From: Sulfurospirillum diekertiae
GTDB taxonomy: Bacteria; Campylobacterota; Campylobacteria; Campylobacterales; Sulfurospirillaceae
Assembly (NCBI RefSeq): GCF_002309535.1
Contig: NZ_CP023275.1
Location: 2,170,001 to 2,234,000, forward strand
Direction of reading: 5' to 3'
Length of the DNA stretch: 64,000 nucleotides
Shown here: piece after piece, positions 1 to 64,000 of the stretch
Numbering within the stretch: the stretch's first letter is position 1
Layout of the letters: the number at the start of each line of letters is the position of its first letter
Made by a program: the position numbers and the translations under genes
The notes under the pieces: model-generated
The model's input: the letters and a program-made list of their open reading frames with translations, nothing else
What the model was told of the DNA's origin: nothing
The model's database searches: none

Positions 1-568
1 TCACTTTCAGGCTATTAGGATCACGCTTAACGACATATTTGGTATCGGGATTGCGCACGACAACACCCTCTCCACCGCCTTTTTCAACTTCTGTAAGAAA
101 ACGTTTCAGATCATCATTGTCTTTACATGTAAACTGTTTTGCCACTTTGAGGTAGTCGGCTTGATTGAGTTTAAGATAATACTCCAACTTTACTAAACGC
201 TGGATCAGCCCACCATTTTCATTCGGCACATCAAAGGCGTAAAAAGCGATGTTTTTCCATCCATCATGCGGCTCTTTTTTCTTCACAATAGAGATAATAG
301 TTTCAAAATCACCCCGTTTACTCCAAAGCTCTCCATCCACGGCAAAGGGAGGAAATCCTTCGGTAAACCAAGCAGGAGCCGCGAGTTCAATGCCACCGCG
401 TGAGATCAGCTTTTGCCCATCCCAGTACGCCCGCACTCCATCCATTTTTTCACTCATGAGCCACCCTGAAACGTCTTGTCCATCCCATTCTTGTAACAAC
501 ATCAATTCAGGCTTAGCTCCGAACATTAAACTTGTTAATAGGAGCCAAGAGAGCATTAATCGCTTCAT
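1..568 (-). CDS. ATP-dependent DNA ligase, exported, 3' end beyond window
   Basis: The reading frame starts with ATG at 568, directly after the rfbB stop, and runs off the window edge, so about 189 residues are visible. An N-terminal hydrophobic stretch (MLSWLLLTSLMFGA) looks like a signal peptide. The nucleotidyltransferase motif KMDGVR follows, with the AMP-accepting lysine at about residue 41, and further on come FAVDGELW and GGGEGVVVRNP, matching ligase motifs I, III and IV. This is the small exported ligase type known in epsilonproteobacteria; it would seal nicks in the periplasm, perhaps in incoming DNA. That role is inference. It is the last visible gene of the exonuclease-manB-rfbA-rfbB run. 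Confidence 0.85.
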   Translation of the reverse strand, partial: MKRLMLSWLLLTSLMFGAKPELMLLQEWDGQDVSGWLMSEKMDGVRAYWDGQKLISRGGIELAAPAWFTEGFPPFAVDGELWSKRGDFETIISIVKKKEPHDGWKNIAFYAFDVPNENGGLIQRLVKLEYYLKLNQADYLKVAKQFTCKDNDDLKRFLTEVEKGGGEGVVVRNPDTKYVVKRDPNSLKV

Positions 569-1591
569 TTATGCCTCTGTTGTGTATTTTCTCAAATACC
601 ACTGAATCGTTTTAAGAATGCCGCTTTCAAAGTTTTCTTCTGCTTCCCAGCCTAGTTTTGTCTCAATTTTGGTGGCATCAATGGCGTAACGTCTATCATG
701 CCCTGCTCTATCTTCCACAAAGGTAATCTGCTCTTTATACGAAGTGGCTTTTGGTTTTAGGGTATCGAGTATCTCACAAATCTTATGCGCGATATAAAGG
801 TTATCTCGCTCATTGCGTCCACCAATATTATAGGTTTCTCCTGAGTTTCCTTCATGGAAGACCAAATCAATGCCTTTGCAGTGATCTAGCACATAGAGCC
901 AATCACGGATATTTTTGCCATCACCGTAAATGGGGATTTTTTGATTGGACAATGCTTTGCGTATGATCGTAGGAATAAGCTTTTCATCGTGTTGTTTAGG
1001 ACCATAGTTATTAGAACAATTGGTAATGACCGTATTCATCCCATACGTATGATGATAGGCGCGTACGATCATATCACTGCTTGCTTTGGAAGCTGAATAG
1101 GGAGAGTTTGGTGCATAGCTTGTGTTTTCTGTAAAAAGTCCCGTAGCGCCAAGCGTTCCATACACTTCATCGGTAGAGATATGGTGAAAACGACACGCTT
1201 CGTATCCTTCTTTCAGCACAAACGGTTTTTCCATCCAGGTTTTGTACGCTACATCAATAAGTGTAAAGGTTCCATTGACATTGGTTTCGATGAACACGCC
1301 TGGGTTTTTGATGGAGTTATCCACATGCGACTCTGCTGCAAAGTGAATCACGCCTTGGATATCATATTTTTCAAACAGAGACTCGACTAGAGCCCTATCA
1401 CAAATATCCCCTTGAACAAAAGTATAACGAATACTTTTTTCTACCTCTTTGAGGTTATCTAAATTACCAGCATAGGTTAAAAGATCCAAATTGATCAGAT
1501 GGTACTCTGGATACTTTTCTAGGAAATACGGTACAAAGTTTGAACCGATAAAGCCTGCACAACCGGTGACTAAAATACATTTTTGACTCAT
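569..1591 (-). CDS. rfbB: dTDP-glucose 4,6-dehydratase
   Basis: Converts dTDP-glucose to dTDP-4-keto-6-deoxyglucose, the second step towards dTDP-rhamnose and other deoxysugars. It is a 340-residue extended short-chain dehydrogenase. The NAD-binding GCAGFIGS motif lies at about residues 10-17, the catalytic STDEVYG at 139-145 and the YSASK Tyr/Lys pair at 165-169. Length and motifs fit an intact enzyme. The start overlaps the end of rfbA by 4 bp, so the two are probably translationally coupled. rfbC and rfbD are not in the window, so the final sugar cannot be deduced. Confidence 0.95.
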
Positions 1592-2451
1592 TTAACCAAT
1601 TCCTTGAGGTATTCTCCATAACCATTTTTACTCAGAGGTTTTGCAATCTCCAAGACTTGCTCTTTGGTAATCCAGCCATAATTATAAGCAATCTCTTCCA
1701 AGCAAGCAATTTTGAAACTCTGTCGCTTTTCAATCGTTTGCACAAACATGCCAGCTTCCAGTAAACTGTCATGCGTTCCCGTATCAAGCCACGCAAAACC
1801 ACGTCCCAAAACTTCAACTTGTAAATCGCCTCGTTTAAGATAGGCTTCATTTACAGAAGTAATTTCAAGCTCACCTCGATCACTTGGTTTAACCGCTTTG
1901 GCGATCTCAATCACACTGTTATCGTAAAAGTAAAGTCCCGTTACGGCAAAAGGTGATTTGGGATTTTTAGGTTTTTCTTCAATGCTAATCGCTTTTTGGT
2001 TCTCATCAAACTCGACGACACCAAAACGTTGTGGGTCTTTGACCTGATACCCAAAAACAATTGCTCCCGATTTTAATTGCGCGGAACTTTGAAGTAAGGG
2101 AGTAAAGCCTTGGCCATAAAAAATATTATCTCCCAAGATCAAACAAACGCTATCGTTCCCGATAAACTCTTCGCCTAAAAGAAATGCTTGTGCCAATCCA
2201 TCGGGACTGGGTTGAATTTTATACGAAAGAGAGAGTCCCCAACGGCTACCGTTCCCAAACAGGTCTTCAAATTTACCAATATCTTGAGGTGTGGAGATAA
2301 TCAAGATCTCACGAATCCCAGCTAGCATCAAAACAGAGAGCGGATAATAGATCATTGGTTTATCATAAATCGGCAACAACTGTTTGCTAATCGTTTGGGT
2401 AACAGGATAAAGTCTGGTTCCAGACCCTCCTGCTAGGATGATGCCTTTCAT
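1588..2451 (-). CDS. rfbA: glucose-1-phosphate thymidylyltransferase
   Basis: Makes dTDP-glucose from dTTP and glucose-1-phosphate. The protein has 287 residues, normal for the family. The nucleotide-binding signature [11 protein letters not shown] lies at residues 8-18, followed by [11 protein letters not shown], and GDNIFYG contributes a metal-binding aspartate. It lies one base after the phosphomannomutase gene and overlaps rfbB by 4 bp, giving a sugar-nucleotide operon. The neighbouring phosphohexomutase could supply its glucose-1-phosphate; this is an inference from context. Confidence 0.95.
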
Positions 2452-2452
2452 G

Positions 2453-3823
2453 TTAGTGAAGCTCCGCTTTAGCGTACGCGATCAATTCGTTCAGTTTTTT
2501 CTCATACAATTTCGCGTTATCCGCATTGGTCGATTCAAAACGTGTGACTAAAACGGGTGTTGTATTGCTCGCTCGAACCAAGCCCCAACCATCGTTAAAA
2601 ATGACTCTTACGCCATCGACATCAACAATCTCTTTAATAGCAGGAAAATCTTTAGGAGGATTTTTCAAAAGCTCTTTGACTTTTTCAACCAAAGGAAATT
2701 TATCACTCTCATTGGTCTCAACTTTAAGTTCTTCAGTAGAATAAACGGTTGGTAATTTTGCAATTTCAGCATCGACATCCAAACCATTTTTAACCATTTC
2801 AATCATACGAAGCGTGGCGTAAATCGCATCATCGTAACCAAAATAACGGTCGTTAAAGAAAAGATGCCCGCTCACTTCGGCTGCAAAATCGGCGTTCGTT
2901 TTAGCGATCATCACTTTGAGGTTACTATGCCCTGTTTTGTACATAATCGCATGGCCTCGTTTGTTGATCTCATCGTACATGACTTGAGAACATTTCACTT
3001 CACCAATGACGGTTGGGTTTTTCATAGCACTGGAAAACAAAATCGCCATAATGTCGCCTTTGACATTGTTGTGCTTGGTCAAAAACGCCAATCTATCGGC
3101 ATCCCCATCATACGCAAACCCAAGCGCATACTCGCCTTCAAGCTCTTTTTTAATGTCTTTGAGGTTTTTCTCAACGGTTGGGTCAGGATGGTGGTTTGGA
3201 AATGTACCATCGGGGTCTGTAAATAAACCTTTACATGTAAAACCTAAAGCTTTAAATACATCTTGCACCACAACGCCTGCAACGCCGTTTCCACAGTCAT
3301 AAACAAACGGTTGCTTGAAGCCTTTAAGGTGGTCAAACTCTTTGATCAAAAAGGCGATATAACGCTCTTTCGCATTGATAAACGTTGAGCTTAAGTCATC
3401 TTCGATTTCCATCGCGTAATTTTGCATAATCTCGCGACCCAATGCGTAAATGTCTTCACCAAAGAAAGGCTTTTTATCGAGGGTTACTTTAAAACCATTG
3501 TATTCACTAGGGTTGTGAGAACCCGTGATCATAATGGAAGCATTTGGCGTTACGCCATCGAAATTTTGAAAATTACTAAAGTAATTCACCGGTGTCGCAA
3601 CGAGTCCCATGTTAAGCACGTTACAGCCAGCTTTGTTGAGTCCGCTAGTAAGATACTCACACAAAATCGGTGAATGTGAACGCGCGTCATACCCTATCGC
3701 AACATTTTTACCCACTTTAGCAATCTGTTTTCCTAAAAAATACCCAATAAGTTTAACCGTTTGCTCGTTCAGCTCTTTTTCGTAAATACCTCTGATGTCA
3801 TACTCTCTAAATATCGCTTTCAA
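2453..3823 (-). CDS. phosphomannomutase/phosphoglucomutase
   Basis: Interconverts hexose 6- and 1-phosphates for surface sugar synthesis. The 456-residue protein belongs to the alpha-D-phosphohexomutase family (ManB/AlgC type). The phosphoserine loop TGSHNP has its serine at about residue 102 and the Mg-binding DGDADR is at 239-244. The C-terminal domain ends with the sugar-phosphate loop region [14 protein letters not shown]. It overlaps the upstream exonuclease gene by 4 bp and precedes rfbA. Substrate preference (mannose or glucose) cannot be told from motifs alone. One copy of the TTTACATGTAAA palindrome encodes FTCK at about residue 195. Confidence 0.93.
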
Positions 3824-4608
3824 TGGTTCTCCTTGTACAGTTCTTCTTCAATTGCGATGCCAAAAACATCCGTATAGGACTTATGGGCCCGTAAATTTTC
3901 TTGCATTGTAACCAATGCACGCTGATAATCCTCTATAATGAGGTTCCCTTTTAAGAGTTCATACTTTAAAAATAACCAATAGGTATTGAGCACATCGCTT
4001 TCGCAATACTCCTTAATTTTATCCATTTCACCTGCATAGTAAAGCTCTAGCACTTGATCGCCATGCACATCGTATTTACCAGGAAGCCCTACCATTGAGC
4101 AGACATGGTCTAACTTCATGCCACGCACTGCGCCAAATTCGCACAAATGGTCTAAGAGATCGACATGAAAACGGTCACTGTAACGCGCGCGGTAATTTTC
4201 CCATTTGTTTTTATTCAACTCTTTGTTTTCGACTTCAAAATAAGCGTTACATGTAAGATTGTATTGCATCGCTCTTAGCATCAAAAGCGGCATATCAAAA
4301 CTGCGCCCGTTAAAACTTACCAGCTTTGGATTGTGTTTATTGATAAATCCTAAAAAGCTTTTGATCATCTCATGCTCCGTGTTGCCCTCGATACTACTCA
4401 CCTTGCGAAAAATGCCAAAATCATCCGCGATGACCGCCGAAATCGCCACAATTTTATGAAACGATAGGGGTAAAAAGCTGCTTCCACTCTTCTCTTCTTG
4501 CTCCTTTTGCGCTAAAAGTGAAACCTCAAGGTCTTCTCCTTCAAGGTTTAAGACACTTCGAATTAGCTTGGTATCAGGGATGGTCTCGATATCGAACACA
4601 CAGATCAT
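3820..4608 (-). CDS. 3'-5' exonuclease, PolB exonuclease-like
   Basis: A 262-residue protein resembling the free-standing family related to the exonuclease domain of DNA polymerase B. The N-terminus carries FDIETIPD (the DxE metal ligands of DEDD exonucleases), the middle has LVSFNGRSFDMPLL (second motif), and EYCESDVLNTYWLFLKY supplies the third motif with a DEDDy-like Asp/Tyr arrangement. It is probably a cytoplasmic Mg-dependent nuclease of unknown physiological role. It is the first gene of a minus-strand run and its start lies about 70 bp from divergent waaC, with overlapping -10 elements. Confidence 0.8.
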   Translation of the reverse strand: MICVFDIETIPDTKLIRSVLNLEGEDLEVSLLAQKEQEEKSGSSFLPLSFHKIVAISAVIADDFGIFRKVSSIEGNTEHEMIKSFLGFINKHNPKLVSFNGRSFDMPLLMLRAMQYNLTCNAYFEVENKELNKNKWENYRARYSDRFHVDLLDHLCEFGAVRGMKLDHVCSMVGLPGKYDVHGDQVLELYYAGEMDKIKEYCESDVLNTYWLFLKYELLKGNLIIEDYQRALVTMQENLRAHKSYTDVFGIAIEEELYKENH

Positions 4609-4638
4609 TGAACAGCCTTTAAGTGACTTTTAGTTACA

Positions 4639-4646
4639 ATTATAAC
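4639..4646. promoter_or_regulatory. overlapping divergent -10 elements (exonuclease/waaC)
   Basis: ATTATA at 4639-4644 reads TATAAT on the minus strand, 31 bp from the exonuclease start. TATAAC at 4641-4646 reads on the plus strand, 30 bp from the waaC ATG. The two would compete for polymerase. No clear -35 is seen, as is common in this phylum. Confidence 0.5.
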
Positions 4647-4675
4647 TTAACTCATTTAAAAAGGGATGATACGGA

Positions 4676-5638
4676 ATGAAAATTGCGATTGTAAAACTAT
4701 CGGCACTGGGTGATATTATTCACGCCATGATCGTTTTGCAATACATCAAAAAAAACATTCCTAATGCACAAATTGATTGGTTTGTGGAAGAAAAATTTGT
4801 TGGGATTTTAGAAAACAATCCGCATATCTACGCCCTTTATCCCCTACGTCTTAAAAACAATAAATGCCATGTTTTCAAAGAGTATCAAAAGCTCAAAACG
4901 ATCTCAAAACAAAATCAGTATGATCTTGTTTTAGACCTGCAAGGACTCATCAAATCTGCCCTAGTTGCTAGAATTTTAAGTCCAAACTGTGTTGGTTTCG
5001 ATAAACAAAGTCTTCGAGAACCGCTGGCTGCATTCTTCTATAAAACTTCTTTTCATGTTCCTTATGAAGAAAATGTCATTATGCGCAATCTCAAGCTTAC
5101 ATGTAAAGCTCTCAATATCGATATACCAGACATTCAAACCAAAGAACCTTTTTTATTTTCAACATATAAGAGTGACATAGCGCCAACACTGCTTGTCATT
5201 ACTGGCTCATCGTGGCAAAGCAAAGTGTATCCCAAAGAGCATTTTGTGACCATTCTCAACGCTTTACATGTAAAGAGCTTTATCGCTTGGGGAAATGAAA
5301 AAGAAAAAACAGATGCACAGTTTATTTGCGATCATACCAATGCAACAATGCTTCCGAAAATGAGTTTGAATGAATTAAAAACTATTGTCAAAAATAGCCA
5401 GCTCATCATGGGTGCAGACAGTGGTCCAACCCATATGGCATGGGCACTAGGTCGTCCGAGTATTACCATTTTTGGGCCAACACCAAGCGAGCGAAACACC
5501 GTTACAACGGCTATTAATTTGACAATCGATTGTGAAAAAGCTATAAATGCACGAAATATCAACAAACATGATTTTTGCATTCAACAGATTGATCCCCTAA
5601 AAATTATTGCATTGGCAAAGGAACTACTCCCGTGTTAG
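4676..5638 (+). CDS. waaC: LPS heptosyltransferase I
   Basis: Adds the first heptose to Kdo of the LPS inner core at the cytoplasmic face of the inner membrane. The protein has 320 residues and belongs to GT family 9. It starts MKIAIVKLSALGDIIHAM, the typical WaaC N-terminus with KLSALGD. The C-terminal ADP-heptose-binding region includes MGADSGPTHMAWALGRPSITIFGPT. The sequence AAGGGATGATACGGA precedes the ATG. It is the first gene of a tight plus-strand LPS operon and overlaps the acyltransferase gene. Two copies of the TACATGTA palindrome lie inside it, encoding LTCK and LHVK. Confidence 0.93.
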   Translation: MKIAIVKLSALGDIIHAMIVLQYIKKNIPNAQIDWFVEEKFVGILENNPHIYALYPLRLKNNKCHVFKEYQKLKTISKQNQYDLVLDLQGLIKSALVARILSPNCVGFDKQSLREPLAAFFYKTSFHVPYEENVIMRNLKLTCKALNIDIPDIQTKEPFLFSTYKSDIAPTLLVITGSSWQSKVYPKEHFVTILNALHVKSFIAWGNEKEKTDAQFICDHTNATMLPKMSLNELKTIVKNSQLIMGADSGPTHMAWALGRPSITIFGPTPSERNTVTTAINLTIDCEKAINARNINKHDFCIQQIDPLKIIALAKELLPC

Positions 5639-6522
5639 ATTATTTTTATTTATCCGCTTTTGGGTTGTTTAAACTCTTCGTGACCAAACTACCAAAATCG
5701 CTATTGATGCTTTTGATTAATTTTTTTGCAGTCATTGGCTATCTCGTTGATAAAAAACACACCAAAATCGCCAAGGTGAATTTAGATCTTGCGTTTGAAG
5801 ATCGTATGAGTGAAGAGCGAAAAATAGAGATTATCAAACAGTGTTATAAAAATTTACTTTACTTGCTCAAAGATTTTATAGAAAATCAAACCATCTCAAA
5901 AGAGAAGTTACTTCAAAAAGTGACTTTTCATAATGAGCACATCTATGTTGAAGCTTTAAAACTTAAAAAAGGGGTCATTTTTCAAACGGCGCATTATGGT
6001 AACTGGGAGATTATGTCCTTAGCAGTAGGCGCAAAATTTGGACCAATCAGCATTATTGGAAGAGAACTAGACTCTAAAGTGATGAATGCCATTCTAGAAA
6101 AAAACAGGCAACGCTTCAATGTAACACTTTTAGATAAAAAAGGTGCTATGCGAGGCATCCTCAAAACTCTCAAAAATGGGGGGAGTGTAGGGTTACTTGT
6201 CGATCAAAATACTTCTGAAAATGAGGGAGTGCTTGTTCCTTTTTTTGGGAAACTGGTCAGACATACACCAGCAGCGGCTCAATTTGCAAAAAAAACCGAC
6301 TGTATTATTATCCCTGCATTTATCACGACCCAAGATCATGAGCATTTCGATCTCACCTTTTACGAACCGATTCCTGCACCTCATGATGACAATGAACAAT
6401 CTTTGCTTGATAGTATTCAAGCACAAGCGGAGATAACACAACGCATCATTGAGAACAAACCTGATGAATGGTTCTGGTTTCACCGCAGGTGGAAAAATCA
6501 ATACGAGGAATGCTACAAGTGA
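5632..6522 (+). CDS. lipid A biosynthesis acyltransferase (LpxL/HtrB family)
   Basis: Transfers a late acyl chain to lipid A at the inner membrane. The 296-residue protein has an N-terminal hydrophobic segment (LLMLLINFFAVIGYLV) and the catalytic H-x4-E motif in TAHYGNWEIM, followed by GSVGLLVDQN and a C-terminal WFWFHRRWK, both typical of the family. A GTG start at 5632 overlaps the waaC stop by 7 bp. Whether it adds lauroyl, myristoyl or another chain cannot be read from sequence. Confidence 0.92.
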   Translation: MLDYFYLSAFGLFKLFVTKLPKSLLMLLINFFAVIGYLVDKKHTKIAKVNLDLAFEDRMSEERKIEIIKQCYKNLLYLLKDFIENQTISKEKLLQKVTFHNEHIYVEALKLKKGVIFQTAHYGNWEIMSLAVGAKFGPISIIGRELDSKVMNAILEKNRQRFNVTLLDKKGAMRGILKTLKNGGSVGLLVDQNTSENEGVLVPFFGKLVRHTPAAAQFAKKTDCIIIPAFITTQDHEHFDLTFYEPIPAPHDDNEQSLLDSIQAQAEITQRIIENKPDEWFWFHRRWKNQYEECYK

Positions 6523-7739
6523 CGATTCATAATTTTTCATCATTTCAGACAAAAATCCCAACAATCAATAGCTATCTTTTGATCTTGTTAGGATTCACAT
6601 TCCCTTTATCCGTTTCCATTGGAACGGCGGTTATAGGGTGCATCATGCTTCTATGGTTAGTAGAAGGAAAATTCAAAGAAAAATTTACCATTATCCAACA
6701 CAATAAAATTTCATATGCTTTTTTAGCCTTTTTCATGATCCATCTCATCGGTCTACTGTGGAGTGAAGATTTAAAATGGGGTCTGCATATAGTGAGTAAA
6801 GAGTGGCGTATACTCCTTCCCATCATCTTCATCACGATTGTCAAAAAAGAACATATCACCTATTACATTCTTGCATTTTTATCAGCAATGAGTTTATCCG
6901 AGATATTGTCTTACCTAATATGGTTTGAAGTAATTCCGCCTTTTCAAAGTGCAACAACACTTAACCCTACCCCATTTATGGGACATATATCCTACAATCC
7001 TTTTTTAGCTTTTAGTATTTTTCTCTTAATCTATTTTATCTTTTTCATCAAAAATTATAAAAATAACTTCTCAAAAATCATTTCTTTATTTTTTTTAACC
7101 ACCATGACGATCAATATTTTTATAACAGGAGGCAGAGCAGGTCAAGTTGGCTTTTTTGTTATGTTGTCCTTAGCCTTTATCTTATATTTTAAAAAAAATA
7201 TTTTAAAATCTGCACTCTTGATCCTTGTTGTGTTACCCACCATTTTTTTTATAGCTTACTCTTCAAGCACGCTCTTTAACACACGAATTCATGAAGGGCT
7301 CAATGACGTTCATATGATTGATAAAAACCCCAATACCAGTGTTGGACTACGAATGACGTTTGCAATGAATACTTTACAAGTTATCAAAGAAAATCCTATT
7401 TTTGGTGTTGGCACAGGTGATTTCCCTAGAGAATATGAAAAAGTAAATATGCAAAGATCGCCAAATGCCCTTCCTACAGTCAATCCTCACAATATGTACT
7501 TGCTTGTCTTAGCGCAAACGGGTATTGTAGGTCTTGTGCTAATGCTTTCAGTTTTTTATATGCAGATACAATCATTTTTTAAAATCAATGATTCACTCGC
7601 ACCATTGAGACTTGCGCTTCCTCTTTTATTTTTAACCATTATGCTCAGTGACAGCTACCTTTTGGGTCACCATACAGCCCTTTTATTTGTTTATTTTAGT
7701 GCCATTCTTTACAAGGACTTTTCCGGTGAAAAAGTCTAA
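6519..7739 (+). CDS. waaL: O-antigen ligase / polymerase family membrane protein
   Basis: A polytopic membrane protein of about 406 residues with around ten hydrophobic segments, of the Wzy/WaaL (Wzy_C) type. The large periplasmic loop region carries GVGTGDFPREYEKV and NPHNMYLLVLAQTG, whose His is the conserved ligase/polymerase residue. Surrounded by core genes, it probably ligates O-chain or a similar polymer to the lipid A-core. I chose the GTG at 6519 because it gives a GTGA overlap with the acyltransferase stop and lies 9 bases after GAGGA; an ATG at 6510 is the alternative. Base composition is clearly more AT-rich than the housekeeping genes. Confidence 0.82.
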   Translation: MTIHNFSSFQTKIPTINSYLLILLGFTFPLSVSIGTAVIGCIMLLWLVEGKFKEKFTIIQHNKISYAFLAFFMIHLIGLLWSEDLKWGLHIVSKEWRILLPIIFITIVKKEHITYYILAFLSAMSLSEILSYLIWFEVIPPFQSATTLNPTPFMGHISYNPFLAFSIFLLIYFIFFIKNYKNNFSKIISLFFLTTMTINIFITGGRAGQVGFFVMLSLAFILYFKKNILKSALLILVVLPTIFFIAYSSSTLFNTRIHEGLNDVHMIDKNPNTSVGLRMTFAMNTLQVIKENPIFGVGTGDFPREYEKVNMQRSPNALPTVNPHNMYLLVLAQTGIVGLVLMLSVFYMQIQSFFKINDSLAPLRLALPLLFLTIMLSDSYLLGHHTALLFVYFSAILYKDFSGEKV

Positions 7740-8805
7740 GATCTTAATTGTTATTCAAAGATCAAATGGGGATGTTTTTTTAAGTACCCCTTTAATCAAT
7801 GCTTTATATCACTATTATGACCAAGCTGAAATTGATTTATTGATCAATGATGATACGCTGGGCATTGCCAAGACGTTGGAGCATATCCATACGATTCATC
7901 TTTATAAATATTCTTGGCGAAAACTTTCAACCCTGCAAAGGCTTAAAGAAGAATTTTTCTTAATGAAATCCATCTTCAAAAAATATGATTTAGCCATTAG
8001 TTTAACGTCCAGTGATCGAAGTGTTTTATATGCTGCGTTTGGGGCAAAACATTCTATTGCCGCTGTTGAAAAAGATGTCAAAAAAGCATGGTGGAAAAAG
8101 CTTTTATTAACACAACACTATTTTTTTGATACCTCAAAACATATTGTTATGAACAACGTAACACCCCTTAATTTACTCAAAATCAACTGCTCCAAAGTGG
8201 AAATAACCGCCAACCCAAAGGCGGAAGATATAAAAAACATAGAAAATGTGTTGCAAAAAGAAGGCATTAAAAATTTTATTATTTTTCACCCATCTGCTCA
8301 ATATAGCTATAAAATGCTCAACAATGAAACACGTAACACTCTTCTAAGACTTTTAAATAGTTTAAACATTCCCATCATCGTTACGGGAGGTAAAACAGCC
8401 ATTGATGAAGAAATTTCTCAAAACCTGCCAGAGCTTGCTAATATCCATAACTTCATAGGCAAAACCTCTTTGGGTGAATATATAGCGCTCTCACACCTCT
8501 GCCAAGCCTATATTGGAATGGATACACTCAATATGCATATTGCTGCAGCCCAAAATAAGCGTATCTTTGCTATTTTTGGTCCAACACTCACCTCCATGTG
8601 GTCGCCATGGGATAATCTAAGTGGTACTTACAGGATGGGAACTCCACCTTTTTATACCTATGGAGCTATTACTATTTTTCAAGCCAATCTGCCCTGCGTA
8701 CCTTGTGGAAAAGCAGGATGTGATGATAAGCATGGCAAAAGCGATTGTTTAGCACTCATCAATCCAAACACTATTTTTCAAGAAGTTCAAAAATGGTTAA
8801 AATAA
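7726..8805 (+). CDS. glycosyltransferase family 9 (heptosyltransferase-like)
   Basis: A protein of about 359 residues resembling heptosyltransferases of the WaaQ/WaaF group: N-terminal KILIVIQRSNGDVFLSTPLI, C-terminal YIGMDTLNMHIAAAQNKRIFAIFGPT and a cysteine cluster (CVPCGKAGCDDKHGKSDC) like that found in WaaQ/WaaF proteins. It probably adds a further heptose to the core. The GTG at 7726 is chosen: it overlaps waaL by 14 bp and follows AAGGA with 8-base spacing. An in-frame ATG further upstream lies deep inside waaL and is unlikely. Confidence 0.85.
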   Translation: MKKSKILIVIQRSNGDVFLSTPLINALYHYYDQAEIDLLINDDTLGIAKTLEHIHTIHLYKYSWRKLSTLQRLKEEFFLMKSIFKKYDLAISLTSSDRSVLYAAFGAKHSIAAVEKDVKKAWWKKLLLTQHYFFDTSKHIVMNNVTPLNLLKINCSKVEITANPKAEDIKNIENVLQKEGIKNFIIFHPSAQYSYKMLNNETRNTLLRLLNSLNIPIIVTGGKTAIDEEISQNLPELANIHNFIGKTSLGEYIALSHLCQAYIGMDTLNMHIAAAQNKRIFAIFGPTLTSMWSPWDNLSGTYRMGTPPFYTYGAITIFQANLPCVPCGKAGCDDKHGKSDCLALINPNTIFQEVQKWLK

Positions 8806-9536
8806 GCGTTACGATACTCACAAAGAATTCTGAGGAACATATTAAGCAGTGTCTTGAGGCACTTCAATCGTTTGATGAAATCATTATCCTAGATAATGGC
8901 TCGATGGATGATACCTTGCAAATTGCACAACAATACCCTAATGTTAAAATAGTAAAACATGAATTCATTGGCTTTGGTCCCTTAAAAAATCTTGCCATTT
9001 CATATGCCAAGAATGATTGGATTTTTTCGATAGACAGCGATGAAATTGCAACTCCAAGCTTAGTTCAAGAAATACACGCTTTAAACTTCGATAAAAACAC
9101 GCTTTATGCCATCAAAAGATCCAATTTTTACGGCATGAAAAAAATGCAATGTTGTGGCTGGGATAACGATTTTGTCAAACGTATTTTTCATAAACAAAGC
9201 ACAAAATTTAGTGATGATTTAGTACATGAAAGCCTTTTGAACAATGGTTTAAAAATTAAAAAGCTCCATAATGAATTGGAACACTACTCTTTTAAAAGTG
9301 CTGATGAGCTTATTGATAAAATGCAAAAATACTCATCGCTTTGGGCACAAGATAAAAAAGGCAAGAAAAGTGCATCCCCTCTTCAAGCTGTTGTGAGAGC
9401 CTTCTTTACTTTTATAAAATTTTATTTTTTAAAAAAAGGATTTTTAAATGGCTATGAAGGACTTGTCATTTCTATCTCAAATGCCAATGGCACCTTCTAC
9501 AAATATATCAAGCTCTACGAGAACAACAAACGATGA
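8793..9536 (+). CDS. glycosyltransferase family 2, LPS core type
   Basis: A cytoplasmic sugar transferase of about 247 residues. The GT2 fold is shown by KISVTILTKNSEEHI at the start, LDNGSMDDT, and the DxD-like FSIDSDEIAT. It resembles the WaaE/KdtX group of inner-core beta-glucosyltransferases. The ATG at 8793 gives a 13-bp overlap with the preceding GT9 gene, whereas the longer frame opening would extend much further into it. The acceptor and donor are not known. AT-rich, as are its neighbours. Confidence 0.85.
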   Translation: MVKISVTILTKNSEEHIKQCLEALQSFDEIIILDNGSMDDTLQIAQQYPNVKIVKHEFIGFGPLKNLAISYAKNDWIFSIDSDEIATPSLVQEIHALNFDKNTLYAIKRSNFYGMKKMQCCGWDNDFVKRIFHKQSTKFSDDLVHESLLNNGLKIKKLHNELEHYSFKSADELIDKMQKYSSLWAQDKKGKKSASPLQAVVRAFFTFIKFYFLKKGFLNGYEGLVISISNANGTFYKYIKLYENNKR

Positions 9537-10342
9537 CGTGTAGCCTGATCATTACAACCTACAACTGGGAAGAAGCACTCCAACAGGTTCTTTTTAGTTG
9601 CGCGACACAAACACTTTTGCCCGATGAAATTATTATCGCCGATGATGGAAGTTCTGAAAAAACAAAAAAAGTTATCGAAAAATTTTCACATGAAAATCCT
9701 ACTTTGCATATTATCCATTCGTGGCAAGAAGATCTTGGTTTTCGCGCTTCCATGAGTAGAAACAGAGCTATTGCAAAAGCAAGTGGTGAGTATATTATTT
9801 TAATTGATGGTGACATCTGCTTGCATCAAAATTTTATTCAAGATCATCTCTCTTTTGCTAAAAAAGGCTTTTTCACGCAAGGCACACGCGTTTTAGTTGA
9901 AAAGAACTCGACACAAAAAATATTTCAAACAAAAAAATTTGCCTTAAATTTTTTCTCACAAGGCATTAAAAACCGCAAAAACACACTGCATTCGAAATTT
10001 TTAAGCGCTCTGTTTTCTACACATAAAAACCACCTCAGAGGTATTAAAACCTGCAATTTAGCCTTTTTTAAAAAAGATTGTCTTGCGATCAATGGCTTTA
10101 ATGAGGACTTTATTGGATGGGGAAGAGAAGATAGCGAATTTGCAGTGAGACTTCTCAATTATGGTATCAAAAGACACGATATACGTTTTCATGCCATTGC
10201 TTACCATCTCTACCACCCGGAAAATACGAGAGCCAGCCTTCCACAAAATGATGCCATTTTAAAAAATACCATTGAGCAAAAACTCATTTGGTGCAACAAT
10301 GGAATTAATAAATACCTCAAAGGGCTAGACAATGAAAGTTAG
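9533..10342 (+). CDS. glycosyltransferase family 2 with galactosyltransferase-like C-terminus
   Basis: A 269-residue protein with a GT2 N-terminal domain (SLIITTYNWEEAL, IIADDGSSEKT, ILIDGDICLH with the DxD motif) and a C-terminal FNEDFIGWGREDSEFAVRL segment. The latter matches the WGxEDxE motif of the GT7/chondroitin-polymerase type C-terminal domain. This combination is typical of LPS/LOS core galactosyl- or N-acetylhexosaminyltransferases. It overlaps the preceding gene by an ATGA and the next by 11 bp. The specific sugar is unknown. Confidence 0.85.
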   Translation: MTCSLIITTYNWEEALQQVLFSCATQTLLPDEIIIADDGSSEKTKKVIEKFSHENPTLHIIHSWQEDLGFRASMSRNRAIAKASGEYIILIDGDICLHQNFIQDHLSFAKKGFFTQGTRVLVEKNSTQKIFQTKKFALNFFSQGIKNRKNTLHSKFLSALFSTHKNHLRGIKTCNLAFFKKDCLAINGFNEDFIGWGREDSEFAVRLLNYGIKRHDIRFHAIAYHLYHPENTRASLPQNDAILKNTIEQKLIWCNNGINKYLKGLDNES

Positions 10343-11192
10343 TGCATTTACGTTCATCAAAAATGGTGAAATACTAGGATACCCTTTTGTAGAATCTATC
10401 AAATCTATTTTACCAATTGTCGATGAGTTTGTTGTCAATGTTGGACAAAGTGAAGATGATACACTTAAAATCATCCAAGCAATTGATAGCCCCAAAATCA
10501 GAATTATAGAGTCCCACTGGAACAATAACATGAAAGATCGTGGCTATGTTTACGGTCAACAAAAGATGATAGCGCAATTTAATTGCACAGGTGATTGGGC
10601 TTTTTACCTTGAAGGTGATGAAGTGGTTCACGAAGAGGATTTAGATAAAATTTACGCATGTATGGAAAAGTATAAAGATGACACCGATGTTGAAGCGATC
10701 GTTTTTGATTACTACCATTTTTATGGCAATGCCAATAGCTATCTTTGGAGTCCTGCATGGTACCGAAAAGCACCTCGCATTATCAAAAATTCCATTCGCA
10801 GCTATGCTCCCGATGGACTTTTTTGGCTTGTTTTAGATCAAAATAAAATAGGCAGATACCCAAAAGCGGTAGAGTGTGGCGCAAAGATGTACCATTATGG
10901 ATGGGTGCGAAGCGAAGCTCAGATGAATTTAAAAAGCGAAAAAGTACAACAATACTGGAACAAAGGGCATAAAACCATCAACTATGCAGACATCGATGGT
11001 AGCATTATCCAAGAATTCAAAGGCACGCATCCTAAGATTGTACAAGAGTGGTTACCTAAAGAAAAAGGTGTTTTCCAAGCAGATAAACATCATGTTTTGA
11101 CAAAGAAAGAGAAAAAACACCGCATAATGCTCACATTAGAAAATCTATTTGGGCTAGAACTCAGTAAAAAACACTACAAACGCGTCAAATGA
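10332..11192 (+). CDS. putative glycosyltransferase, GT2-like
   Basis: A 286-residue protein with a degenerate GT2 beginning (KVSAFTFIKNGEILGYPFVESI), NVGQSEDDTLKII in place of the usual DDGS motif, and FYLEGDEVVHEED as a DxD-like site. It belongs to a group of LPS-cluster glycosyltransferases usually left as hypothetical. Overlaps on both sides (11 bp upstream; ATGA with waaF downstream) tie it to core synthesis. Function is inferred from fold and position. Confidence 0.75.
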   Translation: MKVSAFTFIKNGEILGYPFVESIKSILPIVDEFVVNVGQSEDDTLKIIQAIDSPKIRIIESHWNNNMKDRGYVYGQQKMIAQFNCTGDWAFYLEGDEVVHEEDLDKIYACMEKYKDDTDVEAIVFDYYHFYGNANSYLWSPAWYRKAPRIIKNSIRSYAPDGLFWLVLDQNKIGRYPKAVECGAKMYHYGWVRSEAQMNLKSEKVQQYWNKGHKTINYADIDGSIIQEFKGTHPKIVQEWLPKEKGVFQADKHHVLTKKEKKHRIMLTLENLFGLELSKKHYKRVK

Positions 11193-12133
11193 AACTTTTT
11201 ATTGAACTGCCCACATGGCTAGGTGATGCTATCATGACAACACCAGCTATTGAAAACATTCTAGAATACTACCCAGATGCTGAGATTACACTGATTGGCT
11301 CTTTTGTCTCCACGGAGGCGCTCAAAATTCATCCAAATGTTTCGCGCTATATTGTTGATGAGAGTAAAAAAGCATTTTCTAGGTTTTATTGGCTTTACAC
11401 CCTAGCGCATACGTTGGGTACTTTTGATATAGCAATTAGTTTTAGAAGTTCCTTGGTATCATCATTTTTATTGGCTTGTCTTGATGCAAAAAAGAAATTT
11501 CACTATCAAAAAAATCTCTTTATGGGTCATCAGGTTGAAAAGTACACCCAATTCATAGCCAAATCTTTACATGTAAAGACAAAATCTCTTCCTTTAAAAC
11601 TTTATCAAACACCTTTTCACTTTGAAAAACCAACACTGGGAATTAATCCAGGAGCAACGTACGGAAGTGCCAAACGCTGGTATCCAGAAGAGTTTGCTAA
11701 AGTGGCGATTCATTTTGCAGACCGTTATGATATTGTCATTTTTGGCGGTCCCAATGAAATGGATATTGCTCAAGAAGTTGAAGAGCAGCTCACAAAAAAT
11801 AAGATTACCAATGTCACCAATTTAGCAGGTAAAACGACGATTCAAGAACTCATTCAAAACATTGCAGGACTAAGTCTCTTTGTCACCAATGACAGTGGAC
11901 CGATGCACGTAGCAGCAGCGTATCAAATCCCAACGGTGGCGCTGTTTGGACCAACACGCTATAACGAAACATCCCCATGGCAAAATCCTAATAGCTTTGT
12001 TCTTTCACACGATCTTACCTGTGCGCCTTGCATGAAACGAGAGTGCCCCATCAAAACACACGAGTGTATGCGGGGCATTAAAGCAGAAGAAGTTATTTTA
12101 CGCTTAGAGCATCATCTATCGCTTGGCAGATGA
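11189..12133 (+). CDS. waaF: LPS heptosyltransferase II
   Basis: Adds the second heptose of the inner core. The 314-residue GT9 protein starts [21 protein letters not shown], the classical WaaF N-terminus, and has [44 protein letters not shown] and a C-terminal cysteine cluster ([17 protein letters not shown]). Start ATGA overlaps the preceding gene. Its last 41 bp overlap, tail to tail, the end of gmhA on the other strand. A TTTACATGTAAA copy encodes LHVK. Confidence 0.94.
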
Positions 12134-12665
12134 TGTGTCCAATCATAATGTGCATCTCTTGAATACGAGGGGTGTCATCACTTGGAACAACGATATTGAC
12201 ATCACAAAATTCATTCATCACGCCACCATCGCGTCCACTCAGTCCTATCGTTTTGCATCCCATATTACGAGCAAGGCTTAAGGCACGTACGACATTTTTA
12301 CTGTGCCCACTGGTCGATATACCAATGAGAACATCTCCCTCACGTGCTAAAGCTTCCACTTGACGATCAAAGATACGATCAAATCCAAAATCATTGCCAA
12401 CAGCGGTAAGAACCGATGTATCAGTAGTCAATGCAATGCCAGGAAGTCCTCGTCGTTCGCTTTTGTAACGACCACTAAGTTCCGCTGCAATATGTTGCGC
12501 ATCCGCAGCACTGCCGCCATTGCCACACAGAAGTATCTTGTGACCGTTTTTAAGCGCTTCGGTTGCAATAATACATGCTGTGTAAATATGACTTTGTAGG
12601 CTCTCGATTGTTTTTGCGATAACGGCTTGATGTGCAAGCATCTCACGTTGTATCATTTCCATCAT
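12093..12665 (-). CDS. gmhA: sedoheptulose-7-phosphate isomerase
   Basis: First step of ADP-heptose synthesis: sedoheptulose 7-phosphate to D-glycero-D-manno-heptose 7-phosphate. The 190-residue SIS-domain protein has [22 protein letters not shown] (phosphosugar-binding and zinc-site region), [12 protein letters not shown] and the C-terminal [15 protein letters not shown] with conserved histidines. It overlaps hldE by 4 bp and is the last gene of the heptose operon. Its 3' end overlaps waaF convergently. Confidence 0.94.
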
Positions 12666-14080
12666 TTTTGTTGTACCTTTTCTATGATCTTTGTTGTACT
12701 TTTGCCTTCTACAAACTGAACGAGTCGTACCTCTTTGGCAATGTCACTTCCCACAACTACTTTACCTTCATAATCTGCCCCTTTAACCAAAATATCGGGT
12801 TGGATGGCAGAGATAAGCGCCAGTGGAGTATCCTCTTCAAAAGGAACGACATAACTCACCGATTCTAAACTCGCTAAGATATACGCTCGATCTTCTAGGG
12901 GATTAATCGGGCGACTTTCGCCTTTGAGACGTTTGATCGAATCATCGGCATTAAGACCAACGATGAGTATATCTCCAAAACTTTTCGCAATTTCAAGGTA
13001 CTTCACATGCCCTACATGTAAAATGTCAAAACAACCATTGGTAAAGACAATTTTTTGGTTTTTGATTGCTTTTAAAAGAGCAACCATCTCTGTTTTGGTT
13101 TTAATTTTACTCTCAGCAGTAGCGCCTCTAAGGCTATGGGAATAGGCATCGATTTCATCCAATGTCACAGTTGCACTTCCGAGTTTTCCCACAACAACAG
13201 CTGCAGCTTTATTGGCAAAAGAGGCAGCTTCTTTCATACTGAGACCACAAGAGAGTGCGTAACCAAGACTGGCTAAAACGGTATCACCCGCACCCGTGAC
13301 ATCATAGACTTCGCGTGCAACCGTTGGCATTTTGATAAAATTCTCACCAAAAATAGCCATGCCATCTTCAGAGAGTGTGATGATCGCGTAGTCTAGTCCC
13401 AAACTCTCTTTGAGCAAGTTTCCTGCTTTTTGTAAACTTTCATCATCTTTGATAGCTATTTTTGTAGCAATACTCGCCTCTTTTTTATTCGGAGTCAATA
13501 ATGTTGCGCCACTATATTTACGGTAATCATCCCCTTTTGGGTCTACTAAAATACGTTTTTGATGTGCTTTGGCGAGCGCTATGACGTTACATGTAAAACT
13601 CTGCGTTAAAACACCTTTACCATAATCGGAGAGCACAATAATATCTACCGTCTTAAGATAGTTTTCACATTGTGCTAAAAGAGCCTTAACAGAAGCTTCC
13701 GTAATGTCCTCTTTGGATTCACTATCGTAACGTACGACTTGTTGATGCGAAGCAATCACACGACTTTTTTTACTGGTTTTACGCCCCGTTTGTTTTACGA
13801 TGCCTTGAACATCTGCACCCAAAGTTTCCAGCATGCAAAGAAGTTCTTTGCCGTTCTCATCATCCCCTACAACGCTTAAAACATTGACATTAGCGCCTAA
13901 GCTTAAAAGGTTGTTAACGACATTGCCTGCACCACCCAAAACCGTGCTTTCGTTTTGAATATCCACCACTTGAACAGGGGCTTCAGGAGAGATACGTTCA
14001 CACTTTCCCCAGAGGTAGTGATCGAGCATTAAATCGCCGATCACCAAGATGGAAGGCTGATACGTTCTTAATCTATCCAT
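12662..14080 (-). CDS. hldE: bifunctional heptose-7-phosphate kinase / heptose-1-phosphate adenylyltransferase
   Basis: The 472-residue fusion carries out two ADP-heptose steps. Residues 1 to about 310 form a ribokinase-like kinase ([10 protein letters not shown] near 50, the anion-hole [11 protein letters not shown] near 260). The C-terminal about 140 residues form a nucleotidyltransferase with [17 protein letters not shown]. Both active-site signatures look intact. It overlaps hldD by 8 bp and gmhA by 4 bp. Two TACATGTA palindromes lie in the coding sequence. Confidence 0.95.
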
Positions 14081-15083
14081 GGTTCACTTCGCATTTAAAA
14101 ATACGTTGAATCTCAGGTACATAGGCTTTAATACCCTCTTCTAAACTCACCCGTGGCGCATAGCCCAAATCTTTACATGTAAAGGATATATCCGCTTCCG
14201 TGTGCATCTGATACGCACTGTAGGGATTGGTAAAATACGCTGTGCCTAAGTTAGTTCCAAGCTCTTTTTGCAAGATGTCGGCAATGTCTTGAAAACTTCT
14301 AGGATTGCCCGTTCCTACATTATAAACACCACATTTACCTGAAGAGGCTGCTTTGATATTGGCTTGAACAACATCATCGATATAAATAAAATCGCGTACG
14401 ATTTTATCAGACCCAGAAAAGAGACGAGGCGTTTTGCCACTTAAAATCTGAATTCCTAATTGCAAAACCATCGAAGCCGTTGTGTTTTTAAAGTATTCTC
14501 TTGGACCATAGACGTTGAAATAACGTAGCCCTATCACGCTCATACTCGGATTTTGCGCACAAAATTCGCGTGCTAAATGATCCATAGCAAGTTTGCTAAA
14601 ACCATACACATTTTGGGGGTGTTCATGCCCAACGCGCTGAGGAGAAGCGGCATCACCATACGTCGCAGCACTGGAAGCATAGACCACAACAGAATGGTTC
14701 GCTTTGGCAAGTTCTAAAATAGCTTTAAATGCATTGACATTGGTCTTGACCATAATACCTTGATCTAAAACCGTTGTATCCGAAATGGCTGCTTCGTGAA
14801 AAATATAATCAAAGCGATACGAAGAGAGTTTTTTGAGTGCTTCGTCATCGTTGATGTCGCCACTAATGACTTCACCTTTGAATCCTAGGAGATTTTTAAA
14901 GTGCCCAAAACTCTTGAGGTTGCCATTGGAAAAGGTGGCTTCACTTCTAAAAAGATCAAAGACAACAACGTTACATGTAGGATAGTTTTCTTGAAAATAA
15001 AAAGCAAGATTGCTACCGATAAATCCCGCTCCACCTGTAATTAAAATGTTTTTATGATTGAAATCTGTTTCGCTGTAATGCAT
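14073..15083 (-). CDS. hldD: ADP-glyceromanno-heptose 6-epimerase
   Basis: Epimerises ADP-D,D-heptose to ADP-L,D-heptose, the donor for WaaC and WaaF. The 336-residue extended SDR protein has the nucleotide-binding GGAGFIGSNLAF near residue 18, the active-site YGFSK Tyr/Lys pair, and LRYFNVYGPREYFK. It lies in the operon TPR-gmhB-hldD-hldE-gmhA with 8-bp gap or overlap on either side. Two palindrome copies lie inside (FTCK near the C-terminus and a TTACATGTAG variant). Confidence 0.94.
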   Translation of the reverse strand: MHYSETDFNHKNILITGGAGFIGSNLAFYFQENYPTCNVVVFDLFRSEATFSNGNLKSFGHFKNLLGFKGEVISGDINDDEALKKLSSYRFDYIFHEAAISDTTVLDQGIMVKTNVNAFKAILELAKANHSVVVYASSAATYGDAASPQRVGHEHPQNVYGFSKLAMDHLAREFCAQNPSMSVIGLRYFNVYGPREYFKNTTASMVLQLGIQILSGKTPRLFSGSDKIVRDFIYIDDVVQANIKAASSGKCGVYNVGTGNPRSFQDIADILQKELGTNLGTAYFTNPYSAYQMHTEADISFTCKDLGYAPRVSLEEGIKAYVPEIQRIFKCEVNHG

Positions 15084-15091
15084 GCTTAACC

Positions 15092-15604
15092 CTATTGTTT
15101 AATAAGATTAATTGTATCCAAAAGAAAATTAACGCAATATTTAGCTTGAGTGCTAGAAAGAGTAGGATGAAGCAGAATTGTTTGGGTAATGCCAGCACCA
15201 TGTGCGGCTTCGATGTCACTGGGTTTATCGCCGATCATCCATGAGTGTGCCACATCAATGTCAAACGCTGCAATCGCTGCTTTTAACATACCACTTCGAG
15301 GTTTGCGACACGCACAGTTCGCTTCTGGCGCATGCGGACAATGGTAAATAGCATCGATTTGAATGTTTACATGTAAAAACTCTTTTAGCATCCACGCGGT
15401 TAATGTTTGAAAATCTTCTTCGCTGTAATAGCCTCGCCCAATACCCGATTGATTGGTCACAATAATCAGCAAATACCCTAAAGATTGAAAATGACGCAAG
15501 GTTTCAAAAACGCCGTCACAAAACTCAAAATCTTCAATCTTTGAAACATAGGCTTTGTCAACATTAATGACGCCATCGCGATCTAAGAAAATTGCTTTTT
15601 GCAC
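15092..15604 (-). CDS. gmhB: D-glycero-beta-D-manno-heptose-1,7-bisphosphate 7-phosphatase
   Basis: A 170-residue HAD-family phosphatase. FLDRDGVIN at the N-terminus carries the nucleophilic and acid/base aspartates, VTNQSGIGRG follows, then the zinc-ligand loop CPHAPEANCACRKP and a final MIGDKPSDIEAA. Together these define GmhB. It completes the ADP-heptose pathway encoded here and abuts the TPR gene without a gap. Confidence 0.95.
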   Translation of the reverse strand: MQKAIFLDRDGVINVDKAYVSKIEDFEFCDGVFETLRHFQSLGYLLIIVTNQSGIGRGYYSEEDFQTLTAWMLKEFLHVNIQIDAIYHCPHAPEANCACRKPRSGMLKAAIAAFDIDVAHSWMIGDKPSDIEAAHGAGITQTILLHPTLSSTQAKYCVNFLLDTINLIKQ

Positions 15605-16309
15605 TTATTCTCCAAGCTCTTTGGTAATATCACTGAGTAAATTGGTGTATTCAAGGTAGCCAAACGTATCTTTTTGCGCTATCAAAGAAGCTTTTGCTCT
15701 TATAAAAAAGTCTCTTGCTTCTTCACGATTACGCAAATCATACGCTAAGAATTTTCCCATGTAGTAGTTGGCATAAAGGTGTGTTGGCTCTTTAATCAAG
15801 ACAATCTGCACCTCTTCAATCGCAGTATAGATTTGTGCATTTTTTTGAAGAGCAAGGGCGCGTTTTAGGCGAATCATATGTTGCATATCATCCACAGCAA
15901 GACTTTTTTGGTACATCTTTGAAGCTTCATTGAAAATGCCCATTTCAAAATAACCATCACCCAATTTGTTCCAAATATCTTTGTCATTGGTCTTAGCTGC
16001 TTGTTGTTTTAGGTTGGAAACTTTAAGGGCAAAAGGGAGAACAGTAGCAATACGGCTCTTTTGAACATTGTGTGGATCAATCGAATACGCATCCACTAAG
16101 ATTTCAAATCCTTGAGCAATTTTGCCCTGCTTGAGGTAGATATTAGCAAGTTGAAGCATACACTCTGTATTGTTTGGTTCTGTACTTAAAATGGATTCAA
16201 TGGCTTCTTTAGCTCTTGCAGTATCGGATCTTTCGGTTACACAAACACTATGTGTTGCTCCAAAAAGAGCCACCGCTAAACATAATAAAGCTATAGCACT
16301 TCGAAACAA
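15605..16309 (-). CDS. exported TPR-repeat protein
   Basis: A 234-residue protein with an N-terminal signal-like segment (AIALLCLAVALFGATHS) and at least three tetratricopeptide-like repeats (for example AKEAIESILSTEPNNTECMLQLANIYLKQG and the NKLGDGYFEMGIFNEASKMY region). It is likely periplasmic and involved in protein-protein contacts. The start is a TTG at 16309, with AGGGG five bases upstream. It is the promoter-proximal gene of the heptose operon, which hints at envelope assembly, but no function is recognised. Confidence 0.7.
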   Translation of the reverse strand: MFRSAIALLCLAVALFGATHSVCVTERSDTARAKEAIESILSTEPNNTECMLQLANIYLKQGKIAQGFEILVDAYSIDPHNVQKSRIATVLPFALKVSNLKQQAAKTNDKDIWNKLGDGYFEMGIFNEASKMYQKSLAVDDMQHMIRLKRALALQKNAQIYTAIEEVQIVLIKEPTHLYANYYMGKFLAYDLRNREEARDFFIRAKASLIAQKDTFGYLEYTNLLSDITKELGE

Positions 16310-16421
16310 ATGAACCCCTACTCAGATTAAGATGGACTAGATTATATCCAAGTTTTACCGAAATGAAAATAGAACACGAAAGGCGCTTAGAAAACCTAAG
16401 CAGGGTTAAAGTCTGGTTCGT

Positions 16422-16427
16422 TATAAT
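16422..16427 (+). promoter_or_regulatory. -10 element of cytochrome c553 gene
   Basis: TATAAT lies 34 bp upstream of the ATG, with AAAAGGGG as ribosome site at about 16444-16451. No convincing -35 is visible. A short inverted repeat (GCTTAG/CTAAGC) lies just upstream at about 16385-16401. Confidence 0.55.
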
Positions 16428-16460
16428 TTTTCTTACACAACTCAAAAAGGGGTATTTCGT

Positions 16461-16760
16461 ATGAAAAAAGTTTGTACAATTTTAGCAATTGCAGCAGTAT
16501 CTAGTTTGATGGCGGCCGATGGCGCAGCAATCTACCAATCAAAATGTTTTTCCTGTCATGGAGACAAAGCTTCTAAAGCGGCATTGAATAAATCTCAAAT
16601 CATTGCAGGTTGGGATGCTGCTAAAATTACAGCAGCCGTCACAGGGTATAAAGATGGCAGTTATGGTCAAGCAATGAAAGGCGTTATGAAACCTATCGCT
16701 TCTGGACTTAGCGATGAAGATCTTAAAGCAGTCGCTGCAACAATCGCTTCATATAAATAA
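16461..16760 (+). CDS. periplasmic cytochrome c553
   Basis: A 99-residue mono-haem class I cytochrome c. It has a signal peptide (KKVCTILAIAAVSSLMAADG), the haem-binding CFSCHG and a C-terminal MKPIASGLSDEDLKAVAATIASYK region that supplies the axial methionine. It probably shuttles electrons from the bc1 complex to cbb3 oxidase or peroxidase in the periplasm. It stands alone with its own promoter and is followed by two hairpins. Confidence 0.9.
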   Translation: MKKVCTILAIAAVSSLMAADGAAIYQSKCFSCHGDKASKAALNKSQIIAGWDAAKITAAVTGYKDGSYGQAMKGVMKPIASGLSDEDLKAVAATIASYK

Positions 16761-16780
16761 GCCGAATCATTGATAACACG

Positions 16781-16862
16781 CTACAAGGGCAAAGCTCTTG
16801 TAGTTACGTTGTACTAGACACTGAAGCTTGCCTCTTTGAGGCAGAAAAGTTTTGCTTTTGAT
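16781..16862 (+). terminator. tandem hairpins after cytochrome c553
   Basis: The first stem is CTACAAGGGC with GCTCTTGTAG (16781-16803, AAA loop, one G-T pair). The second is TGCCTC/GAGGCA at 16829-16843, followed by GAAAAGTTTTGCTTTT. They lie between convergent c553 and ccoS and probably end transcription of c553. Confidence 0.55.
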
Positions 16863-16869
16863 CTCTTCA

Positions 16870-17109
16870 TTAATCAGGTGGGGCGTATCCCACCTCTCTT
16901 TCTTGCTTCTCTTTTAAAACTTTTGCTTTTTTACGTTCCATATTGACAGCATCATTCAGTGCTTCTTCACTATCAAACTGTGCGCCATCTAAAAACTTCT
17001 GATGATCATCGAACTGTCCACTGCGAATTCCCCACAACAGACCCCATAGACCAAATGCTCCCAGCAGTGTTGAAGCACCCAACATCATCGCAATAATCCA
17101 CCCATCCAT
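16870..17109 (-). CDS. ccoS: cbb3-type cytochrome oxidase assembly protein CcoS
   Basis: A 79-residue single-span membrane protein. The hydrophobic N-terminus IIAMMLGASTLLGAFGLWGLLWGI is followed by RSGQFDD, the hallmark of CcoS, and a charged tail. CcoS is needed for haem and copper cofactor insertion into cbb3 oxidase. It directly follows ccoI with a 2-bp gap, the usual pairing. The tail is longer than in many CcoS proteins. Confidence 0.87.
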   Translation of the reverse strand: MDGWIIAMMLGASTLLGAFGLWGLLWGIRSGQFDDHQKFLDGAQFDSEEALNDAVNMERKKAKVLKEKQEREVGYAPPD

Positions 17110-17111
17110 CT

Positions 17112-19532
17112 CTACGACCTTTTTAAAACATTTTTAATGCGCATCGAATTACCGACAACAACCAACGAACTAAGCGACATGGAAAGCGCTGCAAACAAAG
17201 GTATCACATGCCCACTCATGGCTAAAGGAATCGTAACAATATTGTACAGCAACGAAAAGAATAAATTCTCCTTAACCACACGCAAACTCGCTCTTGCGAT
17301 CACAAATGCCTCATATAAACTTTGCATACTATCGTTAGTCAAAACAATATCACTGATATCCACCGCAACATCAGCCCCATTCCCCATCGCAATCGCAATT
17401 TCGCTTTGAGAAAGCGCTAGGGCATCATTAATACCATCACCTGCCATCACTACTTTTTGACCTTTTTGACGAAGTACCTCAATATACGCAGCTTTTTCAT
17501 GAGGAAAGAGCCCTGCTTTGTACGTCTCAATGCCCACTTCTTCGGCAATTTCTTGGGTTACTTTAGCATGATCACCACTGAGCATGACGATCTCTAAACC
17601 CAGAGATTTCAGTGCCTTTATACTCTCTTTTGCGCCCTCTTTGAGCGCATCTTTAAGCCCAAATACCGCCATAAGTTTGCCATCAATCGCAAAGAAATAA
17701 TGACTGAGTGATTCAAATCCTTGAGGCAAAAACACTTCGATGCCCGCTTCCTCCATCATTTTTGCATTGCCACCCAGAAGCTCATAGCCTTCCGCAACGG
17801 CTCTGACTCCTTTTGCTTCTACTGTTTTTATCTGCTCCAAACTCTTTACATGTAAAGTAGTTTCATCTTCGTTTAAAAAACGTGCAACCCCTTGGCTAAT
17901 AGGATGATTGGATGAATTGACAAGTGCATATAACAAAGATCGATCAAACGTGTACGCATACTCATACATGACAACTTCAGGTTTACCTTTCGTAATGGTT
18001 CCTGTCTTATCCAAAACAAGCGTATTGCATTTTGCCATGCTCTCTAAAAACCCTGCCTCTTTAAACAAAATCCCCTTTTTCGCAGCAAGACCAATCCCCA
18101 CAATCGTTGCTACAGGTGTGGCAAGGCTAAGCGCACAGGGGCAGGCAATCACAATCACAGAAATCGCAATAATCAAACCCTTTTCAAAAGAACCACTTTG
18201 GTAGAACCAAAACAGTAGTGTTGAGAAAGCTAAGAGCAAAATAGTTCGTGAAAAATACCCCGAAATTTGATTGGCAAGCTTTTCGATTTTAGGCTTTTTA
18301 TTCATTGCATCTTCAAGCAAACAGACCAACTTGGAAAACATGGAGGAGGAAAAAGTATGGGTCGCTTGGTAGTGAATAACGCTGTCTAAGCAGATAGAAC
18401 CACTCAGAATTTTATCGCCTTTTTGGGCTAAAACAGGAATGGATTCGCCATTAAGACGGGAAAGATCAAAAGAACCTTCCCCTTCAGTAATGACACCATC
18501 GATTGCCACTTTGTCGCCTGCTCGCACTTCGATGATTTCACCCAGTTCGACCGACTCAACACTGGTTAAAATCTTTTCATCGCCTTTGACCAAAATGACT
18601 TCTGTGGGCATAGAACTTCCAAAGGCATCAAGTGTGTCTACCGCTTTTTTCTTCGTTAAAACTTCCAAATATTTACCCGCAAAGACAAAGGTAACAATCA
18701 TGGTTACTGAGTCAAAATAGACCTCAGCATTGTGTGAAAACATCGCGTAGAGAGAAAAAACATACGTGAGTGTTGCCCCCGTAGCAACGAGAAAATCCAT
18801 CGTAATATAACGATGTTTGATGCCATAATACGCCCCTTTAAAATAAACCGACCCGGTGTAAAACAGCGTTGGAGTGGCGAGAACAAACTCGGCGAAATTA
18901 AGAATATTTTTGATATTGCTCTGCATGCCCGTGAAATAGCCTGCATATTGCGCAATCGCAATCCACATCACATTCATTGTCGCAAAGATACCTACTAAAA
19001 GTTTGGAGTAATACTCTCTGCGTTGTGCCGTCGCTCGCTCTTCTCCACTTTTGGGATCGTAAGGATAAGCGTTATACCCAATGCTACGAATGGTTTCAAT
19101 AATTGCAGAAAGTTTAATCAATGATTCATCCCAAACAATTTTGGCTTTATGATTGGAATAACTAATCGAAACTTCAACGATTCCCTCTTGTCTAGAGAGC
19201 ACTTTTTCATTAAGCCATACACACGCACTACAGTGAATTCCTTCTATAATAAGTGCTATTTCGCTAAATCCTTCTTTACTTTTTTTCACATATTTGGAAA
19301 CAAATCCATCCAAATCAAAACGATTGACATCGTCTAACGTCACTTTCGGAGGGGTAAGTGTCGTCTCTCCCATTTTAGTATAAAAAGTATCCAGCCCTTC
19401 ATCGCTTAAAAGGTGAAAAACACCTTGACACCCTTTACAACAAAAAAATTTAGGGGGGTTAAAACTTGTATCAGGTAGTAACATTGAGGTTTCGTATTCT
19501 AAGTGACAATGATCGCAACGTTGTTTGCTCAT
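17112..19532 (-). CDS. ccoI: copper-translocating P-type ATPase for cbb3 oxidase assembly
   Basis: An 806-residue P1B-ATPase that exports copper for cytochrome cbb3 assembly. The N-terminus has a cysteine-rich metal-binding module (CDHCHLEYE, then CCKGCQGVFHLL) and a heavy-metal domain with GIHCSACVW. Eight hydrophobic segments follow, including CPCALSLATP (copper site), DKTGTITKGKP (phosphorylated Asp), SNHPISQ and GDGINDALAL. The N-terminal zinc-finger-like module and linkage to ccoS mark it as FixI/CcoI rather than a detoxifying CopA. The structural ccoNOQP genes are not in the window. Confidence 0.93.
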   Translation of the reverse strand: MSKQRCDHCHLEYETSMLLPDTSFNPPKFFCCKGCQGVFHLLSDEGLDTFYTKMGETTLTPPKVTLDDVNRFDLDGFVSKYVKKSKEGFSEIALIIEGIHCSACVWLNEKVLSRQEGIVEVSISYSNHKAKIVWDESLIKLSAIIETIRSIGYNAYPYDPKSGEERATAQRREYYSKLLVGIFATMNVMWIAIAQYAGYFTGMQSNIKNILNFAEFVLATPTLFYTGSVYFKGAYYGIKHRYITMDFLVATGATLTYVFSLYAMFSHNAEVYFDSVTMIVTFVFAGKYLEVLTKKKAVDTLDAFGSSMPTEVILVKGDEKILTSVESVELGEIIEVRAGDKVAIDGVITEGEGSFDLSRLNGESIPVLAQKGDKILSGSICLDSVIHYQATHTFSSSMFSKLVCLLEDAMNKKPKIEKLANQISGYFSRTILLLAFSTLLFWFYQSGSFEKGLIIAISVIVIACPCALSLATPVATIVGIGLAAKKGILFKEAGFLESMAKCNTLVLDKTGTITKGKPEVVMYEYAYTFDRSLLYALVNSSNHPISQGVARFLNEDETTLHVKSLEQIKTVEAKGVRAVAEGYELLGGNAKMMEEAGIEVFLPQGFESLSHYFFAIDGKLMAVFGLKDALKEGAKESIKALKSLGLEIVMLSGDHAKVTQEIAEEVGIETYKAGLFPHEKAAYIEVLRQKGQKVVMAGDGINDALALSQSEIAIAMGNGADVAVDISDIVLTNDSMQSLYEAFVIARASLRVVKENLFFSLLYNIVTIPLAMSGHVIPLFAALSMSLSSLVVVGNSMRIKNVLKRS

Positions 19533-19747
19533 ATTAATCTTTCATCTAAAGTTACATCTTAGAAAACATTATAGCGTGACTTTTTTGTGATGAACCTGAT
19601 ACTCATCTAAGCATAATAGCTTTTTTGAAATCTCCTCTCATTTTAAGACCCTAGACAAAAAAATCACTTAATTTTTTTTTAAAACCTTTGTGCTAAAGTG
19701 CTACCCCTACATGTAAATGTAAGCATCTATGGGCTCAAAGGAATACG

Positions 19748-21172
19748 TTGGAGAGTAGTAAAAAATTCTATCTTAAAATGGTATTCTTTCTTTTGCTTAC
19801 GCTATGCCTTACTTATAGTGCCATTTGGTATCAGTTGCCAGAGATCGCTTGTCTCCTCTTCACGCTATCTGCTATTTTCAACCTTATAATTGTTACAAAA
19901 ATATACAAAAGTAATACAAAACTAAAAAATGAGCTACGCAAAAATTTTTATATCGATCTTAACACCAAATTGCCAAATCGCCTTAAATTGCTGAAAGACA
20001 CAAAAGAACTTGATCCCGATATTGAGTCGACTCTGATTATTATCAATATTGACTCCTTTCAAAATACCAATAACTTTTATGGACATAATTTTGGTGATAA
20101 ATTTCTTAAAGTCATTGGTGAATGGCTTCGCCAAAATCTTCCTCCTATTGATGCGACATTGTATAAGTTTGAAGCCGATATTTACGCCATTTTAATCCGT
20201 GTTCCTTTCAGCGACTACAATCTCAAAAAATACCTCAAAAAAATCTCGATGAAAATCACCAAAGATCGCATTATTTGCGATGATGTCGAGGTCGATACAA
20301 CCCTTTCCATTGGAGCACATCAAGGTAAAAAGAGTCTTTTGAAACTCGCATCCATTGCTTGTAAAGAAGCTAAAAATAAACGTTTGCCGTATATTATCTA
20401 TGATAAAAGTAGTCATAAAGAAGCCGAGTACCATCACAATATGATGATGAGTCATACCCTCAAAGAAGCGCTTGCAAAAGATTATGTCATTCCTTTTTTC
20501 CAACCTATTTTAAATCTCCATACCAATGAGATCGAAAAGTTTGAAACCTTAATGCGCATCAAAAAAGAAGATGGAAATTATTACCTTCCAGCAGAATTTT
20601 TAGATGTCGCCAAACACTCTAAAATCTACTCTAAACTCTCTATGTCACTCATTCAAAAAGCATTTGAAACCTTTCAAATCTCGTCAAGTAGCTTTTCGAT
20701 CAACCTCTCGTACCTTGATATGACGAACATTGTTACCACAACCTTTATCCTCGAAAAGCTTGAAGAGTTCAACGTGGGGCCATGGGTTATTTTTGAGATT
20801 TTAGAGAGCGATGGTATTGAAAATTATGAAGCCATCGCCAAATTTATTGACCAAGTCAAATCCTATGGTGCCAAAATCGCCATTGATGATTTTGGCTCAG
20901 GCTACTCTAACTTTGAACGGCTGACCGAACTTAGAGTTGATTTCATTAAGGTTGATGGAAGTTTGATTAAAAATATTCATCAAAATGAAGAGACGAAAAT
21001 CATCGTTAAAACGATTGTCAACTTTGCCAAAGAGCTTAATATCAAAACCATTGCAGAATATGTCCACTCAGAAGAAGTTCTTGCGTGCGTTAAAGAGGTC
21101 GGGATTGATTATGCGCAAGGCTTTTACATTGGTAAACCAAACCCAAAACTTCCACCTACGGCTTCACATTAA
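19748..21172 (+). CDS. membrane GGDEF-EAL protein, probable c-di-GMP phosphodiesterase
   Basis: A 474-residue protein with two N-terminal membrane spans (residues about 8-50), a GGDEF-like domain and a C-terminal EAL domain. The GGDEF site is degenerate (KFEADIYAI where GGDEF is expected), so cyclase activity is unlikely. The EAL domain keeps key residues: ETLMR, the Asn in INLSYLD, EILES, AIDDFGSGYS, FIKVDG and the final QGFYIGKP. It probably hydrolyses c-di-GMP. The start is TTG at 19748 with AAAGGAA six bases upstream; a TACATGTA copy lies about 35 bp before it. Confidence 0.87.
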   Translation: MESSKKFYLKMVFFLLLTLCLTYSAIWYQLPEIACLLFTLSAIFNLIIVTKIYKSNTKLKNELRKNFYIDLNTKLPNRLKLLKDTKELDPDIESTLIIINIDSFQNTNNFYGHNFGDKFLKVIGEWLRQNLPPIDATLYKFEADIYAILIRVPFSDYNLKKYLKKISMKITKDRIICDDVEVDTTLSIGAHQGKKSLLKLASIACKEAKNKRLPYIIYDKSSHKEAEYHHNMMMSHTLKEALAKDYVIPFFQPILNLHTNEIEKFETLMRIKKEDGNYYLPAEFLDVAKHSKIYSKLSMSLIQKAFETFQISSSSFSINLSYLDMTNIVTTTFILEKLEEFNVGPWVIFEILESDGIENYEAIAKFIDQVKSYGAKIAIDDFGSGYSNFERLTELRVDFIKVDGSLIKNIHQNEETKIIVKTIVNFAKELNIKTIAEYVHSEEVLACVKEVGIDYAQGFYIGKPNPKLPPTASH

Positions 21173-22053
21173 CACTTTTTTTTGACAAATAAACAGAGAT
21201 AAATTCCTCCAAAAATCAAAAGGATACCACCTAAATGGTACCATTCTAAACGCTCACCTAAAAAAAGATACGCTAAGAAGCTTCCAAACAGTGGCATCAA
21301 ATGGGTAAATTGTCCTGTTTTTCCAGCACCAATGTGAGCGATGCCATAATGCCACAAATAGTAGCAGAGAATAGATGTAAACAAAACGACATAAGCAATC
21401 ACCCACGTGTAGTGTGTTAGGATCATCACTTCACGCTCCCACGTGTATCCTTGTGCAAGATAAAAAGGCAATAGCATGACTAAACCTAAGCTCACCGTCG
21501 TAATAAAAAACTCAAAATTACTCAAGCTCGAAGGCCTAAATTTAACCAAAACACTGTAACTTGCCCAACATAAAGATGAGGCAATCACCCAAAAATCACC
21601 TGAATTGAAACTCAAGGTAAGAATACTTTGGACATCACCTTTAAGCACTAAAAAAATGACGCCTAGGGTTGAGAGAAGAATACCAGAAACCTGTAGTTTA
21701 GAAATACGTGTTTTTAAAATTACAAAAGAGAGTAAAACAATAATGATTGGAATTGAGGAGTTAATCAACAACGCATTCGTCGCGGTTGTCTTTTGAAGTC
21801 CAATATACAAGAGTGTATTAAATGCTGCAATACCAAGGGCTGAAAGCACGACTAAAATACCAAAATGCTCTCTTAATGCTCTCCAAATTTTCTTTACATG
21901 TAAAAGTAAAAAAGGCAAAGTGACCACAAAAACACCTAACCATCTAAAGAATGCTAATTCCCAAGGTTCAATGGCTCCAGCAACAAATCGTCCGAGAACA
22001 AAATTGGCAGACCAAAAGAGCACACATAACACTAAGAGAACATAAACTTGCAT
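21169..22053 (-). CDS. EamA/DMT-family transporter
   Basis: A 294-residue inner-membrane protein with about ten hydrophobic segments arranged as two EamA repeats (first SANFVLGRFVAGAIEPWELAFFRW, second SSLCWASYSVLVKFRP). This is the drug/metabolite transporter superfamily, often exporters of amino acids or metabolites. The substrate cannot be told. It converges with the GGDEF-EAL gene, overlapping by 4 bp. A TTTACATGTAAA copy encodes LHVK. Confidence 0.88.
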   Translation of the reverse strand: MQVYVLLVLCVLFWSANFVLGRFVAGAIEPWELAFFRWLGVFVVTLPFLLLHVKKIWRALREHFGILVVLSALGIAAFNTLLYIGLQKTTATNALLINSSIPIIIVLLSFVILKTRISKLQVSGILLSTLGVIFLVLKGDVQSILTLSFNSGDFWVIASSLCWASYSVLVKFRPSSLSNFEFFITTVSLGLVMLLPFYLAQGYTWEREVMILTHYTWVIAYVVLFTSILCYYLWHYGIAHIGAGKTGQFTHLMPLFGSFLAYLFLGERLEWYHLGGILLIFGGIYLCLFVKKKC

Positions 22054-22115
22054 TGATATCCTTTATTGCAAAGCGTGATTATAACAAATATAACGCCGTT
22101 ACAACAGTAGCGCTC

Positions 22116-22121
22116 TATAAT
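22116..22121 (+). promoter_or_regulatory. -10 element upstream of tandem-HD gene
   Basis: TATAAT lies 36 bp upstream of the ATG at 22157; AAGGAG at about 22142-22147 is the ribosome site. Confidence 0.5.
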
Positions 22122-22156
22122 TTAAACCGTAAAAGGGATTGTAAGGAGACTTCAGT

Positions 22157-23392
22157 ATGTACCATCAGCTTAATCTACGAGAAGTGACATATGTTCTCAC
22201 GGAAGCACTTGATTATGTTGGCATCAATGATATACATCATGGTAAACGCGTTGCCTACATAGCCCATGAAATAGGCAAAAATCTAGGATTGAGACAATCC
22301 AAATTAGACAAAATTATGCTCATGGCAATGCTACATGATTGCGGGGTCTCATTAACCGATGTGCACAACTCTATTGTGAATAATCTTGATTGGGAAGATT
22401 CTCAAATTCACAGTGAACGAGGGGCTAAACTACTTCAAAGCGTTCCAATTTACAGTGAATTTTCAGACATCATTGCTTTGCATCATACACATTGGGAACA
22501 CTTTTTACCTCAAATTGATAGCGATATAAAACTTTATGCAAATCTTATCTATTTAAGTGATCGTATCGATGCTCTTCGTTCACAATTTGGAGCCCATTTA
22601 TCTCAAGAAAAAGAGTATATTCGCTCCATTATCCGTACATATACTCCAGAATTATTTGCACCAAAACTATGTGAAGCCTTTATAGAGCTTTCTCATACGG
22701 ATTTCTTTTGGCATTATTTAGAATCAGATCCACTACACTACTACTTCAAAGAATGGGTTGAAAAAGGAAAAATAGAAACGGTACATTTTAGTCTATTAAA
22801 AAGTATCGCCAGTATGTTTGCCAACATTGTTGACGCCAAAGATCATTCAAACCAACATCACACCTTGATGGTTGCTTCTTTAGCACGCACGATTGCTGGG
22901 TTATGTCATTTATCAATTGGGGAGCAAGATGAAATTGAACTTGCCGCTTTATTTCAAAATTTAGGGAAACTCAGAATTCCTGATGCCATTCTTAAAAAGA
23001 GCACCTCTTTAAGCGATGACGAGCAGATTAAAATCAGGCGACAAGGATTTGATACACAGGTTATTTTGCGCCAAATTAAGGGATTTGATTATATTACCAA
23101 AATTATTTCATCCTATTATAAAGAGATGATGTCAACACTGCAAGGAAAAACATATCAAACAAAACAAAACACTTTAATTCCTTTAGAAACATCTATTTTA
23201 ATGATTGCGAATACGTTTCTGACACAACTGCATAACGCAACCAAAGAGTCTATAACACCCGCAGAAATAGAGACTCTTTTAGACACACTAATCACTCAAT
23301 CCCACCAACTTGAAATACCTATGAAAGAAGAGATAGCCTTATATCTTAAGTGCTATTGTGAAAAAGGAATCGCGCCTATTGTTTACATGTAA
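22157..23392 (+). CDS. tandem HD-domain signalling protein (second HD-GYP-like domain degenerate)
   Basis: A 411-residue soluble protein with two HD-type domains. The first (residues about 20-150) keeps the HHxxR/HD pattern: IHHGKRVAYIAHEIG, LMAMLHDCGVS and ALHHTHWEHF. The second (about 220-400) follows the HD-GYP layout, but the HD pair is replaced (FQNLGKLRIPDAILKK where HDIGKIGIPDAIL is usual) and the GYP loop is lost. The protein is likely a c-di-GMP phosphodiesterase or a metal-dependent phosphohydrolase using domain one, with domain two as sensor; this is inference. The final codons TAC ATG TAA are part of a TTTACATGTAAA palindrome. Confidence 0.78.
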   Translation: MYHQLNLREVTYVLTEALDYVGINDIHHGKRVAYIAHEIGKNLGLRQSKLDKIMLMAMLHDCGVSLTDVHNSIVNNLDWEDSQIHSERGAKLLQSVPIYSEFSDIIALHHTHWEHFLPQIDSDIKLYANLIYLSDRIDALRSQFGAHLSQEKEYIRSIIRTYTPELFAPKLCEAFIELSHTDFFWHYLESDPLHYYFKEWVEKGKIETVHFSLLKSIASMFANIVDAKDHSNQHHTLMVASLARTIAGLCHLSIGEQDEIELAALFQNLGKLRIPDAILKKSTSLSDDEQIKIRRQGFDTQVILRQIKGFDYITKIISSYYKEMMSTLQGKTYQTKQNTLIPLETSILMIANTFLTQLHNATKESITPAEIETLLDTLITQSHQLEIPMKEEIALYLKCYCEKGIAPIVYM

Positions 23393-23467
23393 AATCATTT
23401 TCCCGTCACCTTCTTTTAGTGGGATTATGATAAAATTAACTTTGGTCATACTCAAGAGGAGTTGTCA

Positions 23468-25933
23468 ATGCGGGCACTTATCTTTTGTTTATTTTTCTAC
23501 ATAACACTCTTTGCAAATCATCATCGTGAACCTATTTCATTACAACTTACATGGTTGCACCAATTCCAATCCGCAGGATTTTACGTTGCACAAGAAAAAG
23601 GTTTTTATGACGACCTTGATCTCAATGTAACCATTAAAGAGTATCAAAAAGGGCTCAATGTTGTCGATGCAGTTCTTGCGAAAAAGAGCACGTATGGCAT
23701 CGGAAGATCTTCTCTCATTATTGACCGCAGCAATCATAAACCCGTTGTTGCACTTATGGCTCTTTTTCAATATGACCCTTCTATTCTTATTACCACCAAT
23801 CCCACGATTCAAACACCACAAGACCTTTTCAATCGCACTATTATGATGAGTCTTGATAAATTAAATTCTGCATCCATGATTTCAATGCTTTTAAGTCATG
23901 GTGTCAAAGTGGAAGACATCTTTGTACAAGAGCCCTCTTTCAATATTGAAGATCTCATTCAACACAAAATTGATGCTATGGCATGTTATATCTCAAATGA
24001 GCCTTTTACCCTTTCTAAACAAAATATTCCCTATACCATTTTAAATCCGAAAGAATATGGTTTTAACTTTTATGGTGACATTCTTTTCACGTCAGAAGAT
24101 GAACTTACCTTGTATAAAGAGCGTGCAAAACGCTTTTATACAGCAACTAAACAAGGATGGGAATGGGCATTTGAGCATATTCCTGAAACAGCACAGCTCA
24201 TTTATGAAAAATACAATACTCAAAACAAAAGCTTAGAAGCGCTGATTTATGAAGGAGAGACGCTCAAAAAGCTTGCTTTTGATGATGACAAACCTTATGG
24301 GACACTAGAACCTGAGAAAGTTGAAGCTATTCGTAATGTTTATAAAATAAGCGGCATGCTGCAAAACATCCATTCGCTAGAAGGTTTTATTGACCCTCTC
24401 CATTTTGCCAAAGATATCGTAAAAATAGGTGTTTTAGCAAGCAGGGAAGACCAAGAAATCATGCCAAAGACATGGAGTAATAGCGAACAATACCTCAGTG
24501 ATCTTTTTACTTCCCATCAATTTGTCATCATACCCCTTTCATTTGAAGAGATGGAAAAAAAAATTCAACACGGTGATTTAGACTTTATTATTACCAATCC
24601 AATGTTTTCCATTCAACTTTCACAAGCCTATGGAATCAGTCAAATTGCAACAATAAGCCCTCGCTACAAAAATCACTTCTACAGTGAATATGGCAGTGTC
24701 ATTTTCACCAAAGCTGATGCTACTATTGAACGATTCAATGATCTCCATGAGAAAAAAATAGGTGCCGTTTCACCACGCTCATTTGGTGGTTATCTCTTAG
24801 GGATGAAAGAGATCGGTATGCCCTCATTAGAAAAAAATATTCTCTTTTTTGGTACACATGCTAACGTAGTCAAAGCTGTTCTTGAAGGTCGTGTTGACGC
24901 CGGTATTATTCGAACCGATGTATTGGAAAACATGCAAGAAGACAATCTTATCTCGTTGAGCGATATTAAAATTCTCCATGCAAAGAAGTATCCTGATTTT
25001 CCTTTTCTTGTTAGTACCGAGCTTTATCCAGAATGGGTACTTGCCAAAACATCTCATGCTTCAGAATACCTTACGAATGAAGTGCTGAGCACCCTTTTGA
25101 AATTTTCCTCAAAACCAAAAAACAAACAAGAATTTCGATTGACGACTCCTCTAGATAACTCAAAAGTCCATGCATTGATGCAAGAGTTCAATATCTATCC
25201 CTACCAGAAAGAGCCCTATACCTTCATAGATGCTCTTTTAAAATACAAATACTTTTTTTTAGGGCTTTTTATTCCCTTTATCATGGCGATCTTCTTTATA
25301 ATGCATATCCAACGACTCAATAAAAAATTACGCGAACATGCCATAGAGATTGGAAATTTTAATGCGACTTTAGAGCATGAAGTAGAAGAGAGAACCCATC
25401 AGCTCACCTTGCTCAATTCCAAACTGAAAGAACTTGCCAATACCGATGAACTGACCAAAATAGACAATCGAAGACATTTCTTTCTCCTTGCCACACAATA
25501 TTTTTATGCATCTAAGCGTAACGACCTAGAACTTCATATTTTTTCCTTAGACATAGACCTATTCAAGCAGGTTAATGACACTTACGGTCATGCAATAGGG
25601 GATGAAGTGCTCAAATCTTTCTGCCATACAATTAAAGAGATCATCAGGCAAAGTGATCTTTTTGGTCGTATTGGTGGAGAAGAATTTTGCATCTGCATTC
25701 AAAATACAACGCTTGAAGGGGCAACAACTCTTGCCGAAAAAATTAGAGAGCACATTCAAAATACCGTAGTGGTCATTGACACTCAAGAGCTTCCGAAAAT
25801 TACCGTAAGCATTGGTATCAGTAGCTTACAAAAGGAGGATAACGAAATTTTTGACATCATTAAACGCTCCGATGAAGCGCTTTATCGGGCAAAACGCAAT
25901 GGTCGGAATCAAGTACAAATCATCTTAAAATAG
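23468..25933 (+). CDS. tandem solute-binding-domain diguanylate cyclase
   Basis: A receptor of about 821 residues. An N-terminal signal peptide (RALIFCLFFYITLFA) precedes an NMT1/THI5-like binding domain (about 20-310: LQLTWLHQFQSAGFYVAQEKG), then a PhnD/TtrS-like binding domain (about 325-570: IGVLASREDQEIMPKTW). A membrane span near 595-615, a coiled coil and a GGDEF domain follow. The cyclase site is GRIGGEEFCI, with the inhibitory RQSD five residues upstream, so it should be an active, product-inhibited enzyme. The ATG at 23468 is preferred, 6 bases after GAGGAG; a TTG lies two codons upstream. The ligand is unknown, perhaps a pyrimidine-like compound or an oxyanion. Confidence 0.87.
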   Translation: MRALIFCLFFYITLFANHHREPISLQLTWLHQFQSAGFYVAQEKGFYDDLDLNVTIKEYQKGLNVVDAVLAKKSTYGIGRSSLIIDRSNHKPVVALMALFQYDPSILITTNPTIQTPQDLFNRTIMMSLDKLNSASMISMLLSHGVKVEDIFVQEPSFNIEDLIQHKIDAMACYISNEPFTLSKQNIPYTILNPKEYGFNFYGDILFTSEDELTLYKERAKRFYTATKQGWEWAFEHIPETAQLIYEKYNTQNKSLEALIYEGETLKKLAFDDDKPYGTLEPEKVEAIRNVYKISGMLQNIHSLEGFIDPLHFAKDIVKIGVLASREDQEIMPKTWSNSEQYLSDLFTSHQFVIIPLSFEEMEKKIQHGDLDFIITNPMFSIQLSQAYGISQIATISPRYKNHFYSEYGSVIFTKADATIERFNDLHEKKIGAVSPRSFGGYLLGMKEIGMPSLEKNILFFGTHANVVKAVLEGRVDAGIIRTDVLENMQEDNLISLSDIKILHAKKYPDFPFLVSTELYPEWVLAKTSHASEYLTNEVLSTLLKFSSKPKNKQEFRLTTPLDNSKVHALMQEFNIYPYQKEPYTFIDALLKYKYFFLGLFIPFIMAIFFIMHIQRLNKKLREHAIEIGNFNATLEHEVEERTHQLTLLNSKLKELANTDELTKIDNRRHFFLLATQYFYASKRNDLELHIFSLDIDLFKQVNDTYGHAIGDEVLKSFCHTIKEIIRQSDLFGRIGGEEFCICIQNTTLEGATTLAEKIREHIQNTVVVIDTQELPKITVSIGISSLQKEDNEIFDIIKRSDEALYRAKRNGRNQVQIILK

Positions 25934-25973
25934 ATTTTGATCGACATCTTAGGTTTCTGTTTATAATAAGAGT

Positions 25974-26032
25974 TGAACTTCTTGAGTTTAACTTCTTTAA
26001 TTAAGAGTTTATTTATCCGAGTTGGCTATAAT
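25974..26032 (+). promoter_or_regulatory. tpx promoter region with direct repeat
   Basis: TATAAT at 26027-26032 lies about 29 bp before the tpx ATG. Upstream, TTGAACTTCTT and TTTAACTTCTT form a near-perfect direct repeat with a spacing of about 13 bp, a possible regulator site. Regulation is inferred only. Confidence 0.4.
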
Positions 26033-26060
26033 TTTCATATATTTTCAAAAAAGGACACAC

Positions 26061-26603
26061 ATGTCATCAACCAAACTCAAAGGCAATCCAGTCGCTCTTG
26101 CAGGTAAAGAAATTAACGTCGGAGACAAAGCACCCATCGTTAAAGTCGTCGCAAAAGATTTAAGTGAACTTACTATTGGTGGACCAAGTGATAAAGCACA
26201 AGTCATTGTCATCGTACCTTCTTTAGACACGGCTGTCTGTGCACAAGAGACACGTACCTTTAACACAAAAGCTGCTGCTATCAAAGATGCAACGGTGGTT
26301 GTTGTTTCTATGGATCTTCCTTTCGCAATGGGACGTTTTTGTACCACAGAAGGTATTGAAAACCTTCAAGTAGGCAGTGACTTTAGAGAAAAAGCAACAG
26401 CAAACGCTTACGGTGTTTTAATTGCAGATGGTCCACTTAAAGGATTAAGTGCAAGAGCTATTTTTGTTGTCGATAAAAGTGGTAAAGTTGTTTATAAAGA
26501 GATTTGCCCAGAAATAACAGAAGAGCCTAACTATGAAGCAGCACTCTGTGCGCTTAAAGAGACAGCAGCTCCAGCACATCACTGTGGCTGTGGTGCGAAA
26601 TAA
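26061..26603 (+). CDS. tpx: thiol peroxidase with Cys/His tail
   Basis: An atypical 2-Cys peroxiredoxin of about 180 residues that reduces hydroperoxides, probably with thioredoxin. The peroxidatic cysteine lies in SLDTAVCAQETRTF and the resolving cysteine in GRFCTTEGIENL, matching Tpx. The ATG at 26061 follows AAAAAAGGA and gives the standard MSSTKLKGNPVALAG start; upstream extension is unlikely. An added C-terminus ending HHCGCGAK is rich in Cys and His and unusual for Tpx; it may bind metal. Confidence 0.93.
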   Translation: MSSTKLKGNPVALAGKEINVGDKAPIVKVVAKDLSELTIGGPSDKAQVIVIVPSLDTAVCAQETRTFNTKAAAIKDATVVVVSMDLPFAMGRFCTTEGIENLQVGSDFREKATANAYGVLIADGPLKGLSARAIFVVDKSGKVVYKEICPEITEEPNYEAALCALKETAAPAHHCGCGAK

Positions 26604-26606
26604 CGC

Positions 26607-26855
26607 TTAACTCATTCCTGCTCCTTCTTGTGTCTGTTCAAGCCACAAGAGGAGTTCCTCCATTTTTAAAATCATCTTTACGTCAACACTCTTTTCAGGA
26701 AAATCCAAGATCGTCTCCATCAAAGCTCTATTTTGTAAAAATGCAATGTCATACAATGCTGCTTTTTCGATAATTTTTTCCAAAGCAGTATTATGTTCAA
26801 GCGTTGTCGCACTCTTTTGTACAGCTTGATACTGCGATAATCCTTGTCGTATCAT
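26607..26855 (-). CDS. hypothetical small helical protein
   Basis: An 82-residue protein predicted by eye to be all-helical, without signal or membrane segments, acidic near the C-terminus (MEELLLWLEQTQEGAG). It overlaps pgeF by 4 bp (ATGA), so it is probably the last gene of the ribE-pgeF operon. It converges on tpx with only 3 bp between the stops. I do not recognise the family. Confidence 0.6.
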   Translation of the reverse strand: MIRQGLSQYQAVQKSATTLEHNTALEKIIEKAALYDIAFLQNRALMETILDFPEKSVDVKMILKMEELLLWLEQTQEGAGMS

Positions 26856-27529
26856 AGGGCGATGACTCCTACAAAACGTCCTGTTGTTTTATCTCTTCGG
26901 TACGAAAAATAGTTATGATCTGTACAACTGCACTCTTTTGAAATTTCAATATGCTCAGCTTTAATACCAAGTTCCAAGAAAGCATCGTGGTTATAACATT
27001 GCAAATCTAAAAAATACTTCTTATCTTGGATGTGCACAAATTTTTCAAACCCTGCAATCACTTCTTCGCCCACTTCATAGCAACACGCATGAATCGAAGG
27101 CCCCATAAAGATGCGCAGTTCGTGCATATGGGTGCCAAATGCCTCTTGCATAGCTAATGCACACTTTTGTCCTATGTTCAACCAACTACCCACACGTCCT
27201 GCATGAGCTACCCCAATGGCTTGATGCACCGCGTCGTAAAACAAAATCGGAATGCAATCGGCAACCATAACGCACAGGGCAATATCAGGGTGTTCGGTAA
27301 TCATCGCATCACAAGTTGGCATTTCTTCATCACCATGCTCAATCAAGACCACTTTATTGCCATGGATTTGATTCATAAAAACAAGTTTGGAAACACCCAT
27401 ATCTTCTTGTAAAAGCTCTCTATTTTTTTTTACATGTAAAGGATTATCCCCCACATGTAAAGCGAGATTGAGACTATCAAAAGGCGGTTGGCTGACACCT
27501 CCAAACCTCGTCGTAAAACGATACTGCAT
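26852..27529 (-). CDS. pgeF: polyphenol oxidase / peptidoglycan editing factor family
   Basis: A protein of about 225 residues of the YfiH/PgeF (multicopper-oxidase-like, DUF152) family. The motifs are VMVADCIPILFYD, GVAHAGRVGSW (His of the metal site) and MGPSIHACCYEVG, with the catalytic Cys/His set. In Escherichia coli YfiH removes wrong amino acids from muropeptides. The ATG at 27529 shares one base with the ribE stop (TGATG) and gives the typical MQYRFTTRFGGVS start. Two TACATGTA-type palindromes lie near its N-terminus, encoding LHVK and LHVG. Confidence 0.85.
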   Translation of the reverse strand: MQYRFTTRFGGVSQPPFDSLNLALHVGDNPLHVKKNRELLQEDMGVSKLVFMNQIHGNKVVLIEHGDEEMPTCDAMITEHPDIALCVMVADCIPILFYDAVHQAIGVAHAGRVGSWLNIGQKCALAMQEAFGTHMHELRIFMGPSIHACCYEVGEEVIAGFEKFVHIQDKKYFLDLQCYNHDAFLELGIKAEHIEISKECSCTDHNYFSYRRDKTTGRFVGVIAL

Positions 27530-28137
27530 CAATAGATCGCCATAATGCGATCGACTCCATTCCAATCAAGCGCATCTTTTTTTTGAAACATATGGTAAAG
27601 GTATCGTGCAAACATATCGGTTTCAACGTTAACTCTACGCCCAATTTTATAACTTCCAATCAATGTTTTTTCGAGAGTATGGGGAATAATCGTTAGCCGA
27701 AAACTCTTTTTACTGACATCATTGACCGTCAAACTCACACCATCAATGGTAATACTTCCTTTAGGAATCACAAACGTGATCTGCTTTTCCGGAATACTCA
27801 CTTCGATATCGAGCCCATTTTCTCTTTGGTTTAAATGTTCTATCACACCCACACAATCCACATGTCCTTGAACCATATGCCCATCAAGACGATCGCCTAA
27901 AGCAAGTGCTGGCTCAATATGTACTTTCCCTTTCAGGTTTTCAACGGCAAGTAAAGACCTACTTTCCAAAGAGAGTTCCACACTAAAACCACCTTCAAAA
28001 AGCTGGATAACGGTTAAACATGCACCATTAACGGCAATGCTGTCACCCATATGAGGCTTATAGGTCGCACGAAGCGTTAAAATGTTACTAGAATAGCTTT
28101 TGACTTCTGCAAATTCGCGAATGAGACCTGTAAACAT
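27529..28137 (-). CDS. ribE: riboflavin synthase alpha chain
   Basis: Dismutates 6,7-dimethyl-8-ribityllumazine to riboflavin. The 202-residue protein contains two lumazine-binding repeats: MFTGLIREFAEVKS starts the first, with GDSIAVNGACLTV, and GHMVQGHVDCVGVI starts the second, with KGSITIDGVSLTVND. Length is normal. No FMN-riboswitch-like leader was seen upstream. First gene of a ribE-pgeF-small protein operon. Confidence 0.95.
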   Translation of the reverse strand: MFTGLIREFAEVKSYSSNILTLRATYKPHMGDSIAVNGACLTVIQLFEGGFSVELSLESRSLLAVENLKGKVHIEPALALGDRLDGHMVQGHVDCVGVIEHLNQRENGLDIEVSIPEKQITFVIPKGSITIDGVSLTVNDVSKKSFRLTIIPHTLEKTLIGSYKIGRRVNVETDMFARYLYHMFQKKDALDWNGVDRIMAIY

Positions 28138-28373
28138 ACTTAACCTTTTTGTATTTCTATGATTTTATTATAACGCTTTTAGTATTGAACTTGCCTAAGG
28201 AAAAAGATTCATATCCAATCAAAACCATGGACATTTTATCGCCAATGCGATTTTAGATCTAGCAGAGATAAATTCTCCCCCTTTTTTCCCCTTCTTTTCT
28301 TGATAGTATGTATTGCAATAACCAACTTGTGCATAATAAGAAGCTATTTAACCTTAAAAATGCGGCGGTTTTA

Positions 28374-28379
28374 GTATAA
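28374..28379 (+). promoter_or_regulatory. -10 element of chemoreceptor gene
   Basis: TATAAT lies 31 bp upstream of the chosen ATG at 28410. The rest of the 28138-28409 intergenic stretch is AT-rich and shows no gene or clear hairpin. Confidence 0.5.
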
Positions 28380-28409
28380 TGATCTAAAATGACATATGGA
28401 GATTTGACG

Positions 28410-30365
28410 ATGGGCAACTGGACAATTTCGCAGAAAATCTACATTCCTCTCTTTGGAGGGCTAGTGATTGGCTTTATTCTTATTCTTTTTTCCTCGTATT
28501 TGAGCATTAAAGATATTGAAGGCAATGTCTATACGAAAGAAAAAACAAACTTAGATGTTTACATCGCCAACCAATTAGATACCAAAAAAGAGGTATGCCT
28601 TACAAATGCTATCGTACTTGGAAGTAATGACAATGTACTCAATGCCCTAGAAACGGGTGATCGTAAATCTGCCCTTAAAGGACTCAATGATATTGTCAAA
28701 TCTTTTACAAGCAATGCCGGCAGTAAAAATCCTCAAATTCATATTCATACTAAAGATATTAAAAGCTTTTTAAGACAATGGAGCCCCAATAAATTTGGCG
28801 ATGACCTCTCTTCCTTTAGACCAAGCATCAAAAAAGTCAAAGAGACTAAGACACCTATGTATGCTATTGAAATGGGTGTTGCGGGTATGTCAGCGCGAGG
28901 ACTTGCTCCTGTATTAAATGAAGGAGGCGAGTATATCGGTTCTGTGGAATTTATCCTTGGATTTGATGATATCGTTCAAATGGCAAAACGCGACCTTGAT
29001 GCCAGTATTATTTTCTTGACTGATAAAAAACATCTTGATCTAAGCGCCAATGCCAAAAATGCTCTTTTAGCAAAAGACACTGCCTTATCACAACCAAAAG
29101 AGATTACCGATATGGCTCTTTTTAACGAAATTAAAGATTTAAATTTAGAAGCACAAGGGCACTCTTTTTCAACACCTAACTTTTTTATCGTTCGACAAGA
29201 GATCAAAAGTTTTGAAGGTAACCGAATTGGTGAAGTTCTCATCGCTAAAAAAATAGATGCCGTTAAATCAGCCGTACACGAAGCGCAATACGTTTTAGTG
29301 AAACTTATTATCACCATGTCTGTGATTACTATGCTAATCATGGCAATGCTTGTGATCACCCTAAAAAAAGCTGTTATTGACCCTGTGAAAGAGCTCAAAG
29401 AGCGAGCAGACAATCTTGCCAGCGGCGATGGTGACTTAACTAAAAAAATGGATGTCCTCAGTGGCGATGAGATAGGGCTTGCATCCAAAGCATTCAATCT
29501 TTTCATTGACAAAGTACGAAATACCGTTAGCATGGCAAAATCAGCCAGCACTGAAAATGCTTCTGTCGCCAATGAACTCAGTTCAACGGCTCTTGAAGTA
29601 GGCAAACGCGCAGAGGAAACATCTTCCATTGTCAATGAGACTAACACGATGTCTATCAACATTAAAGAAGAACTTTCACTCTCACTTCAGAAAGCTCAAA
29701 AGTCTAAAGAAGAGATTGCTGAAGCACATTCTAAACTTGTAAATGCAAAAAATCAAATCGTTAAGATGGCAAACCAAGTGCAGTCCAATGCAGCAACTGA
29801 AATTGAACTTTCACGTCAAATTTTGCAGTTGAGTAATGATGCCGATCAAGTCAAAGGGGTTCTGACTGTTATCTCTGATATTGCCGATCAAACCAATCTT
29901 TTAGCACTCAATGCTGCCATTGAAGCAGCGAGGGCAGGCGAACATGGACGTGGATTTGCTGTCGTTGCGGATGAAGTTAGAAACTTGGCTGAGCGCACTC
30001 AAAAAAGCCTTACTGAGATTAATGCCACCATCAATGTCATCGTCCAATCCATTAATGATGCAAGCGACCATATGGGAAGCAATTCAAAAAATATGGAAAC
30101 ACTCGCTGTCATCGCCGCTGAGGCAGAAAAAAATATTCATGAAACAGCAGTTATTATGGATAATGCGACACTTTCAAGTGAAAATACGGTGAATGATTAT
30201 ATTGAAACCGGTAAAAAAGTCGATGCCATTGTCACTAAAATTGAAGTGATCAATACGATTACGATCAGCAATACCCGTAGCATGGAAGAAGTCAGTAGTG
30301 CAACGGATCACCTTAGTGATCTCACCGAAAAACTCAACCAAGTATTGGGTAACTTTAGAACCTAA
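28410..30365 (+). CDS. methyl-accepting chemotaxis protein
   Basis: A transmembrane chemoreceptor of about 651 residues. It has a span near residues 10-32, a periplasmic Cache-like sensor domain (about 35-285) including [30 protein letters not shown], a second span ([22 protein letters not shown]), a HAMP domain with [17 protein letters not shown], and a signalling domain whose hairpin tip contains [23 protein letters not shown]. No C-terminal CheR-docking pentapeptide is visible. The ATG at 28410 is chosen because GGAG lies 8 bases upstream; the ATG at 28389 would be close to the -10. The ligand is unknown. Confidence 0.92.
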
Positions 30366-30371
30366 AATAAA

Positions 30372-30389
30372 GGAGTGTTTTTACACTCC
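30372..30389. terminator. bidirectional terminator between chemoreceptor and pxpC
   Basis: Stem GGAGTGT/ACACTCC with a TTTT loop, followed by CCTTTTG on the plus strand and preceded by AAAATAAA, which gives TTTATTTT on the minus strand. It overlaps the pxpC stop codon. Confidence 0.75.
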
Positions 30390-31310
30390 CTTTTGTCCAA
30401 AAAAGCGATAAAAAGCAAGCGTAGTTGCTCTAGCCTCCGCTAAACTCACCTCTTTAAATCTCACACGTCCACCTGTCTTAAGCTGTGTCAGTTTAAAACA
30501 ATCCACAGCAATAACAGAGCCAATTTTAGGATAACCCCCAATCGTTTGGCGCTCTTTTAAAAGCACAATAGGTTCACCATGACTTGGAATTTGCACTGCC
30601 CCATAGCAAATAGGTTCTGAAAGAATGCCTGTAGCACTAGGCAACACTTTTTCACCACTCAAACGATACCCCATGCGATCGCCCTCGCCTTTAAAGGTAT
30701 AGACACTGTTAAAAAATGTCTTTTGAGACAAAGTATCAAACATTGTTTCTTGATAACCTTTGACTAAACGAAGGGTTATTTCATCAGAGTAATGCGGTAT
30801 AAACTGCTTCTCCAATTTTCGGCGATCCATCGGGCAACGAGCTCCCGAAGTCGGAAGTTGATCGCCTGTTTTAAGCTTTCTTCCTTCAATACCTCCGAGC
30901 CCCTCTTTAATACTGGTTGAAAAACTACCATAAAGGTGAGGCGTTTGAAAACCACCTGCTACGGCAAGGTACGCAAACTGCCCTTCACTGGCAAATCCAA
31001 AGGAGAGAGTATCTCCTTTTTTCAACTGATGCACTTGCCATAAACCAATCGTATGACCATTTAATTTGGGATGCATGGTCGCACCGCAAATGGCAATACA
31101 CATCTCGCTTTGCGCTTTAAGGGCGATTCCACCTAAAGCTATCTCAATGGATGGCGTATTAAAATCATTACCCACCAAAAAGTTTGCATAACCAAATGCC
31201 ATTTCATCCATAGCACCGCTTTGCGTCAGACCAATATCACTAAAACCTCTGCGCCCCGCATCTTGAATACAGCTTTGAACACCACCATTTTCAACTAAAA
31301 AGCCCTTCAT
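30381..31310 (-). CDS. pxpC: 5-oxoprolinase subunit C
   Basis: A 309-residue protein of the biotin-dependent carboxylase-like/KipA family. The N-terminus GVQSCIQDAGRRGFSDIGLTQSGAMDEMAF is the family signature, and EPICYGAVQIPSHGEPIVLLKERQTIGGYPKIG is the conserved C-terminal block. With PxpA and PxpB it forms the ATP-dependent 5-oxoprolinase that opens pyroglutamate to glutamate. It overlaps pxpB by 4 bp. Confidence 0.9.
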   Translation of the reverse strand: MKGFLVENGGVQSCIQDAGRRGFSDIGLTQSGAMDEMAFGYANFLVGNDFNTPSIEIALGGIALKAQSEMCIAICGATMHPKLNGHTIGLWQVHQLKKGDTLSFGFASEGQFAYLAVAGGFQTPHLYGSFSTSIKEGLGGIEGRKLKTGDQLPTSGARCPMDRRKLEKQFIPHYSDEITLRLVKGYQETMFDTLSQKTFFNSVYTFKGEGDRMGYRLSGEKVLPSATGILSEPICYGAVQIPSHGEPIVLLKERQTIGGYPKIGSVIAVDCFKLTQLKTGGRVRFKEVSLAEARATTLAFYRFFGQKGV

Positions 31311-31990
31311 AGCTCGCCTCCTAGTTTCAAAAATTCCTCTTTGGAAATAGACACAAAGCGTACCTGATCGCCTACATGTAATAGTGAAAGTCCATCGTAT
31401 GAGGCATCAAACATGGCTGTAGGGGTTCGTCCTAATACTTTCCAACCTCCAGGACTTTGGGCTGGATAGACGGCTGTTTGCCGATCGGCAATGGAAACGC
31501 TCCCCTTGGGAACTGCTTTTCGAGGGCTGGCTAAACGCGAGGTGGCTAAACGCTCATCAATCTCGCCTAAATAGGCAAATCCAGGGGCAAAACCAATGGC
31601 ATAAACACTGTACAACCCTTTTACATGTAAAGCGATAATCTCTTCAACTGTAAGATTTTTTTCCTTGGCTAAAAGTTCTAAATCAAGCCCTACTTCAACC
31701 CCATAATACGTTGGAATGGTGATAATTTTAGGCTCATTCATCGTAATTTCTTCGGCATGGTGAATAATTTTTTCAATCTTTTCACATACCCCATCAAAAT
31801 CAAATTGCATTACATCGTAACTGACCATCAAGGATGCGTAAGAGGGGATAATCTCAAAAAAACCTTCGCACTTTTCTGCTTTTAAAGCCAAATAACTTTT
31901 TTGCACCTCTTGCGAAATAGCAGGGTCTATGGTACTTCCAAAATAGACAATAACAGAGGATTCTGAGGCAATTTTATAAATCCTACTCAC
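31307..31990 (-). CDS. pxpB: 5-oxoprolinase subunit B
   Basis: A 227-residue protein of the KipI/allophanate hydrolase subunit 1 family. Motifs are IPTYYGVEVGLDLE, SVYAIGFAPGFAYLGEID, and RKAVPKGSVSIADRQTAVYP followed by SPGGWKVLGRTP. It overlaps both neighbours by 4 bp, so subunits are made in step. Two palindrome-core copies occur in it (LHVK and LHVG). Confidence 0.92.
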   Translation of the reverse strand: MSRIYKIASESSVIVYFGSTIDPAISQEVQKSYLALKAEKCEGFFEIIPSYASLMVSYDVMQFDFDGVCEKIEKIIHHAEEITMNEPKIITIPTYYGVEVGLDLELLAKEKNLTVEEIIALHVKGLYSVYAIGFAPGFAYLGEIDERLATSRLASPRKAVPKGSVSIADRQTAVYPAQSPGGWKVLGRTPTAMFDASYDGLSLLHVGDQVRFVSISKEEFLKLGGEL

Positions 31991-32715
31991 ATGCTTTTCC
32001 TAAGAGTTTCTACCATAGCAACGGCTTCTTCATTGTCACCATGCACACACAAAGTGTCGGCTCTTAAAGCAATCTTTTTACCCGAAATGGTTTCAAGAAT
32101 ACCCTCTTTTTGAAGTAGTTTTAAACGCTCAATGACTGCTTTGACATCATGAAGTACCGCACCTTTTTGCGTGCGTGGAACGAGAAGTCCACTCTCATCA
32201 TACGCCCTATCGGCAAACACTTCATAAATCAGCTCCAATCCAAGCTCTTTGGCAATGGCTTCTTGTTTGGACGTATCGACCATGGAGAGAATCATCAATT
32301 TTAATTTTGGATTCACGCGTGCTACGGCCGTTGCTACTGCTCTAAAAATACGCTCATCTTTCATCATATCGTTGTAAAGTCCACCATGCGGTTTGACATA
32401 CGAAAGTGTCGCACCATTGGCTATTACAAAGCCTTGAAGTGCGCCAATCTGATAAATCACCATTGACTCAACCTCTTCAAGAGAGCAGACCATACTGCGT
32501 CTACCAAAACCCACCAAATCAGGATATGCAGGATGAGCACCAATGCTAACACCATGTTTGAGGGCCAATTTAATCGATCTATCCATAATCACAGGATCAC
32601 CCGCATGAAAACCACACGCAAAATTTGCCATATCAACATAAGGCATTATGGCTTCATCAAGCCCCATTTTCCAAGAGCCAAAGCTCTCGCCTGCATCACA
32701 ATTTAATTTGATCAT
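31987..32715 (-). CDS. pxpA: 5-oxoprolinase subunit A (LamB/YcsF family)
   Basis: A 242-residue protein beginning IKLNCDAGESFGSWKMG, the LamB/YcsF signature, with NFACGFHAGDPVIM (metal-site residues), GAHPAYPDLVGFGRR, VKPHGGLYND and LCVHGDNEEAV. It forms the pyroglutamate-processing complex with PxpB and PxpC. It is the first gene of the operon. Confidence 0.93.
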   Translation of the reverse strand: MIKLNCDAGESFGSWKMGLDEAIMPYVDMANFACGFHAGDPVIMDRSIKLALKHGVSIGAHPAYPDLVGFGRRSMVCSLEEVESMVIYQIGALQGFVIANGATLSYVKPHGGLYNDMMKDERIFRAVATAVARVNPKLKLMILSMVDTSKQEAIAKELGLELIYEVFADRAYDESGLLVPRTQKGAVLHDVKAVIERLKLLQKEGILETISGKKIALRADTLCVHGDNEEAVAMVETLRKSM

Positions 32716-32812
32716 TCTGTTCTCCTACATGAGAAAAATAATTTTTGAAATATGGTATCACAGTTCGATTAAAATAAGGAGGTCAATAAATAATCAAATG
32801 ATAAAAAACATC

Positions 32813-32824
32813 TTTACATGTAAA
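32813..32824. repeat. TTTACATGTAAA palindrome, intergenic copy
   Basis: A perfect 12-bp palindrome between divergent pxpA and mnmG. It is one of the few copies outside genes and is identical to those inside genes. It lies about 80 bp upstream of the mnmG -10, so a regulatory role cannot be excluded here. Confidence 0.8.
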
Positions 32825-32892
32825 GCTTATTTCACCCTAGAAGTCACTGATTTAGTTTTATTTTCTCAATTTAATATACAGTCAATTCGTAG

Positions 32893-32898
32893 TATAAT
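32893..32898 (+). promoter_or_regulatory. -10 element of mnmG
   Basis: TATAAT lies 37 bp upstream of the mnmG ATG; GAAGGT at about 32920-32925 may serve as ribosome site. Confidence 0.5.
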
Positions 32899-32934
32899 GA
32901 TATAAATTATGTATATATTGAAGGTATTAGTCTT

Positions 32935-34806
32935 ATGAAATATGATGTTATTGTAATCGGTGGTGGACACGCAGGTATTGAAGCCTCTTTAGCGTCCGCA
33001 AGACTAGGGCACAAGACCCTTTTAATTTCTATTCTTGCCGAGCAAATTGGTGCTGCTAGCTGTAATCCTGCCATTGGTGGACTTGCCAAAGGGCACTTGG
33101 TCAAAGAACTTGACGCACTTGGCGGTCAAATGGCGCTTGCTACAGATGCTGCTGGAATCCAGTTTAGAACGCTTAATCTTTCAAAAGGGCCCGCTGTTAG
33201 AGGTAGCCGCGCACAAATTGATATGGATAGATACCGCATCTATATGCGTACAACCATTTTAAACACTGAAAATTTGAGTGTTGCGCAAGAAGTTGCTGAA
33301 GAAATTGTCACAGAAGATGGCAAAGTAACCGGTGTTATTACAGCAATGGGCAACCACTACCATGCACAAAAAATTATTATTACCACAGGAACATTTTTAA
33401 AAGGTCTTATCCACATTGGTGAGTACAAACACCAATCAGGTCGTGTGGGGGAATTCCCTTCCATAAAACTCTCAGACTCAATCAAATCACTGGGTATTGT
33501 CATGGGACGTCTTAAAACAGGCACCTGTGCCAGAATTGATGCGAAAACAATCGACTTTTCTAAAATGGAGTTACAACCAGGCGATGAGAACCCTTTGCCA
33601 TTCAGCTTTAGAACCGATCGCGCAACTTTTAAACCTTTTCAACTTCCATGCTATATCGCTTATACCAATGAAGAAACACATACCATTATTGAGAGTAACT
33701 TTCATCGCGCCCCTCTGTTTACAGGACAAATTGAAGGAGTAGGCCCACGCTATTGCCCCAGCATTGAAGACAAAATCAACCGCTTCCGCGATAGAGATCG
33801 CCATCATCTTTTTATCGAACCTCAAACACGCGAAGCGACCGAATACTACATCAACGGTTTTAGTACCTCTCTTCCAACCGACACACAGCTCGATATGATT
33901 CATTCGGTTGAGGGAATGGAAAATGCAAAGATTGTTCGCTTTGGTTATGCGATTGAGTACGATTATGTTCAGCCAACAGAGCTCAAACATACACTCGAAA
34001 CCAAAAAAATCTCTGGACTGTACTGTGCAGGACAAATCAATGGGACAACAGGTTATGAAGAAGCCGCGGCACAAGGCTTGATGGCGGGTATCAATGCTTC
34101 ACTGGCGCTCAGTGATGAAGAACCCTTAATCTTAAGACGTGATGAAGCCTATATTGGTGTTTTAATTGACGATTTAGTCACAAAAGGGACGAAAGAGCCT
34201 TACCGCATGTTTACCAGTCGTGCTGAATATCGTCTGTTGCTTCGTGAAGACAATGCGGATTTAAGACTCACACCGTATGGTTATAAAATTGGTTTGATTG
34301 ATGAACAGACCCATGAGCGTGTAGTGAAAAAGCAGTTGCAATTAAATGAAGGGCTTGCGTACCTTGAAGAGATGACCCTCACGCCTTCTCATGAAAACAA
34401 TGCTTTCTTAGCCAGCATTGGCGAAGATAACATCACCGATAAAGTGTCATTACAAAAAATCGTTGCACGTTCTGAATTCAGTGTTGAGAAACTTGAAAAA
34501 TTAGCACCGATGGTGTGCGCTTTTAGTGAAGAAGCAAAAGAGCAGATTCTCGTTGAAGCAAAGTATAAAAACTATATTGAAAAGCAGAAAGATCAAATCG
34601 ATACGATGAAAGAGATGACCAATGTCAAAATCCCACCAATGATGGATTTTAGCTCTATCTCTGGTCTGAGTAACGAAGTAGTGGAAAAATTACAGCGATT
34701 TAATCCTCCCACACTTTTTGCAGCCAGTGAGATTAGTGGAATTACTCCAGCGGCACTGGATATATTACATGTTTATATTAAAATATCTAATAAAAAAAAT
34801 AATTGA
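32935..34806 (+). CDS. mnmG: tRNA uridine-34 5-carboxymethylaminomethyl modification enzyme
   Basis: The 623-residue FAD protein MnmG (GidA) works with MnmE to modify the wobble uridine of several tRNAs. The N-terminal dinucleotide fold is [21 protein letters not shown], followed by [23 protein letters not shown]. The [10 protein letters not shown] and [23 protein letters not shown] blocks and a C-terminal helical domain complete it. Length and motifs are normal. It is followed after about 100 bp by petA. Confidence 0.96.
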
Positions 34807-34875
34807 CGCAATATTGACGTAAATCTGTAATAATTGACATATGCCATAGATTCTTAATATAAGATGCGATAAAAT
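34802..34875 (+). promoter_or_regulatory. petABC promoter region
   Basis: Three ATTGAC repeats (34802, 34813 and 34833) begin at the mnmG stop and lie upstream of TAAAAT at 34870-34875, which is a plausible -10, 35 bp before petA. AAAGGAA precedes the ATG. The repeats might be regulator sites; this is weak evidence. Confidence 0.4.
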
Positions 34876-34909
34876 TGTCACAAATTAAACTACACGAAAG
34901 GAACAAAGA

Positions 34910-35416
34910 ATGGCTGTTGAGCAAAGCAGAAGAGACTTTATAGGCATGGCATTCGGCGGTTTTGCAGCGGCAGGTGGCGTTATAGCCCTTGGCGCTATGA
35001 AAAAGACTTGGGATCCACTCCCAAGCGTACAATCTGCTGGATTCATCACCGTTGATCTCTCTCCAATGAAAGAGGGAGAAGTCCAAACGATCCAATGGAG
35101 GGGTAAGCCGATCTTCATTTTGAAGAAAAGTGCGGATATGCCCAAAAATGAGAAACGGGACATCGTTGCAAGTGGTAGTACGTATGCAGTGATGATAGGA
35201 CTTTGTACCCACTTAGGCTGTATTCCTACATGGATGCCAGCATCCAAACAATTTAAGTGTGCCTGTCATGGTGGTGAGTTTGATTCAAGCGGTGTCAACA
35301 CTTTTGGACCACCTCCAAGACCAATGGACATTCCTCCTTTTAAAATAGATGGAGCGAAGCTTGTTCTTGGTGAAGAAGGACCAGAGTATAAAAAACTGGT
35401 AGCTAAGAAAGCGTAA
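34910..35416 (+). CDS. petA: ubiquinol/menaquinol-cytochrome c reductase iron-sulfur subunit
   Basis: The Rieske [2Fe-2S] subunit of the bc1 complex, 168 residues. A twin-arginine signal-anchor (SRRDFIGMAFGGFAAAGGVIALG) leads to the periplasmic domain with the cluster motifs CTHLGC and CHGGEFD. It takes electrons from the quinol and passes them to cytochrome c. It starts the petABC operon with an 11-bp gap to petB. Confidence 0.95.
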   Translation: MAVEQSRRDFIGMAFGGFAAAGGVIALGAMKKTWDPLPSVQSAGFITVDLSPMKEGEVQTIQWRGKPIFILKKSADMPKNEKRDIVASGSTYAVMIGLCTHLGCIPTWMPASKQFKCACHGGEFDSSGVNTFGPPPRPMDIPPFKIDGAKLVLGEEGPEYKKLVAKKA

Positions 35417-35427
35417 AGGAGACAAAC

Positions 35428-36693
35428 GTGGCAGAAATTAGAAAAGCGACAGGCTTTATCGATTGGCTCGATCAGCGATTAGCAGTCAATAAGTTTATCA
35501 AAGTGATGATGACAGAGTATTGGATTCCTAAAAACATCAACTTCCTTTGGGCAATGGGTGTAGTGTTGATGGTTCTTTTTATGGTTCTTATTGTTTCGGG
35601 AATCTTCCTTTTAATGTACTATAAACCCGACATTAAACTCGCATTTGATAGTGTTAACTATACGATTATGCAAGAAGTAGAGTACGGCTGGTTATGGCGT
35701 CATATGCACGGTGTTGCAGCGTCTGCTATTTTCCTTGTCATTTACATTCACATGTTTACGGGTATCTATTACGGTTCGTATAAAAAAGGCCGTGAGGTTA
35801 TTTGGCTTACGGGTATGGCACTTTTTGGTATGTTCTCAGCTGAAGCGTTCAGTGGATACATGCTTCCATGGGGACAGATGAGCTACTGGGCAGCCCAAGT
35901 TATTACCAACCTTTTTGGCGGTATTCCTGTCATTGGTGATGCTTTGGTTATTTGGATCAGAGGGGACTTCTTAGTTGCCGATGCAACCTTAACACGTTTC
36001 TTCATGCTCCATGTCCTTTTACTCCCATTGGTTATTCTTTTACTTATTGCCGTTCACTTCTACTCTTTAAGAATGCCTCACGTCAATAACCAAGATTCTG
36101 AAGAGTTCGATTTTGATGCTGAATCTCAAAAATACCTTGATGGTAAAAAAGTTGAATCTAAAGTGGTACCTTTCTGGCCAGTGTTCCTCTCCAAAGATTT
36201 CTTTGTTGTAGGCGTTGCTCTTACCATTTTCTTCTATTTGGTCTGTTTCCATTTTGACTTTGCCATGGATCCTATTAACTTTGAGCCAGCTAACAATATG
36301 AAAACACCTCCTCATATCTACCCTGAGTGGTACTTCTTGTGGAGTTATGAAGTGCTTCGTGGTTTCTTCTTTGATATTGCAGGCGTTCCTGCCATGAAAA
36401 TTGGTCTAGCAGCGTTTGGTTTTGCGAATGTAATCTTTATGCTTCTTCCATTCCTTGATAGGAATCCTATGCATACTGCACCAGCGCATAAACGACCTCT
36501 TTTCTTTGTTTGGTTTTGGTTATTACTTATTGATATGATTGTTTTAACCGTTTATGGCAAACTTCCACCAACAGGAAACAATGCATGGGTTGGCTTTGGT
36601 GCAACCATTGTCTTTCTTGCCTTGTTTATTCTTCTTCCAATTATCACAAAAATGGAAGCGAACTGTAAATGTAATAATGGAGGTTGCAAATGA
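35428..36693 (+). CDS. petB: cytochrome b subunit of the bc1 complex
   Basis: A 421-residue membrane protein with about eight spans. The haem-binding histidines lie in WRHMHGVAASAIFLVIYIHMF and in RFFMLHVLLLPLVILLLIAVHFYSL, and the quinol-site PEWY motif is in YPEWYFLWSYE. A GTG start at 35428 follows AAAGGAGA. Its end overlaps petC by an ATGA. The C-terminus ends with a short cysteine-rich tail (CKCNNGGCK), which is unusual. Confidence 0.95.
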   Translation: MAEIRKATGFIDWLDQRLAVNKFIKVMMTEYWIPKNINFLWAMGVVLMVLFMVLIVSGIFLLMYYKPDIKLAFDSVNYTIMQEVEYGWLWRHMHGVAASAIFLVIYIHMFTGIYYGSYKKGREVIWLTGMALFGMFSAEAFSGYMLPWGQMSYWAAQVITNLFGGIPVIGDALVIWIRGDFLVADATLTRFFMLHVLLLPLVILLLIAVHFYSLRMPHVNNQDSEEFDFDAESQKYLDGKKVESKVVPFWPVFLSKDFFVVGVALTIFFYLVCFHFDFAMDPINFEPANNMKTPPHIYPEWYFLWSYEVLRGFFFDIAGVPAMKIGLAAFGFANVIFMLLPFLDRNPMHTAPAHKRPLFFVWFWLLLIDMIVLTVYGKLPPTGNNAWVGFGATIVFLALFILLPIITKMEANCKCNNGGCK

Positions 36694-37559
36694 GAGAGTT
36701 AAAAATATTAGCCGTTGTAATCTTCTTTACAGCCGTTGTGTATTGGGGCGTAGAACCTTTTGCTCATTCCCAAATGCATCCTCATGTTGCTCCTGCAGAT
36801 TTTGCGTTTAAAGATCTCGGTGCCTCTGATAAAAAAGGTGATGCCACCAAAGGTGCTGAAACCTTTTTAAGTGCGGGATGTACGGGGTGTCATGGTATTT
36901 CTTCTCAAGGAATGCCAGCTCCCATGGATAACGCAAGTGCTTCTGCAACGTTTGGTGTCGTTCCTCCAGATCTTAGCACAGCAGGTGCTCTATACGATAA
37001 AAACTTCCTTGTGGCACTGATTAAAAACCCAACGAAGGCACTTAACGTTGAACATAAGTTTAATGAGACACGTCCTCATCCAATGATCCAATTCTTTGGT
37101 TTGGGTGGAGACTTAGATCAAGAAGTCGCTGATATTGTTGCGTATCTTCAAAGCATAGCGCCTGTCGCTCCAATGGATGATAAAAAAGTCTTCACAGATG
37201 CATGCCAAAGATGCCATGATATGAAGTATGACAAAATCATGAGTACTACGGATAAAGATGCGTTAAAAGCGTATATGGGAACCATTCCTCCTGATCTTTC
37301 GATGATGATTCGCTCTAAAGGTGCTGAGTATCTTACAACATTCATTAACAACCCACAAAAACAACTAGCAGGTACGTCTATGCCTCGTGTTGGGTTGAGT
37401 GAAAAAGCTCAAAACCAAGTGATCACGTATATGGAAAAAGTGGGTGATAGTAAAAAAGCCGAAAGAGACGATCTTGGGTATAAACTCATTGGTTATATGG
37501 CGCTCTTTACCTTACTCGCTTATCTTTGGAAAGTCAAAATATGGAGAGAGGTTCACTAG
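36690..37559 (+). CDS. petC: di-haem cytochrome c subunit of the bc1 complex
   Basis: A protein of about 289 residues with an N-terminal membrane segment (LKILAVVIFFTAVVYWGV), two haem-c motifs (CTGCHG near residue 63 and CQRCHD near 162) and a C-terminal anchor (IGYMALFTLLAYLW). Two haems instead of the single haem of classical cytochrome c1 is typical of epsilonproteobacterial bc1 complexes. The ATG at 36690 forms an ATGA overlap with petB. Confidence 0.93.
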   Translation: MRELKILAVVIFFTAVVYWGVEPFAHSQMHPHVAPADFAFKDLGASDKKGDATKGAETFLSAGCTGCHGISSQGMPAPMDNASASATFGVVPPDLSTAGALYDKNFLVALIKNPTKALNVEHKFNETRPHPMIQFFGLGGDLDQEVADIVAYLQSIAPVAPMDDKKVFTDACQRCHDMKYDKIMSTTDKDALKAYMGTIPPDLSMMIRSKGAEYLTTFINNPQKQLAGTSMPRVGLSEKAQNQVITYMEKVGDSKKAERDDLGYKLIGYMALFTLLAYLWKVKIWREVH

Positions 37560-37580
37560 AACTTTTTATTACATGTAACG

Positions 37581-37614
37581 CCACCTTCCCGGGTATCTAT
37601 GAAGGTGGTGTTTT
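37581..37614 (+). terminator. terminator or attenuator after petC
   Basis: Stem CCACCTTC/GAAGGTGG (12-base loop) followed by TGTTTT. It separates petABC from the mono-haem cytochrome gene, whose start is 16 bp further on. Read-through could give lower expression of that gene. Confidence 0.7.
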
Positions 37615-37629
37615 AAAAGGAGGACATTA

Positions 37630-38043
37630 ATGAAACGATTTCAAATTACAATGATATTAGCTTCCCTATCCCTTGTCTATTCTCTCAATGCAGCCGAAGA
37701 AATTGAAAAAATGAATGCAGTCGTTATGCTTAATATGGAAAATGGCCTTGCAAATATTCAAAAAGGTTTTTTGTACAATAATATGAAACTCGTTCAAGAT
37801 GGAATTGACCAAGTTGAGAAAGAAAATAGTACCTATGATAATCGCAATGCCATCAAAGCTTTTTTGCCAGAAGGGAAAAAACAGATGGAAAATCTAGCAT
37901 TTATTAGTTCAAAACGAATCGAGAATGCAGCGAAAGAGATGAAGTATTATTTGTCCGTCCAACAGCCTAGAAAAGCATTTAGTGCTTTTTCAGATATTGT
38001 AAATGCTTGTACAGATTGTCATACACTTGTTCGTGGTTGGTAG
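37630..38043 (+). CDS. small periplasmic mono-haem cytochrome, cytochrome c'-like
   Basis: A 137-residue protein with a signal peptide (FQITMILASLSLVYSLNAAE), a helical body and one haem motif, CTDCH, only six residues from the C-terminus. A haem site at the end of a helical bundle resembles cytochrome c'/c556. It has its own ribosome site (AAAAGGAGG) behind a hairpin after petC. It may be an accessory electron carrier or gas-binding protein; I cannot assign a partner. Confidence 0.75.
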   Translation: MKRFQITMILASLSLVYSLNAAEEIEKMNAVVMLNMENGLANIQKGFLYNNMKLVQDGIDQVEKENSTYDNRNAIKAFLPEGKKQMENLAFISSKRIENAAKEMKYYLSVQQPRKAFSAFSDIVNACTDCHTLVRGW

Positions 38044-38079
38044 TTTTAACGTGCAGAAATAAAAAGTCACTTCTTTAAA

Positions 38080-38102
38080 CGCTAAGAGATTTTCTCTTAG
38101 CG
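38080..38102. terminator. hairpin between convergent cytochrome and accA
   Basis: Perfect 10-bp stem CGCTAAGAGA/TCTCTTAGCG with a TTT loop, spanning the accA stop. There is no strong T-run on either side, so termination strength is uncertain. Confidence 0.5.
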
Positions 38103-39034
38103 CTCTTCATACGCTCCAATAGAAATAATACGTTCATAACGCTTTGCCATACGCTCTTCATTACTGAGTTTATCAAGTTCTTCCAATGATTTCAGGAAAT
38201 AATCTTCAAGTGCTTTTGCTGCACTCTCTTTGTCACGGTGCGCTCCAATCAAAGGTTCATCAATAATAGCATCAATAAGGTTTAATTGCTGTAAATCTTC
38301 AGCAGTAATTTTCATTGCTTTGGTAGCACTTTCTTGTTTCGCTGGATCGTTCCATAAAATAGCAGCACACCCTTCAGGTGAAATAACAGAAAAAACAGAA
38401 TAGCGCATCATGGCTACTCGATCACTCACACCAATAGCAAGAGCCCCCCGCTACCACCTTCACCAATCACAACAGAGACACTTTTGGTATTGAGCTTACT
38501 TAACTCAAAAAGGTTTTTAGCAATCGCCTCACTTTGACCTCTCTCTTCAGCAGCAATTCCAGGATAAGCACCTGGAGTGTCAATCAAAAAGAGGATAGGA
38601 AGATTGAATTTTTCTGCCATTTTAGCAATTCTGAGTGCTTTACGATACCCTTCAGGATGAGGCATACCAAAATTACGTTTGATTTTATTTTTCGTTCCAC
38701 GTCCCTTTTGTTCACCCACAACAATGACTTTACGAGTACCTATATAGCCTATATAAGAGACGATGGCAGCATCATCTGCAAAATTGCGATCACCATGAAT
38801 TTCATAGCTATCATGCAAAATAGAGCGAATATAATCTAACGCATAAGGACGATCAGGATGACGAGCAAGTTGAAGCTTTTGATATTCACTTAAAGATTTA
38901 TAGGTTTTAGAAATCTCTTTTGAAAGTGTCTTTTCTAAAATCTCAACAGCATGGCTATCACCTTTGATTTTGGCATTGGAAATATCCTCATCAATTTGCT
39001 TGATACCATTCTCAAAATCCAAATAAGTCGCCAC
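38097..39034 (-). CDS. accA: acetyl-CoA carboxylase carboxyltransferase alpha subunit, apparent frameshift
   Basis: Two frames together encode a complete AccA of about 312 residues. The first (38426-39034) carries the N-terminal helices, [22 protein letters not shown] and ends [12 protein letters not shown]. The second (38097-38429) resumes with [25 protein letters not shown]. The break is a run of six C at 38444-38449 (six G in the gene). Seven G would restore [20 protein letters not shown], the normal family sequence. AccA is normally essential, so a sequencing error or recoding is more likely than loss. It follows fabF in the fatty-acid cluster. Confidence 0.9.
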
Positions 39035-39043
39035 TAGAATTCC

Positions 39044-40255
39044 TTATACACGCTTGAAAATGACAGAGCCATTCGTTCCGCCAAAACCAAATGAGTTACT
39101 CATCGTATATTCCGCTCTACATTTACGTGCAACATTGGGGATATAATCCAAATCACAATCAGGATCTGGGTTTTCATAATTAATCGTTGGAGGTAAAATT
39201 TCATCACGCATAGCCATTAAACAGACAACCGCTTCAATGGCACCCGCAGCACCTAAGCAGTGCCCAATTTGACCCTTGATAGAGCTAATTTGTGGGATGA
39301 CAGTTGTACCAAAAAGTTCTTTGATCGCTGCTGTTTCATTTTTATCATTGGCTGGTGTACTGGTTCCGTGAGCATTGATATAATCAATCTTGGGACGACC
39401 CGCCATCTCATAGGCTGCTTTCATCGCACGAAGTGGACCGTCTAAACTTGGAGAGGTAATATGGCTTGCATCACCACTCTCACCAAATCCAACGACTTCA
39501 CCGTAAATGTGTGCACCACGTGCTATTGCATCTTCGTAAAATTCAAGGACAAGTGAACCTGCCCCTTCACCCATAATAAATCCATCTCGTTCTTTATCAA
39601 AGGGGCGAGAAGCATGTTTAGGGTCATCATTACGCGTAGAGAGTGCTTTCATGGCAGCAAAACCACCAATACCTGAAGCACAAATAGCTGCTTCTGCACC
39701 AACAACGAGCATCTTTTTAGCGCCACCCGTCATCATCGTTTTGGTTGCATCACTAATTGCGTGTGTACCCGCAGCGCATGCTGTTACAGAAGAAAGATTG
39801 GGGCCTTTGAGTCCATATTCAATTGAAACCATGCCACCAAGCATATTAATGAGAGCAGAGGGGATGAAGAAAGGAGAAATTTTACGAGGGCCTACTGTAT
39901 TAACAATCACGGAGTTTTTCTCAATGACTACTAAACCGCCGATACCTGAAGCGGAGCTAACACCAAAACTCTCTGACTCATAGTCCTCAAATTTTGCATC
40001 ATTCATCGCTTCTTTAGCAGCCGCAAGTCCCAGTTGAATAAAACGATCTGCTTTTTTGACCTCTTTAGGGTTCATAATGGTATTTGGATCAAAATTAGTA
40101 ATTTCGCCAGCAATGGTAACAGAATGTTCGGTTGTGTCAAACGAACTAATGCTTTTAATGCCACATTGACCTTCAACGATAGCTTTAAAAGAACTCTCTT
40201 TATCCAAACCTAATGAATTAATCATTCCTATACCAGTAACAACGACTCTTTTCAA
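39044..40255 (-). CDS. fabF: beta-ketoacyl-ACP synthase II
   Basis: Elongates acyl-ACP in fatty-acid synthesis; about 403 residues. The catalytic triad is visible: Cys in VTACAAGTHA, His in NAHGTSTPAND and His in GHCLGAAGAIE; SFGFGGTNGS closes the protein. I chose a TTG start at 40255, because AGAGGA lies 7-8 bases upstream and KRVVVTGIGMINSLG is the normal family start; the longer frame would add 16 atypical residues. It lies between acpP and accA. Confidence 0.95.
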   Translation of the reverse strand: MKRVVVTGIGMINSLGLDKESSFKAIVEGQCGIKSISSFDTTEHSVTIAGEITNFDPNTIMNPKEVKKADRFIQLGLAAAKEAMNDAKFEDYESESFGVSSASGIGGLVVIEKNSVIVNTVGPRKISPFFIPSALINMLGGMVSIEYGLKGPNLSSVTACAAGTHAISDATKTMMTGGAKKMLVVGAEAAICASGIGGFAAMKALSTRNDDPKHASRPFDKERDGFIMGEGAGSLVLEFYEDAIARGAHIYGEVVGFGESGDASHITSPSLDGPLRAMKAAYEMAGRPKIDYINAHGTSTPANDKNETAAIKELFGTTVIPQISSIKGQIGHCLGAAGAIEAVVCLMAMRDEILPPTINYENPDPDCDLDYIPNVARKCRAEYTMSNSFGFGGTNGSVIFKRV

Positions 40256-40294
40256 ATTTTTATCCTCTTTAGTGATCTTTTGTGGGGAAGGAAG

Positions 40295-40312
40295 AACCCG
40301 CACAAGCGGGTT
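40295..40312 (-). terminator. hairpin between acpP and fabF
   Basis: Stem AACCCGC/GCGGGTT with a 4-base loop, followed on the minus strand by TCTTCCTT. It probably acts as a partial terminator or RNA-stabilising hairpin that lets acpP be expressed more strongly than fabF. Confidence 0.6.
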
Positions 40313-40327
40313 GTATGTGTTATAAAA

Positions 40328-40558
40328 TTATTTATGTGCTTCAATGTAAGACATAGCATCTTTTACAGTGACGATTTTCTCAGCGTCAGTGTCAGGAATT
40401 TCAATGTCGAATTTCTCTTCGAGTGCCATAACGAGTTCTACAACATCCAAAGAATCTGCGCCCAAATCTTCTACGAATTTTGAATCTTCTTTTACCTCGT
40501 CAGGATTTACATTTAATTGTTCAACAACCACCGCTTTTACATCATCAAATAGTGCCAT
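40328..40558 (-). CDS. acpP: acyl carrier protein
   Basis: A 76-residue acidic helical protein. [16 protein letters not shown] contains the serine that receives 4'-phosphopantetheine. It carries acyl chains for FabF, FabG and lipid A enzymes. Normal length; lies between fabG and fabF. Confidence 0.97.
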
Positions 40559-40617
40559 TTACTAGCTCCTTTAAAAAATTTCCACTATTTTATCAAAAAA
40601 ACCTTTAATTTGAATTT

Positions 40618-40645
40618 GTTACATGTAAACTCCCGTTTACATGTA
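40618..40645. repeat. paired palindromes forming a hairpin after fabG
   Basis: GTTACATGTAAAC (40618-40630), TCCC spacer, GTTTACATGTA (40635-40645). The two copies of the dispersed palindrome are arranged as an inverted pair with at least 11 bp of stem, and the second copy contains the fabG stop codon. The arrangement resembles paired uptake-sequence terminators in other bacteria. There is no T-run on the minus strand. Confidence 0.75.
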
Positions 40646-41380
40646 CATACCGCCATTCACTTTCAAGACTTCACCTGTAATGTAGCTTGCGCTATCGCTG
40701 AGTAAAAATGCAACTGCTTCTGCGATGTCTTTTGGACTACCGAAGCGTTTGAGTGGGATTTTAGACGTATAACTCTCTTTGATTTCATCACTGAGTTTAT
40801 CCGTCATCTCTGTGGCAATAAAACCAGGCGTGACCGCATTAAAACGTACATCTCTCGCACTACCCTCTTGAGCAAAGCTTTTCGTCATTGCAATCAAACC
40901 ACCTTTGCTTGCACTGTAATTCACTTGCCCTGCATTGCCTGTTTCACCAACAATCGAAGCAATGTTAACCACACAGCCAAAACGTTTTTTACTCATCGCC
41001 TTAAGTGCTTCACGACAACCAATGAATGCGGATGTCAGGTTAATATCGATCACAGATGTAAAATCCTCTTTTTTCATACGAATCGCAAGTTTGTCATTCG
41101 TAATACCTGCGTTATTGACCAAATAAGAGAGTTCACCATCGCTATCCACAATCGTTTTAATGCCTTCCACAAACGCCTCTTCATCAGCTACATCAAAACC
41201 AATCACAGCTGCAATTCCACCATTTGCTTCAATCTCTGCTTTGATGGCATCGGCTGACTCAGGACGCGAACGGTAATTAATCCACACTTTCAAACCATAA
41301 CTTGCGAGTGTCACTGCAATCTCTTTACCTATACCACTTGCCGCACCTGTGATTAAAACATTTTTTCCGCTAAATTTCAT
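40637..41380 (-). CDS. fabG: 3-oxoacyl-ACP reductase
   Basis: NADPH-dependent reduction of 3-oxoacyl-ACP. The 247-residue classical SDR protein has TGAASGIGKEIA near residue 11, NNAGIT, the catalytic serine in NIASIVGE and YSASKGG with the Tyr/Lys pair, and ends YITGEVLKVNGGMYM. The last codons ATG TAC ATG TAA are formed by the TACATGTA palindrome. First gene of the fabG-acpP-fabF-accA cluster. Confidence 0.96.
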   Translation of the reverse strand: MKFSGKNVLITGAASGIGKEIAVTLASYGLKVWINYRSRPESADAIKAEIEANGGIAAVIGFDVADEEAFVEGIKTIVDSDGELSYLVNNAGITNDKLAIRMKKEDFTSVIDINLTSAFIGCREALKAMSKKRFGCVVNIASIVGETGNAGQVNYSASKGGLIAMTKSFAQEGSARDVRFNAVTPGFIATEMTDKLSDEIKESYTSKIPLKRFGSPKDIAEAVAFLLSDSASYITGEVLKVNGGMYM

Positions 41381-41424
41381 TCTTTTCCTTTTACATGTAA
41401 TTCATTATTGACCCAAAGTGGGTA

Positions 41425-42921
41425 CTAAAATACAACTAACGGCTGGTCCATTTCTAAGGGAATTTCTAAGCCCATCAGTTTTAAAATAGTTGGCGCGATA
41501 TTATTGAGTCCACCTTTTTGCACCTGTTGTACCCGTTCATCCATCACAAAACCATACACTTCAAAGGTTGTATGGTTCGTCAGTTTAGCGCCTTTTGTGT
41601 CAAACATCTGTTCGCAGTTTCCATGATCGCTCGTAAGCACAATGGCATAACCCAACTTTTTGGCCTTATCAAACAATCTACCAAGCTGTACATCCACCGC
41701 TTCCACGGCTTGAATGGCAGCCTCTAAACTTCCTGTGTGTCCTACCATATCGCCATTAGCAAAATTGACAACGATAAAATCATACTGCTCATCCATCGCT
41801 GTCAAAACAACATCCCCAACTTCAGGAGCACTCATCTGAGGCTGAAGGTCATAGGTTTTTACCTTTGGACTTGGTACAAGCAGTCTCGTCTCACCCACTT
41901 TTGGCTCTTCAATTCCACCATTAAAGAAGAAGGTAACGTGCGCGTACTTCTCCGTCTCTGCGGTATGAAATTGGGTAAGACCAGAACGTGAAATGACATC
42001 GCACAGCGTATTTTGTGGCGCATCGGCTTGAAACATAATGGGGAATGGATAACTACTGTCATACTCAGTCATCGTAATACATTCAACACCGTTGAGCGTG
42101 CGTGAAAATTCTCCAAACTCTTTAAATCCAATGGCGCGCGCGAGCTCACGCATACGATCATTCCTAAAGTTAGCAAAGATGACACCATCATCGGCATGCA
42201 TGCCTGCATAAGGCTCAAATGCCATCGGTTCGACAAATTCGTCGGTAACGCCTTTATCGTACATACTTTGCAAATACTCTTTTACATGTAAAGCTTCTTT
42301 TGGCTTCGCGTCAACCATAACACGATACCCTTCTTTCACACGCTCCCACCTATTGTCACGATCCATACTAAAGAAACGACCAGATATAGAAGCGATGCTA
42401 ATATTTTCATTGCAAATGCTTAAAAGTTGTTCTAAAAAACTCATCCCTGAGGTTGGGGAGACATCACGGCCATCGGTAATGACATGCAGGTAAACTTTTT
42501 TTCCTTGTGCTTCCACAATCTTTGCAAGATCAATGATATGCTCAATATGCGAATGCACCCCACCATCGCTCACAAGCCCTATGATATGGATCGCACCCTT
42601 TACATGTAAAAGCTGCGTTAAGGCTGGATTAGTAGCCAGAGAGCCATCTTTGGCAGCTAGAGAGATTTTCACCAAGTTCTGATACAAAATACGCCCACTT
42701 CCGATACACATATGCCCTACTTCGCTATTGCCCATTTGTCCCTCAGGAAGACCAACACTCAGTCCTGAAGTTGCTATAAGAGTGTAAGGAACCTCGCTAA
42801 AAAGCTTATCGTAGGTTGGTTTATGTGCCATGGCAAAGGCATTGGCAGTTTGACTGACATTGTGTCCAATGCCATCGGTAATAATAAGTAATGTTTTCGT
42901 AACGTTTGGTTTCAAAATCAC
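41425..42921 (-). CDS. gpmI: 2,3-bisphosphoglycerate-independent phosphoglycerate mutase
   Basis: Interconverts 3- and 2-phosphoglycerate in glycolysis/gluconeogenesis. The 498-residue alkaline-phosphatase-fold protein has IITDGIGHN (metal ligand), the nucleophilic serine in MGNSEVGH, HVITDGRDVSP, and the final LTSDHGNCE metal site. The frame opens with GTG at 42921, but a TTG at 42915 lies about 8 bases from AAAGGG and may be the true start. Two TTTACATGTAAA copies encode LHVK. Confidence 0.95.
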   Translation of the reverse strand: MILKPNVTKTLLIITDGIGHNVSQTANAFAMAHKPTYDKLFSEVPYTLIATSGLSVGLPEGQMGNSEVGHMCIGSGRILYQNLVKISLAAKDGSLATNPALTQLLHVKGAIHIIGLVSDGGVHSHIEHIIDLAKIVEAQGKKVYLHVITDGRDVSPTSGMSFLEQLLSICNENISIASISGRFFSMDRDNRWERVKEGYRVMVDAKPKEALHVKEYLQSMYDKGVTDEFVEPMAFEPYAGMHADDGVIFANFRNDRMRELARAIGFKEFGEFSRTLNGVECITMTEYDSSYPFPIMFQADAPQNTLCDVISRSGLTQFHTAETEKYAHVTFFFNGGIEEPKVGETRLLVPSPKVKTYDLQPQMSAPEVGDVVLTAMDEQYDFIVVNFANGDMVGHTGSLEAAIQAVEAVDVQLGRLFDKAKKLGYAIVLTSDHGNCEQMFDTKGAKLTNHTTFEVYGFVMDERVQQVQKGGLNNIAPTILKLMGLEIPLEMDQPLVVF

Positions 42922-43006
42922 ACCCTTTGTTATAAGCTTATAAGCAATATCTTACTAAAATGTTGCTTTTATAAAAATTTATCTCTAGAAGCTGGAAATA
43001 ACATTC

Positions 43007-44071
43007 ATGCTATATGCTCTTTACAAACTTACCTCAATTAACCTGTTCCAATATATTACTGTTCGTGCAGGTATTGCCTTCTTTTTAGCCTTTATTTTGA
43101 CGATTTACCTGATGCCGAAATTCATCAAATGGGCCAAATCACGCAACGCAAACCAACCTATCTATTCACTCGCCCCTGAATCTCACCAAAAAAAGTCTAA
43201 AACACCCACCATGGGAGGCATCGTCTTTTTGTGTGCCGCAACCCTTTCTGTATTAATCTGTGCACGAATGAACAATCTTTTTGTTCTTTTAGGACTGGCA
43301 TGTATTTTACTTTTTGGGCTTATTGGGATGAAAGATGATCTCGCTAAAATTTTGGGCAAAAGTAACACCGCAGGTCTCACACCACGTGGAAAACTTGGTT
43401 TGCAAATTTTAGCCTCTTCTATTATTGCTTTGCTGTTATACCTTATCGTTGATCTAGATACGACCTTTTTTGTTCCCTTTTACAAGTTCCCACTGTTTGA
43501 TATGCACCTTTTAGCCCTTGCCTTTTGGGTTTTGGTCATGGTTTCAGCCAGTAATGCCGTCAACCTCACGGATGGTCTTGATGGTTTGGCAACCGTTCCT
43601 GCCATTCTTTCGATTCTTTCACTTGCCGTGTTTGTTTATGTCGGTGGTAACGCCTTTTTAAGCAGCTACTTACTCCTTCCAAAAGTTGGCGGTAGTGGTG
43701 AAGTGGTTATTGTAGCAACGGCTGTTATGGGCTCACTTGTGGGCTTTTTATGGTTTAACTGCTATCCAGCACAAATCTTTATGGGCGATAGTGGAAGCCT
43801 TAGCATTGGCGCATTTATCGGCTATATGGCGATTATTTCTAAAAACGAAATTTTATTGCTCTTTATTGGTTTTGTTTTTGTACTTGAAACTGCTTCGGTT
43901 ATTTTACAAGTGGGAAGTTTCAAAACGCGCAAAAAACGTATCTTCCTTATGGCGCCGATCCATCACCACTTTGAGGTGAAAGGTTGGCCAGAAAACAAGA
44001 TTATCGTGAGATTTTGGATTATCGCTCTCATGTCAAATCTTTTAGCACTTACGGCATTGAAAATCAGATGA
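43007..44071 (+). CDS. mraY: phospho-N-acetylmuramoyl-pentapeptide transferase
   Basis: Makes lipid I by transferring phospho-MurNAc-pentapeptide to undecaprenyl phosphate in the inner membrane. It has 354 residues and about ten spans. Conserved elements are [11 protein letters not shown], the GMKDDLAKI aspartates, [27 protein letters not shown] and [13 protein letters not shown]. It overlaps murD by ATGA. Confidence 0.96.
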
Positions 44072-45261
44072 TAACACTCTTCGGACACGGAAAAACAACC
44101 AAAGCGATTGCAAAACGCTTTGCAGGGCAATGTCAAATTTTTGACGATAACTTTACATGTAAAGCGACAGACGCGTTTGGTAACCTTTTGTTACCTCCTT
44201 CAAAATTTGATCCTAACGCGAGTAGCGTCGAGATCCCAAGCCCTGGTTTTCCAGCGCATCACCCTTTAATCCAAAAAGCGCTTCACGTGACCAGTGAATA
44301 CGACTTTTTTAAAGAATCCATGCCTTTTAGTATTTGGATTAGCGGAACGAACGGAAAAACAACTACAACGCAAATGTGTGAATTTCTCCTTCAAAAACAA
44401 GGAGCGCAAGCGGGCGGCAATATCGGCACACCTTTAGCAGAGCTTAGTAATCAGGCACCAATTTGGGTGCTTGAGACCAGTTCGTTTACCTTTCACTACA
44501 CCAAAGTGACAGCTCCTGATATTTACTTGCTCCTTCCTATTAAACCTGATCACATTACGTGGCATGGAAGTATGCAAGCGTATATCGAAGCCAAACTTTC
44601 ACCCCTTGCGCGGATGCGTGAAGGCAGTGTTGCAATTCTTCCTAAAGCGTATGCTAACGTTCAAACACTCGCTCATGTAATCACTTATGAGACGGAAGAA
44701 GATTTGGCAGAGCAAATGGGTATAGACCTTTCAAAAATAAGCTTTAAAACGCCCTTCTTACTAGATGCAGTCCTTGCAATGAGTGCACAAAAAATTCTTT
44801 TAGACAGTGTCGATTATGATCTGCTCAATACGTTTAAAATCGATCATTATAAAATTGAAGAGTTTCATGACAAACAGGGTCGCCTTTGGGTGGATGACTC
44901 CAAAGGAACGAATGTTGATGCCACAATAGAAGCGCTCAAACGCTATAAAAACGACGAAATCCTCATTGTCTTAGGCGGTGATGACAAAGGCGTTGATTTG
45001 CAAGATTTGTTTGATTTTATGAAGCCTTTACATGTAAAGATTTTTGCGATTGGTTCCAACACTGAAAGACTGGCAACATTTGCACAAAAAGAAGGCATAG
45101 AACTTCATAAATGCTTCGTTTTGGAAGAGGCAATGAAACAGATCCATGCCGTTCATACCACCCAAACAGTCGCCCTACTCTCCCCTGCTGCGGCGAGTTT
45201 AGATCAGTTTAAATCCTACGCCCACAGAGGCGATCGTTTTAAAGAGCTAGCTTTAGCCTAG
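44068..45261 (+). CDS. murD: UDP-N-acetylmuramoyl-alanine--D-glutamate ligase
   Basis: Adds D-glutamate to UDP-MurNAc-L-Ala. It has about 397 residues, somewhat short for the family as is usual in this phylum. The ATP-binding motif is [12 protein letters not shown], followed by [10 protein letters not shown] and [17 protein letters not shown]. The ATG at 44068 overlaps the mraY stop; the longer frame opening would lie far inside mraY. Two TTTACATGTAAA copies encode FTCK and LHVK. Confidence 0.95.
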
Positions 45262-45289
45262 GGCTAAGCTGCTCTTAAAGTTTTTAAGC

Positions 45290-45295
45290 TATAAT
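45290..45295 (+). promoter_or_regulatory. -10 element of tRNA-Phe
   Basis: TATAAT lies 19 bp upstream of the mature tRNA 5' end, giving a short leader. An inverted repeat around the murD stop (TTAGCC/GGGCTAA, about 45253-45266) lies just upstream. Confidence 0.6.
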
Positions 45296-45313
45296 TTCAA
45301 CTCTTCAAAGCGT

Positions 45314-45389
45314 GGCTGGATAGCTCAGTCGGTAGAGCAGGAGACTGAAAATCTCCGTGTCGGCGGTTCGATTCCGTCTCCAGCCACCA
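45314..45389 (+). tRNA. tRNA-Phe (GAA)
   Basis: A 76-nt cloverleaf with encoded CCA. The acceptor stem is GGCTGGA/TCCAGCC, the anticodon stem GGAGA/TCTCC holds loop CTGAAAA with anticodon GAA, and the T-loop is TTCGATT. The 3' part from the T-arm on is duplicated at 51422-51447, marking it as the integration site of the element that follows. Confidence 0.97.
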
Positions 45390-45390
45390 C
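45365..45390. repeat. attachment site, tRNA-proximal (26-bp direct repeat)
   Basis: Starts with GGTTCGATTCCGTCTCC and ends CACCAC, covering the T-arm, acceptor stem and CCA of tRNA-Phe. Identical to 51422-51447. Retaining this copy keeps the tRNA functional after insertion. Confidence 0.93.
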
Positions 45391-45784
45391 CTCATTCAAA
45401 ACCCCATATTTTAGGCACTTTCAGCGTTTAAGTTTTCTTTGGGTGTCCTCCAGGGTGTCCTTTTTTAGTAAAAAATCATAAATAAATAGTTTTTACTCAC
45501 TGTGTAAAATAAGACTTAATCACTTTTCAATAAGGTTAAAATTCTAAGCCAATAAAATAAAGCACTTTGATTGTTTTTTGATTGACTTATTTATTTAAAG
45601 CGATTTATCAATAATCTGCTTTTAAAAGGGTCGGCGGAAAATTTTGCTTAAGTAAGGGTGTCGCCATTTGGGTGTTACCTCTTAAATCTGTTACGCTGTC
45701 CAATGTAGGCATCGTGATTTAAGTATGCGTTAAATATTTCAAATAATAAAGATTTACTTAAATCCTGCCTTTTAGGGTTATTTG
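45391..45784. other. non-coding left end of the element, with integrase-arm-like repeats
   Basis: No gene is seen in this 394-bp stretch. GGGTGTCC occurs at 45441-45448 and 45453-45460, 12 bp apart and in the same orientation. Looser copies lie at 45657-45664 (GGGTGTCG) and 45670-45677 (GGGTGTTA). The same pair with the same 12-bp spacing lies at the right end, suggesting integrase arm-binding sites. The rest is AT-rich. Confidence 0.65.
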
Positions 45785-45988
45785 TTAAAAAAGAAGCATC
45801 CCTTTATCAAATGCTTCTTTCTCTTCGTCTGTAAATAGTTCATATTCATCATAAGGAATGTTAGTCTCTATGGCTTTTATGATATTATCTTCTACTAGTT
45901 GTGGGTCGTCCCAAAACATCCCTATAATATTTGGTTCTTTACCAAATTTTGCTTTGTGCTGTTTTCTTAACTCTTTTGTATTATTCAC
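45785..45988 (-). CDS. hypothetical small acidic protein of the element
   Basis: A 67-residue protein without signal or membrane segments. KFGKEPNIIGMFWDDPQLVEDNI is followed by an acidic C-terminus (LFTDEEKEAFDKGMLLF). It lies 39 bp downstream of the nuclease gene on the same strand and may be cotranscribed. I do not recognise the family; its place next to the nuclease makes a modulator role possible but unproven. Confidence 0.55.
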   Translation of the reverse strand: MNNTKELRKQHKAKFGKEPNIIGMFWDDPQLVEDNIIKAIETNIPYDEYELFTDEEKEAFDKGMLLF

Positions 45989-46027
45989 TTTACCCCGTTG
46001 ATACTGATTTAATAGCTTATTTTTGTA

Positions 46028-47095
46028 TTACTCTTTGCCTTGTTTTCTTTTTTCGGCTGAGTCTAAAAGTTCTTTTTTAAACTCATAAATACTGTCTATT
46101 GACTCCATAGGTATTCTTTGTTCTGCCCCTTTGGCATCAGGGAATGCAATCATTTTTTGTTTACCATTAAAATACAATCTACAAATCCATTTTGTTACTT
46201 TGCCTTGATACAAGATATTAAAATAATTTACAGTGTCTTTGAATGATACATTATGCACGCCAAGAACTTCACCCACGATTGATTTTACAATATAAAAGCC
46301 TTCAATTTCCTCATCTGTCGTTAATACTTGTTGTTTATCTTCAGTTATAGGGGTTTCTTCAATCTCTTTTGATTCACTTTTTGGAACTAATAAAGTGGAT
46401 TGAATAGCCTGAATTTTTTCATTTGCCAAGTCTGTGAGTACGTCTGAAAAGGACTTTTTAATATGCCCTCTAAACTCTTCAATCGTCTGAGCTGTCATTC
46501 TTTTATCGGTTATTTTTTTAGCAAAGAAAATTACAAATTCATCCGAGGGGTTTTCAATTTCTGCACTAAAAATAGATTGTATCTCACGATAATATTTTTT
46601 AGCACTTGCCATTTGTAAAATGGAGTCGGTATCAACTAAATCTTTTGCAAACCTTGCAAGTTCTTTTATATCCCTATCTTTTATGTTTTCAAGATTGACA
46701 ATCAAAAATGGGGATTTATCCATCTTGTTTTTTTCTTCAAGGTCTGAAAAAAATCTGTATTCAATGCCATTGGTTAAAATTGCAAACCTACTATCGGTTA
46801 CATGAAAGTATCTCACTAATTGGTTATTGTGATTATCGAGCTTTTCAGCGTGGTTTTTTACCTCAATTATCATAATGGGCTTTCCATCATTCAAAATGGC
46901 ATAATCAACTTTTTCGCCTTTTTTAGTGCCAATATCTGCCGTAAATTCAGGGACAACAACCGATGGGTCGAAAACATCATATCCAAGAGATGAAAGAAAT
47001 GGCATAACAAAAGAGTGCTTTGTTGCTTCCTCTGTTTGTATTTTATCTCTCATTGTTTTTATGCGTTCGCTTAACTGTTTTATTTTCGCTTCCAT
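46028..47095 (-). CDS. restriction-endonuclease-like protein with HsdR N-terminal type nuclease domain
   Basis: A 355-residue protein. Residues about 1-180 match the type I restriction subunit R N-terminal (HSDR_N_2) nuclease fold: VPEFTADIG, then the PD-(D/E)xK core EKVDYAILNDGKPIMIIEVK, then NQLVRYFHVTDSRFAILTNGIEYRFF. No helicase motor or methylase is present, so it is not a full type I enzyme. The C-terminal about 100 residues are unassigned. Similar stand-alone proteins are known in prophages. AAAGGA precedes the ATG. It is divergent from an XRE regulator. An anti-phage or inter-element defence role is inference. Confidence 0.75.
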   Translation of the reverse strand: MEAKIKQLSERIKTMRDKIQTEEATKHSFVMPFLSSLGYDVFDPSVVVPEFTADIGTKKGEKVDYAILNDGKPIMIIEVKNHAEKLDNHNNQLVRYFHVTDSRFAILTNGIEYRFFSDLEEKNKMDKSPFLIVNLENIKDRDIKELARFAKDLVDTDSILQMASAKKYYREIQSIFSAEIENPSDEFVIFFAKKITDKRMTAQTIEEFRGHIKKSFSDVLTDLANEKIQAIQSTLLVPKSESKEIEETPITEDKQQVLTTDEEIEGFYIVKSIVGEVLGVHNVSFKDTVNYFNILYQGKVTKWICRLYFNGKQKMIAFPDAKGAEQRIPMESIDSIYEFKKELLDSAEKRKQGKE

Positions 47096-47113
47096 GTGGA
47101 TGTTCCTTTAATT

Positions 47114-47193
47114 GATAATACCACCTCATAGGGTGTTGTTATCGGTATCTTACATCAATATAATTGAAGCCAATATAAACCAATAGGGTGTTA
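47114..47193. promoter_or_regulatory. divergent operator region between nuclease and XRE genes
   Basis: An imperfect dyad (GATAATACCACC with GGTGTTGTTATC, 10 of 12 positions matching) lies at 47114-47143. ATAGGGTGTT is directly repeated at 47128-47137 and 47184-47193, the second copy ending at the XRE start codon. These are good candidates for autoregulation by the XRE protein. Confidence 0.5.
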
Positions 47194-47457
47194 ATGAAAT
47201 ACATTGATGTGGATGAGGTAAAACTTCTTAATTTTTACAAAACGATTAGCAATAATGTAGTGAGAATTAGAAAAGAAAGAAACATCTCTCAATTAGAATT
47301 GGCAACATCTATCGGTTACACTTCATCCACTTTTTTGGGTAAAGCTGAGTTGCTATCTGAAAATAAACACTTTAATTTAGCACACCTTTACAAAATAGCA
47401 CTTGCACTTGATATTGATATGAATGAATTTTTCAAAGATGTGGTAACGAAAAAATAA
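47194..47457 (+). CDS. XRE-family helix-turn-helix regulator
   Basis: A protein of about 87 residues. The HTH lies in VVRIRKERNISQLELATSIGYTSSTFLGKAE, followed by NLAHLYKIALALDIDMNEFF, the common XRE ending. It is the only plus-strand gene of the element and is divergent from the nuclease gene, so it probably represses itself and the nuclease. The ATG at 47194 is chosen (AGGG five bases upstream); GTG at 47188 is possible. Confidence 0.78.
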   Translation: MKYIDVDEVKLLNFYKTISNNVVRIRKERNISQLELATSIGYTSSTFLGKAELLSENKHFNLAHLYKIALALDIDMNEFFKDVVTKK

Positions 47458-47460
47458 AAT

Positions 47461-47802
47461 TTATGTTTTGATGTGTTTTGGCTTAAGTCTAATCTTTTTA
47501 AAAGTCTCTTTGGCTTCTTTGCGTGTGATTGTATCTTCATTGTTATTTTTTGATAACATCGTGCTGAGCTTCTTAATTTCTTTCAATGTCACGGCTAAAA
47601 TTTCGGCTTTATTCTTTACTCTGATTTCATCTCTTAAAATCCTCATTGCATATAAACCAAGTGAAGCTGAATGATTAATAAGTGCTATTTGTGAGAGATT
47701 GCTTTTATCAATGGTTACAATCGTTCTAATCAATGGCTTAATCTGAGGTACGCCCTTAATCTGTTTTAACGCTCCAAGCGATTGTAAACTATTCAGCCTC
47801 AC
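47461..47802 (-). CDS. hypothetical basic protein of the element
   Basis: A 113-residue, lysine-rich, mostly helical protein (for example KAEILAVTLKEIKKLSTML and a basic tail FKKIRLKPKHIKT). It overlaps the upstream HTH-protein gene by 14 bp and converges on the XRE gene with a 3-bp gap. No family recognised; the basic tail suggests nucleic-acid contact. Confidence 0.55.
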   Translation of the reverse strand: MRLNSLQSLGALKQIKGVPQIKPLIRTIVTIDKSNLSQIALINHSASLGLYAMRILRDEIRVKNKAEILAVTLKEIKKLSTMLSKNNNEDTITRKEAKETFKKIRLKPKHIKT

Positions 47803-48202
47803 TGAGTTTGAGCCTTAAATGTTCTACATTCCCAAAATCGTCTGTTTGTTTTATTTTGGCATCAACTGAGATTTTTTTCTCTATGGCTTCAAGTTGAAAG
47901 AGTAGGCTATTTTTAATCGTAAAGAGGTCTTTAATGTTAGATGATGATAAATCAGCTTCAAGGATTGCATCGTCAATCTTGTTTAATTGCTTGAGTGTCA
48001 TTTCATACTTTGTCTTTACGCTCCAACTATAAGCCTCTTTTATTTTTAAGAAGCTTTCAAATTGTAAATCTTTGATTTCATTCTCAAAAAGCTTACTCCA
48101 TTGTATCAAAGTGGGCTTTGATGTTTTAAGCTCTTTTGCTATGACATCGTAGCTTAACCCCTCAGCCCGTAAGGTTAAAAATCTGTTTTGTTTATCTGTC
48201 AT
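47789..48202 (-). CDS. hypothetical HTH and coiled-coil protein
   Basis: A 137-residue protein. The N-terminus KQNRFLTLRAEGLSYDVIAKELKTSKPTLIQWSK looks like a resolvase- or terminase-small-subunit-type helix-turn-helix. A long helical part follows, ending in an acidic tail. It could be a DNA-binding adaptor; the resemblance to small terminase subunits is limited to the HTH. Overlaps the following gene by 14 bp. Confidence 0.55.
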   Translation of the reverse strand: MTDKQNRFLTLRAEGLSYDVIAKELKTSKPTLIQWSKLFENEIKDLQFESFLKIKEAYSWSVKTKYEMTLKQLNKIDDAILEADLSSSNIKDLFTIKNSLLFQLEAIEKKISVDAKIKQTDDFGNVEHLRLKLSEAE

Positions 48203-48288
48203 TTTGTGCCTCTTGTTTTAGCCTTTTTGAGTTTATCAGCATTAAGCAAAAGCGTATCATCTCCAATATTTGTATCATTTTAACCCTT

Positions 48289-49023
48289 TTATAGTGTGTT
48301 TAAAATTACTTTTACCTCATCAAAAGGTACAAATAACGCTCCAATCTTGCCCCGTGTTGTACACGTCAATTCTAAGCGATAAAGGGCATCTTTTAAGTGG
48401 TCTTTGGCTTGTTTGTCATAGTAGCATAGCTTTGTAATGTAGCTTAAGCCTTTGGGATTGTGTATGTATGATGTAGTAAAACACGGGTCTTTTATTCCAA
48501 AAGCTCTTAATAATGCCTCTAAATTTAAAGCGTTTGTGCTGTCTATGCAAATATCAAGCTCTATGACCTCCAAACGCTTTAAGAGGCTGTGGAGTTCTTC
48601 CAATGTGGCATTACTCAAAGGCTTGTTAGGTTGAGATAATCCAAAGATGGTAAGTTTGTACTTTGTGTAGTTACTTGATTGATTCAATGCGTGGGGCGTT
48701 TCAAGTAGGATATTTTTAAACCCCGTGTGCGTTATGATGTAAAATGCTGAGGTTATCTCTTTAGTAGCCTTTTTTCTTTTGGCGTGGGCTGAAATTTTAG
48801 AGTGACTTTGCACCTCTTTTTTAATCCAACCCGTTTGAGAGAGTATTCTTTCAATGGTACTTTTTAGAGGGGTTACTCTTATGCTATCTATGCCTAATCT
48901 CAAGGAACTTTTACCTACATTACGATAACCCCCATTTTGGGCATATTTTGCCAACTCTTCAAAATCAGCCCCAAGCCCCACTAACTCAAGGGGCGTGAGG
49001 GTTTTAGCCTCACACATTTTCAC
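48289..49023 (-). CDS. putative replication-initiation-like protein
   Basis: A 244-residue protein with an N-terminal basic, possibly winged-helix part (KSTIERILSQTGWIKKEVQ) and a C-terminal part containing IELDICIDSTNALNLEAL and LSYITKLCYYDKQAKDHLKDALYRLELTC. The latter arrangement (aspartate strand, then a Y-x-K near an R-x-E strand) resembles Rep_trans-type rolling-circle initiators of filamentous phages and small plasmids. The match is by eye only; function is tentative. It overlaps the upstream gene by 14 bp. Confidence 0.5.
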   Translation of the reverse strand: MKMCEAKTLTPLELVGLGADFEELAKYAQNGGYRNVGKSSLRLGIDSIRVTPLKSTIERILSQTGWIKKEVQSHSKISAHAKRKKATKEITSAFYIITHTGFKNILLETPHALNQSSNYTKYKLTIFGLSQPNKPLSNATLEELHSLLKRLEVIELDICIDSTNALNLEALLRAFGIKDPCFTTSYIHNPKGLSYITKLCYYDKQAKDHLKDALYRLELTCTTRGKIGALFVPFDEVKVILNTL

Positions 49024-49327
49024 CCTCCAAAAGTTGTTTTTCGGTCGTGGAATGATTTTTGCTTATTTTCTTCTTTTTCGACTTGTTTATTTTTCTATAA
49101 TCAAACTGTGGGTTTTTCTTCAAAAGTTTGTTTTTAACCCTGCTTACAGTTGATAAGACACTGTAAACAATATCAGATAACTGATCCGCTCTTTCTCCAT
49201 TATGGAACTCTTGTACATATGCTTTCATGATAAGGGGATTACTTTTATCCCCACCGTACACTTTGGGATTAGATTTTATTTTCTCATATGCCCATACATA
49301 AATCTGATTTCTTGTAAACTTATCCAT
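49010..49327 (-). CDS. hypothetical basic protein of the element
   Basis: A 105-residue protein with a helical N-terminal part (FTRNQIYVWAYEKIKSNPKVYGG) and a strongly basic stretch (KNKLLKKNPQFDYRKINKSKKKK). It overlaps the AlpA-like gene by 8 bp and the Rep-like gene by 14 bp, so all three are probably one operon. Not recognised; a DNA-binding accessory of the Rep-like protein is one possibility. Confidence 0.5.
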   Translation of the reverse strand: MDKFTRNQIYVWAYEKIKSNPKVYGGDKSNPLIMKAYVQEFHNGERADQLSDIVYSVLSTVSRVKNKLLKKNPQFDYRKINKSKKKKISKNHSTTEKQLLEGENV

Positions 49328-49535
49328 TGTTAGCCCCCATTTTATGAGACGCTATCCACTGATCTATTTCAGCCTTGTTATAACGGATAAACTTACCAAT
49401 TTTGTAAAATGGTATTTTATTTTCCATTCGGTACTTAGCTTGAGTAGACTGCTTTATTTCTGAATGCTTTTCTAAGCCTTCAGGGCTTAACCACTGGATT
49501 AATTCGTTGGTTTCGTTGTGTTCGCTTTGCGTCAT
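49320..49535 (-). CDS. AlpA-like / excisionase-type HTH protein
   Basis: A 71-residue protein whose IQWLSPEGLEKHSEIKQSTQAKYRMENKIPFYKIGKFIRYNKAEIDQWI matches the MerR-like HTH_17 pattern of AlpA and excisionases (start-helix, wing with PFYKIGKFIRY, terminal EIDQWI). Such proteins control excision or activate satellite genes. A hairpin overlaps its ribosome site. The 105-bp gap upstream holds no gene. Confidence 0.75.
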   Translation of the reverse strand: MTQSEHNETNELIQWLSPEGLEKHSEIKQSTQAKYRMENKIPFYKIGKFIRYNKAEIDQWIASHKMGANNG

Positions 49536-49542
49536 TTCTTTT

Positions 49543-49564
49543 CCTTTCGATTTATTTCGAAAGG
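49543..49564 (-). promoter_or_regulatory. hairpin overlapping the alpA-like ribosome site
   Basis: On the minus strand CCTTTCGA and TCGAAAGG pair around a 6-base loop. The 3' arm contains AAAGG of the AAAGGAAAAGAA ribosome site, 8 bases before the ATG at 49535. It could hold back translation of the AlpA-like gene. Confidence 0.5.
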
Positions 49565-49640
49565 GAGTTTCGCATTTACTCGGTTTTGCTTTGCGGTTAA
49601 GTGAGTATTGAGTAAAGAAGTAGGTTAAAAGTAGGGGGTT

Positions 49641-50192
49641 TTATTTTAAATAAAATGCCTTCTCTACGGCTTTAAATGAAATTTTTAACTCTTTTGATAT
49701 TTTTGTAAAAATTTCTCGTTTTGTTTTTGTATCATCGTAGTATTTCGCAAATAATTGCTTTATCTTTAGATTAGGGTTGTATCCTCTTTGCTGTTTTTTA
49801 TTGCACTTCTCTTGTTTGGTGCTCTTTATTTCTTGTTGCTCCTCATCTTCTTTAAAATAACCCTGTTCGTTTAGTTCCTCTTCATAATTATCAAGTATGT
49901 CATCTTCAAGGTATCCGTCTAAATCATTCAAATTAATATAATTAGCTTCTCTCAACTCTTCTTCAAATACCGACGTAATATCATGAATAATATCATCAGG
50001 GTAATTTTTTTTTAATTCTATTAGTATCTCATCTGTTGGGTGGTGGTGAATATTTACATATCCTAAATCTTCTAAATTATTTTCTAAAAAATACTGTGCG
50101 TCTTCTAAAAAATAGACTATTTCATTTTCTGTAAGCTCTGTAAAACGAGTTCCTAAAAAGATTTTATATTTACCATTTCCTAAATTAATCAT
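49641..50192 (-). CDS. hypothetical acidic/basic two-part protein
   Basis: A 183-residue protein. The first about 120 residues are strongly acidic (for example DGYLEDDILDNYEEELNEQ), while the last about 60 are basic and end with a possible HTH (TKREIFTKISKELKISFKAV). Its ATG shares one base with the integrase stop (TAATG), indicating coupled translation. I do not recognise it; an acidic regulator of the integrase or a DNA-mimic is speculation. Confidence 0.6.
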   Translation of the reverse strand: MINLGNGKYKIFLGTRFTELTENEIVYFLEDAQYFLENNLEDLGYVNIHHHPTDEILIELKKNYPDDIIHDITSVFEEELREANYINLNDLDGYLEDDILDNYEEELNEQGYFKEDEEQQEIKSTKQEKCNKKQQRGYNPNLKIKQLFAKYYDDTKTKREIFTKISKELKISFKAVEKAFYLK

Positions 50193-51295
50193 TATTCCAC
50201 CACCTCAGCGTCTATGATTTGCCCCATAGTTGCATTACCCTTTTTACTGCTATTGTGATAACTCAATGATAAATATTTGTTTATCGTTGTAGCGTCTCTA
50301 TGCCCTAACATACCGCTGAGGGTTATCGCCTCAGTGCCTCGTTCTGCTAAAGCACTTACTAAAACATTTCGCATATAATGAAGCGTTAATTCGGGCATTT
50401 CTAAGTGCTTTTTGAGCTTGTTCATTTGTCCGTCTGTATTCTCTAACATTCGACCAGTGACGGGGCTTTTAAACACTAATCCAATGTGTGTATCGGGTAT
50501 CTGTAACAATGCTTCTTTGATAAAGTGAGGTAACTCATACTTTTGTTTTTCGTTGTTTTTGGTATCTTCTATCCAATAGTAGTTATTATCTAAATCAATG
50601 TTTTCCCATTTGAGCTTTAATATCTCGCCTTTACGCCTACCAGTGAAGCCAAAGAGGAATAAAGCCCTATAAAAAGGCTGTGAGCTGTAATAGTCATTAA
50701 TGCCCTCAAAAATGCGTTTAAACATTTCAGCCCCATTGATAACTATTTTCTTTGTGTTGTCTTTTTTCAGCACGATAAAACGTGTTGGATTGTCTCGTAA
50801 TGCCTTGTTTTTAATGGCAAAATCAAAAAGGGGGCGTAATATCTCTAATGTGGTGTTTACTGTGCGTGTAGCCATTCCCTCAGCTTGTAAGTGCCTTATA
50901 ATTGCCATTATGTGATGTTCTTGTATGCTATCAAGTTTCTTTTTGCCTAATGGATCTTTTAAGTAGCGTTTGTAAAAGCTCTCTTTGGTAAATGTCCAGC
51001 TTGTAGATTTATCGAGGGTTTGAAAATAAAGTTCCCATAATTCGTTCAGCTTCGTATTTGAAGTTATTTGAAGATTACCCGTGTTTGTTTCTATGCTTTT
51101 CCGATAATTAATCAGTAAAAGCTGTGCCTCTCTCTCGTACTCTTTTTTATTCCAGCCTGTGCGCTCTATAAGTGTTTCAATTTTTCGGTATCGTTTCTCA
51201 TTTATCCTAAAATCAAATAAAAACTCTCTCATATTCTTTTTATTGACTTTGAGATTTTGAGCTACCGCTTTATAGTCTTTTGGATTAATAGCCAT
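50192..51295 (-). CDS. tyrosine recombinase / integrase
   Basis: A 367-residue phage-type integrase. The core-binding domain occupies about residues 75-165. The catalytic domain shows FGFTGRRKGEILKLKWENID (first Arg), LTLHYMRNVLVSALAERG (HxxR), LSGMLGHRDATTINKYLSLSY (second His and the nucleophilic Tyr). It lies about 130 bp from the distal attachment repeat, as usual for elements inserted in tRNA genes. Its ribosome site AAGGA lies inside a GGGTGTCC repeat (reverse AAGGACACCC). Confidence 0.95.
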   Translation of the reverse strand: MAINPKDYKAVAQNLKVNKKNMREFLFDFRINEKRYRKIETLIERTGWNKKEYEREAQLLLINYRKSIETNTGNLQITSNTKLNELWELYFQTLDKSTSWTFTKESFYKRYLKDPLGKKKLDSIQEHHIMAIIRHLQAEGMATRTVNTTLEILRPLFDFAIKNKALRDNPTRFIVLKKDNTKKIVINGAEMFKRIFEGINDYYSSQPFYRALFLFGFTGRRKGEILKLKWENIDLDNNYYWIEDTKNNEKQKYELPHFIKEALLQIPDTHIGLVFKSPVTGRMLENTDGQMNKLKKHLEMPELTLHYMRNVLVSALAERGTEAITLSGMLGHRDATTINKYLSLSYHNSSKKGNATMGQIIDAEVVE

Positions 51296-51299
51296 TTTT

Positions 51300-51339
51300 G
51301 GGTGTCCTTTTGGGTGTCCTCTTCTTATGAAAGATTATA
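51300..51339 (-). promoter_or_regulatory. integrase promoter with paired arm-type repeats
   Basis: On the minus strand TATAAT (51339-51334) is followed by two GGGTGTCC copies on the plus strand (51300-51307 and 51312-51319, 12 bp apart), just before the integrase ATG. Integrase binding here would cover its own leader and ribosome site, giving autoregulation; this is inference. Confidence 0.6.
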
Positions 51340-51421
51340 AATCAAAAGGAATTAAAATAAAATTATAATATCGTATTTAAGGGCTTTCATACATCAATAT
51401 AACGCTTAAGAAATGGTGTAG

Positions 51422-51447
51422 GGTTCGATTCCGTCTCCAGCCACCAC
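51422..51447. repeat. attachment site, distal (26-bp direct repeat)
   Basis: Identical to the 3' end of tRNA-Phe at 45365-45390. The flanking bases differ on both sides (G instead of C before, T instead of C after), so the exact repeat is 26 bp. Confidence 0.93.
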
Positions 51448-51741
51448 TCCACACTCCACTAAAATCAATCAATCTTAAACACTCTCACAACAACGATAAA
51501 ATCGAAACTTTAAAGTTAATTCTAATACTAATCAACTTAAAACACTCTCAATGTATCTTACATCTTTAGCTACACAAGTAGTTACACTGCTAAAAAACTG
51601 TAACTATAAAGAGAGGTAATCCACCTTGTCAAGCGAAGCGCAGAAGTCGTCAGTTATAATGTAAGAAAGTTGCGAATTGAAACTTAAACCACCTCTGAAT
51701 TTTGACTGTTTTGGTTTGAAGATTTAGCTTCAAACTTATAG
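51448..51741. other. non-coding stretch beyond the element
   Basis: About 290 bp of AT-rich sequence between the distal attachment site and the transporter remnant. I see no gene, no clear promoter and no repeat array; a single GTTGCGAATTGAAAC lies at about 51670. It is probably decayed sequence. Confidence 0.5.
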
Positions 51742-52096
51742 ATTTCTGAGTGTAAAACTCCTGTTTGTTTCTTCTCTTTGGGTGGAGCGTATGGAGTAAG
51801 AGCTTTTCCTGATGGAGAGCTCAGTGCAGAAAATGGTTATATTGCAGGATTATAGTTCTTTTACGCTCCTCCAAGTTATGAGAGTATTACCCCAAAAGTG
51901 AGCACTTTTGGAGATACAGGTTATGTCAAAATGGAAAATTCCACAGGAATAACAGAGCCACGTCATCTTTCCGACACGGGACTTGGCTATCAAGCCAGTT
52001 AAAGAGTTCTTTACTAAAGCACAACTTGCTCGTGTTGTAGGAGGCTCAAAAGTTGAAAGTGAACCAAGCTATCAAAATAAATTTTACTTCAACTAA
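51742..52096 (+). pseudogene. remnant of a two-partner-secretion outer-membrane transporter (TpsB, ShlB/FhaC family)
   Basis: The plus strand encodes the C-terminal barrel end of a TpsB protein in pieces. FSLGGAYGVRAFPDGELSAENGYIAGL runs in one frame from about 51772 and contains the family VRAFP motif. An in-frame TAG interrupts it, then STFGDTGYVKMENSTG and RHLSDTGLGYQAS follow. A frameshift near 52000 leads to KEFFTKAQLARVVGG and a terminal NKFYFN, with stop at 52094-52096. The N-terminal half and any TpsA partner are missing. Confidence 0.8.
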
Positions 52097-52131
52097 GATG
52101 GGTTTACTAAAAACCCATCTTTTCTTCTTTT
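52096..52131 (+). terminator. intrinsic terminator after the TpsB remnant
   Basis: Stem AGATGGGTTT/AAACCCATCT with a 5-base loop, followed by TTTCTTCTTTT. It is intact although its gene has decayed. It also faces the end of the molybdoenzyme operon. Confidence 0.85.
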
Positions 52132-52145
52132 ACATGTAAATGCTT

Positions 52146-55100
52146 TTATAGCTTCTCTATTCTCACAGGTATCGCTTGTCTTGCGTTAGAACCGACCACA
52201 AAATCACTCAATGTGGCAATGTTAAGGCGAGAGGCATCGCTGAGCCCTAATGTATTAATATTGATTCCGCTTCGTCTGGCGATTCTGCCCTCTTTTTTGA
52301 CACCATCAATCTGTACACTTAAGCCTCCTTCTCCAATTCTGCCACCACCATGTTCAATGCCGATGGAACGAGGATGCAACCCTTCACGAATGCGGCAAAT
52401 GCCCTGCACTTTTCCTTCGCTTGAACTTACCACCACATGATCTCCATGTGCGATGCCGTACTGTTTTGCTGTCGTTGTGCTCAGGTCAACAAACGTGGTA
52501 TAACGTGTATCACGCAATGCTTCGACAGACGCAGAGTAGGAAGAGAGTACATTGGATTTATAGCTAAAAGCTAAAAGATTAAACTCTTTAGAGTCCATAT
52601 CAATCTTCGCTCCCGTGTAAAATCGAGGCATATAATAACGTGGAACGCCACTGTAAGATTCACCGCTAAGAGAATTAAATCCTGTTCCTAACGTTTGATT
52701 GTAAATGGCAATCGGTTTTTTGTAAGCATTGCTCATTTTGTTACCTTCGTAAGCACTTACTTTATCGGCAAAACGTCCGCCCCTGCTCATCACATATGCG
52801 ACTCTTCGCCAGTTATCTGTACAGATACGCTGTAACATAGGAAGGTATTCGCCAAGTCCTGCAAGAGCGATTTCATCATCGCTTGCTTCAGGTGCAGGAG
52901 TCGCTCCATCCATCGCAACGTTTTCAAAAGCGCGTAAGTAAAAATCTTCAGGCTTATCAAAATCAAACTTTGCAGTCGTACCATTAATCGCATTTTTACC
53001 AAAACCAGCCAATCCCAACGCTTTTCCAAGCTCAATCATAAAGCTATCCATGCTAATAGGCTCGCCATTGGCAAATGTCGCATTGGGCGATTTTAAAATG
53101 GGGTAGCGAACATGCGTTGTTTTGGTCAAATGCCCTGCCCAAGGAGCCAACACACCCCATGTCTCATACAACACCGAATCGGGCACAATATAATCTGCGT
53201 AGCGACTGGTCTCATTGATAAACGGATCAATTGCAACAAAAAGAGGAATCGCCTTGGCAGGGTCTTTCAGTAGTGGCAAAAGATGCTCGCTTCCGCTTTG
53301 ACCATACACAAAATTTGCATTCCAGCTAATCAGCGCTCCTAGCTTATACGGGTACGCATTGGCACTGCTGTTAATAACCTCTGACTCGATCGCAGGGCTA
53401 AAAGGAAACCACGCATCTTTGGCAGGGTAAGGATTTTGCCCTTGTTCCACTTTACGCTTATACTCACTGGTTTTTTCATACGCCATTCTCGCTCTATCAA
53501 TACGCACACCAAAAGGTTTTTGCTTACCGGCATAGGCTAAAAGGTTGTAACATGAACCATTAAAGTCTTTGAATTTTCCACCACCGACACTCATACCGCC
53601 TTTATGATTGAGATTGCCCACGAGGGCTCCTAGCATCATAATGGCATAGGTCGTGTAAAATCCTGTCGAGTGCATCGTTCCACCGTGACAATCCACCCCA
53701 ACACTTCTACCATACGAGGTAAACTCACGCGCAAGTTCTAGAATCGTTTTTTCATCCACGCCACTCTCTTTGGCATAAAAATCAAGGGAGTGCTCAAACG
53801 CCGCTTCCTTTAGCAACACAAACGAACTTTTTACCGTGTATTTCACGCCTTCTAGGCTTACGTCACCTTCATATAAAATGTCCGCTTCTAAAACATTGGC
53901 AGCATTTTTTAGCAATCCATCTGCTTTGTCAATCACATAAGCCGCCTTGGCATCATCCACCAAAATCTCACCTTTTTTCGCTCCATCCATAATGACAAGA
54001 TGCGATGCATTGGTAAAGCTAACCTCGTTCAATGTTTTTTGCGCAACATCACTGGGGATTGCAAGATACGCTTTTAAGTAGCGTTCTTCGTCAATAATCA
54101 CACGAATCATTCCCATCACCAACGCCAAATCGCCACTGGGTTTGATCGGCAACCATCGTGATCTTTCCCCTACGGCAATCGAATCGCTGTTCGTTAAGAT
54201 AGGTGTGACGATCACATAACGAAGCGCTCCGCCGGTGCGGCTTTTGGCAAGCAGTTTGGCTTGGCGTTTAAACGGATTACCGGCTTGTGCAGGAGCCGTT
54301 CCAATGCTTAGTAAAAATTCACAATGCTCAAAATCGGGCTTCATATGCGGCGAAGTAGCAAAATCATCCAGATACGCCGCTTCTCCTGCACGCATTGAAA
54401 GCCCACAGATAGAGGTGTGCCCCATAAAGTTAACGGTTCCAAAACTTTGAACAAAACGATGCACCATGTAGTTCTGGCGACCCTCATCTGCCGTTCCTAA
54501 AACACAGAGTTTATTGGCAATAGGGCCGTAGTCTGGGTTTTGCGCATCGATGAGCGTTTTGGTGTCTGCCAAAGCTTTAAGCCCTTGAACCTCACCCTCG
54601 CCAAAGAGATTGCCCCCTTCGCTGATCTCTTTAATGAGCTGTTCAATAGAGATACTCGCCCACTTATCTTCCCCTCTCTTGCCCACACGTTTGAGTGGTG
54701 TTGTGACACGGAATGGATCTTTGAGTTTTTCATAGACGAGATTACCGCGTGAACATGCCGTTGAGCGCATCTCTAGGCCACTCTCTTTAAAGCCTGATGT
54801 TGCTTTAAAACTCTCTATAAGAGGTGTTTTATAGGGTAGCCACGGATCACTGGAGAGTAAACTGTAGGGATTACCAAAGACACGTACCACTTCACCACTT
54901 TTTGCATCAATTTTGACGCGTACGGAACAAAATGTCGTACAGCCATTGCAGACGCTAGGTTTAACAACGTAGTCATTTGAAAAGGCTATCTTTCCCTCTT
55001 TTTGAATAATTTCAGTCAATGGCGCATTACCGTAGATCGAATCTTTAGCTTTTTCACCTCTTCGCTGCATCGTGATGGCTTTGCCCAGTGTCTCATGGTA

Positions 55101-55169
55101 ACCGCCCACCGCTGCGCTTCCTGCAACGATGCTTGTCCCGATCAAAAAATTTCTGCGTGATTTTTCCAT
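52146..55169 (-). CDS. ttrA: molybdopterin oxidoreductase, tetrathionate-reductase-like catalytic subunit
   Basis: A 1007-residue periplasmic enzyme of the DMSO-reductase superfamily. A twin-arginine signal (SRRNFLIGTSIVAGSAAVGG) is followed by the [4Fe-4S] site CNGCTTFCSVRV with ACSRGN, then two molybdopterin domains, including GHTSICGLSMRAGEAA with a possible Mo-ligand cysteine. Length and CNGCTTFC layout fit TtrA better than PsrA/PhsA (about 750 residues). With NrfD and ferredoxin partners the complex would reduce tetrathionate or a related sulfur or arsenic oxyanion with quinol. The substrate is inferred, so the symbol is provisional. Confidence 0.78.
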   Translation of the reverse strand: MEKSRRNFLIGTSIVAGSAAVGGYHETLGKAITMQRRGEKAKDSIYGNAPLTEIIQKEGKIAFSNDYVVKPSVCNGCTTFCSVRVKIDAKSGEVVRVFGNPYSLLSSDPWLPYKTPLIESFKATSGFKESGLEMRSTACSRGNLVYEKLKDPFRVTTPLKRVGKRGEDKWASISIEQLIKEISEGGNLFGEGEVQGLKALADTKTLIDAQNPDYGPIANKLCVLGTADEGRQNYMVHRFVQSFGTVNFMGHTSICGLSMRAGEAAYLDDFATSPHMKPDFEHCEFLLSIGTAPAQAGNPFKRQAKLLAKSRTGGALRYVIVTPILTNSDSIAVGERSRWLPIKPSGDLALVMGMIRVIIDEERYLKAYLAIPSDVAQKTLNEVSFTNASHLVIMDGAKKGEILVDDAKAAYVIDKADGLLKNAANVLEADILYEGDVSLEGVKYTVKSSFVLLKEAAFEHSLDFYAKESGVDEKTILELAREFTSYGRSVGVDCHGGTMHSTGFYTTYAIMMLGALVGNLNHKGGMSVGGGKFKDFNGSCYNLLAYAGKQKPFGVRIDRARMAYEKTSEYKRKVEQGQNPYPAKDAWFPFSPAIESEVINSSANAYPYKLGALISWNANFVYGQSGSEHLLPLLKDPAKAIPLFVAIDPFINETSRYADYIVPDSVLYETWGVLAPWAGHLTKTTHVRYPILKSPNATFANGEPISMDSFMIELGKALGLAGFGKNAINGTTAKFDFDKPEDFYLRAFENVAMDGATPAPEASDDEIALAGLGEYLPMLQRICTDNWRRVAYVMSRGGRFADKVSAYEGNKMSNAYKKPIAIYNQTLGTGFNSLSGESYSGVPRYYMPRFYTGAKIDMDSKEFNLLAFSYKSNVLSSYSASVEALRDTRYTTFVDLSTTTAKQYGIAHGDHVVVSSSEGKVQGICRIREGLHPRSIGIEHGGGRIGEGGLSVQIDGVKKEGRIARRSGININTLGLSDASRLNIATLSDFVVGSNARQAIPVRIEKL

Positions 55170-55171
55170 GA

Positions 55172-56302
55172 TTATCGCTCCTCTTTCGTTACATAATAAT
55201 TTGCCATCTCTTTATCCCAAGGAAAAAGTACCATCACCACAGCGATCAAGGCGATCAACAGGCTCCAGTTAGAAAGAACCGAGAGAATGCTATCAAACCC
55301 TGCAATATGCGGATGGTATTCGAGTAAAAAAGGTGTGGTTTTTCCAATGCTTTGTCCGCCAATCACCGTATTCCAACGGAAAATCCACACGCCAATGGCG
55401 GAGAGAATCCCTCCAAAGAGAACCCATTTGAATGAACGCGTAAGGTAGCTTGTAAAGCCAATAATCATCGGCACAAATAGACAAATGACGTAATCCACGA
55501 TCAACACTTCCCAAAAATTTTCACCAAAGAAAAGTTTGAGCGCATATTTTTCTTCTCCGTTAAACGTAATGGCAAAGGTAAGCCAAAAGAAGCGAATAAC
55601 CAAATCAATCACAATAAACCATGATAAAAGACGTGCAAGACGTTGCATCATCTCCCTATCAATCCGTTTAAAGTCTGTAAAGAACTTTTGAAAAATCGGC
55701 AGTAAAATGATGAGCAATCCCGTTCCTGAAACCATCGCCGAAGCCAAAAACAAGATAGGCATCAGTGGTGTGTGAAATAGGGGAATGGCATGCACTGCAC
55801 CTAAAATATAACCGGTGTATCCATGCACACTCAGAGCCAATGGTATACCAATCGCACCTAGAATCACACCTAAATGATGGTCTTTTTCGACTTGTTCAGC
55901 ACTTCTCACCATCCCTTTTGAAAACCAAAAATAAGGACGGTATAACACCAAAGCTTCGACTAAAATCAATAAGGGATAAGCGATCAACAACAACACTCCC
56001 CACTTCATAGGTGAAGTTGGGAAATTCTCCCAGCCATAGAAGAAAAAGTTGATGATGCGCCCAGGTTGGCGAAGATCATCGATCAAGTTCATGGGTGCGG
56101 CTACAAGCAACACAAAGGCTAAAAGCAGTGAAAAACCCGCAATGGGTTTATACTCTTTCATCCCAAATACATGCGCAAAACTGGAGATGATAAACGCCGC
56201 AGCAGAGCTTCCGGTAAACCAAAAATAATTGGGGATATCAATGCCCCAAGGGCGATCAGGTGTGATCGTCGAAATCGTATGTAATAGTGCTCCAAAATCC
56301 AT
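55172..56302 (-). CDS. ttrC: NrfD/TtrC-type membrane anchor subunit
   Basis: A protein of about 376 residues with eight to ten membrane spans of the NrfD/PsrC family (WFTGSSAAAFIISSFAHVFG, LIDDLRQPGRIINFFFYG, GYTGYILGAV). It oxidises menaquinol and passes electrons to the ferredoxin subunit. I chose ATG 56302: it follows AAAGGAG and lies one base after the ttrB stop. The longer frame would run through the end of ttrB. It is followed by ttrA after 2 bp. Confidence 0.85.
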   Translation of the reverse strand: MDFGALLHTISTITPDRPWGIDIPNYFWFTGSSAAAFIISSFAHVFGMKEYKPIAGFSLLLAFVLLVAAPMNLIDDLRQPGRIINFFFYGWENFPTSPMKWGVLLLIAYPLLILVEALVLYRPYFWFSKGMVRSAEQVEKDHHLGVILGAIGIPLALSVHGYTGYILGAVHAIPLFHTPLMPILFLASAMVSGTGLLIILLPIFQKFFTDFKRIDREMMQRLARLLSWFIVIDLVIRFFWLTFAITFNGEEKYALKLFFGENFWEVLIVDYVICLFVPMIIGFTSYLTRSFKWVLFGGILSAIGVWIFRWNTVIGGQSIGKTTPFLLEYHPHIAGFDSILSVLSNWSLLIALIAVVMVLFPWDKEMANYYVTKEER

Positions 56303-56303
56303 C

Positions 56304-57110
56304 TTATTCTCCTTTGGTGGACCACTCACGAGTAGTCGGCATCCCATCAATTTTTCGTGCCATATCATCCAATGCTTTGAGTGAATACGGCAATCCTTGA
56401 ATCTCCCCACTGAGGGCTATGTAAAAAACACGTGGTTTCGTTCCGCTGGCAGGTTTTAAAACCGTCGTTGGGAAGGTTGCAAGTAGTTTTGAAACAGCAG
56501 AAGATGGGTCATTGAAATCACCAAAAACGCGCGCTCCTCCTACACAACTCTCCACACATGCGGGCAATAAGCCGTGATCGACTCTGTGTGCGCACAGTGT
56601 GCATTTATCGGCAACATTGGTGATAGGGTTGAAGTAGCGTTTGTCGTAAGGACAGGCGTTGACACAGTATCCACACCCCCAGCAAATTTCATTATCAACC
56701 ACAACGATGCCATCTTTGCGTGCAAAGGTCGCACCCGTAGGACAAACGCTGACACAGGAAGGTTCAGCACAGTGGTTGCAGAGTTGGGGCAAAAATGCCT
56801 TATGAACATTGGGGTAACTCCCTAGTTCATACTCTGGTACATAGGTTCTAAATTTTTCAAGGGGAACTTTATTTTCACTTTTGCAGGCACTGGTACAGGC
56901 TTGACATCCAACGCATTTGCGAAGATCGATCACCATGCCAAAACGCTTACCCTCTTGTCCGATGTAGCGCGCATCACCACTTTCACGACCAGGGTTGGTC
57001 AGGCTCATGGCTTTGGCACTGGGTGCGGCAAGGACTGCTGCACCTAAGAGAGCGGTTGTCTTTTTGACAAATCCCCTTCGGCTTTGTTGAGGCTCTTTCT
57101 CATCCATCAT
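56304..57110 (-). CDS. ttrB: 4Fe-4S ferredoxin-type subunit, TtrB-like
   Basis: A 268-residue electron-transfer subunit. A twin-arginine signal (SRRGFVKKTTALLGAAVLAAP) precedes four cluster motifs: CVGCQACTSACK, CNHCAEPSCVSVCP, CWGCGYCVNACP and CTLCAHRVDHGLLPACVESC. It links the membrane quinol oxidase subunit to the catalytic subunit in the periplasm. First structural gene of the operon, about 65 bp downstream of the histidine kinase gene. Confidence 0.9.
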   Translation of the reverse strand: MMDEKEPQQSRRGFVKKTTALLGAAVLAAPSAKAMSLTNPGRESGDARYIGQEGKRFGMVIDLRKCVGCQACTSACKSENKVPLEKFRTYVPEYELGSYPNVHKAFLPQLCNHCAEPSCVSVCPTGATFARKDGIVVVDNEICWGCGYCVNACPYDKRYFNPITNVADKCTLCAHRVDHGLLPACVESCVGGARVFGDFNDPSSAVSKLLATFPTTVLKPASGTKPRVFYIALSGEIQGLPYSLKALDDMARKIDGMPTTREWSTKGE

Positions 57111-57175
57111 AACTCCTTTTGGTCTATTCCAAAAGCAATCATAACAACCACAAGAGAGAAAGTAGGGAGAAAACC

Positions 57176-58837
57176 TTAAAGGATTATTTCAAAGACAGCA
57201 CCTTGATCGCTGTTGTAAGCGCGTAAAATGCCATTAGCGTTTTTTTCGATGATCGTTTTGCTCATGTAAAGCCCAATGCCCGTGCCATTTTTGGCATGTT
57301 TGGTACTCACATAAGGCTCAAAGATTTTTTCGATCGGCGCAAGCGCGATTCCTCCACCATTATCTGCAATACGAATGAGCGTTTTTCCTTCTTTACATGT
57401 AAGGGTGATCCAAATCGTTGGAGTACTGATAGAGCGCTCTAAAAGAATGTCTTTGGCGTTACTGATGATGTTTAACATTGCTTGGGCAAATTGGCTAGGA
57501 TACCCCTCTGCTTCACAATGATCATCTTCTTGAAGCAGAAGTGTGATGTGATGATTTTTCAAAGCGGATTCAATGAGAGCAAGGGATTTATGAATCGCTT
57601 CATTGACAGAGTAACGCTCCTTTTGGTTGTCACTGACAAAAAAGTTGCGAAAGTCATCGATCGTTTTAGACATGTAGGCAATTAACCCTTCTGAGCGCTT
57701 AATGCGATCGTCAAAAATTGCTGTGGTGAGTTTTTGCTTCTCCCAAAGGATTTGCAGATTCATTAGTGTCGCCCCCAGCTCACTCAGAGGTTGACGCCAT
57801 TGATGAGCGATGTTCCCGATCATCTCGCCCATACTCGCAAGTCTACTTTGGTGCATTAAGATTTGCTCATTTTCCATGCGCCTGCTAATCTCCTCATTGA
57901 CACGATCTTCCAGTGTATGGTTGAGCTCTTTAAGGCTTGCCTCACTCTCTTCAAGCCTTAAAATCAAGACATTAAAACCGTAATTGAGGATGACAAGAAT
58001 CACAGCCATCATACTCAGTGCTACAAAAAAGGCTTCATACACTGCATCTAAAAGTTTTTGCTGTTGATCACTAATATCTTGAAAGAAAAGAAGCTCCGCT
58101 AAATCATCTCTAATGATTCCCTTAAGAGGAATGACATGGGTAATGTAGGTACTTTTTTTATTTTGAGAAATTTCACCATCGTTAAGGCTAATTCCCAAGA
58201 GTGCTTCATCTAAAGGAGCAAACTCCTCTCCTTTGAAAAGAATATAGCCTTTGAGATTGGAAAACTCTTCGACTTCGTTGAGAAAAAACTCAGGGGCAAT
58301 TGCAAACTCAAGCATTCCGATGATTTTTTCATGCACCAGCACTGGCACCATAATATGATACGCCGCGTAATGTTTAGAGAAGAAAAAGCCAACCTCAGGC
58401 TCCTTGGGCACTTCACCACTCTGCTCAATCTCTTCCTTTTTAGGCTCTTTCCCAAGGTAGGCAAGCAGTGTCAATTTTTCATCGTAAAAACGAATTCCGA
58501 GTAAATAAGGATTTTCCTGCTTAAGCACGTTCCATCGAAAACTTGAAAGTCCTGTCAGTTGCGCAATATTTTTCTGCTCCAATGCTTCTTTAATACCATA
58601 TGAATCAAGATTGGCATAGGCGCGATTGAGGTAAAAAGCACTGGTACGTTTCAATGTCATTTCGTAAATACTGTGAATCTGTGTTGCATAATCTTTACGC
58701 GACTTTTCAATCCCTTCTCTCACATCAATATAACGCATCCAACCAAAAATTGTCGCCATTGCGAGAAACAGCATCAGTACGAAGATCATCGTTTTGGTCT
58801 TCGTTGAAGGGGTAGAAAAGGTTCTAAGGTAAGACAA
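57176..58837 (-). CDS. sensor histidine kinase
   Basis: A 553-residue membrane kinase. The first span is near residues 16-34 (MIFVLMLFLAMATIFGW), then comes a periplasmic Cache-like sensor domain to about 275 and a second span (AFFVALSMMAVILVILNYG). A coiled coil leads to the phosphoacceptor histidine in NIAHQWRQPLSELGA, and the ATPase domain has LNIISNAKD, IRIADNGGGI and GTGIGLYMSK. It overlaps the response-regulator gene by 14 bp and precedes ttrBCA, so it likely controls the reductase. It lacks the PhnD-type sensor of classical TtrS. Confidence 0.9.
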   Translation of the reverse strand: MSYLRTFSTPSTKTKTMIFVLMLFLAMATIFGWMRYIDVREGIEKSRKDYATQIHSIYEMTLKRTSAFYLNRAYANLDSYGIKEALEQKNIAQLTGLSSFRWNVLKQENPYLLGIRFYDEKLTLLAYLGKEPKKEEIEQSGEVPKEPEVGFFFSKHYAAYHIMVPVLVHEKIIGMLEFAIAPEFFLNEVEEFSNLKGYILFKGEEFAPLDEALLGISLNDGEISQNKKSTYITHVIPLKGIIRDDLAELLFFQDISDQQQKLLDAVYEAFFVALSMMAVILVILNYGFNVLILRLEESEASLKELNHTLEDRVNEEISRRMENEQILMHQSRLASMGEMIGNIAHQWRQPLSELGATLMNLQILWEKQKLTTAIFDDRIKRSEGLIAYMSKTIDDFRNFFVSDNQKERYSVNEAIHKSLALIESALKNHHITLLLQEDDHCEAEGYPSQFAQAMLNIISNAKDILLERSISTPTIWITLTCKEGKTLIRIADNGGGIALAPIEKIFEPYVSTKHAKNGTGIGLYMSKTIIEKNANGILRAYNSDQGAVFEIIL

Positions 58838-59516
58838 GTTTGTATCCTATACCAAAGACATTTTCGATGCTCTCTTTGGTCAATTTTTTGCGAAGTTCTT
58901 TCACGAGGGCTTTAAGCGCCTCTTTACTTCCACCCTCTTCTGCCCAAATCGCTTCTTCAAGCTCATCAAATGAGATCACACGATTTTTTTGGCGCAAAAA
59001 ATACTCAAATAAAAGACGCTCTTTTTTGGTAAGAACAAACGATACACCTTCATTCACCAAGGTACCCGTTTCGGGGTCATAAAAAAGATCACTTCCCGCT
59101 TTGATCATACCGCCATCACCCCATTCGTACATCCAAGAAGCACAGGTGTGAAGTGCATCTAAAAAGCTCTCTTTAGAAAAAGGTTTGAGAAGGTATTTGC
59201 AAATATTGAGCTCAATGGATTGCTGAAAATAACTTGGTTCTGCGTATGCACTCATGATAATCACGGGAACACGTTTGTGCGATTGGCGAATCTCTTTGAG
59301 CAGCTTTAAGCCATCACACTTTGGCATACAAATATCAAGCAATAAAATGTCTGGCTTGTGTTCAAAAAAAAGGTCTAATGCCTCTTCGCCATCACGTGCT
59401 TCGACGACTTTATCAAAGAAAAGCTCCAAAGTTTGAACGACACTTTTGCGCAGACTCTCTTCATCTTCGGCGTATAAAATGCACAGATGTTCGAACAAAG
59501 AAAGTGGATTTGCCAT
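58824..59516 (-). CDS. OmpR-type response regulator
   Basis: A 230-residue protein. The receiver domain (about 1-125) has YAEDEESL acidic residues, the phosphorylated Asp in LLLDICMPKCDG, MSAYAE and the lysine in LLKPFSKE. The C-terminal winged helix (about 140-230) contains LTKKERLLFEYFLRQKNRVIS and ends FGIGYKLVLP. It is first in the operon with its kinase. Classical TtrR is of the FixJ/LuxR type, so this system uses a different regulator class. Confidence 0.93.
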   Translation of the reverse strand: MANPLSLFEHLCILYAEDEESLRKSVVQTLELFFDKVVEARDGEEALDLFFEHKPDILLLDICMPKCDGLKLLKEIRQSHKRVPVIIMSAYAEPSYFQQSIELNICKYLLKPFSKESFLDALHTCASWMYEWGDGGMIKAGSDLFYDPETGTLVNEGVSFVLTKKERLLFEYFLRQKNRVISFDELEEAIWAEEGGSKEALKALVKELRKKLTKESIENVFGIGYKLVLP

Positions 59517-59572
59517 AGTATATCCTTATTAAAACCCTATTCTAACGCACATGTAAGCAATTGTCAACATAC

Positions 59573-59584
59573 TTTACATGTAAA
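59573..59584. repeat. TTTACATGTAAA palindrome, intergenic copy
   Basis: A perfect copy in the divergent region between the response regulator and the YdjY-type lipoprotein gene, with a partial copy (CACATGTAAG) at about 59548-59557. The rest of the roughly 195-bp gap is AT-rich without a clear promoter. Confidence 0.75.
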
Positions 59585-59712
59585 GATTTTTGCACAGATC
59601 CATTTTATCAAACTAAATTAAAGTTAAAAAATTATGACTAATTTAATACAAAGTTTTGACACACTAAAATAGCGCTTAGATTTTCGTTGAAAATAAACAT
59701 ACCAAAGGAATA

Positions 59713-60375
59713 ATGATGAAAAAAACCCTCGCCTTCTTAGCTGTTGTTGCGCTTCTTTTTAGTGCGTGTCAAAAAAAAGATACAACATCTACAACTCAAA
59801 ATGTCTCCGTTAATGGTGTTTCCCTTAGTGCTCCAATGAAAGTGGATAAAGAAAACAAAACGATTACTATTTTAGCGGCTGTCAATGGTAAATATTTGAC
59901 TGAAAATACACGTCATGCTGTTGTTTTTAAAGATGGTAAGTTTGGTGACAAACCAGTTTTTAGAGCCTTTCAAAATCAAAATGACTTTCTTCAAGCGATG
60001 CTTGAAATTGGTGGGGTTGCGGGTAATAATATGACGAAAGCCAATGGCGAAACAACCTACGTGGAAGGTCAAAAAATCGCACTAAGCGTAACATGGAACG
60101 GTGCGCCTAAAAGCTATGACATCAATGAAGTCATCAGTGACAGTAACAATAAGCTGATTGATTTACGCTTTGGTGGTAATGAAAAAAATGCTAAAGAACT
60201 CAATACAGGATGTATTACCTGTTTGGACAGTTGTTCTGTTGGTATTATTTCCAATCACGCTTATACCTATGGTGCCGTTGAAAAACGTGGCGAAGTCATT
60301 TTCCATGGCAATGCAGCCATTCTTCCAAAAGATGGTACATTGGTTGCCGTAACCTATAAATTGATCAATGAATAA
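59713..60375 (+). CDS. YdjY-like lipoprotein
   Basis: A 220-residue exported protein with a lipoprotein signal (LAFLAVVALLFSAC, cysteine at about residue 19). The body shows KTITILAAVNGKYL, HAVVFKDGKFGDKPVFRAF and a conserved CITCLDSCSVGIISN motif with three cysteines, typical of YdjY-domain proteins, which often accompany ferredoxin or redox genes. The function is unknown. It lies divergent from the two-component system and overlaps the next membrane gene by 8 bp. Confidence 0.7.
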   Translation: MMKKTLAFLAVVALLFSACQKKDTTSTTQNVSVNGVSLSAPMKVDKENKTITILAAVNGKYLTENTRHAVVFKDGKFGDKPVFRAFQNQNDFLQAMLEIGGVAGNNMTKANGETTYVEGQKIALSVTWNGAPKSYDINEVISDSNNKLIDLRFGGNEKNAKELNTGCITCLDSCSVGIISNHAYTYGAVEKRGEVIFHGNAAILPKDGTLVAVTYKLINE

Positions 60376-60763
60376 ACTCTTTTTAGGACTTTTTTACGCC
60401 TTTTGTGGATTGCTTTTAGCCATAAGTGTTAATCTTATCATTTCAACGAATGTCTGGCTAGAGATGCGTATTCATGAAAGGCTTGTGCTCGAAGTGTGTA
60501 TGGGACTTGGCATTGTTTTCTCTTTTTTTCGAAACAGTGCCTCCATCGCACTTTTTTTGGTGCTCCAAAGTACGATGTTCTTGATCTGCTTTTGGCTCTC
60601 TAAGATGGATTTGATCTACTATAGCCTTCGTAATTTTTATTTAGATGGCATTTCCATTAGTACCATTAAGATCGTTTTTCTAACCTTTTTAACCCTGATC
60701 AATCTTTTAATTGTTTATCATCTTCTGGGTAAAAAGCTCACTGGCTTTTCCAATTTTTCCTAA
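60368..60763 (+). CDS. hypothetical membrane protein
   Basis: A 131-residue protein with four hydrophobic segments (FLGLFYAFCGLLLAISVNLI near the start, then VCMGLGIVFSFF, SIALFLVLQSTMFLICFW and IKIVFLTFLTLINLLIVYHL). It overlaps the YdjY-like gene by 8 bp, suggesting joint expression. Not recognised. Confidence 0.65.
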   Translation: MNKLFLGLFYAFCGLLLAISVNLIISTNVWLEMRIHERLVLEVCMGLGIVFSFFRNSASIALFLVLQSTMFLICFWLSKMDLIYYSLRNFYLDGISISTIKIVFLTFLTLINLLIVYHLLGKKLTGFSNFS

Positions 60764-60776
60764 AAAGAGATCTTAC

Positions 60777-61457
60777 ATGAAACGATCGCAAATCATTTTA
60801 CTTCTACTTACGGCACTGTGTTTGGGGCTTTATTTCACCATTCCAAGTATTCAAACACAACTCAATCTTGCTGTCTCTATTTTATGCTCCCTCAATTTGG
60901 AGAGTGTCATTGCCTATTTACGAGAATTTGGCGTGTATGCAGCCTTGATCTCCTTTTTACTGATGATCCTTCAATCTATTATCGCTCCTATTCCGGCTTT
61001 TTTGATTACGCTTTCCAATGCAGCCATTTTTGGATGGGCATTAGGAGCGCTTCTATCGTGGAGTAGTGCGATGGTAGGAGCAGCTCTTTGCTTTTTTATT
61101 GCGCGTATTTTAGGGCGTGATGTGGTCGAAAAATTAACCAGTAAAAAAGCTTTGGATACCACCGATGCCTTTTTTGAGCGTTATGGAAAGCATACGATTA
61201 TTGTTTGTCGATTACTGCCTTTTATCTCATTTGATCTTATCAGTTATGCAACAGGTCTAACGTCGATTCGTTTTTGGAGTTTTTGGGTGGCAACGGGTAT
61301 TGGACAACTACCCGCAACGCTGGTATATAGCTACTTTGGACAAAATCTGAGCAGTGGTGGAAAAATTATTTTTATCACGCTTTTGATGATGTTTGCGCTC
61401 AGCATCATCATCTATATCTTTAAAAAAATCTACGATAAAAAAGCGCGTATTTCTTAG
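60777..61457 (+). CDS. TVP38/TMEM64 (DedA-like) membrane protein
   Basis: A protein of about 226 residues with five to six spans. The SNARE-associated/VTT domain is shown by APIPAFLITLSNAAIFGWALGALLSWSSAMVGA, FFIARILGRDVVEK and ICRLLPFISFDLISYATGLT. Family members act in lipid carrier or membrane homeostasis. The ATG at 60777 follows AAAAAGAGA and lies 13 bp after the preceding gene; the longer frame overlaps that gene without a good ribosome site. Confidence 0.85.
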   Translation: MKRSQIILLLLTALCLGLYFTIPSIQTQLNLAVSILCSLNLESVIAYLREFGVYAALISFLLMILQSIIAPIPAFLITLSNAAIFGWALGALLSWSSAMVGAALCFFIARILGRDVVEKLTSKKALDTTDAFFERYGKHTIIVCRLLPFISFDLISYATGLTSIRFWSFWVATGIGQLPATLVYSYFGQNLSSGGKIIFITLLMMFALSIIIYIFKKIYDKKARIS

Positions 61458-61468
61458 GAAAATCGAGC

Positions 61469-63244
61469 TTATATCGCGTCTTTAATTACGCCCAAATCAA
61501 CACACGCAATGTGTGTTGGTGAGGCTTTTGCACTTTTTTTGAGAACCCCAAAGATTTCATTGAGTTCATTGTCATCAAAATCATGCTGATAGCCAAACCC
61601 ATGGCAAATAACGGCTGCACTAACGGTCATCAGAGGAAACTGCTGGATCACGCCATCGCGATTTTTTGCCATGATATACCCAGAGCTCAATCCTTGCTCG
61701 CAGTAAAAACTCTTAATATCTTCAGAAAATTTCGTGACAATTTCTAAGACAATGGCATAGACTTTTTCAAAACTATCTTCCTCTTTAAGACTCCAACCGA
61801 GGAAAAAGTCATCACCACCGACATGTCCGACCAAGCATTCATCAAATCCTACCGAACTTTTTAAGATGTCAGCAAAAAGTGTAATGGCACGATCTCCTTT
61901 GCGGAAACCATAGTAGTCATTAAAGGGTTTGAAGTTGTCAAAGTCAAAATATGCCATCATCACTTTCTCTTTACTATCCATTGCATTGGCAACAAATTCA
62001 TTGATAATGCGGTTGCCGGAAAGTCCCGTAAGCGGGTTTTGATCTTTGGCGTCCACAATATTTTTCTCATTGACAATATCTAAAAGCACTTTGGAGCTGA
62101 GATATCCTAAATACTTTTCATTTTCCGTGATCAAAATGGCATCATTGTCATCATCAAACGCATAAATTTTTAAAATCTTTTCAATCGGATCATTGATGTC
62201 CGCTCGCCCACAATGGGCAATAATTTTTTTTAAACTTCCTTGTGTCAAATTGTACAATAAGGCTTTGCCATAATTGGAGTAAAGATATGCCTTAATATCG
62301 GCATCTCTAATAATACCAAGCGGTGTCTGATCACGTGCAAGAACCGGAACAAAATGGTTTTTTTTATCGCCTTTGAGCACTTCATAAACATCGTTAATAG
62401 GCGAATCCATAAACACCGTAGAACTTTTTTGAAGGTATTTTTCTATGTTCGCTATTTTGCCATTTTTGCGTTTATCACTTTGATCGACCAGTTTTAGATG
62501 CTCATAACTCATCACTATTTGTGTGACATCAAGGGTAGGTTTTTGCACAAAATAACCCTGAACCATATTGCAGCCAAGCTTTTTACATTCGTTATATTCC
62601 TCTTCGCACTCAACGCCTTCAGCAATCGTAAAAATACCCATCGCCTGCGCAATTTGAACGATGGAACTCACAAAAAGCTTTTTCTTTTTACTGAGATGGA
62701 TATCACAGATAAAAAAACGATCAATCTTGATGAAATTGGGATCGGCATTAAAGAGCATTTGAAGCCCTGAAAAGCCGACGCCAAAATCGTCTATGGCCAT
62801 TTTATAGCCTTGCTGTTTGTAAAGGTTGAGCACGAGCTTATCAACACCAGCGTACATACCCACTTGATGTTTTTCGGAGAGTTCAAAGCAGATATTTGAG
62901 GTGTCCATTTCATAGGTAGAAAGCAGTTCACAGGTATAACCAGACTTAAAATCAGGCATCATCGTAATGCGATTATCGAGGTTGTAAAAGAGTTTAATAT
63001 GTTTTGAAAAGGGGAGTAATGAAAACTTATGGATTGCTTTTTCACGAAGCTTCACATCAATACTGTAAAGTGTTTTTTCACTGTAAGCACTATCAAAAAC
63101 ACAATCAATCGTGGTAAAACCAGCAGGCTCATAGTTGCGAATCAACGCCTCTACCGCGTAAAGTTTACCTGTATAAATATTGACAATGGGCTGAAAAGCA
63201 AAGTCTGCTACATCAATGAGCGTTTGCCATTTTTCATTTAACAT
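61469..63244 (-). CDS. EAL-CBS-GGDEF c-di-GMP protein
   Basis: A cytoplasmic protein of about 591 residues. The EAL domain (about 10-245) keeps VEALIRN, AIDDFGVGFSG, FIKIDRFF and QGYFVQKP, so it is probably an active phosphodiesterase. A CBS pair (about 255-400) and a GGDEF domain (about 405-590) follow. The cyclase loop is VGGDDFFL and the RxxD inhibitory site is not evident. This order of domains (EAL first, CBS linker) suggests adenine-nucleotide control of c-di-GMP turnover. I chose ATG 63244, about 10 bases after AGAGGA; ATG 63280 is possible. Confidence 0.85.
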   Translation of the reverse strand: MLNEKWQTLIDVADFAFQPIVNIYTGKLYAVEALIRNYEPAGFTTIDCVFDSAYSEKTLYSIDVKLREKAIHKFSLLPFSKHIKLFYNLDNRITMMPDFKSGYTCELLSTYEMDTSNICFELSEKHQVGMYAGVDKLVLNLYKQQGYKMAIDDFGVGFSGLQMLFNADPNFIKIDRFFICDIHLSKKKKLFVSSIVQIAQAMGIFTIAEGVECEEEYNECKKLGCNMVQGYFVQKPTLDVTQIVMSYEHLKLVDQSDKRKNGKIANIEKYLQKSSTVFMDSPINDVYEVLKGDKKNHFVPVLARDQTPLGIIRDADIKAYLYSNYGKALLYNLTQGSLKKIIAHCGRADINDPIEKILKIYAFDDDNDAILITENEKYLGYLSSKVLLDIVNEKNIVDAKDQNPLTGLSGNRIINEFVANAMDSKEKVMMAYFDFDNFKPFNDYYGFRKGDRAITLFADILKSSVGFDECLVGHVGGDDFFLGWSLKEEDSFEKVYAIVLEIVTKFSEDIKSFYCEQGLSSGYIMAKNRDGVIQQFPLMTVSAAVICHGFGYQHDFDDNELNEIFGVLKKSAKASPTHIACVDLGVIKDAI

Positions 63245-63364
63245 TGGGTATGATTCCTCTATGGAAGATACAGAAATCATACTCTAATGCGATTACTAAA
63301 TCATTACATGTAAAACGTTTTCACTTTAAAATAACCACGCTTCATTTACAAGAACAAACGTCTC

Positions 63365-63961
63365 TTAGTCGCAATTTTCCACACAAATTTTATGCGGTAT
63401 CACTTGACCGCCACACCCTACAAAACAGTTATCATAGCTTAGCTCACATCCACAATTCGTCGTGCAGAAACTTTGCTGATTGACCAAAATCTGCTCAAAG
63501 GTTGGACGTACAGGAACCCAAGGTTCACGTGGCCTGTCATGACTTAGACGGTTGAGATAGTGATGCAATTCATCACGTTTTTTGCAGGCATAACCATCTT
63601 TGTCTCGCTCGCATTGACTTTGATAATGACTGAGATCACGACTGTAATCATAATAATCTCTCTGCCAACGCTGCAATGCAAACTGATACTCTGTGTAATC
63701 CATTTGATAACGACTGTAGGCCATCTCATAAGCACGTTGTTCACTCACTTCGACAGCTTTGGCTTTGGCATACGCATCATCAAGGCAATACTGATAATTT
63801 TGTTGACACTGATTTTGACACCCTTGTCGTATATGAGAACAGTTATTGAGACACGTTTGCGATAGCGCAGAAGCGGGAGGGATATATTCATTTTTAATGA
63901 CATAGCGTGGTCCACACCCTGCCAACAGAAAAGCAATACCTATTAAAATTAAGCGAACCAT
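63365..63961 (-). CDS. cysteine-rich lipoprotein
   Basis: A 198-residue exported protein with a lipobox (LIGIAFLLAGC, cysteine at about residue 16). The mature part has two cysteine clusters (CLNNCSHIRQGCQNQC and, near the end, CTTNCGCELSYDNCFVGCGG) flanking a region rich in tyrosine, glutamine and arginine (YSRYQMDYTEYQFALQRW). Many disulfides or metal sites are likely. The family is not recognised. AGAGG lies just upstream of the ATG. Confidence 0.7.
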   Translation of the reverse strand: MVRLILIGIAFLLAGCGPRYVIKNEYIPPASALSQTCLNNCSHIRQGCQNQCQQNYQYCLDDAYAKAKAVEVSEQRAYEMAYSRYQMDYTEYQFALQRWQRDYYDYSRDLSHYQSQCERDKDGYACKKRDELHHYLNRLSHDRPREPWVPVRPTFEQILVNQQSFCTTNCGCELSYDNCFVGCGGQVIPHKICVENCD

Positions 63962-63987
63962 GCAACCTCTTTCAAAAGTTTTGGCGT

Positions 63988-63993
63988 ATTATA
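63988..63993 (-). promoter_or_regulatory. -10 element of the cysteine-rich lipoprotein gene
   Basis: ATTATA on the plus strand reads TATAAT on the minus strand, 27 bp upstream of the ATG at 63961. Confidence 0.5.
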
Positions 63994-64000
63994 GAGTAAA

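Follow-up and report, generated by a model that had tools for sequence, protein, structure and literature searches.

A compact tRNA-Phe island of Sulfurospirillum diekertiae, probably a phage-satellite-like element of a Campylobacterota family

P4-like satellites are marked by a P4 alpha-type primase-helicase, psu, delta, sid and cos. Among the PICMIs (phage-inducible chromosomal minimalist islands) of Vibrionaceae, PICMI115 of Vibrio has int first, then a gene that shares ATGA with it, then alpA, up1, prim and up2 (PMC10803314). The overlaps with int are usually of 1, 4 or 13 nt and involve 13 unrelated gene families; an int-overlapping gene occurs in 21 of the 35 PICMI subfamilies, and a DUF3987/DUF5906 primase is mandatory (PMC10803314). 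Gram-negative PICIs carry int, AlpA, a replication module and optionally a downstream TerS, have private att sites that prophages never use and lack structural genes (PMC6092414). The Pseudomonas tmRNA islands I23, I44 and I55, which are transduced by a jumbo phage, have int at a tRNA/tmRNA gene, AlpA, in many cases an inovirus Gp2-like protein, defence cargo and no transfer genes (PMC12595487). In the literature searched, we did not find a satellite family described for Campylobacterota.

The island described here lies in a 64-kb stretch of the Sulfurospirillum diekertiae genome, which was analysed as a whole and is called the window. The sole tRNA gene of the window, tRNA-Phe(GAA), was located by ARAGORN at 45314-45389 on the forward strand and is the integration target, as it is in three other genomes (G019, G346 and G186). 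Its 3′ end is copied by a perfect 26-bp direct repeat, with the attL core at 45365-45390 and the attR core, which is also supported by the empty-site alignment, at 51422-51447 (both forward). The repeats are 6057 bp apart, and the island is thus 6.06 kb long; the compact 6.1-kb island with perfect end repeats that the initial annotation had proposed was confirmed. The GC content is 0.336 in the island and 0.397 in the flanks. The 8-mer GGGTGTCC has only four copies in the 64 kb, one pair per island end, each 12 bp apart: one at 45441-45460 and one at the int end at 51300-51319 (both forward). Paired end sites, at least as GGTGTCC, were seen at both ends in four out of four close relatives. By their rarity and conservation, the GGGTGTCC pairs are candidate arm-type sites of the integrase.

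The core genes are all on the reverse strand. The tyrosine integrase of 367 aa (50192-51295; PF00589, E = 1e-14; phrog_1, E = 2e-38) overlaps by 1 nt with an acidic gene of 183 aa (49641-50192), which matched no family and has the position named iolg in PICMIs. In the relatives, this slot is filled by unrelated genes of 189-363 aa and the overlap is mostly 1 or 4 nt. Downstream are a 71-aa AlpA/HTH_17 regulator (49320-49535; PF12728, E = 1e-6; phrog_66, E = 1e-4), by its family likely an excisionase/activator, and a variable slot holding a 105-aa gene (49010-49327) with homologues in the loci L092, L100 and L143. They are followed by Rep, of 244 aa (48289-49023), by an HTH protein of 137 aa (HTH137, 47789-48202) and by a partner of 113 aa (P113, 47461-47802). 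A 67-aa ORF at 45785-45988, also on the reverse strand, had no convincing match in family searches and is a doubtful gene. The cargo list of the initial annotation (integrase, acidic coupled protein, AlpA-like, Rep-like, HTH, XRE and nuclease) was borne out, with all ORFs present and families matched. So was its statement that structural phage and conjugation genes are missing: among the island ORFs, no match to capsid, portal, tail, lysis, relaxase or T4SS families was found in Pfam or PHROG.

The island is similar to PICMIs in its length (about 6 kb), in having no capsid-remodelling genes, in its defence-type cargo and in the succession of int, an unrelated overlapping gene (1 or 4 nt), AlpA, a gene that varies and, last, one for replication. 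Its int and AlpA are side by side and in the PICMI order, and its int-overlapping gene shares 1 nt with int in the window. However, PICMIs have the DUF3987/DUF5906 primase, which had no Pfam match here, whereas the island has an initiator with a predicted Rep_trans fold. PICMIs occupy a fis site, whereas the family of the island occupies tRNA/tmRNA sites (tRNA-Phe here), has Campylobacterota hosts and carries an extra gene pair in the TerS slot. As the gene plan is that of PICMIs but neither their obligatory primase nor their fis site is present, the island is PICMI-like rather than a PICMI. The int, AlpA and replication gene of Gram-negative PICIs were found as well, with a TerS in some relatives; the att site may likewise be private, and no structural or lytic genes were seen except for one head-closure match in an 11.5-kb relative (L103). 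However, the island, at 6.06 kb, is about half the size of those PICIs (12-15 kb; PMC6092414), and no primase-type pri/rep and no interference or capsid genes were recognized in it. The Pseudomonas islands are similar by gene type but are much larger and restricted to tmRNA (PMC12595487). The family matches of the island included no P4-type primase/helicase, psu, delta or sid; judged by gene content, the island is not P4-like, and the interpretation of the initial annotation is thus supported in part.

The initial annotation had also suggested looking for an empty tRNA-Phe site and for the same gene set in related genomes, and both were found. In two congeners (G002 and G012), the tRNA and the right flank were retained and the island was absent. 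Part of the right flank was kept without the island in a third (G007), and in another genome of the same species (G004) the tRNA was present and the island absent. No prophage was found at this tRNA-Phe among the loci examined, which are a small sample. When Rep was searched in 24 genomes of the genus, convincing copies were found only here and in G019, leaving 22 of the 24 without one; a third match, in G003, was marginal (E = 0.008, 31%) and lay inside a 565-aa frame. The G019 island, of 4.85 kb, is in the same tRNA with the same repeat, lacks the nuclease and has another int-overlapping gene. Further copies were sought in a phylum sample of 397 genomes. Two genomes from other families of the order, G346 and G186, had near-identical copies of 4.4 and 4.7 kb in the tRNA-Phe beside murD. 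Across the copies in G019, G346 and G186, nucleotide identity was 84-91% for int and 82-90% for rep, and amino acid identity was 91-95% for the integrase and 80-88% for Rep. Comparatively, MurD identity was 77% in G019 and 55-59% in G346 and G186. In G186, an integrase of 95% identity was accompanied by a MurD of 55%, and the element had a GC content of 0.365 in a host of 0.508; the related islands have a GC content of 0.36 and their hosts 0.46-0.51. The integrase and Rep identities exceed those of MurD and the GC content of the islands is low, which demonstrates, by comparison of the genomes, that the island has recently moved between bacterial families and that its cargo was swapped.

A profile built from 21 Rep sequences was used to find further members in the order. 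Rep was common to about 40 loci (41 Rep-encoding ORFs), and 33 of the 41 had int first, AlpA second and Rep third on a single strand. Part of the sequences behind the integrase and AlpA models came from these loci, which biases this count upward and leaves the gene order unaffected. A control of 268 kb had no Rep, HTH or AlpA match and one integrase match. The members mostly adjoin tRNA or tmRNA genes (tRNA-Phe, Met, Ser, Leu, Val, Sec, Arg and Ala, and tmRNA), and direct repeats of 14-32 bp were found at many of them, at eight or more different tRNA/tmRNA genes. The compact elements are 4.1-7.4 kb long, with the closest relatives at 4.4-4.9 kb, and others reach 8-11.5 kb. The island is very likely a member of a new mobile-element family in Campylobacterota.

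None of the 21 Rep sequences matched Pfam, PF02486 included, up to E = 1. PHROG gave nothing useful, and a sequence-profile search of the PDB gave chance matches only. An AlphaFold (AF2) model of Rep (pLDDT 74) was compared with the PDB by Foldseek, which revealed a single clear relative, RepSTK1 (4CIJ; E = 1.2e-7, probability 1.00, all four chains), with a loose global superposition (TM about 0.4). In BFVD, the Foldseek matches were replication proteins of Inoviridae. RepSTK1 binds metal with D9, D116 and E196, and has the nucleophile Y179 and K181 (PMC4797284). By motif order against RepSTK1 (PMC4797284), the catalytic residues of Rep were assigned as D46, D157/D161, Y202, K204 and E218, which were invariant in the 21 sequences; three metal-binding acids, a catalytic tyrosine and a lysine two positions after it are thus all present. 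The predicted fold and the D, D, Y-x-K, E pattern are those of the Rep_trans/MOB_T proteins (RepSTK1, pT181 RepD and RelSt3), whereas Rep has no PF02486 sequence match, no HTH domain and no arginine two positions before the tyrosine. As a fold match is combined with invariant residues in the same order, Rep is most likely, on its structural model, a rolling-circle initiator.

The slot after rep is filled by HTH137 in the island and in eight other elements or partial loci, where it mostly follows rep. HTH137 and P113 overlap by 14 nt here and by 11-14 nt in seven other loci; only in G019 are they fused, into 241 aa. A frameshifted or broken HTH gene was ruled out, as the overlap is kept in seven other elements, and the two genes are therefore a gene pair. 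In three relatives, the slot holds a small terminase of phrog_309 (L142, E = 4e-6; L145, E = 9e-13; L134, E = 0.0015), and in each case a small gene comes next and overlaps it. L142 is only 4.1 kb long and its integrase is related to that of the island, and the slot protein of L145 matches the small terminases whose genes immediately precede that of TerL in Roseobacter phages. Small terminases have the topology of an HTH, a helical hairpin and a beta hairpin. HTH137 was predicted, with low confidence, to form an HTH, a long helical hairpin and a beta hairpin. However, profile comparison revealed no homology of HTH137 with TerS beyond the HTH (hhalign, 7% and 0.4% against the TerS sets), and Foldseek gave no significant structural match for the model. 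The idea of HTH137 as a proven TerS was dropped on these results. It seems to be a protein of the TerS slot that is small-terminase-like only in its predicted topology, and its position in this slot makes it more than a candidate regulator.

A larger relative in tRNA-Ala, the 10.0-kb element L138, has the same core genes together with a TerS-like protein, a TerL (phrog_38, E = 3e-118; 64% to Aggregatibacter phage S1249) and a KilAC-type antirepressor; capsid, portal and tail genes were not found in it. L139 and L140 are related elements in the same tRNA-Ala. In no relative examined did we find capsid, portal, tail or conjugation genes. To have genes for packaging but none for heads is typical of satellites. 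The initial annotation had suggested looking for a co-resident helper prophage, for which the host genome gave no sign: a search limited to the PF03237 class found no terminase there, and a PF03237 TerL was present in only one of the 15 congeners searched. As there is no resident PF03237 terminase, the helper would be a virulent phage, as in PICMIs, or one of another class.

The island is probably an integrated phage-satellite-like (hitcher) element of this Campylobacterota family, and we infer that it is packaged by a phage. Comparative anatomy gives good support to the possible satellite of the initial annotation: three further genomes, among them members of two additional families, carry the element in the same tRNA-Phe, genes for phage structure or conjugation are missing, and some relatives encode TerS, alone or together with TerL. 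In such an element, helper infection would raise AlpA, and AlpA and the integrase, perhaps with the int-overlapping gene, would excise a circle at the 26-bp core through the paired GGGTGTCC arm sites. Rep would nick the circle, and rolling-circle replication would yield concatemers suited to packaging. HTH137 and P113 might together be the small terminase of the element and direct the large terminase and the head of the helper specifically to island DNA, and in the new cell the island would integrate into tRNA-Phe. More tentatively, and with doubt slightly prevailing, the family might be a distinct satellite lineage with its own Rep_trans-like rolling-circle initiator and a swappable small terminase with an overlapping partner, distributed across and moving between Campylobacterota families, in which HTH137/P113 would be a new small-terminase type.

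Counting for a satellite are the att repeats, the empty sites, the inter-family copies, the int-AlpA-Rep order, the fold and residues of Rep, the TerS in the slot after rep, the TerS-like protein and TerL without heads in L138, and the PICMI architecture. Counting against it are the lack of TerS profile homology in HTH137, the lack of PF03237 in the host and the result of our Rep and HTH searches of phage records, plasmids (72,556 records) and IMG/VR contigs, which revealed no copy. A further point against it is that the Rep_trans fold is likewise that of plasmid replication proteins and of the conjugative relaxases of the MOB_T class.

As the relaxase shares the fold of Rep, the island could instead be an integrative mobilisable element, in which a MOB_T-like Rep nicks an oriT and borrows the T4SS of a conjugative element. 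MOB_T relaxases have the Rep_trans fold and the same catalytic residues, and RepSTK1 groups with MOB_T (PMC6499999); spread between families of the order would also fit broad-host conjugation. However, VirB4 was found neither in the host nor in its 24 relatives, MOB_T proteins typically have an N-terminal HTH domain whereas Rep has none and HTH137 is a separate gene, MOB_T was described from ICEs of Firmicutes, and the terminase genes of the relatives would be unexplained. We regard this explanation as unlikely. The terminase genes also weigh against a self-sufficient integrating rolling-circle plasmid, which would move in and out of tRNA genes by int and AlpA, be maintained briefly by Rep and spread by natural transformation or generalised transduction. 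Rep has the fold of a plasmid initiator, and a 4.5-kb contig in G447 is almost entirely element. This contig was ruled out as an excised circle, as its termini share no sequence and one of them is an att half; it begins within a tRNA-like att and has a repeat at its end, and is therefore probably an assembly break. With no free copy among the plasmid records either, such a plasmid is quite unlikely. RS1 with CTXphi is a precedent for a satellite of a filamentous phage. A satellite of an inovirus helper, whose Rep would make single-stranded DNA to be packaged and secreted, would suit the Inoviridae matches in BFVD and the inclusion of the CTXphi replication protein in Rep_trans (PMC4797284), but it is very unlikely, as the terminase genes of the relatives point to dsDNA packaging of tailed phages and no coat or Zot genes were found in any element examined.

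With the satellite-like element as the preferred reading, Campylobacterota probably has its own phage parasites. Pfam- and PHROG-based tools recognize little beyond the integrase in the int-AlpA-Rep core of the roughly 40 loci, and this core is a ready search signature. The PICMI type of minimal satellite would gain a further phylum, in which its mode of replication differs, and the comparison points to Rep and TerS slots that are swappable between elements. Such elements would also explain the travel of nuclease cargo between bacterial families.

The cargo of the island consists of two divergent genes. The XRE/Cro regulator (47188-47457, forward strand; PF01381, phrog_3) is missing in the three closest relatives. 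The HSDR_N-type endonuclease of 355 aa (46028-47095, reverse strand; PF04313, E = 1e-17) matches phrog_4225 over its full length (E = 7e-123) and is, by its family, a probable anti-phage or competition nuclease; together with the XRE regulator, it would probably shield the host or the element from competing phages. Its homologues, with identities of 33-45%, were found in 18 phage records.

The host chromosome carries a second island outside the window, in locus L164 (G000:C1:908001-927900, positions 188-10867). It has the same plan as the 6.06-kb element in tRNA-Phe, is 10.6 kb long and is bounded by a 46-bp perfect repeat of tRNA-Met. Its genes are an integrase (33% to that of the window's island), a 196-aa gene that overlaps the integrase gene by ATGA, AlpA, a 158-aa gene and a RepA-like ATPase. 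The last of these replaces the rolling-circle Rep of the window's island. The replication module appears to be swappable. A further integrase of 407 aa adjoins tRNA-Leu in the same genome (L168, G000:C1:1481001-1499900, positions 8383-9880). It matched that of the L092 element at 45%, and it perhaps marks a third island or a remnant.

The same core was found in three tRNA-Ala elements of 8-10.6 kb (L138, L139 and L140), all of which have kept a ParE-type toxin-antitoxin pair. L138 encodes TerS and also a TerL that matches Aggregatibacter phage S1249 at 64%. These elements are either satellites that bring along a terminase or mere remnants. An element of genome G404 (L161, 8699-14093) bears the HTH/P110 pair, but its Rep showed only about 25% identity and its integrase is distant (25%); it adjoins a second integrase with AbiE-like genes.

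We also compared the window's tRNA-Phe (45314-45389) with L040, L084, L085, L090 and L142. In the integrase group of the window's island, the integrase gene lies at the island end far from the tRNA; in most other family members it lies 0.2-0.6 kb from the tRNA. There are thus two orientations, which apparently follow the integrase type.

Downstream of tRNA-Phe, genome G004 of the same species has a variable polysaccharide-gene region (L041-L045), and the locus is therefore a hotspot beyond the window's island. Judging from flank matches, other congeners probably have such a region there as well. At the outer edge of attR (51441-51459), 7 bp (CACTCCA) are duplicated relative to G002 and G012, where the site is empty.
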